From positions 886 to 21,938 of IMG/VR virus record IMGVR_UViG_3300030430_002929: a stretch of DNA of 21,053 nucleotides; one strand, written 5' to 3'. Shown piece after piece: positions 1 to 21,053 of the stretch. The stretch's first letter is position 1. Every line of letters begins with the position of its first letter. A program made the position numbers and the translations under genes. The notes below the pieces were generated by a model. The model was given only the letters and a program-made list of their open reading frames with translations. It made no database searches and was not told the DNA's origin. The DNA is from a virus.

Positions 1-1582
1 TGGCACTTATTGACGCTGCGGCTTGTGCAACAATAGCCGCAATGTCAATCGCTGAACCAATGTTATTACTAGCTATGAGCGCTCTTCCTACTCCAAACAT
101 TGCAGGATTGAAAAGACCTAAAGCTGCTGTGGTAGCTCTGATTGAAGCGTTTGAAGATCTTGTATTTATTATAACTTCGCCTATAGCTGATGCTTTTTCT
201 GCTATGATAGTAGCTATTTGTAATGCTTTGTTTTCACCAGCCAAACTTTCTAATATGGAACTTATAGACCTAATAGAATCTACTGTTCTGAAAGCAGTAT
301 CTATTTTCATTTGCTCAACTACTTCTGTAGCCATAGCAATCATTCTTTGTCTCTCAAGAAATTCTTTAGAAAAGTCGTCAAATTCTTTCAGACCTTTCTT
401 GCCTACTTCTACAAGTTCTTCTTGTGCTTGTTTTCTAATTCTAAGTTGTTCTACAGTGATTCCTAACATTTGAGCTTCTATAATCTCTAACATTGTAAAA
501 TCATCTTCTAAGAAGCCCTTTAATTGCTTTGCTCGTTTTCTTCTAGCAGACTTAATTCTACCAGAAGACTCTTCATCGTCAATTTCGCCACCAGAAACTA
601 TTGTTGCAGTCAAAGAATTAATACGCTCTATAATAGGCTTTGCTTCTTCTTCAACTTCATTAGAAAAAGACTCAAAAGTATTTTTTATTTCATCTGTTGT
701 TTGCTCTCTTAAAGCAGGTGAAATTTGTCCAATTAAAGTTGTTTCTCTAGCAGTTGTTAAAGCAACACCTTCTTCTTTTAAAAGTTTAGTAATAGCTTTA
801 AACCTTTCTTCTTCGTCTTTAATTAGATTTATATTCTCTATTTTACCTTGTAATGCAAGAATTTTTGAATTTTCTCTTACCAAATTATCAATCTCAATTC
901 TAGCGGCTTGAGTTAATATGTATCTATTTATTTTTTCTCTTACTATATCTAAACCATTGCCATATGCAAAATCTTCTTTTTTCAAAGTTGGCACTAACTT
1001 TATAAGTTCTTGAGTTGCAACAATTCTTTCTTTTTCAGTAAGATTTAATGTTTCAAGAGAATTTACATAAGAGTCTATCACTACAACTTTTGCACTTAAT
1101 TCGTCTAGTGATTTACTTAAACTTTCTGTTCCTCTTTTTGCTGCTCTGGCTCTTTGTGCAAAAGTTTCTAACAATGCTATAACTATTTGAAAACCTAGAA
1201 TAATACCTAGCGGCCCTTTAATTTGTCTACCTAATATTTGAAAAGCATTACCTACACCCCCTGTTGAAGCTATTAAAGTGGTAAATAGTGTCGCTAATTG
1301 TGACAAGTTATTTGTTATCGCAGTAATTCCAAAAGGTAAATCTGAAATCGTTCTACCAAGTTCTACAAGAGTTGCTCCTGCAAGACCTGATTTGTCTACT
1401 TGTTTTTTCTGAGCTTCAGTTAATTGTTTTGTAGCTGTAGTTGTTATATCGGTAGATCTTCTTACATTTTTTAATTGTTTGTCTACTTCACTTAAAGATA
1501 CGCTAACTCCATTTAATCTTGCTTGTGCTTTTCCGTCAACAAGTTCTATCTCTATTAAATATTTACTTTTTGCTACTGCCAT
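1..1582 (-). CDS. Tail tape measure protein (partial, N-terminal 527 residues)
   Basis: The reading frame is open from an ATG at 1582 to the left edge, so at least 527 residues are visible and the C-terminus is missing. The N-terminus (KYLIEIELVDG) is followed by long helical, Ala/Lys/Glu-rich coiled-coil sequence. A hydrophobic glycine-rich stretch at about residues 85-140 includes GPLGIILGFQIVIALLE, and the visible end is Ala/Ile-rich. This composition is typical of phage tape measure proteins, which span the tail tube, set its length and help the DNA enter the cell. The gene overlaps the end of the 45-residue gene upstream and closes the visible tail operon. Identification rests on size, composition and position. 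No catalytic domain is visible, although one could lie beyond the edge. Confidence 0.72.
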   Translation of the reverse strand, partial: MAVAKSKYLIEIELVDGKAQARLNGVSVSLSEVDKQLKNVRRSTDITTTATKQLTEAQKKQVDKSGLAGATLVELGRTISDLPFGITAITNNLSQLATLFTTLIASTGGVGNAFQILGRQIKGPLGIILGFQIVIALLETFAQRARAAKRGTESLSKSLDELSAKVVVIDSYVNSLETLNLTEKERIVATQELIKLVPTLKKEDFAYGNGLDIVREKINRYILTQAARIEIDNLVRENSKILALQGKIENINLIKDEEERFKAITKLLKEEGVALTTARETTLIGQISPALREQTTDEIKNTFESFSNEVEEEAKPIIERINSLTATIVSGGEIDDEESSGRIKSARRKRAKQLKGFLEDDFTMLEIIEAQMLGITVEQLRIRKQAQEELVEVGKKGLKEFDDFSKEFLERQRMIAMATEVVEQMKIDTAFRTVDSIRSISSILESLAGENKALQIATIIAEKASAIGEVIINTRSSNASIRATTAALGLFNPAMFGVGRALIASNNIGSAIDIAAIVAQAAASISA

Positions 1583-1710
1583 CTTTTGTGTTTTTTAAAT
1601 GCTTCTTTTAATGTTTTGGGTGCTTGATATTTACCTTTGGCAATGTCAATATAAGGAGACACACCATAGTAATCATCTAATTTCAATAAATCTAAAATAT
1701 GCTTTATCAT
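1573..1710 (-). CDS. Small hypothetical tail-operon protein, 45 aa
   Basis: This 45-residue frame runs from ATG at 1710 to TAG at 1573. Its start overlaps the stop of the 726-residue gene in an ATGA motif, and its stop lies inside the start of the tape measure gene, so all three genes look translationally coupled. The protein begins MIKHILDLLKLDD, has an aromatic stretch (YYGVSPYID) and ends in a strongly basic tail (LKEAFKKHKRWQ). I do not recognise the family. Its place directly before the tape measure gene suggests a tail assembly accessory factor, which is inference only. The tight coupling at both ends is the main evidence that it is a real gene. Confidence 0.6.
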   Translation of the reverse strand: MIKHILDLLKLDDYYGVSPYIDIAKGKYQAPKTLKEAFKKHKRWQ

Positions 1711-3887
1711 TCTATTACTGTGTTTAATAATTCTATTTGACTCTCACCAGTATTTAAATTTGTTGTTATACTATTTATTTGATGCTTTCTTCCTTTATAT
1801 ATAAACTTATCTGCTAGTGTATAGTTTAATAATATCCTTAAAGGGAGAAAGGCTTTGAGTTTAATGATACGATTGCTTCTTGTAAATGTTTGAGAAATAT
1901 AAGATGTATAGTATTGACTAAAGAGCGTATCTGTAAAAAGTAAAGCATTTCCTATATCTTCCTTTATAGCATACTCATTATTTTCATTCTTAAAGTTTAT
2001 ATTCTTTTTTCCATTGGTTGCTGTTGGGTCAAAAGATATTGAGTTGCTAGGCATATTTACTGAGCCATTGATTTCTTCAACAGTGTTAAATGTACCTGAT
2101 GAAGAAATACTATCTACAAAAGATATTGGATTTGCAGATACAGAAGTATATACTGGATAAAACAAAACAGGGTCGCCTATGTAAGCATCATAATCTCCTG
2201 TAGTGGTATCAAAATTATCATCAGCAGAATATCCCCACTGAATTACTGTTGTGGTATCATCATTTAAATTAAGCAGTCTTTCAAACTTCATATGTCCAAA
2301 AGGTGCTTCTACTTTATAAATATTACCAGCTAAGTTTGTATCTGGTTTGTTGTCAAAATTTTCACTTGATTTATTATACTCTTCTTCACCCCAAACAAGC
2401 CCAAAGGCTTGGTTGTGTTGTTTTGCAAGAAGTGTACCTGTGTCTTTATAAGTAAGTTTCACTTCTCTGTAAGGTAACGCTGAGTCAGAAGTATTTTGCG
2501 TTGAGTCTACAAATTCATCTATGGTGTATGGGTTGCCAGAAGATTCTTTGTCTTTATAAAACTCATCTAATGTGTCTACATATATTGTACCATCGGACTC
2601 TACAAAAGCCGTAAGATTAAACATTTTAAAAAGACCTGTTAAGAAATCTATAACACCCATATCAGGTATTTGTTCTGTTATCACAAATTCTGTTACAGGA
2701 GAAATGGTTATTGTTCCAGTAGGCGGAGATCTAAACACATCTGTATTTGCTCCTGATTCTGGTTCTGTATAATCAATCTCCCATTGTAAAGCAAGTGTAA
2801 TACTTGTAGAAGTAGTTACAAAAACCTGATAAGTAGAGCCTTTTTGTATGTCTGAGCTACTTAAAGTAATTGTGCTATTTCCTGAAGCAACATTGTTCAC
2901 ATAAATGCTTGAACCATCTTTTTTAATTTCAATAGCAAAAGTAGCAGAAGCACTTATAATTTTTAACTTCATAGCACTTATAATTACAGAATCTTCAGTA
3001 GTTAATTCTAGTGTAGAAGTGTTCACCATAGTTCCTGCTTCTCCTTGTCCAGCTTGCCAACCATCAACCAAAGCAGCAGTGGTAGCTTCAGAAGTTGCAC
3101 CTTCTAAGTAACCTTTCTTTCTATGAAGCCACATAAATAAATTAAAAAAAGAAGGATTGCTGTCATCAAAGAAATCATTACTAAATGTTATCTGACTATA
3201 TTTTGCTTCTATCGCTTCAATAATTCTTTGTACACGAATAGCATACTTTAAATTATCCCATCTTACTCCGTGTTTATGTCCAGAGTTTTTAAAATATATG
3301 TTACCTACATTTGCTAAATTCTCTCCACTGTTGTAATACAATCTTTGGCTATGAGTAAGTAATGGCACAATTAAATCATTTGCTGCGTTGCTAGAATCTT
3401 TTATAAGAAATTCTTTTATGCCATCATTTGTGCCATCATTCTCTGCAATGTATTTTTGACTTAAAGTATTTAAGTCAGTTAAGTCAGCCAATTTATCGTC
3501 ACCTATTATGTTTTTAAGTGTTACTGTTTCGCCAAAGAAAGTAATTCTATAAGCAAAAGGTTTGTTGTTTTTTAAATCTACCCCTTCTAATTTAACGAAT
3601 CCTTTTTTGAAAGGTATGTTATTTATTTCTATTCTTGCTTCTACAAAAATCCTAGCATCAAACCCATCAGATATATCTGCATTGTAAAAGTGTTTGAATA
3701 ATTTATTATTTGTTTTTGAAGCAGGTACAGAAAAAGATTGAGAGAACTCTGTAAATACTTTTGCAATATCTCTTACTTCTTGTATAGTATCTGTAATAGA
3801 TATTGTTTCATCTTTAAACAAGTCAAGTCTTGTAAAGACTTGTACTTGAGATAAATCTTGAACAAATATTTGAGTGGTTCTTTTCAC
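1707..3887 (-). CDS. Large virion (tail) structural protein, 726 aa
   Basis: A 726-residue protein with a GTG start at 3887, overlapping the stop of the upstream gene (TAGTG). The N-terminal part contains SVPASKTNNKLFKHFYN, an Arg/Lys- and aromatic-rich region, and HKHGVRWDN at about residue 205. The middle (about 260-400) is Ser/Thr-rich and beta-strand-like, and the C-terminus ends in alternating hydrophobic strands. I recall similar proteins from tail modules of Bacteroidota phages but cannot name a family. Size, beta-rich character and position before the tape measure gene fit a baseplate, distal tail or hub-like component. No enzyme motif is visible. Confidence 0.55.
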   Translation of the reverse strand: MKRTTQIFVQDLSQVQVFTRLDLFKDETISITDTIQEVRDIAKVFTEFSQSFSVPASKTNNKLFKHFYNADISDGFDARIFVEARIEINNIPFKKGFVKLEGVDLKNNKPFAYRITFFGETVTLKNIIGDDKLADLTDLNTLSQKYIAENDGTNDGIKEFLIKDSSNAANDLIVPLLTHSQRLYYNSGENLANVGNIYFKNSGHKHGVRWDNLKYAIRVQRIIEAIEAKYSQITFSNDFFDDSNPSFFNLFMWLHRKKGYLEGATSEATTAALVDGWQAGQGEAGTMVNTSTLELTTEDSVIISAMKLKIISASATFAIEIKKDGSSIYVNNVASGNSTITLSSSDIQKGSTYQVFVTTSTSITLALQWEIDYTEPESGANTDVFRSPPTGTITISPVTEFVITEQIPDMGVIDFLTGLFKMFNLTAFVESDGTIYVDTLDEFYKDKESSGNPYTIDEFVDSTQNTSDSALPYREVKLTYKDTGTLLAKQHNQAFGLVWGEEEYNKSSENFDNKPDTNLAGNIYKVEAPFGHMKFERLLNLNDDTTTVIQWGYSADDNFDTTTGDYDAYIGDPVLFYPVYTSVSANPISFVDSISSSGTFNTVEEINGSVNMPSNSISFDPTATNGKKNINFKNENNEYAIKEDIGNALLFTDTLFSQYYTSYISQTFTRSNRIIKLKAFLPLRILLNYTLADKFIYKGRKHQINSITTNLNTGESQIELLNTVIE

Positions 3888-5056
3888 TATCTAATATTAT
3901 TTATTTTATCAAATGCCATATCAAACTCAATGGTGTATTGCGTTAATCTGTCATTAACGCTAGTCTTGTAGGTGACCGATTTTGTTCTAGGTATTACAGG
4001 AGTAATTAATTCTTGGGCATCTGTTATTCTTGTCATCCAGTGTTGTTCCGACAACATTAGTTCTTCTATAACTTGATTGTTGTCATCATTTAAGTAGTCT
4101 GTGTTTAAGACAATTCTATCGTTTCCATTGGTTTGAAATAATTGTTTCTGATGCTGATAAGTTTTATATGAAAGTGTTGATTCGCTGAATATTGACCTTT
4201 TGTAATTTTCTGATGTCACTTCTGTTGATTCCACAGACTTAAGTGTAAAAAATAAATCTTGTAAAACACCAAATTTATTTACAAAGGTAATTTTTACTGG
4301 CTCGTATTTTGAGCAACTAAAAGTTTTTACCTTTAATACTTCTGTACCGCTAGCTGAGTTTATATATACTTCGTCTACTTCTCCTGCATCTATAGAATCT
4401 AAAAAATCATCAAGCAAAGTATTGTCTTCAAATGTACCGCCATCTGCTAAAACTCTTTCTTTATAAGTATCTAATTGGTCGTTTCCAAACACATCTACAT
4501 ATTTCACTTGTGCATTTGTGTTTGTGCTTGAAGATATTGCTACAGTTCTTACTACTTCATTGTTGTTTAAGAAAGAAACAGAACTGGTGTCTTCGGTAAA
4601 CACAGGAACTCTAGTATTAAAGTCATCTACCCTAAATATTGTTTTGTTGGACTGTAGTAAAGTTCTACTCAGTTCTGGATTTACTCCTTCTTCAAAATAA
4701 CCATAACCATCAAAAGCAACATAATCACTGTTTGCGTTTTCTGTACTTGCATCAGTTTTTGTTATCACAATGTCAGCTTCCACCCAACGTACTGGGTCTA
4801 TTTCTGGAGAAGAAGTGCTTTCGTAGTCTCCGCTAAATTCTATATCTAAGTAATCTCTAACAAGTTCTGATATTTCAAATACAACAAAGTTGTTTCCTGT
4901 TAGTGGAGTTTTTTCTACTGTGTATACCGCACTTCCTTTGTTTGTGGTAAATATACCATCATACACAAAAAGACTAAGTACAGCTTTTGATATTGTGCCA
5001 GAGCTAGGTGTTGCTTTTATAAAGAAAGGACTTCTTACGTTTATTTTAGTTGCCAT
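3887..5056 (-). CDS. Tail-module virion protein, 389 aa
   Basis: A 389-residue protein whose ATG at 5056 overlaps the upstream stop codon (TAATG). It is predicted to be mostly beta strand with many Thr, Ser, Asn and Asp residues and has no signal peptide or membrane segment. The start (MATKINVRSPFFIKATP) and the C-terminal region (RTKSVTYKTSVNDRL) suggest a secreted-style or virion beta-sandwich fold. It lies between an HK97 gp10-like gene and the 726-residue virion gene, and both junctions overlap. A structural role in the tail is likely. Whether it is the major tail tube subunit or a distal component cannot be decided from the sequence alone. Confidence 0.5.
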   Translation of the reverse strand: MATKINVRSPFFIKATPSSGTISKAVLSLFVYDGIFTTNKGSAVYTVEKTPLTGNNFVVFEISELVRDYLDIEFSGDYESTSSPEIDPVRWVEADIVITKTDASTENANSDYVAFDGYGYFEEGVNPELSRTLLQSNKTIFRVDDFNTRVPVFTEDTSSVSFLNNNEVVRTVAISSSTNTNAQVKYVDVFGNDQLDTYKERVLADGGTFEDNTLLDDFLDSIDAGEVDEVYINSASGTEVLKVKTFSCSKYEPVKITFVNKFGVLQDLFFTLKSVESTEVTSENYKRSIFSESTLSYKTYQHQKQLFQTNGNDRIVLNTDYLNDDNNQVIEELMLSEQHWMTRITDAQELITPVIPRTKSVTYKTSVNDRLTQYTIEFDMAFDKINNIR

Positions 5057-5505
5057 TATTTAAGGTTTGGGTTTTGTTTCTCTAATTGTTCTTCAGCATC
5101 TAACAAGTAAGCATCTCCAAGTTCTTTGGTTATTATGTCCTGTTTATTCATAAATGATTTTGCTACATAGTCAATGCCTGGATAACCTTTTTTCATAAGT
5201 TTATCACTAACAGCAAAAGCGAATTGTCTTAATGATCTGTTGTTTCTTGGCACAATACCTTTTATACTTGCCCATTGCACCAAAGGTGCAATAGGTGCAA
5301 ATTTACCAGGTCTTCTACCTTTGTCTACTACAGTGTCATATTCTGCTGTATTGAATACTCCAATCTTATTATCAGATGTATCTATTTGAAATGAATTTTT
5401 TAAATTGCCACTTGCAACTCTATTTTTAGCGACAATCTCTTTTGTCATATCACTAATAAGTTGTGTTGCTAATTTATTTAATGTGCCTTGTACTCTTTTT
5501 CCCAT
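5056..5505 (-). CDS. HK97 gp10-like tail-completion/connector protein
   Basis: A 149-residue protein. I chose the ATG at 5505 because it overlaps the previous stop as TAATG, the same junction type as the next gene. An upstream TTG would add two residues. It shows the HK97 gp10-like pattern: an N-terminal helix, then GNLKNSFQI, a short strand, AEYDTVVDKGRRPGKFAP and PLVQWASIKGI. Family members join the head to the tail or complete the tail end before head attachment. Length is normal for the family. Its neighbours, a putative tail terminator and large virion proteins, agree with that role. Confidence 0.72.
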   Translation of the reverse strand: MGKRVQGTLNKLATQLISDMTKEIVAKNRVASGNLKNSFQIDTSDNKIGVFNTAEYDTVVDKGRRPGKFAPIAPLVQWASIKGIVPRNNRSLRQFAFAVSDKLMKKGYPGIDYVAKSFMNKQDIITKELGDAYLLDAEEQLEKQNPNLK

Positions 5506-5966
5506 TAGCAAATACTTACTTCATTGTTTGGAAAAGACACTACTAAATCTACCGCCCATCCTGCTAGTTGATTTTCAAACCTATCTAAAAAAGGTGTTGC
5601 TGTTACATTTGCTTCTATTTGAAAAAGCTCACTGTAACTACTTCCCCTTCTTAGGTCTGAAATGAGAATGTTTGCTTCGGCAAGTAGGCTGTTTAGTATG
5701 TCGTGTAAATTATTGTTTCCGTAAAACTCATCTTCTGTAGAAGGGTCTCTGTTGTCATCTACAATGTCAAGTAGTATTAGGTTTATTGTAAGTTCTAGTT
5801 TGCGTTCTAAGAAAGTTACGTTTCCTAAGCCAATGTGTCCTAAAGGAAATATATCTGTCTTGTTTAGGTTCACTTCAAACAAATCACCAAAAGAAACTGT
5901 TTGTATTGTTTCTGATGCTCTTAGTTTGTCTTTTATTTTATCTAATACTTGATATACCGCTCTCAT
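5505..5966 (-). CDS. Putative tail terminator / minor tail protein, 153 aa
   Basis: A 153-residue protein from ATG 5966. It begins with an amphipathic helix (AVYQVLDKIKDKLRAS), continues with strands around FGDLFEVNLNKTDIFPLGHI, has an acidic loop (about residues 70-85) and ends in strands with WAVDLVVSFPNN. An N-terminal helix followed by a mixed sheet, next to an HK97 gp10-like gene, resembles tail terminator proteins that cap the tail tube. That assignment is inferred from size and position only, because I see no family-specific motif. Its start overlaps the stop of the short frame before it in an ATGA motif. Confidence 0.45.
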   Translation of the reverse strand: MRAVYQVLDKIKDKLRASETIQTVSFGDLFEVNLNKTDIFPLGHIGLGNVTFLERKLELTINLILLDIVDDNRDPSTEDEFYGNNNLHDILNSLLAEANILISDLRRGSSYSELFQIEANVTATPFLDRFENQLAGWAVDLVVSFPNNEVSIC

Positions 5967-6037
5967 TGTTTATATGCTTTTTTAATTTGACTTGCTTCTA
6001 AATCATTTTTCTCTTTCTCAAACTCTAACCACATCAT
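5963..6037 (-). CDS. 24-codon overlapping frame, possible -1 frameshift extension of the chaperone-like gene
   Basis: A 24-codon frame (MMWLEFEKEKNDLEAS...) starts at 6037 in an ATGA overlap with the stop of the 237-residue gene and ends in another ATGA overlap with the next gene. It lies in the -1 frame relative to the 237-residue gene. That -1 frame stays open upstream through a G-AAA-AAG stretch about 35 nt before the upstream stop. It could therefore be translated separately, or as a roughly 30-residue extension made by -1 frameshifting, as in phage tail-assembly chaperones. The encoded residues are charged and helical. The exact product is uncertain. Confidence 0.4.
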   Translation of the reverse strand: MMWLEFEKEKNDLEASQIKKAYKQ

Positions 6038-6747
6038 ACATTGGTGTATGTTAATATATGTAACTTTTTCAATTCGTTGGACAGATCCTTCAGCAAGTGC
6101 ATATATTGACTGATACCATCCCCACTTTTTTCCGAAGGAGTCTTCGCTTGTTGCTGGACTATTCCGTCTGTCTGTTTTTGTAAAGAGCGAAGGGTAGCTC
6201 TCAGTAATTCTCTCCCTAAATTGTAAAAAAAAACCATAGACCCTAAAGCAACAGTTACAGGAGAATCTTTCATTATATCTGCATATTTATCAGACCCTTC
6301 ATATTTTTCTATTTCATAAAACTCACCCTTGCCAGCAACTATCGGTCTGTACATAACAGCCAAAGCTCTATGCATCGTATTCCAGTCACTTATGTATTTT
6401 TCTAAATCTACATATTCTCCAAGAGTCATCTTGTCCATATTCGGCATAAAACCAAATTCAACTGTTTTTCCCTTTGGATCTGTCATTGTAAATCTTCTTT
6501 GTAATATCGCTTTTTCCGACATAATAGAAAGTATGTGAGTTACCACACCATTCAATTCATTGATAGGCAATTCGTATGCTTCCTTGAGTGTTATGTCGCA
6601 AAATATTTCTAGTATCTTGATTCTTACAAAATCTTCTGCCAATTCTTCTTTAGCATTGTCTTGAACTATTTTCGCATACTTCTGATACTTGTGTAAAGGT
6701 ATATCTGCCTGCGTTGCAGGAACTGATAGTTTTATTTTTTTACTCAT
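6034..6747 (-). CDS. Putative tail-assembly chaperone, 237 aa
   Basis: A 237-residue protein, first gene of the late operon. It is mostly helical, with an aromatic and charged middle (PIVAGKGEFYEIEKYEG) followed by SPVTVALGSMVFFYNLGRELL and a Gln/Lys-rich C-terminus. I do not recognise a named domain. Three observations support a tail-assembly chaperone role: it stands upstream of the tail genes, it is helical, and a short -1-frame extension with a candidate slippery AAA AAG follows near its 3' end. Many siphophages have such a chaperone just before the tape measure gene, whereas here about 4.3 kb of tail genes intervene. Moderately uncertain. Confidence 0.45.
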   Translation of the reverse strand: MSKKIKLSVPATQADIPLHKYQKYAKIVQDNAKEELAEDFVRIKILEIFCDITLKEAYELPINELNGVVTHILSIMSEKAILQRRFTMTDPKGKTVEFGFMPNMDKMTLGEYVDLEKYISDWNTMHRALAVMYRPIVAGKGEFYEIEKYEGSDKYADIMKDSPVTVALGSMVFFYNLGRELLRATLRSLQKQTDGIVQQQAKTPSEKSGDGISQYMHLLKDLSNELKKLHILTYTNV

Positions 6748-6795
6748 ATATATATAACTTATTGTGTTTAATAATGTACCAAGCGGTAGTTAAAT

Positions 6796-6811
6796 GTTAA
6801 AGTTTTGTTAA
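6796..6811 (-). promoter_or_regulatory. Phased TTAAC repeat pair upstream of the late operon
   Basis: Two TTAAC units (plus strand GTTAA at 6796 and 6807) are spaced exactly 11 bp, as at four other sites in the window. It lies 50-65 bp upstream of the first late gene. The -7 region at the expected distance (6766-6773, TATTAAAC) matches TAnnTTTG poorly, while TACATTAT at 6771-6778 is a partial alternative. It may be a promoter that depends on an activator. Confidence 0.4.
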
Positions 6812-6869
6812 AATTAGCTTGAAAATACAACAAAGTCAAAAATAATCAGTTATTTATATGTATATAAAC

Positions 6870-6904
6870 GTGGATGCATCCCAAATGCAGACACGTATAT
6901 CCAC
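6870..6904. other. Hairpin in the late leader
   Basis: GTGGAT at 6870-6875 pairs with ATCCAC at 6899-6904, and inside it GCAT pairs with ATGC around a five-base loop. The combined structure could fold in RNA from either strand. It is one of several hairpins in the gene-free leader. Confidence 0.4.
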
Positions 6905-6953
6905 TGAAGGAGATTATACTATATACAATATTTCATTCAAAACATATAAAGTG

Positions 6954-7029
6954 GCACGGCTAAGTGTATTTAGATAATACTGTATTATATACAAGTTTAG
7001 GGTCGTGCTTTGAAAACACTCCCCTAAAC
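6954..7029 (-). other. Two overlapping RNA structures, possible pseudoknot
   Basis: An 8-bp stem (GTTTAGGG 6995-7002 with CCCTAAAC 7022-7029) encloses a 19-nt loop. In minus-strand RNA that loop holds GCACG (7008-7004), which can pair with CGTGC at 6958-6954 downstream, giving an H-type pseudoknot. Alternatively, 6954-7008 folds as one long interrupted hairpin with stems GCACG/CGTGC, CTAA/TTAG, TGTAT/ATACA and ATAATA/TATTAT. The two folds compete for the CTAA segment, so an RNA switch is possible. Confidence 0.45.
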
Positions 7030-7066
7030 ATCTCTATAAAAACAAATAAAAATTAACACATCTAGA

Positions 7067-7115
7067 CCTAAGCTAATCTTCGTTGATTTGATTAAAGATG
7101 GGTACTTACCTTAGG
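7067..7115. other. Hairpin in the late leader
   Basis: CCTAAG at 7067-7072 pairs with CTTAGG at 7110-7115. Inside, ATCTT (7076-7080) can pair with AAGAT (7095-7099), or TAATC with GATTA. This is the first structure that RNA from the putative promoter near 7150 would meet. Confidence 0.35.
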
Positions 7116-7145
7116 AAAAACGCATTTTACGTAAGTAAAAGATAC

Positions 7146-7192
7146 GAAATATATTTTACATACACAAATTTTTTATGTTAAAATTTTGTTAA
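7146..7192 (-). promoter_or_regulatory. Candidate late promoter with phased TTAAC pair
   Basis: Two TTAAC units (plus GTTAA at 7077+100, i.e. 7177 and 7188) are 11 bp apart. Twenty-three bases further along the minus strand is TATATTTC (7153-7146), one mismatch from the Bacteroidota -7 consensus TAnnTTTG. The -33 position has no TTG. The layout matches the better promoters at 7769 and 8692, so this is the likeliest start of the structured late leader. Confidence 0.45.
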
Positions 7193-7252
7193 ATTTTACA
7201 AAAACGGATCCTGTTTTTTTCCAGGTTTCTAAAGTTATATATTGATTTTAGG

Positions 7253-7297
7253 CAAAAAGATATTGCAGGAATCCTGCAAACCAGGTCAAAAAGATAT
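7253..7297. repeat. Palindrome flanked by direct repeats, operator-like
   Basis: TTGCAGGA (7263-7270) and TCCTGCAA (7272-7279) form a perfect 8+1+8 palindrome. CAAAAAGATAT occurs on both sides at 7253-7263 and 7287-7297, 34 bp apart. The palindrome lies between the early terminator and the putative late promoter. This resembles a binding site for a dimeric DNA-binding protein, but no repressor gene is visible in the window. Confidence 0.5.
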
Positions 7298-7298
7298 A

Positions 7299-7333
7299 AA
7301 AAAAAAGGCGCGTTATTTTCATAACGCACCTTT
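7299..7333 (-). terminator. Rho-independent terminator ending the small-gene operon
   Basis: GGCGCGTTAT (7307-7316) and ATAACGCACC (7321-7330) form a 10-bp stem with one mismatch and a four-base loop. On the minus strand it is followed by a run of eight Ts (7306-7299). It lies downstream of the 69-residue gene and separates the early/middle small genes from the late region. Confidence 0.85.
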
Positions 7334-7359
7334 AACACATTTTCAGTGTTTTAACTATT

Positions 7360-7569
7360 TTACATCATTCTGAATTTTTTTTTATATTCAACGCCATAAC
7401 CATTGTTTATAAATAATATTTCGTATTGATAAGTGTCTTTTATATCATTTATAAAGTCTTGTTGTTCCTGGTATGTATCAAAGATCTTTTTTTGCCAATA
7501 ATATTCTTTTACTTTTCTTCTTGCCTTAGCGTGTTTGATGTTGTTTAATATTCTTGCTTTGCTTGACAT
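7360..7569 (-). CDS. Hypothetical small protein, 69 aa
   Basis: A 69-residue protein with a strongly basic N-terminal half (KARILNNIKHAKARRKVKEYYWQKK) written here only in part: KHAKARRKVKEYYWQKK at about residues 12-28. The second half is mixed and aromatic and ends YGVEYKKKFRMM. It has no membrane segment and no motif that I recognise. It stands alone between two terminators, so its transcription needs read-through from the micro-gene upstream or a weak promoter in the 40-bp AT-rich leader. The basic, helical start would suit nucleic acid binding, which is inference. Confidence 0.6.
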   Translation of the reverse strand: MSSKARILNNIKHAKARRKVKEYYWQKKIFDTYQEQQDFINDIKDTYQYEILFINNGYGVEYKKKFRMM

Positions 7570-7609
7570 AATATTTTACTTAAATTAATAATTTGTATTT
7601 ATAGATTAT

Positions 7610-7636
7610 AAAAAAAAGCGCATGACGCGCTTTTTT
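7610..7636 (-). terminator. Rho-independent terminator (bidirectional in form)
   Basis: GCGC at 7618-7621 and GCGC at 7627-7630 with flanking A and T runs form a 10-bp stem with a five-base loop. On the minus strand it is followed by eight Ts. It sits a few bases after the stop of the 33-residue membrane micro-protein gene. Confidence 0.82.
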
Positions 7637-7639
7637 GAA

Positions 7640-7741
7640 TTAGTTCATATTTTGAATCACGTGATCCAGGATAAAAATTCCCATTACTATATAAATTGAA
7701 CTTATTGAATAAATTATTAACTTTTGTGTTTTTGTTTTCAT
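7640..7741 (-). CDS. 33-aa single-pass membrane micro-protein
   Basis: A 33-residue frame from ATG 7741 to TAA 7640. The basic start (MKTKTQK) is followed by a hydrophobic segment of about 18 residues (LIIYSISSIYIVMGIFIL) and a short polar tail. It has its own promoter at 7769-7797 with the phased TTAAC sites, an A-rich leader ending AAACAAACAAATG and its own terminator right after the stop. That complete transcription unit is the reason to call it real in spite of its size. It would sit in the inner membrane with the C-terminus probably outside. Function unknown; superinfection exclusion or modulation of a host membrane protein is speculation. Confidence 0.62.
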   Translation of the reverse strand: MKTKTQKLIIYSISSIYIVMGIFILDHVIQNMN

Positions 7742-7768
7742 TTGTTTGTTTTTAATTGTTTTACTTTG

Positions 7769-7825
7769 TAAATATACGACTTTTTTTTCTATTCCAATGT
7801 TAAGCCAATGTTAAGAAATTGTTAA
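7769..7825 (-). promoter_or_regulatory. Promoter with three phased TTAAC repeats
   Basis: On the minus strand TTG (7797-7795), an 18-bp spacer and TATATTTA (7776-7769) match the Bacteroidota -33/-7 pattern except for the last base. Directly upstream are three TTAAC units (plus GTTAA at 7799, 7810 and 7821), each 11 bp apart. The most distal unit overlaps the stop codon of the 81-residue gene. It drives the 33-residue membrane protein. Confidence 0.7.
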
Positions 7826-8067
7826 GAATTTACATTTTTTAATTTATTGTTTCTGGTATCAAAAATTCGTTTTGTATATCCTTCTTCTTTTCTTTCACCT
7901 GTATAAGCATTTATTGAAATTCTTTTAGCTTTTATTAAATATTCATATTGATTTAATTTTTTAACTTTAAAACTTTTCATTGTTTGATTTAATGACTTCA
8001 TTGTTTTTCTATTAAAAAATTCTGGTGCGGTGTATTTAGTTCTTTTTTTTATTTCGTATATAGTCAT
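7822..8067 (-). CDS. Hypothetical protein, 81 aa
   Basis: An 81-residue basic protein (TIYEIKKRTKYTAPEFF, then KTMKSLNQTMKSFKVKKL). Its ATG overlaps the previous stop as ATGA at 8067-8064. Charged residues dominate and there is no membrane segment. Small proteins with a similar IYEIK...PYFF...TMKSF pattern occur in Bacteroidota phages as I recall, but I know of no function. It is the last gene of the three-gene group driven by the promoter at 8692-8736. Confidence 0.62.
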   Translation of the reverse strand: MTIYEIKKRTKYTAPEFFNRKTMKSLNQTMKSFKVKKLNQYEYLIKAKRISINAYTGERKEEGYTKRIFDTRNNKLKNVNS

Positions 8068-8264
8068 AATCCTGATTTTTTAAGAAAGTATTTATATACT
8101 TCCGGTATATGTTTTTTATAGTATGGTTGTTCTGATGCGACCCATCTTTTAAGACTTTGTTTGTCCGTAAACGGTGCATATTGATCAAATAATGGTTCTA
8201 TATCGTCAATAAAATCACCAACAGTCCATCCTTCCCATATGTGTTTGTCTCTTGAGTTTTGCAT
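8064..8264 (-). CDS. Hypothetical protein, 66 aa
   Basis: A 66-residue protein with WTVGDFIDDIEP near the start and QPYYKKHIPEVYKYFLKKSGL at the end, the latter given here in parts: QPYYKKHIPEVYKYF. The aromatic- and Pro-rich end resembles conserved small proteins of Bacteroidota phages and prophages. No catalytic motif is visible. It is coupled by ATGA to the 81-residue gene and preceded by an A-rich leader ending AATAATAAAATG. Confidence 0.6.
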   Translation of the reverse strand: MQNSRDKHIWEGWTVGDFIDDIEPLFDQYAPFTDKQSLKRWVASEQPYYKKHIPEVYKYFLKKSGL

Positions 8265-8281
8265 TTTATTATTTATTAAGA

Positions 8282-8659
8282 TTAATATAAAAAATTTAAG
8301 TCAATATTATACTTTCTTGCCAGCTTTAAACAATGGAAAGACATATGATTCCAATAATTTTCTTCTATTTTTAAATATTGTTTTTCTGTTAGTTTGTCTG
8401 TTTCGTGAACTCTTTGTGCAAGTTTTCTAACGTCAGACCAATGATAAGGAAGATCCAACGGAAGACCTTGCAACCAATGCGAAAAACGTTGTTGTAAATT
8501 TGGCCACCTCAATTTGTTGTTTTTATAATTATATTCCTTGTTAAATCTTTTTACCATTGTTTGAAGTTTTTCTTTTTTTGTACTGCCTTCAAGATCTTCA
8601 ATGGAATTAAATATTTCAATAGATATATTTTTTAGATATTGTTTTGTGTTTGTTTTCAT
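8282..8659 (-). CDS. Hypothetical protein, 125 aa
   Basis: A 125-residue, largely helical protein starting MKTNTKQYLK. The middle contains LRWPNLQQRFSHWLQGLPLD, a Trp- and Pro-rich segment typical of a conserved Bacteroidota phage and plasmid family of unknown function, and the C-terminus ends ARKYNIDLNFLY. It is the first gene of a three-gene group under the promoter at 8692-8736. The first codons, ATG AAA ACA AA, repeat the start context of two other genes nearby. Confidence 0.62.
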   Translation of the reverse strand: MKTNTKQYLKNISIEIFNSIEDLEGSTKKEKLQTMVKRFNKEYNYKNNKLRWPNLQQRFSHWLQGLPLDLPYHWSDVRKLAQRVHETDKLTEKQYLKIEENYWNHMSFHCLKLARKYNIDLNFLY

Positions 8660-8691
8660 TTTATTATTTGTTTGTTTTTAATTTGTTTACA

Positions 8692-8736
8692 CAAATATAA
8701 AAACGTTTATCATAATCAATGTTAAGAAATTGTTAA
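8692..8736 (-). promoter_or_regulatory. Consensus Bacteroidota promoter with phased TTAAC pair
   Basis: On the minus strand TTG (8719-8717), a 17-bp spacer and TATATTTG (8699-8692) match the TTG-N17-TAnnTTTG consensus exactly. Two TTAAC units (plus GTTAA at 8721 and 8732) at 11-bp spacing abut the -33 element. It is the best promoter match in the window and heads the 125, 66 and 81-residue genes. Confidence 0.78.
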
Positions 8737-8755
8737 ATAAATGTAAACAAAAAAA

Positions 8756-8826
8756 CTTACTGCTTTTAGCAAAAACCTACTGCGTTTAAGAACCTACTGC
8801 GTTTAAGAACGTACTGCGTTTAATAA
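8756..8826. repeat. Tandem 17-bp repeats of the TTAAACGCAGTAGG element
   Basis: Three head-to-tail copies of a 17-bp unit (8776-8792, 8793-8809, 8810-8826; plus strand CCTACTGCGTTTAAGAA) follow a degenerate copy at 8756-8775. The first two full copies are identical. They fill the space between the stop of the 59-residue gene (8828) and the TTAAC sites of the next promoter. No hairpin can form from a single unit. The arrangement resembles iterons or protein-binding arrays. Confidence 0.85.
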
Positions 8827-8827
8827 T

Positions 8828-9007
8828 TTATCCAATGAACCAATGATCTTTTTTATTTTTAGATTCGTTCAATAAAAAATTTTCCATTTCCGCAATTTGT
8901 GAATCAAGAATTTTTTTATACGGACTTATGTTGTGTAAGTTATTTTTAATATCAATCATTAAATCTTTACAATCTTCTACAAGTTTTATTGTTTCATTAT
9001 TTACCAT
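8828..9007 (-). CDS. Hypothetical protein, 59 aa
   Basis: A 59-residue frame from ATG 9007 to TAA 8828. It is helical and mixed-charge (VEDCKDLMIDIKNNL, then KILDSQIAEMENFLL) and ends KKDHWFIG. It probably forms a short coiled coil. The start follows the stop of the 85-residue gene by one base. The stop is directly followed by the tandem 17-bp repeats, so it is the last gene of the 10657-8828 group. No family recognised. Confidence 0.58.
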   Translation of the reverse strand: MVNNETIKLVEDCKDLMIDIKNNLHNISPYKKILDSQIAEMENFLLNESKNKKDHWFIG

Positions 9008-9008
9008 A

Positions 9009-9266
9009 TTATAAATTAAAATTAATTCCGTTTGCTTTTGCTTGTTTCAGTGTTTTTAGATTTATCATTCTAAAAGCTTTTTTTCTCATATCGTATGCGA
9101 TCATTAAACCTTTGTCACCAGGATTAAAAGACATTCCCACGCCTTTTACGCCTTTTTTGACTTTTCGTCTAAATATACCTTTTCTTATCGTTCCGTCTTT
9201 TTTTACAAAAGTGGCACTAAAGATCTTTCCGTTTTCTATTTGTTCTAAAAATATTTGTTTGTTCAT
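9009..9266 (-). CDS. SH3-like barrel protein (WYL_2/DUF2693-like), 85 aa
   Basis: An 85-residue protein with FVKKDGTIRKGIFRRKVKKG, then a loop ending in a MIAYDMRKKAFRMINLKTL segment (residues about 56-73). A basic strand region followed by Y-D-M-x-K-x-A-F-R-x-I resembles the Sm-like SH3 beta-barrel family once called DUF2693 (WYL_2), which is frequent in Bacteroidota phages and plasmids. Function in that family is unknown; ligand or nucleic acid binding is possible. The ATG overlaps the previous stop as ATGA. Confidence 0.6.
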   Translation of the reverse strand: MNKQIFLEQIENGKIFSATFVKKDGTIRKGIFRRKVKKGVKGVGMSFNPGDKGLMIAYDMRKKAFRMINLKTLKQAKANGINFNL

Positions 9267-9403
9267 TGTATTGTGATTTTAATTTTACCATTTTTCATTT
9301 CAAATCTACCCTTTTTGGATAGCTTTTGAATATTCTCTGCATCTGTTTTATTATAACCCATTTTTACCAGGACACTTTTTAAGCTGGGTAATTTACTCAT
9401 CAT
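9263..9403 (-). CDS. Hypothetical protein, 46 aa
   Basis: A 46-residue frame from ATG 9403 (a second ATG follows at 9400). I chose this start because it lies next to the stop of the 98-residue gene (ATGATGAGTAA overlap). A longer frame starting at 9526 would lie entirely inside the upstream gene. The protein is basic, with LKSVLVKMGYNKTDAENIQ, possibly a short helix-turn-helix-like or UBA-like helical unit. No function can be assigned. Confidence 0.55.
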   Translation of the reverse strand: MMSKLPSLKSVLVKMGYNKTDAENIQKLSKKGRFEMKNGKIKITIQ

Positions 9404-9689
9404 CAAAACTTTTATTGCTATCGGCAAAGTCAATGACTTCTTCGTAAATACTTGGGTACTCTCTTTGCGTATATTCAATAAACCTTTCAGCAATGTAAGA
9501 ATCCTTAAGTTTTTTAATATGATCATCCATTTTATATAATTTGTCTACGACTTCATCATATAATTTATTTGCTTGTTTATTACTAATGTCACTTAGCATT
9601 GAAGCAATTAATATTGATATTGCTTGCTTACGTTGATATTCTGGTTGTTCTGCAATGTGTTTTATCGCACTTTTTGTTATTTCTTCCAT
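9393..9689 (-). CDS. Hypothetical helical protein, 98 aa
   Basis: A 98-residue protein starting MEEITKSAIKHIAEQPEYQ and ending in an acidic tail (FADSNKSFDDE). It is predicted all-helical, with no membrane segment or catalytic motif. The start overlaps the previous stop as TAATG. It is the largest protein of the 10657-8828 group. I do not recognise the family. Confidence 0.6.
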   Translation of the reverse strand: MEEITKSAIKHIAEQPEYQRKQAISILIASMLSDISNKQANKLYDEVVDKLYKMDDHIKKLKDSYIAERFIEYTQREYPSIYEEVIDFADSNKSFDDE

Positions 9690-9814
9690 TATTTCTGTAA
9701 TTTAGTTTTTTTCATTCCTTGATAATTTGCGTTCCAAATGTTTCGCAGGATCACCATAGAATCAAAATTATTATTTGTTTGTTTTGTCTTTTTTTGTTTC
9801 TTATTTGTTTTCAT
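9689..9814 (-). CDS. Hypothetical Lys/Asn-rich micro-protein, 41 aa
   Basis: A 41-residue frame from ATG 9814 to TAA 9689, whose stop overlaps the next start (TAATG). The first 15 residues are almost only Lys, Gln, Thr and Asn (MKTNKKQKKTKQTNNN), followed by a hydrophobic and Trp-containing stretch (FDSMVILRNIW). Its first codons repeat the ATGAAAACAAA context seen at 8659 and 7741. Strong positive charge suggests binding to nucleic acid or to an acidic host protein, but this is inference. Confidence 0.5.
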   Translation of the reverse strand: MKTNKKQKKTKQTNNNFDSMVILRNIWNANYQGMKKTKLQK

Positions 9815-9826
9815 TATTTAATATAA

Positions 9827-9979
9827 TTACATTCTTAATTTAACTTGTTCATATACTTCGTTTGCCATTTGTATTGAAGCCTTGCCAAAGTCTTCATTGA
9901 CTCGTTCCATTATAATTCGTGCAACAACATAATCTATTATGTCTTCCGCACATTCTATTACTTTATCTTTTTTTCTCAT
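9827..9979 (-). CDS. Hypothetical protein, 50 aa
   Basis: A 50-residue frame from ATG 9979 to TAA 9827. It is helical with alternating hydrophobic and acidic residues (DKVIECAEDIIDYVVARIIME, given in part: CAEDIIDYVVARIIME) and looks like a single amphipathic helix pair. It is preceded by an A-rich leader that is part of a 30-bp direct repeat. No recognised family. Confidence 0.52.
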   Translation of the reverse strand: MRKKDKVIECAEDIIDYVVARIIMERVNEDFGKASIQMANEVYEQVKLRM

Positions 9980-9986
9980 ATTTTAA

Positions 9987-10016
9987 TTTTTAATTATTAT
10001 TTGTTTTCATTTCTTT
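9987..10016. repeat. 30-bp direct repeat, copy 1
   Basis: These 30 bases are identical to 10146-10175. Together the copies bracket the 41-residue gene at 10021-10146. The repeat holds the A-rich translation leader (minus strand AAAACAAATAATAATTAAAAA). Confidence 0.85.
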
Positions 10017-10020
10017 ATTC

Positions 10021-10146
10021 TCAATTTGTATTTATTAATGTGTTCATTTCTTCATTCCAACAATTGATCATTGTTTCTGTATCAATTATTTTATCACCTG
10101 TTTGTTCACAAAAAGTGTAACATACTTCTACTTTTATATATTTCAT
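10021..10146 (-). CDS. Hypothetical micro-protein, 41 aa, in a repeat-bounded cassette
   Basis: A 41-residue frame from ATG 10146 to TGA 10021 with three cysteines (VCYTFCEQ and INCWNEE). It could be a short beta-hairpin plus helix. No family recognised. Its start codon sits at the edge of one 30-bp direct repeat and its stop lies just before the other, so recombination between the repeats would remove or duplicate exactly this gene. Confidence 0.52.
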   Translation of the reverse strand: MKYIKVEVCYTFCEQTGDKIIDTETMINCWNEEMNTLINTN

Positions 10147-10175
10147 TTTTAATTATTATTTGTTTTCATTTCTTT
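10146..10175. repeat. 30-bp direct repeat, copy 2
   Basis: Identical over 30 bases to 9987-10016. This copy includes the last codons and stop of the 40-residue gene and the leader of the 41-residue gene. Confidence 0.85.
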
Positions 10176-10278
10176 TGTTTAACTCTTGTTTAATTTTTAA
10201 AGCTGTATACATACACTCTTCCAACTTGGTTAAAAGTTGTACATAACTCATATTATATAAGTCTTTGTCTCGTATCAT
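10156..10278 (-). CDS. Hypothetical micro-protein, 40 aa
   Basis: A 40-residue frame from ATG 10278 to TAA 10156: polar and helical (SYVQLLTKLEECMYTALKI) with a Lys/Asn-rich end (KRNENK). The last residues are encoded by the 30-bp repeat, so the C-terminus may be a by-product of that repeat. The start lies two bases after the stop of the 56-residue gene. Function unknown. Confidence 0.52.
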   Translation of the reverse strand: MIRDKDLYNMSYVQLLTKLEECMYTALKIKQELNKRNENK

Positions 10279-10280
10279 AT

Positions 10281-10451
10281 TTAATAAATTTTAATTGTTG
10301 TCCATTCTATATCAAAAGAAATTAACTCTTCGTGTTCTTCTTCGTCTCTGTCAGAATTGTTATCTATCAACCATTTGTCAGGATCATTTGTAATGTCAAC
10401 AATGTAAGTATGACCAACGTTGTCCGTAAATCTAATTATTGCTACTTCCAT
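10281..10451 (-). CDS. Hypothetical acidic protein, 56 aa
   Basis: A 56-residue frame from ATG 10451 to TAA 10281. Beta-like start (EVAIIRFTDNVGHTYIVDI), acidic middle (NNSDRDEEEHEELIS) and a final strand (IEWTTIKIY). The very acidic stretch might mimic DNA, as in some phage anti-defence or inhibitor proteins, but that is speculation. The leader (AAAAACAAATAAATATG) is the common A-rich type. Confidence 0.52.
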   Translation of the reverse strand: MEVAIIRFTDNVGHTYIVDITNDPDKWLIDNNSDRDEEEHEELISFDIEWTTIKIY

Positions 10452-10453
10452 AT

Positions 10454-10657
10454 TTATTTGTTTTTAATTATTTTTTCGTTTAAAATATCTACTTGATATT
10501 CTAATTGTTCTATATAATGCATAAAAGATTCTATATAATACACATCATCTTCTTTTAGTTCTTCTAATCTATAACCATTAAAATAATTAAAGCCTTCATC
10601 AACTTTATCTAATAATACCTGGTTTTTGTCTTTGTTATTGTATTTTAAATTACTCAT
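10454..10657 (-). CDS. Hypothetical coiled-coil protein, 67 aa
   Basis: A 67-residue protein, first gene of the small-gene group driven by the promoter at 10684-10752. It is acidic in the middle (EELKEDDVYYIESFMHYIEQ) and ends with a heptad-like helix (LEYQVDILNEKIIKNK). Charged coiled coil without membrane segments or a catalytic motif. Function unknown. Confidence 0.6.
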   Translation of the reverse strand: MSNLKYNNKDKNQVLLDKVDEGFNYFNGYRLEELKEDDVYYIESFMHYIEQLEYQVDILNEKIIKNK

Positions 10658-10683
10658 TTTATTTGTTTTAAAAAATTATGATC

Positions 10684-10752
10684 CAAACATACAAAAAATA
10701 TTTTATTGTCTAATGTTAAGGAATTGTTAAGAAATCGTTAAGAAATGGTTAA
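10684..10752 (-). promoter_or_regulatory. Promoter with four phased TTAAC repeats
   Basis: TATGTTTG (minus, 10691-10684) matches the -7 consensus exactly. The -33 position reads TTA rather than TTG, about 19 bp upstream. Four TTAAC units (plus GTTAA at 10715, 10726, 10737 and 10748) are each exactly 11 bp apart. This is the longest array in the window and heads the group of small genes from 10657 to 8828. Confidence 0.7.
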
Positions 10753-10764
10753 GCAGGAAAAAAA

Positions 10765-10825
10765 CCTATTGCGTTTAAGAGTATGGCAACCTACTGCGTT
10801 TAACGATAAACCTACTGCGTTTAAC
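10765..10825. repeat. Three TTAAACGCAGTAGG elements at the end of the terminase gene
   Basis: Copies (plus CCTAYTGCGTTTAA) lie at 10765-10779, 10790-10804 and 10811-10825, with spacings of 25 and 21 bp. The last one contains the TAA stop codon of the terminase gene. In that frame the element reads TAA-ACG-CAG-TAG, a double stop. They fill the gap between terminase and the phased TTAAC promoter. Confidence 0.83.
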
Positions 10826-12032
10826 GAAGTGTGTAAGATCCTTTGTTTCTGTTTGTTAAAACGTATTGAGACGCGTATCTAATTGCATCAATGCAGTGAT
10901 TCCATTTATCTACTGGTTTGGTCTGACCTTTGGTAGCCCAAACGTAGTTGTTTAGTTCTTTGATTAGTTCTTTTGAGCCTGGGTCTACAATGAGATCGTA
11001 GTCCTGGAGAAGTGCGATACCAGACAATATAGACCCACTGCGTTTAACGGTCGGTCTTAGATTCGCACCTTTTAATTTTATTTCTTTGATAAGTCTTGGT
11101 TCTGAAGAATCAGAGATAATCAAACTTGGTCCTGCATATCTAATATTCTGGTCGGCAATTTGCGTGGTTGACATACCAACCCTACAATACATCACTTTTA
11201 TAAAGATACGCTTATTTCCTTTGTCAATAGATAGCTTTACTAAGGTTGTAGGATCAACAGAGAAACCAAAGTCTTGTCCATATATAATCTCATAGTTATC
11301 ATTAAAATCTCCTACTCTCCAATTTGTAAATATGACACCTTCTTGTTTTTCCATCCACCCACCAAGTATTTGGTGTGTGTATTTCTCTGGTCTTCTTCTG
11401 CGTATATCTGCTATCTGTTTTAAAAAAGAATCAGAAAGATTGTCTACATTGTCTAAGTAAGTTGTGTGTATGTATGTTATTCCTTCTTTGATGCCGTTGA
11501 ATCCTTCAGGTATATCTCTGTTTGCGTAAAACCTGTTCCATATCCAATGTTCTTTTGTTGTAGGATTCAGGATAAGAATTACCCTATTGAGTTTAGTTTT
11601 CACACGAACGGATTGGTCAATTTTATCAAAGGTGTCTTCATCAGTCAGTTCTTCTGCCTCATCCAATACAAAGGTAGTTATTGCGTTTAACGATTTGAGT
11701 GAAGCTGTTTGATTCCCAGAAGCAGTTCTTATTCCTTTGAAGAGTATACTTGAGCCTGTCTTTACATTTGTTATTTCGTCTTTGGTAATACGGAAGTCTT
11801 CTACTACTTCCATTATTTCTAACTTTTCTATAAACTCTGGGATGATAGATGATGAAGCGGACACCATTGTGTATCTTGTAAACAATATCTTGTGTCCTTT
11901 TTCATAAGTAAGAAGCAGTAAAAATACATTAACAGCGAAGCTCTTACCAGACCCCCTACCACCTGTTGTCAAGAAATACCTTGAAGTATTTCCAAACGAC
12001 TTATACTTTTCATTTAGATTTGGTACTTTCAT
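10821..12032 (-). CDS. terL: Terminase large subunit
   Basis: A 403-residue packaging ATPase/nuclease of the PBSX-like Terminase_3 type. The N-terminal motor domain has Walker A GGRGSGKS (residues 24-31) and Walker B FVLDEAEEL (121-129), with a coupling segment near LNPT (155-158). The C-terminal RNase H-like nuclease shows GQDFGFSVDPT (Asp254), IISDSSEP (Asp308) and DAIRYA (Asp382), the three expected acidic residues. It cuts concatemers and drives DNA into the procapsid. The start overlaps the end of the putative small terminase gene by 23 bp. Two copies of a dispersed 14-bp element are embedded in the coding sequence and a third supplies the stop codon. Confidence 0.95.
   Translation of the reverse strand: MKVPNLNEKYKSFGNTSRYFLTTGGRGSGKSFAVNVFLLLLTYEKGHKILFTRYTMVSASSSIIPEFIEKLEIMEVVEDFRITKDEITNVKTGSSILFKGIRTASGNQTASLKSLNAITTFVLDEAEELTDEDTFDKIDQSVRVKTKLNRVILILNPTTKEHWIWNRFYANRDIPEGFNGIKEGITYIHTTYLDNVDNLSDSFLKQIADIRRRRPEKYTHQILGGWMEKQEGVIFTNWRVGDFNDNYEIIYGQDFGFSVDPTTLVKLSIDKGNKRIFIKVMYCRVGMSTTQIADQNIRYAGPSLIISDSSEPRLIKEIKLKGANLRPTVKRSGSILSGIALLQDYDLIVDPGSKELIKELNNYVWATKGQTKPVDKWNHCIDAIRYASQYVLTNRNKGSYTLR
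11035..11048. repeat. Intragenic TTAAACGCAGTGGG element in terL
   Basis: Minus strand GTTAAACGCAGTGGG, one base different from the consensus. It is read as V-K-R-S-G at about terL residues 329-333, in a frame that avoids the stops of the element. Confidence 0.6.
11677..11692. repeat. Intragenic TTAAACGCAATAAC element in terL
   Basis: Minus strand CGTTAAACGCAATAAC, a weaker match to the dispersed element. It encodes SLNAIT at about terL residues 114-119, in a different frame from the copy at 11035. Confidence 0.45.
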
Positions 12033-12414
12033 CTTTAGGAGTTATGTCAATCACATCTTCTTTTTTGTCTGTACCAGGAAATATATTTACGATAGAAAAG
12101 TCTATATTCTTTGCTTGAGCAAGAGCATCTGGATTGTCAAGGGCTTTACCATAAATATATTCAATAACCATTTTTCTGTCGTATTGTGAAGACTCTGCTT
12201 TCTGAGCTACCATTTTCCAGAAGTTTGCTTCAGAGCCATATACTTCTTCTATAGCGTTTGTAGCCAATATCTTAGATCTATTTTTCTTTGCTCTGTTGAA
12301 GTTTGCAGGAGTTGCCATAGTCTTTCTAACAAGAGCATCACCACGTTTTGCTCCGTTGTTCTTACGACCATCGGTCTTCTTCATATATTTACGTTCTCCT
12401 TTTTGTTTACCCAT
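12010..12414 (-). CDS. Putative terminase small subunit
   Basis: A 134-residue protein. I chose the ATG at 12414, which overlaps the methyltransferase stop; an upstream TTG would add only two residues. The N-terminus is very basic (GKQKGERKYMKKTDGRKNNG), the middle helical (NAIEEVYGSEANFWKMVAQ) and the C-terminus acidic and probably disordered (KKEDVIDITPKDESTKSK). A basic DNA-binding start and a position immediately before terL, overlapping it, fit a small terminase that recognises the packaging site. No domain signature is visible, so the assignment is mostly by position. Confidence 0.6.
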   Translation of the reverse strand: MGKQKGERKYMKKTDGRKNNGAKRGDALVRKTMATPANFNRAKKNRSKILATNAIEEVYGSEANFWKMVAQKAESSQYDRKMVIEYIYGKALDNPDALAQAKNIDFSIVNIFPGTDKKEDVIDITPKDESTKSK

Positions 12415-13423
12415 AAACAACTTGCTTTATTCTTTTTGCTACTGCTTGTACAACATCAACAGTCACTGCGTTACCACACATCTTGTATCGTTGGCTATCA
12501 CTTATTTTTCCATTAGTACCTTCTTTAGTCCAATCATCAGGAAAACCTTGTAAGCGTTCACATTCAATTGGTGTTAGTCTTCTTATTTTAGTTGACTTTA
12601 TAATCGCTTGATTGCAAGTTGCTATCTCATAACCTTTGGTAGTTGCTGAGTTTATTTTAATATAATCAGCGTCTGATGGGTTTTTTGCATACCCAGCAAC
12701 AATGGTGCTTGCAATATTTTTATTTTTTAAACTCCCCCTTTTATCTATAATATCTATTTCTTGTGTATTGAGTTTACGTTTAATAATGTAACTTCCACTT
12801 GATTCTGCCGCTCTGTATCTTGTTGTAATTGTACAGGTATTTCCTTGTTGTTTTTGTAATTCATCAATTTGTTTATTGTTTTTTCCGATAGGAAATATTT
12901 GTCCTCCACTTCCCTTTGCAATATATCCGACAAGGTAGATTCTCTCTCTGTTTTGTGGTAAAAACCACTTTGTATTAAGCAGTTGCCATTCAAGTCTATA
13001 ACCCCCAATGTTGGTAAACGCTTGCAAGATTGCCGTAAAGTCTTTGCCATTGTTTGATGAGAATGTTCCTTTAACATTTTCCCAGACAAAAACACTAGGT
13101 CTCTTTTCTCTGATGAGTCTAATTGCTTCACTGATAAGGCTACTTCGTTTACCTTCAAGCCCTTTACGTTTTCCAGCAATGCTAAAGTCTTGACAAGGAC
13201 TTCCGAAAGTGATAAGGTTGATGTTTGGTAGGTTTCTTCCGTAAACATCTGTAACTGATCCGACATAATTACTATTTTTAAATCTATGTTTATATACTTG
13301 AATTGCGTATTTATCTATTTCACTAAAGTAAGAATTTATCTTGAATCCAGCACGCTGAAATCCTAAATGGAATCCACCTATTCCTGAGAACAAGTCTAAA
13401 TGATTAATTTTTATATCTTTCAT
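12407..13423 (-). CDS. C5-cytosine DNA methyltransferase
   Basis: A 338-residue enzyme that moves a methyl group from S-adenosylmethionine to carbon 5 of cytosine. Motifs are in normal order: I (LDLFSGIGGFHLG, residues 9-21), IV (GSPCQDFS with catalytic Cys77), VI (WENVKG), VIII (QNRERIYLVG), a variable target-recognition region (about 175-285), IX (LTPIECERLQGFPDDW) and X (YKMCGNAVTVDVVQ). I chose ATG 13423 because motif I then starts near residue 10; the longer frame overlaps the upstream gene by 71 bp. No restriction enzyme is next to it, so it probably protects phage DNA from host restriction. Confidence 0.95.
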   Translation of the reverse strand: MKDIKINHLDLFSGIGGFHLGFQRAGFKINSYFSEIDKYAIQVYKHRFKNSNYVGSVTDVYGRNLPNINLITFGSPCQDFSIAGKRKGLEGKRSSLISEAIRLIREKRPSVFVWENVKGTFSSNNGKDFTAILQAFTNIGGYRLEWQLLNTKWFLPQNRERIYLVGYIAKGSGGQIFPIGKNNKQIDELQKQQGNTCTITTRYRAAESSGSYIIKRKLNTQEIDIIDKRGSLKNKNIASTIVAGYAKNPSDADYIKINSATTKGYEIATCNQAIIKSTKIRRLTPIECERLQGFPDDWTKEGTNGKISDSQRYKMCGNAVTVDVVQAVAKRIKQVVYG

Positions 13424-13658
13424 ATATTTTATCATACAATCCCCATATGGCATCAGACCATTCTGTTTTACCATAAACGATTGTTCCTCTTTTTATCTGA
13501 CCTTTATAATCTATCTCTACCATATATCCACCTTCTACAACAACAGGATATATTTTATATCCGTTGTTGATACAATAACTTTGTGCAACTCTGTTTCTAG
13601 GTGGTTGCGAAAGTTTCGTAAGCACCGATAATTTGCGTTTGTTGGTTTTTCGGTTCAA
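13404..13658 (-). CDS. Conserved hypothetical phage protein, 84 aa
   Basis: An 84-residue protein with a basic N-terminus (NRKTNKRKLS), then NGYKIYPVVVEGGYMVEIDY, a Lys-rich turn and a final segment WSDAIWGLYDKIYERYKN. I recall similar GG-Y-EI-x-G-KRG...W-x-DAIW-x-LY proteins in Bacteroidota phages, without known function. ATG 13658 overlaps the upstream gene by 62 bp; a GTG at 13625 is an alternative start that would shorten the overlap. The stop lies 20 bp inside the methyltransferase start. Confidence 0.65.
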   Translation of the reverse strand: MNRKTNKRKLSVLTKLSQPPRNRVAQSYCINNGYKIYPVVVEGGYMVEIDYKGQIKRGTIVYGKTEWSDAIWGLYDKIYERYKN

Positions 13659-14169
13659 TACTAAATCCTTTAATCATAGCTTCTATTCTCACTTTTGCTA
13701 GATACATTTTATCATCTGGAATAGATTCTAACATATCAACCAGTTCTTTTATACGTTTGTTTATAGGTCTGGTTGTCTTTAATTGTAACTCAAGGTCTAT
13801 TATTTTGTTTTTTAAATAATCTATCTGAATGTCCTTGTCGTCAAAGTCTTCATAGTTAGTGTCTATGTTTAAGAATATCTGTCTACACTTTCTAAACAAT
13901 TCATAATTGTATTTGTTCTTTACAACATCTCTGTCAAAGTTCTTCAGTGAATGTAGTAGTGTTGCGTGATGTTTGTCAAGATACCTTGCAACATAGGATA
14001 TATGTCCGTGCATCATTCCTGATATAATTAAATGGTCTATTCCAAGTCTATAAAATATACTTCTTGCAATAACGTTTTTATGGCTTTTATTCTTGTTACG
14101 AATCTTAGCACGAGTGACTTCGTCTACGATTCTTTCTAGTTTGATTAATATGTTTGATTTGTCATTCAT
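13597..14169 (-). CDS. DnaA domain IV-like DNA-binding protein, 190 aa
   Basis: A 190-residue protein. Residues about 30-80 resemble the C-terminal DNA-binding domain of DnaA: HKNVIARSIFYRLGI, then ISYVARYLDKHHATLLHSLK, matching the AR-x-I...S-x-x-x-I-x-x-x-L-x-R-x-HATVLH pattern. A coiled coil (about 112-132) and a charged C-terminus follow. There is no AAA+ ATPase domain. It may bind a phage origin or promoter as a replication initiator or regulator. It sits between the RecB-type nuclease group and the methyltransferase. The HTH assignment is fairly good; the role is inference. Confidence 0.65.
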   Translation of the reverse strand: MNDKSNILIKLERIVDEVTRAKIRNKNKSHKNVIARSIFYRLGIDHLIISGMMHGHISYVARYLDKHHATLLHSLKNFDRDVVKNKYNYELFRKCRQIFLNIDTNYEDFDDKDIQIDYLKNKIIDLELQLKTTRPINKRIKELVDMLESIPDDKMYLAKVRIEAMIKGFSIEPKNQQTQIIGAYETFATT

Positions 14170-14380
14170 TTTTTAGTCTAAATATATAATTGGTTAATGC
14201 TAATGTTGTAGATATTTCACACGCCAAAAGTATGCCTTCGCACTCTTCGTAATACTCCAAAGATGCAAACAGATCTATACTTGAATAAAGCTCGGGAAGT
14301 GTAGCTCCTGAAATAATATCATTGCAAGTAAGTGCAAAATATTCTTTCACAACAGGAGTTCTAAAATCCCACTCCTTCAA
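14162..14380 (-). CDS. Hypothetical protein, about 72 aa
   Basis: This frame is open from an ATG at 14446, but that start would overlap the nuclease gene by 86 bp. A TTG at 14380 (KEWDFRTPVVKEYFALTCN...) leaves only a 20-bp overlap and is preferred here. The protein is helical with an acidic centre (LFASLEYYEECEGI). It resembles short phage modulators but has no recognisable domain. The stop overlaps the start of the DnaA-like gene (ATGAATGA). The true start and the function are uncertain. Confidence 0.5.
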   Translation of the reverse strand: MKEWDFRTPVVKEYFALTCNDIISGATLPELYSSIDLFASLEYYEECEGILLACEISTTLALTNYIFRLKNE

Positions 14381-15104
14381 TATAATTTGCAATAGCTTCG
14401 CCAACCTTCTGTTCGCCCTGTCGTAAATCATCTGGAGTTGCATCATAAGTTTTGACCTTTAGTGTAGTTTTGTCTACAATAACAAAGGTAAATTTTTTTT
14501 TGTTAAATACTTTACAATAAATATATGCTTGCATATCATATCCATAAACATCCATATTGTATTGCCAAGAATCTATGTCTGATGTTGTTTTTAAATCTAC
14601 AATGGTATCACCTTGTATACAGTCTGCTTTTGCTCTAAAAGGGATGCCTTGCACATAATCAATGCCTGGTAATTCATATTGTCCACCATCAAACAGTGTT
14701 TTGGCAAGTGGATTGTTGTAAACAGCATTTACAATATTTTCTGCCCACGTTTTTTCTTTTGTAAGCATTATCTCTTTGTTTTGAAATTCGGGATTGTTTA
14801 CTGCTTGTTTATACTCTTTGTTGCGTCTTGTATATACGTCAACAAAATGGTAGTAATCGTTTAGTTTGTTGTTCTCTAAAAGTGTAACGTGAATTAGTCT
14901 GCCGTCTCTTAGTGGTTTTAAGTTTTTGTCTAAAGGTTTGTTGTTTCCTAAATAATAATCTATACCTTCTAATAATTTTTTACAAGATGAAGAAGAAAGA
15001 CTTGCTGTGTTTAAGTAACCATAGTAGAACGAGTTGTCTTGCATCCGACTCAAAAGGTCGTCTACAATCCAATCCGTACCATCCAATAGTTTAATCTCTT
15101 TCAC
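14361..15104 (-). CDS. RecB/Cas4-type PD-(D/E)XK exonuclease (RecE-like)
   Basis: A 247-residue nuclease with a GTG start at 15104. Motifs: LRDGRLIHVTLLE (His72), Glu144 (GGQYELPG), FRAKADCI with Asp161, then IVDLKTT with Asp170-Leu-Lys172, and a closing YDMQAYIYCKVF helix (Gln192, Tyr194, Tyr196). This order is that of PDDEXK-like phage exonucleases related to the C-terminal domain of RecE. It probably degrades one strand of a duplex end to give single strands for the ERF annealing protein encoded at 18659-19201. The catalytic residues all seem to be present. Confidence 0.85.
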   Translation of the reverse strand: MKEIKLLDGTDWIVDDLLSRMQDNSFYYGYLNTASLSSSSCKKLLEGIDYYLGNNKPLDKNLKPLRDGRLIHVTLLENNKLNDYYHFVDVYTRRNKEYKQAVNNPEFQNKEIMLTKEKTWAENIVNAVYNNPLAKTLFDGGQYELPGIDYVQGIPFRAKADCIQGDTIVDLKTTSDIDSWQYNMDVYGYDMQAYIYCKVFNKKKFTFVIVDKTTLKVKTYDATPDDLRQGEQKVGEAIANYIEGVGF

Positions 15105-15246
15105 CTTCTTCTTTCTTGTATCTATTTTGCAGTTTGGTTATTTCCTTTCTGTAGTGTTCTACAAGCAAATCATTTCTTTTAAGATATGCTTCTTCAAGTC
15201 TATCAACTAAATAAGTGTATGCCTTAAGAAATACCATCTTATTCAT
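15091..15246 (-). CDS. Hypothetical helical protein, 51 aa
   Basis: A 51-residue frame from ATG 15246 to TAA 15091. It starts inside the end of the diphosphohydrolase-like gene (ATGAATAA) and ends 14 bp inside the nuclease gene. It forms one long amphipathic, charged helix (YLVDRLEEAYLKRNDLLVEH, then YRKEITKLQNRYKKEEGERD), probably a coiled coil. Overlap at both ends fits an authentic member of the operon. No function is assigned. Confidence 0.58.
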   Translation of the reverse strand: MNKMVFLKAYTYLVDRLEEAYLKRNDLLVEHYRKEITKLQNRYKKEEGERD

Positions 15247-15583
15247 TGTTCTTTTCTTTTTCTAATTCTTTTTGTAGATGTGCCAAAGCTCTCCAAGCAA
15301 CTTTTGCTGAGTGTCTTATGTTGTCATCATCAATTCTACCTGCTTCAAGTAAGTGTCGCATAAGTGCATCAAGCTCGTCACCAGACTTGCTTCTATCCCA
15401 ATGCAATGGTTTGCCTGGATTGTGTTGCTCGTTTCCTACATAAGATACTTTTGCTAACTCTTTTATGGCATCAGGAAAATATTTTATAACACCTGAATAG
15501 ACAGGTATTTTTTTTCTGTCTTCTTTTTCTTCAAAGAACTCATCCATATAAAAGGCAAATGTGTCGGTTTGATTCCATTTCAT
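15239..15583 (-). CDS. dATP/dGTP diphosphohydrolase-like protein (DUF5664 family)
   Basis: A 114-residue protein with the characteristic DUF5664 signature: YSGVIKYFPDAIKELAKVSY (residues 29-48), NEQHNPGKPLHWDRSKSGDE (51-70), LDALMRHLLEAG and RHSAKVAWRALAHLQ. The family includes the phage enzyme MazZ, which hydrolyses dATP and dGTP and lowers their pools in phages that use 2-aminoadenine. Many phages without that base have it too. The length is normal for a single-domain member. It shares a start/stop overlap with the PD-(D/E)XK-like gene upstream. A role in nucleotide pool control is likely. Confidence 0.82.
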   Translation of the reverse strand: MKWNQTDTFAFYMDEFFEEKEDRKKIPVYSGVIKYFPDAIKELAKVSYVGNEQHNPGKPLHWDRSKSGDELDALMRHLLEAGRIDDDNIRHSAKVAWRALAHLQKELEKEKNNE

Positions 15584-15975
15584 AGTTTTTCTGATTGTTT
15601 TATGTCTATGTAAGATACTTCTTTTTCTACTCTACTCCTAACAGAAAATTTAGTAGTTGCAGGATTTCTGTTATTGATTTCCCAATCAACTGTAGTGTAT
15701 AATAAATTAAATAAGAATATACCACTTGGAGTACTACACACATAAATAGGAGTGTCGTTATGATCTTTGCAAGTTTGTAAGATTGCATCATATTTTTTCT
15801 TTTCAATAAGTAACGTATCATAATGTTTGGTTCTGCATTTAAGTTCAATTCTATGTTTTTCTGATGGTGAGTAACAATCCCATCTGCTCATTTGTCGTCT
15901 TGCTTTCACAAGGTCAGGATACCTATTATGTTTAAGAAAGTCGTATAAATGTTGCTCTTTACTTATAAGTCTCAT
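15580..15975 (-). CDS. Putative PD-(D/E)XK nuclease-fold protein, 131 aa
   Basis: A 131-residue protein. The central pattern is RWDCYSPSEKHRIELKCRTK: Asp33, then Glu44-Leu-Lys46, followed by a helix (LIEKKKYDAILQ) and strands (IYVCSTPSGIFLFNL). A lone Asp followed about ten residues later by E-x-K and a basic helix is how small restriction-like nuclease domains look. The assignment is by motif only; a resolvase, a nicking enzyme or a degenerate fold are all possible. It overlaps the genes on both sides by 4 to 17 bp. Confidence 0.45.
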   Translation of the reverse strand: MRLISKEQHLYDFLKHNRYPDLVKARRQMSRWDCYSPSEKHRIELKCRTKHYDTLLIEKKKYDAILQTCKDHNDTPIYVCSTPSGIFLFNLLYTTVDWEINNRNPATTKFSVRSRVEKEVSYIDIKQSEKL

Positions 15976-16369
15976 ACAATGCTTTTATTGGTTTTAGTAT
16001 ACCACTAACAAAACAAGAGCTACAGCTTGTAGATGTTTTCTTTGCTTTAAATACTCTGTTATAAATACCAGTCATTTTTTTTACTTCCCAAGCTCTTAGT
16101 GTTTGCTTATTACTATCAATGATTTCTTTAACGAAAACATATTCATCTTCTGTAAAACATTCTGGTGCATTGTAGCTAAATTTTTTGTTGAGTATTTCTT
16201 TACGCTCGTCACAACCACAATCTTCTCCAGCCAAAAACTTTACTGCTCTTTTGATTCCTGTTGCGGTAGTTATCTTCTCTACAGTATCGCCAAGTCCTTT
16301 GGAAGACTTGTCGTACTTTGCTTTCCATTGTTTGTATGCTTTGGTTCTTTTATCTTTTGGTGGTTTCAT
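15959..16369 (-). CDS. Cys-rich conserved phage protein next to sigma factor, 136 aa
   Basis: A 136-residue basic protein. The N-terminus is Lys-rich (KPPKDKRTKAYKQWKAKYD); next comes GLGDTVEKITTATGIKRAVK, then EDCGCDERKEILNKKF with Cys51 and Cys53, Cys71, and finally TSCSSCF (Cys116 and Cys119). Four or five cysteines in C-x-C and C-x-x-C pairs suggest a metal-binding site. I recall the GLGDT...GCD-x-R pattern from other Bacteroidota phages, always without a known function. Its start overlaps the sigma factor stop by 4 bp, so a joint role in transcription is an attractive inference. Confidence 0.62.
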   Translation of the reverse strand: MKPPKDKRTKAYKQWKAKYDKSSKGLGDTVEKITTATGIKRAVKFLAGEDCGCDERKEILNKKFSYNAPECFTEDEYVFVKEIIDSNKQTLRAWEVKKMTGIYNRVFKAKKTSTSCSSCFVSGILKPIKALYETYK

Positions 16370-16926
16370 ATTCTATCATAATCTTCATTGAAAAAATCTT
16401 CTATGTCTTCTTTAAATTTTTGTTCAATAATTCTTCTGTAGTTTTTGCAAGAGTTATATATACTCGTAAGTGAAATCTTTGTATCTTTAGCAATATCCCT
16501 AAGAGACTTATTAGAATAATAGTATAGTTTGAATAGTTTCTGATCGTACCAGTGCCAGGTAGATACTTCGTTGTCAATGGAGTTATAAATTCTTTCATAA
16601 GCGATCTCCATAGCTTCATTGTGTCTATCTTGTTCTGGGTCTTGTATAAAAGAATTGAGTAGAAATCCATCTTCTGTGTGTGTGAAATTTTTAGGATTTT
16701 CTTCACGCTCTTTTCTTTTATAATCGTAAAACAGATTGCGTAGAGTGATATATATAAAGTAAGGATTGATTTCGCCATTTTTTAGTATTTTTTCTGGTTT
16801 GTCTACATATTTATTTAATCTAAGATACATTTCTTGAACAAGGTCGTCTGCAAGAAAATTATTTTTACAAATACTCCTTGCCATATTTATCCATTCTTTA
16901 TGTCTCTTTGTTAATATCTCTAGCAT
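16366..16926 (-). CDS. Phage sigma-70 family RNA polymerase sigma factor (ECF-like)
   Basis: A 186-residue protein with ECF-sigma layout. Region 2 (about residues 1-72) has NNFLADDLVQEMYLRL and YIYITLRNLFYDYKRKERE, the core-binding and -10-recognition helices. A linker with many charges follows. Region 4 (about 126-175) has LFKLYYYSNKSLRDIAKDTK followed by ISLTSIYNSCKNYRRII, a helix-turn-helix for -35 recognition. It would bind host RNA polymerase and redirect it to phage promoters, possibly the TTAAC-associated ones. Start overlaps the 58-residue membrane protein gene; stop overlaps the Cys-rich gene. Confidence 0.85.
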   Translation of the reverse strand: MLEILTKRHKEWINMARSICKNNFLADDLVQEMYLRLNKYVDKPEKILKNGEINPYFIYITLRNLFYDYKRKEREENPKNFTHTEDGFLLNSFIQDPEQDRHNEAMEIAYERIYNSIDNEVSTWHWYDQKLFKLYYYSNKSLRDIAKDTKISLTSIYNSCKNYRRIIEQKFKEDIEDFFNEDYDRI

Positions 16927-17074
16927 AATAAAAAATAGTTATACCAAAAACAAGTAACAAAATTTGAATTACAATATATTTTTCAGGCTCTTGAAAATTA
17001 TCTTCTAAATAATCGTCTTTAAGGTTTACACCAATGACAATGCCATATATTGGAAAAAAGGTTATTCCAAACAT
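16898..17074 (-). CDS. 58-aa small membrane protein with two hydrophobic segments
   Basis: A 58-residue frame from ATG 17074 to TAA 16898. It has a short hydrophobic start (GITFFPIYGIVIGVNL), an acidic middle (KDDYLEDNFQEPEKY) and a strong second segment (IVIQILLLVFGITIFYY). The stop is 29 bp inside the sigma factor gene, and the start follows the resolvase stop by 16 bp, so it fills a gap in a tightly packed operon. It would be an inner-membrane hairpin. Function unknown; a membrane anchor for anti-sigma activity or superinfection exclusion is speculation. Confidence 0.58.
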   Translation of the reverse strand: MFGITFFPIYGIVIGVNLKDDYLEDNFQEPEKYIVIQILLLVFGITIFYYARDINKET

Positions 17075-17090
17075 AGTTAAGTTGTTTTAC

Positions 17091-17510
17091 TTAATATAGC
17101 AATTTAATTTCTATGCTTGGCTTTATGCCATAAGTTTTTTTCAACGACCTTACTTCAACTATGTTTTGGTCTTGTTCAAACACAATTCCTTCAAGTGCAT
17201 CTATAAATGCTTTGTTAAGATTATCAAGCAAATCAGGTTTTGTGGTTTTTTGTGGGTTGCTTAGTCGTTTCTTTTTAGACATTGATACAGGATAAGCAAA
17301 ACAATAATGTAAATATTCTATAACAATGGGTGTTCCTGCTTTTATTATTTCAAAGTCATTTGGTAATTGTGAAGACAATTCCCAAGCTATGTCTTTTTTA
17401 AAGTCTAATACTTTTTTTGGTGTATAAGATATGCCGTTTCTACCCATTCTAAAAGATTGGTGTGGTGTTGGTATTACATCAAAACGGAGTGTCAATTCTG
17501 AGTATGTCAT
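17091..17510 (-). CDS. RusA-like Holliday junction resolvase
   Basis: A 139-residue protein. The key segment is TKPDLLDNLNKAFIDALEGIV followed by FEQDQNIVEV, given in part: KPDLLDNLNKAFIDAL. Asp93, Asp96, Asp104 and Asp114 are candidate metal ligands. RusA enzymes cut four-way junctions and carry D-x-D...DAL...DD. Here the first pair is D-L-L-D, one residue wider than usual, and the last is QD instead of DD, so some variation exists. It would resolve branched DNA made in recombination or replication. The gene overlaps the ATPase gene upstream by 32 bp. Confidence 0.78.
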   Translation of the reverse strand: MTYSELTLRFDVIPTPHQSFRMGRNGISYTPKKVLDFKKDIAWELSSQLPNDFEIIKAGTPIVIEYLHYCFAYPVSMSKKKRLSNPQKTTKPDLLDNLNKAFIDALEGIVFEQDQNIVEVRSLKKTYGIKPSIEIKLLY

Positions 17511-18297
17511 CTATTTTATTAATTATATGTGGTGTTCCAAAATTATCTACTTCAAAGCTAAAGTCTTCAAATGGATATGACCTACTACGTTTACATATAA
17601 CATCTACAATGTCTTGATTGTCTTCTCTTACTGTAAGTTGTATTTGTGTTTCTGTTTTCTTTTCTAGAAACGAACCCAAGTGTCCTGTAGGTTTGACACT
17701 ATTAAAATTACTATGTATTACAACCATAATATGTATGTTATATTCTTCTGTCCAACGCATAACATCTTGAACAATAGCAGCCGATTCTTTTATATCGTTT
17801 ACATCAACGACAAGATCTGCTATACCATCTATAATTACAAAACCAATTTCATCTTGATATTTTTCCAAATACCACTCAATAAACTTAGTTCTTTGTATTG
17901 ATGACAATGTCCTTAAAGACATTGTATCATAACAATCTCCTGTATACTCGGCTATATCTATAACTCTTTTAAATACTTTTTGTGCGTGATATGTGCCTTG
18001 TTCAGTATCAAAATGTACAAGTTTTTTATTGTTCCTATGTCCTAATATGTCGCCTGTATACTTTGTTTTATCAGCAAGATAAGCACCTGCAATCATAGAT
18101 ATGAAGAATGTCTTTTTGCTTTTGGGTGGTGCTTGTACAAAGCTAAAGTTACCATAAGTACCTATTGCATTATGATATGTATTGTCTTTTGTATTGTAAG
18201 TACCATAGCTAATAGCTACAGGCGGATATTCTATTTCATCGTTTGGGTCAATGGTAAGTTGACTCCGTAGGTCTTCATATTTTTCGTCTAATGTCAT
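17479..18297 (-). CDS. RepA/DnaB-like (AAA_25) helicase-type ATPase
   Basis: A 272-residue RecA-fold ATPase similar to RepA and DnaB-like phage helicases. The Walker A position reads APPKSKKT (residues 56-63), which lacks the usual glycines but keeps Lys62 and Thr63. Walker B is FVIIDG (153-158), followed by DLVVDVND. HSN (195-197) is the polar sensor motif, and GHLGSFLEKKTETQIQL corresponds to the later RecA-core strands. It probably acts in phage DNA replication together with the ERF protein and resolvase. An internal terminator lies only 16 bp upstream of the start codon. Confidence 0.78.
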   Translation of the reverse strand: MTLDEKYEDLRSQLTIDPNDEIEYPPVAISYGTYNTKDNTYHNAIGTYGNFSFVQAPPKSKKTFFISMIAGAYLADKTKYTGDILGHRNNKKLVHFDTEQGTYHAQKVFKRVIDIAEYTGDCYDTMSLRTLSSIQRTKFIEWYLEKYQDEIGFVIIDGIADLVVDVNDIKESAAIVQDVMRWTEEYNIHIMVVIHSNFNSVKPTGHLGSFLEKKTETQIQLTVREDNQDIVDVICKRSRSYPFEDFSFEVDNFGTPHIINKIDDILRIDTPF

Positions 18298-18312
18298 CTC
18301 TTATAAATTTAG

Positions 18313-18343
18313 TAAAAAAAAGGGCGGCTTTTACACCGCCCTT
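18313..18343 (-). terminator. Rho-independent terminator inside the replication operon
   Basis: AAGGGCGG (18320-18327) and CCGCCCTT (18336-18343) form an 8-bp stem around an eight-base loop. On the minus strand the stem is followed by eight Ts (18320-18313), overlapping the stem base. It lies between the 95-residue gene and the ATPase gene. No convincing promoter is visible between it and the ATPase start. Confidence 0.85.
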
Positions 18344-18365
18344 CAAACAAACAAAAGAGACAACA

Positions 18366-18653
18366 CTAGAACTCTAAATCAGAGCCTAGAGTTTCGGCAG
18401 TAACAGGTTCTTCCAAAGACTTTGCTGTTACAATTTTATTATCTGTCCAAATTACTTTACCGTTTCCGCAGTAATCTTTTTTTGCTTTGCTTTCTCTTTC
18501 TTCTTTTGTTTGTGAATAGAAAACAGAAGCGTTTTGTCCGAATTGTGACAACTCATCTTGAGTTGAAACAATTAGATTTAAGTATTGACCTTTTGCAAGT
18601 TTTTCTTTTTTTATCTTTTTAAGGTCTATTGATATTTCAGTTAATGCTGCCAT
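18366..18653 (-). CDS. Small phage protein with SSB-like C-terminal tip, 95 aa
   Basis: A 95-residue protein following the ERF gene by 5 bp. Pattern: IDLKKIKKEKLAKGQYLNLIV, then STQDELSQFGQNASVFYSQT, KEERESKAKKDYCGNGKVIW and an acidic end finishing LGSDLEF. As I recall, proteins of this kind accompany annealing proteins in Bacteroidota phages. The final acidic residues and terminal Phe resemble the tips of bacterial SSB (DDDIPF) and T7 gp2.5. A single-strand DNA-binding or recombinase-loading role is therefore possible. I do not see a full OB-fold signature, so this remains an inference. Confidence 0.6.
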   Translation of the reverse strand: MAALTEISIDLKKIKKEKLAKGQYLNLIVSTQDELSQFGQNASVFYSQTKEERESKAKKDYCGNGKVIWTDNKIVTAKSLEEPVTAETLGSDLEF

Positions 18654-18658
18654 ATTAT

Positions 18659-19201
18659 TTATTTTGAAGTTAATTTAATTTTAACGGCATCAGAAATAAA
18701 ATATTTCTGTTGCACTTTTTCTAAGTCTCCCCCATTTTTTAAATAAGTAATTATCTTATCTAATTCTTTAGAGTTTGCTTTTAGTATCGGCTTATTGATA
18801 TTCAATGTCTTGCCGTGATTATTCGTAGCATCTGCATCTTTGGTGTCGTCAATTAAGAATAAACCATTGAGTGCATATTTACGTGCATAAGAAGAAGAAG
18901 AACCAAATGATTGAGATATGTCCATACCTTTTCTATTAGGATCTACTCCAGCTTGAGCAGACACACTTACAGAATCTTTTCCGTTTGTAATCGTAGCTGT
19001 TGCTTGGATATACGGAATATTTTCATCTACAAATGTATCTGTTATCGTAAGAACAAGTTCGTGTTCTTGAAGAAGTGGCTTGACAGCTTCTAAGATGTCT
19101 TCGCAACTTCTGTAGTTGTATTTACCAAAATTGTTTCTTTGGTTTTTAGGTGCTTTCAATCTCCCTTGAATAGCTACCAGTTTGTTTGTTAGTGTTGACA
19201 T
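18659..19201 (-). CDS. erf: ERF-family single-strand DNA annealing protein
   Basis: A 180-residue member of the ERF superfamily. The signature is clear: NNFGKYNYRSCEDILEAVKPLL (residues 23-44, quoted in part: FGKYNYRSCEDILEAVKPLL), LVLTITD, ATATITNGKDSVSVSAQAG, then SQSFGSSSSYARKYALNGLF followed by LIDDTKDADA. ERF proteins anneal complementary single strands and serve phage genome circularisation, repair and recombination. The C-terminal 50 residues (LNINKPILKANSKELDK...) are variable, as in the family. The PD-(D/E)XK nuclease at 14361-15104 is the probable partner. Confidence 0.93.
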   Translation of the reverse strand: MSTLTNKLVAIQGRLKAPKNQRNNFGKYNYRSCEDILEAVKPLLQEHELVLTITDTFVDENIPYIQATATITNGKDSVSVSAQAGVDPNRKGMDISQSFGSSSSYARKYALNGLFLIDDTKDADATNNHGKTLNINKPILKANSKELDKIITYLKNGGDLEKVQQKYFISDAVKIKLTSK

Positions 19202-19217
19202 ACTGCAAATATATAAA

Positions 19218-19466
19218 TTAAATTTGATTCATATATTGTTCCGCTTGTAAATCTATTGTGAGCTTTTCAATTTCATTGTCTTTTTCATAAGATTCTATTC
19301 TTAGTTTCTTATTATTAAATTTTATTTCTCTAAGCTCTATGTGTAGTCCAGCTACATAAATAGCAATCTCATTCAATGATTTCACGACCTTTGGGTCGTG
19401 GCCTTTTAGTGTGTTGGCTATTAAATCAAAATTGTTGTAAAAGTTTATTTCTTGTGTTGCATCCAT
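19218..19466 (-). CDS. Hypothetical coiled-coil protein, 82 aa
   Basis: An 82-residue protein, first gene of the recombination operon. The N-terminal part (DATQEINFYNNFDLIANTLK) is followed by KVVKSLNEIAIYVAGLHIEL and a long charged helix (LRIESYEKDNEIEKLTIDLQ). It is probably a coiled-coil oligomer. I do not recognise it. The candidate promoter at 19485-19514 lies just upstream and gives a leader of about 15 nt. Confidence 0.62.
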   Translation of the reverse strand: MDATQEINFYNNFDLIANTLKGHDPKVVKSLNEIAIYVAGLHIELREIKFNNKKLRIESYEKDNEIEKLTIDLQAEQYMNQI

Positions 19467-19484
19467 ATTTTAAATTTTATTCAG

Positions 19485-19514
19485 CTAATATATATAAAAA
19501 TTATTATATACAAA
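19485..19514 (-). promoter_or_regulatory. Candidate promoter of the recombination/replication operon
   Basis: On the minus strand TTTG (19514-19511), an 18-bp spacer and TATATTAG (19492-19485) match the Bacteroidota pattern with one mismatch in the -7 box. There are no phased TTAAC repeats here, unlike the promoters further downstream. This difference would suit an early promoter read by host polymerase. Confidence 0.55.
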
Positions 19515-19612
19515 TTTATTTGTATGTAATAATATATATAATATATAATATAATATCTAATTTAATATTAAAAATATAATATAAATATAATATTGAATAT
19601 AATATACAACAG
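19488..19612. other. Extremely AT-rich intergenic segment
   Basis: About 125 bp of almost pure A and T, with recurring ATATAATATA patterns. It separates the lysis genes from the recombination operon and includes the -33 part of the candidate promoter. Such segments melt easily and can serve as promoter upstream elements or as unwinding regions of an origin. No gene is present. Confidence 0.6.
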
Positions 19613-19631
19613 ACGTGTTAAAACGTCTGTT
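19608..19631. terminator. Hairpin at the end of the lysis cassette
   Basis: AACAGACGT and ACGTCTGTT form a perfect 9-bp stem with a six-base loop GTTAAA. It overlaps the stop codon of the M15-like gene at 19630. A clean T-run is lacking on the minus strand (GTATATTATATT follows), so it may be a weak terminator. Confidence 0.5.
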
Positions 19632-20049
19632 ATATTTGTCCACGTCTGCCTAAAAGACCTTTTTCACCCTGCATTGCAAATTCAAATATTGCATCTGCTT
19701 TCATATCGTCATTGTCTACATACAAATATTTTTGATGTATACCTATGCGTGTAAAGCCTGCTTCCAGCAAGGCTGCTATGATACGGTATCTTTTATAAGA
19801 GTTTACACATAAGATTACTGCTGCTCTGCCAATTAGGTGTGACGAGTTTTCAAGCTCGTTGGTTCGGTGTCTACATCCATAAGATATATAACCTTTTAGT
19901 ATGGTAAATTTAAGTTGTGCATATTCTCTTGCCTGATCTAACATCTGTAAAAAATGTCTGTCCATATATCTAAAACCTGTAGATTTCTGTTGAGAGAACG
20001 GACAATCAAATTCTTCGTACTTGAAATGTTTTAGCTCGTGTATACCCAC
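19630..20049 (-). CDS. M15-like protein with degenerate zinc site (probable pseudoenzyme)
   Basis: A 139-residue protein with a GTG start at 20049, placed in a copy of the dispersed 14-bp element. It aligns along its length with the M15 peptidase encoded 0.4 kb upstream: FKYEEFDCPF with FDYKEFDSPD, SSHLIGRAAVIL with SSHIKGLAVDIK, FTRIGIHQKYLYVDND with ITRFGVSSSFLHIDID. Of three zinc ligands His71 remains, but the Asp position is Val78 and the last His is Tyr110. It should not bind zinc in the normal way. It may be a paralogue with a binding role, for example to peptidoglycan or to the spike, or a decaying duplicate. Confidence 0.75.
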   Translation of the reverse strand: MGIHELKHFKYEEFDCPFSQQKSTGFRYMDRHFLQMLDQAREYAQLKFTILKGYISYGCRHRTNELENSSHLIGRAAVILCVNSYKRYRIIAALLEAGFTRIGIHQKYLYVDNDDMKADAIFEFAMQGEKGLLGRRGQI

Positions 20050-20080
20050 TGCGTTTAAGAATTACCCTACTGCGTTTAAT
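20046..20080. repeat. Two TTAAACGCAGTRGG elements between holin and M15-like genes
   Basis: Copies at 20046-20060 and 20066-20080 (plus CCCACTGCGTTTAAG and CCCTACTGCGTTTAA), 20 bp apart. The right copy touches the holin stop codon. The left copy supplies the GTG start of the M15-like gene. Confidence 0.83.
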
Positions 20081-20466
20081 TACAGTTTCTTGGTCTTTTC
20101 CCAAGACCTTCCTACAAAGTATGCTCCGTAGACTGTTACAAGTAGTGTTTGAAATATGGGTATGTACTCTTTTTGTATTGAAAATCCACCTATGTTACCG
20201 TCTGTAAAAGACAGTGCAGTAAAAATTACTGTTAAATAAATTAAAACAAGTGGTCGTATGTTTTTTGACAGGAAAGAATCTGACTTCATATCAGACTGCC
20301 ATCTTGCAGTTACCTGGTCTTGTGCGTTTTTATCTGCTTGTTCAAGCAACTGCTGTAGCTTTTGCTTGGCTTCTAAGCGTTCTTCTTCGCTTGTGTGAAG
20401 GTTGTCTATAACTTTTCCGACATCGTTTATTAAACCGCCTGTAATAAGGCTTATTAGCTTCTTCAT
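20080..20466 (-). CDS. Holin of the 3TM/GTA-release type
   Basis: A 128-residue protein. I chose ATG 20466, which overlaps the M15 stop as TAATG; an upstream TTG is less likely. Layout: an N-terminal ITGGLINDVGKVIDNL helix, a charged coiled coil (EEERLEAKQKLQQLLEQADK), NIRPLVLIYLTVIFTALSF as the first membrane segment (about residues 69-87), a second segment (FQTLLVTVYGAYFVG, about 104-118) and the basic end SWEKTKKL. The RP-L...GRSWEK pattern is that of the holin family first seen in gene-transfer-agent release. It would permeabilise the inner membrane and let the endolysin through. Confidence 0.82.
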   Translation of the reverse strand: MKKLISLITGGLINDVGKVIDNLHTSEEERLEAKQKLQQLLEQADKNAQDQVTARWQSDMKSDSFLSKNIRPLVLIYLTVIFTALSFTDGNIGGFSIQKEYIPIFQTLLVTVYGAYFVGRSWEKTKKL

Positions 20467-20825
20467 TAGTATGTCCAAATTACGTTTTGTGCTTTTGAAG
20501 TGTCAATATCTATATGTAGAAAACTACTTGACACACCAAAGCGTGTTATATTGTGTGTTACAAATAAATTAATTAAATCATATCTGTCTCTTGAGTTGTT
20601 ACACTTTATATCTACAGCAAGCCCTTTAATGTGTGAACTATTTGGTGATGACTTGCCTAAAGAATCGTTGTGTTCTTGGCTTCTATAACCTGAGTTTATA
20701 ACAATCGGTTTACCGAACTTTTCACGAACTAAATCTAGTATGTTTAATAATTCTTGACTCATATACATTTTTCCACTACCTGGTAAATCTGGTGAGTCAA
20801 ACTCTTTGTAATCAAAATATTTCAA
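20466..20825 (-). CDS. M15-family peptidase (putative endolysin)
   Basis: A 119-residue zinc peptidase of the M15A type, likely the endolysin that cuts peptidoglycan cross-links. It shows INSGYRSQEHNDSLGKSS, SSHIKGLAVDIK and FLHIDID. Predicted zinc ligands are His65, Asp72 and His104. The TTG start at 20825 overlaps the thioredoxin-like stop as TTGA and yields the conserved start KYFDYKEFDSPD; the next ATG (residue 20) would cut off that part. No signal peptide is present, so export would rely on the holin encoded next door. Confidence 0.85.
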   Translation of the reverse strand: MKYFDYKEFDSPDLPGSGKMYMSQELLNILDLVREKFGKPIVINSGYRSQEHNDSLGKSSPNSSHIKGLAVDIKCNNSRDRYDLINLFVTHNITRFGVSSSFLHIDIDTSKAQNVIWTY

Positions 20826-21053
20826 AATTGTGATGCTTTATTTATGTTGTTTATATCTTCTTGTAATTCTTCTAAGTTTGTAGGTAGTAGTAAATCTAAA
20901 CCTGCTTTGTAAGATTTCTCTAATACACCATTCTTAAATATAAGCAAAGATGGTGTCATTCTTATTCTGTACTTTCTCTTTGCAAGTGGTGATTTTACAA
21001 TATCTACTCTATAGTATTTTGCATCTTGTATTTGTTGCCACTCAGCAAAACAA
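20822..21053 (-). CDS. Thioredoxin-like protein (partial, C-terminal 76 residues)
   Basis: The frame enters from the right edge and stops at 20822. Visible sequence: YYRVDIVKSPLAKRKYRIR, then TPSLLIFKNG with the cis-proline region typical of the thioredoxin fold, VLEKSYKAGL and a C-terminal helix (NLEELQEDINNINK). The CxxC active site, if present, lies near or past the edge; the only visible cysteine is the first full residue. It is translationally coupled to the M15 peptidase gene. A thiol-disulfide or chaperone role in virion assembly or lysis is possible. Confidence 0.65.
   Translation of the reverse strand, partial: CFAEWQQIQDAKYYRVDIVKSPLAKRKYRIRMTPSLLIFKNGVLEKSYKAGLDLLLPTNLEELQEDINNINKASQF

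What the first reader, a model, noticed from the sequence alone, without database searches (positions are those of the whole stretch)
6789..10752. TTAAC repeats phased at exactly 11 bp upstream of the -33 element at five sites
Intergenic sites at 6796-6811 (2 units), 7177-7192 (2), 7799-7825 (3), 8721-8736 (2) and 10715-10752 (4) all hold TTAAC (minus strand) repeated at exactly 11 bp, one helical turn. At four of them a TAnnTTTG-like -7 box follows 22-24 bp after the proximal unit, and at two there is a TTG -33 element directly next to it. Units on one face of the helix next to -33 look like binding sites of a cooperative activator or repressor. The operon promoter at 19485 lacks them. The copy number differs from site to site, as if to tune strength. 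I do not know this motif from described Bacteroidota phages.
Basis: partly seen in the sequence, partly recalled or inferred. Interest (0 to 1): 0.78.

Follow-up and report, generated by a model that had tools for sequence, protein, structure and literature searches.

The report
Host Pho boxes in marine flavophages
The evenly spaced TTAAC repeats in front of this marine virus's small genes have the sequence of the switches that its bacterial hosts use to turn on phosphate-uptake genes, so the virus probably reads its host's phosphate-starvation alarm through the host's own regulator.

Summary
In detail: eight TTAAC-N6-TTAAC pairs (0.25 expected) at exactly the five intergenic sites listed, all on the gene strand. 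About 45 related marine viral contigs share them (spacing 11: 134; other spacings average 7.6). In these relatives the arrays lie 10/11, 21 or 32 bp from TA[TC]NTTTG, so they are phase-locked to the promoter.

Identification: a weight matrix built only from phage arrays was scored upstream of pstS in 22 Flavobacteriaceae genomes. It separated them from 342 background windows (AUC 0.999, p = 2e-15; reversed matrix not significant). The host sites are three TTAAC-like units at 11 bp, the last 10 bp before nnnnTTTG, the PhoB arrangement of E. coli. Such arrays also precede porin O/P, PiT/DUF47, TonB-receptor, beta-helix-lipoprotein and phoB-like genes. No PhoB-type DNA-binding domain was found in 14 phage records.

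Best reading: host Pho boxes, making the promoters of the small-gene module and first tail gene responsive to host PhoB. Binding and induction are inferred. Main weakness: most phage arrays sit one helical turn further upstream (21 bp) than in host pst promoters. Nearest precedent: cyanophage genes bound by host PhoB. By-product: a flavobacterial Pho-box consensus, for which I found no earlier description.

The parts
10715..10752 (-). four-unit TTAAC array (11-bp period), proposed Pho box upstream of the small-gene operon that starts at 10657
10684..10691 (-). -7 box TATGTTTG, 23 bp after the proximal unit
8828..10657 (-). run of small genes (41-98 aa) of unknown function downstream of the four-unit array
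   Evidence: 9009-9266 matches phrog_2267 (unknown function)
8721..8736 (-). two-unit TTAAC array
8692..8699 (-). -7 box TATATTTG, 21 bp after the proximal unit
7822..8659 (-). three small genes (125, 66, 81 aa) downstream of the 8721 array
   Evidence: 8282-8659 matches phrog_11100, unknown function
7799..7825 (-). three-unit TTAAC array
7769..7776 (-). -7-like box TATATTTA, 22 bp after the proximal unit
7360..7741 (-). short peptide ORF starting at 7741 and the 69-aa gene 7360-7569 downstream of the 7799 array
7177..7192 (-). two-unit TTAAC array; the region downstream (about 6840-7140) has no long ORF
7146..7153 (-). -7-like box TATATTTC, 23 bp after the proximal unit
6796..6811 (-). two-unit TTAAC array upstream of the gene at 6034-6747; no convincing -7 box
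6034..6747 (-). 237-aa protein (phrog_32199, unknown function), first gene of the tail/structural run, ATG at 6747

Best explanation
The arrays are Pho boxes of the phage's flavobacterial host. Each 11-bp unit, TTAACATT plus a 3-bp linker, would bind one effector domain of the host response regulator PhoB head to tail, on one face of the helix. When the host runs short of phosphate, PhoR phosphorylates PhoB; PhoB~P would occupy two to four units upstream of a strong TAT[AG]TTTG -7 box and recruit the host's housekeeping RNA polymerase to promoters that lack a conserved -33 element. The promoters wired this way are those of the small-gene module between terminase and tail genes, and of the first tail gene. 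Shown here: the arrays, their conservation and phasing, and their match in sequence to the arrays of the host phosphate regulon. Inferred: that PhoB binds them, that they activate, and that phosphate starvation switches the module on.
For: (1) Motif real, conserved, one strand, intergenic, phased to the -7 box. (2) Matrix from 39 non-redundant phage arrays, scored 2.2 kb upstream of PstS genes chosen by protein similarity only: all 22 Flavobacteriaceae score 12.2-29.1 against 342 windows drawn from largely the same genomes (99th percentile 8.9, maximum 15.2); AUC 0.999, p = 2e-15; reversed matrix AUC 0.60, p = 0.07. (3) Architecture alone, with no linker information: 20 of 22 pst regions have three TTAAC-like units with the last exactly 10 bp before nnnnTTTG, score 16 or more; 1 of 342 background windows does. 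(4) The linker between the last two units separates regulators: nTTnn[CG] in 62% of phage and 73% of pst sites (p = 0.42), but 10% and 5% of TTAAC arrays of other promoter classes (p = 0.005 and 5e-11). (5) Unbiased pattern search in 80 Flavobacteriaceae: 18 matches against 1 for the reversed pattern; downstream genes include porin O/P, a TonB receptor and a beta-helix lipoprotein, kinds of genes that lie in the phosphate-induced phoBR cluster of F. johnsoniae (Fjoh_0542, 0545, 0546; PMC8115612; Fjoh_0542 itself was not induced there). (6) Genome-wide in 18 PstS-bearing genomes, a sequence model of the phage arrays finds the pst upstream region in 12 and a PiT-like transporter gene. (7) Arrays precede phoB-like genes (L107, L135; best NCBIfam matches PhoB, below curated cut-off) and DUF47/PiT genes (L313, L101). 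(8) No Trans_reg_C domain in 14 phage records. (9) Period and copy number match PhoB/SphR sites: 8-bp repeats with 3-bp linker, CTTAACCT in Synechocystis (PMC1906773); B. fragilis PhoB binds its pst promoter (PMC3547664).
Against: In host pst promoters the last unit is 10 bp from nnnnTTTG; in most phage promoters it is 21 bp, with no conserved unit at 10 bp, though phage arrays at 10/11 bp also occur. TTAAC pairs 20-24 bp from TAnnTTTG exist in Flavobacteriaceae before genes not known to be phosphate-regulated (DUF4442, a lipoprotein family), with only one clear phosphate gene (DUF47/PiT) among them. The host is not identified. No binding or expression data. A cyanophage study found that predicted Pho boxes do not always bind PhoB or respond (PMC10976474).
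Confidence: 0.7

Rival explanations
1. The arrays bind another host OmpR-family response regulator whose site resembles a Pho box (Bacteroidota carry at least one, seen as TTAACC-nnnCA-TTAAC arrays 22 bp from the -7 box before envelope genes, possibly RprY-like).
For: A class of arrays with the same 11-bp period and a 22-bp gap is common in Bacteroidota genomes (51 of 80 loci), close to the phage's 21-bp gap; Flavobacteriaceae have TTAAC pairs at 20-24 bp before apparently unrelated genes.
Against: The 22-bp class has linker nnnnCA (46%; phage 0%) and lacks nTTnn[CG] (5%; phage 62%, p = 5e-11); scored by linker, 82% of phage sites fall on the pst side and 96% of the 22-bp class on the other.
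Confidence: 0.18
2. A phage-encoded regulator (the sigma-70-like protein at 16366-16926 or an unrecognised DNA-binding protein) reads the arrays and times the module within the infection cycle, independently of phosphate.
For: The phage has a sigma-70 region 2 protein; the arrays head one contiguous module.
Against: The same arrays occur in host phosphate promoters without the phage and in viral contigs recovered by motif alone; P12024S has the syntenic sigma-like gene but no arrays; no OmpR/PhoB-type domain found in 14 records.
Confidence: 0.08
3. PhoB sites that repress or titrate: the phage uses PhoB~P to shut promoters off, or the arrays soak up PhoB to silence the host phosphate response.
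For: The sites are multiple and strong; position does not prove activation.
Against: The arrays lie upstream of and in phase with the -7 box, not over it, as in host pst promoters; spread over five promoters they look like regulation rather than a decoy.
Confidence: 0.04

Closest known systems
Host PhoBR control of cyanophage genes (P-SSM2 pstS; Synechococcus phage S-PM2d), PMC10976474 and work cited there
   Same: Marine phage promoters carrying direct-repeat Pho boxes of the host; no regulator supplied by the phage; repeat core resembles the cyanobacterial consensus PyTTAAPyPy(T/A).
   Different: Here the phages are those of Bacteroidota, the promoter is of the TAnnTTTG type, several promoters of one phage carry two to four exact units, and the controlled genes are small unknown proteins rather than phosphate-uptake or replication genes. 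Binding was shown for S-PM2d, not here.
Bacterial Pho boxes: E. coli PhoB, Synechocystis SphR (PMC1906773, PMC4415409)
   Same: 11-bp tandem direct repeats (8 conserved + 3 linker), at least two or three units, placed in helical phase with the promoter; SphR consensus CTTAACCT resembles (C)TTAACATT.
   Different: Flavobacterial/phage consensus TTAAC[A/G]TTAA[C/G]TTAACATT; host last unit 10 bp before nnnnTTTG, phage usually 21 bp.
F. johnsoniae PHO regulon (PMC8115612) and B. fragilis PhoB (PMC3547664)
   Same: Genes downstream of the arrays in Flavobacteriaceae are of the kinds found in or near that regulon (porin O/P, TonB receptor, beta-helix lipoprotein).
   Different: In the text searched, neither paper gives the binding-site sequence; it is derived here.

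Membership tests
Pho box (PhoB/PhoP/SphR operator) | tandem direct repeats with 11-bp period, at least two units | tested here: met
   2-4 exact units at five window sites and in relatives
Pho box (PhoB/PhoP/SphR operator) | sequence matches the operators of phosphate-regulon genes in the host lineage | tested here: met
   phage-derived matrix on 22 pst regions, AUC 0.999; linker test; genome-wide model
Pho box (PhoB/PhoP/SphR operator) | helical phase relative to the -10/-7 box, typically last unit 10 bp upstream | tested here: inconclusive
   hosts 10 bp in 20 of 22; phages at 10/11, 21, 32 bp, mostly 21; window 21-23
Pho box (PhoB/PhoP/SphR operator) | binding by phosphorylated PhoB | not testable with these tools
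   needs EMSA or DAP-seq
Pho box (PhoB/PhoP/SphR operator) | induction by phosphate starvation | not testable with these tools
   needs reporter or RNA-seq
Cyanophage-type phosphate-controlled auxiliary metabolic genes | controlled gene is a host-derived phosphate-metabolism gene | tested here: not met
   downstream genes are mostly small unknown proteins; only GP88, WYL_2 and NADAR domains recognised among 10 relatives scanned
Bacteroidota 22-bp-gap TTAAC arrays (other OmpR-type regulator) | linker ending CA and 22-bp gap | tested here: not met
   0 of 39 phage linkers end in CA, gap peak 21
Operator of a phage-encoded OmpR-family regulator | Trans_reg_C gene in the phage | tested here: not met
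   0 of 14 records (fragments possible)

The most novel reading that the evidence does not exclude
Marine flavophages of several lineages have wired a whole module of small, varied genes to the host's phosphate-starvation regulator through a promoter type of their own: two to four PhoB units ending one helical turn further upstream (21 bp) than in the host, on a strong TAT[AG]TTTG box without a -33 element. The phage then reads host phosphate status as a general switch for its takeover or accessory genes, not to boost phosphate uptake.
Probability: 0.45. Interest if true: 0.75.

Novelty: new variant of a known kind. Interest (0 to 1): 0.62.

Why it matters
Bacteroidota are major marine heterotrophs and their phages are poorly understood. 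If true, infection by an uncultured phage group is tuned by host phosphate status, which links phage gene expression to nutrient limitation outside cyanobacteria and gives a direct test (PhoB binding, reporter under phosphate starvation). The work also yields a sequence for the flavobacterial Pho box, TTAAC[AG]TTAA[CG]TTAACATT with the last unit 10 bp before nnnnTTTG, usable to predict phosphate regulons in a phylum for which I found no published consensus.

Tried and rejected
Chance or base composition: rejected. Separate -33 element: TTG after the array is not conserved in relatives. A degenerate extra unit at 10 bp in phage gap-21 promoters: no clear signal. The first genome scan mixed two regulators (22-bp and 21-bp gaps) and alone would have misled; they were separated by gap and linker. 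TIGR02136 found few flavobacterial PstS; PF12849 worked. The three-unit pattern with TAnnTTTG at 14-24 bp found only 2 hits in 80 Flavobacteriaceae because host sites sit at 10 bp before a weak nnnnTTTG. P12024S, the nearest cultured relative found, has no arrays. A search for arrays in cultured phages gave only a lead, Tenacibaculum phage pT24. Viral contigs with the host-type 10-bp arrangement before TTTATTTG: one. No Rfam match in the window. Papers on phosphate control of flavobacterial phages: none found in the library.
Full report
THE OBSERVATION. The pattern GTTAA-N6-GTTAA (TTAAC on the gene strand) occurs eight times in the window, where shuffles give 0.25, at exactly the five sites listed. 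Intergenic DNA makes up 1,707 of 21,053 bp, yet all 13 array units lie in it. Gaps to the -7 box are 23, 21, 22 and 23 bp at the four sites that have one; 6796 has no good box. The window lies on a 21,938-base virus record, related at the terminase (51% identity) and in gene order to the marine Nonlabens phages P12024S/L.

CONSERVATION. The terminase fetched 80 related viral loci. In the close group (87-99% identity, plus partial matches) TTAAC at spacing 11 occurs 134 times against a mean of 7.6 at other spacings; almost all are on the gene strand. The arrays carry two to four units and mostly end at TTAACATT. The distance from any second or later unit to TA[TC]NTTTG peaks at 10-11 (9 cases), 21 (40) and 32 (26), i.e. 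steps of one helical turn. The group at about 60% identity has almost none, and P12024S has none. A motif scan of IMG/VR with a fixed 21-bp gap found 91 stretches, many on contigs not in the terminase set and often with several arrays each, so the trait appears wider than one phage group; I did not classify these contigs.

WHAT THE MOTIF IS. A scan of bacterial genomes for three units plus TAnnTTTG returned almost only Bacteroidota and neighbours, with sharp gaps of 22 (51) and 21 (17) of 80. The 21-gap class includes a PiT phosphate transporter, a phoB-like gene, a porin next to pstS and a PAP2 phosphatase; several of these have a further unit at 10 bp. The 22-gap class precedes many secreted and envelope genes and has a different linker. 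In Flavobacteriaceae I then chose pstS genes by protein similarity only and looked upstream. The porin-pst operons, or pstS itself, carry three TTAAC-like units at 11 bp, the last exactly 10 bp before nnnnTTTG: 20 of 22 against 1 of 342 background windows. A matrix built from the phage arrays alone gives AUC 0.999 (p = 2e-15) on the same regions; the reversed matrix gives 0.60. Consensus sequences: phage tTaac.atttcTTAACAtTaacTTAACATT, pst aTAAc.Tac.ctTAAC.TTAAcTTAACATTg. The linker distinguishes regulators: phage and pst agree (62% and 73% nTTnn[CG]), other TTAAC arrays do not (10%, 22%, 5%). A caveat: set definitions used TTAAC itself, so only linker columns were compared there.

GENOME-WIDE SPECIFICITY. 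In 18 genomes (about 62 Mb), a sequence-only model of the phage arrays gave 168 matches at E up to 1. By my count 15 of the listed ones fall upstream of pstS in 12 genomes, although these regions are under 0.1% of the DNA; another lies before a PiT-like gene (the PiT assignment of L469 rests on its likeness to L101, and a Pfam scan of its first 70 residues gave no match). A pattern search at the 10-bp phase in 80 Flavobacteriaceae gave 18 matches against 1 for the reversed pattern; downstream genes are porin O/P, TonB receptors, beta-helix lipoproteins and others, including three MoxR-like genes with a variant unit. The first three kinds match genes of the F. johnsoniae phoBR cluster. I matched kinds, not sequences; in that study the TonB receptor and lipoprotein were strongly induced by phosphate depletion while the porin Fjoh_0542 was not. 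'Beta-helix lipoprotein' is my reading of the sequence; Pfam gave no match.

MECHANISM. PhoB-type effector domains bind 11-bp direct repeats head to tail (PMC4415409). In E. coli the boxes end 10 bp before the -10 (PMC1906773), which is the distance found here in flavobacterial pst promoters. In the phages the array usually ends a full turn further away, before a strong TAT[AG]TTTG box, with no conserved -33 and no clear extra unit. I read this as upstream activation from the same face of the helix, but activation from 21 bp is inferred. No Trans_reg_C protein was found in 14 phage records, so a host regulator is the simplest reader.

WHAT IS CONTROLLED. In the window the arrays head the small-gene module between terminase and tail genes and the first gene of the tail run. 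In relatives the first gene after an array usually starts about 50 bp downstream and belongs to one of 73 clusters, mostly of 35-200 aa proteins; among ten scanned, GP88, WYL_2 and NADAR domains were recognised and no phosphate-metabolism gene.

LIMITS. No binding or expression data; host unknown; flavobacterial 2-unit arrays at 20-24 bp also precede genes with no known phosphate link; phoB assignments are below NCBIfam cut-offs. Predicted phage Pho boxes are not always functional (PMC10976474). I therefore hold the PhoB reading at 0.7.

Noticed in passing
8776-8823, 10765-10824, 11034-11047, 20045-20079 (strand -): A second, almost invariant 14-bp element, TTAAACGCAGTRGG, in clusters at 17/19/21/25-bp steps just after gene ends and just 5' of the TTAAC arrays; 386 copies on the gene strand and none on the other in 80 related loci, also in the 60%-identity group that lacks TTAAC arrays. 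Function unknown.
   Followed up: partly
6840-7140: Stretch without a long ORF between the 7177 and 6796 arrays; no Rfam match. Could be an RNA or short peptide transcribed from the 7177 array.
   Followed up: no
L089-L168 (genome contigs): Bacteroidota-wide class of TTAACC-nnnCA-TTAAC arrays exactly 22 bp before TAnnTTTG, many upstream of secreted and envelope proteins: looks like the regulon of another OmpR-family regulator.
   Followed up: partly
L316, L319, L320, L452, L456, L459, L464, L465; L309, L315, L322, L323: Two Flavobacteriaceae gene families, DUF4442-like proteins and a lipoprotein (IGGEI/FGGEIVNP), repeatedly preceded by TTAAC pairs at other gaps; regulator unknown.
   Followed up: no
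L482; record position 114380 of Tenacibaculum phage pT24 (strand -): Cultured flavobacterial phage with a 4-unit TTAAC array about 22 bp before TATATTTG, upstream of a very short ORF (record 114200-114298); a possible laboratory system.
   Followed up: partly
window 6034-12032: No recognised portal or capsid gene between terminase and the tail run; in P12024S the portal lies elsewhere (3405-5087), so head genes are probably displaced in this group.
   Followed up: no
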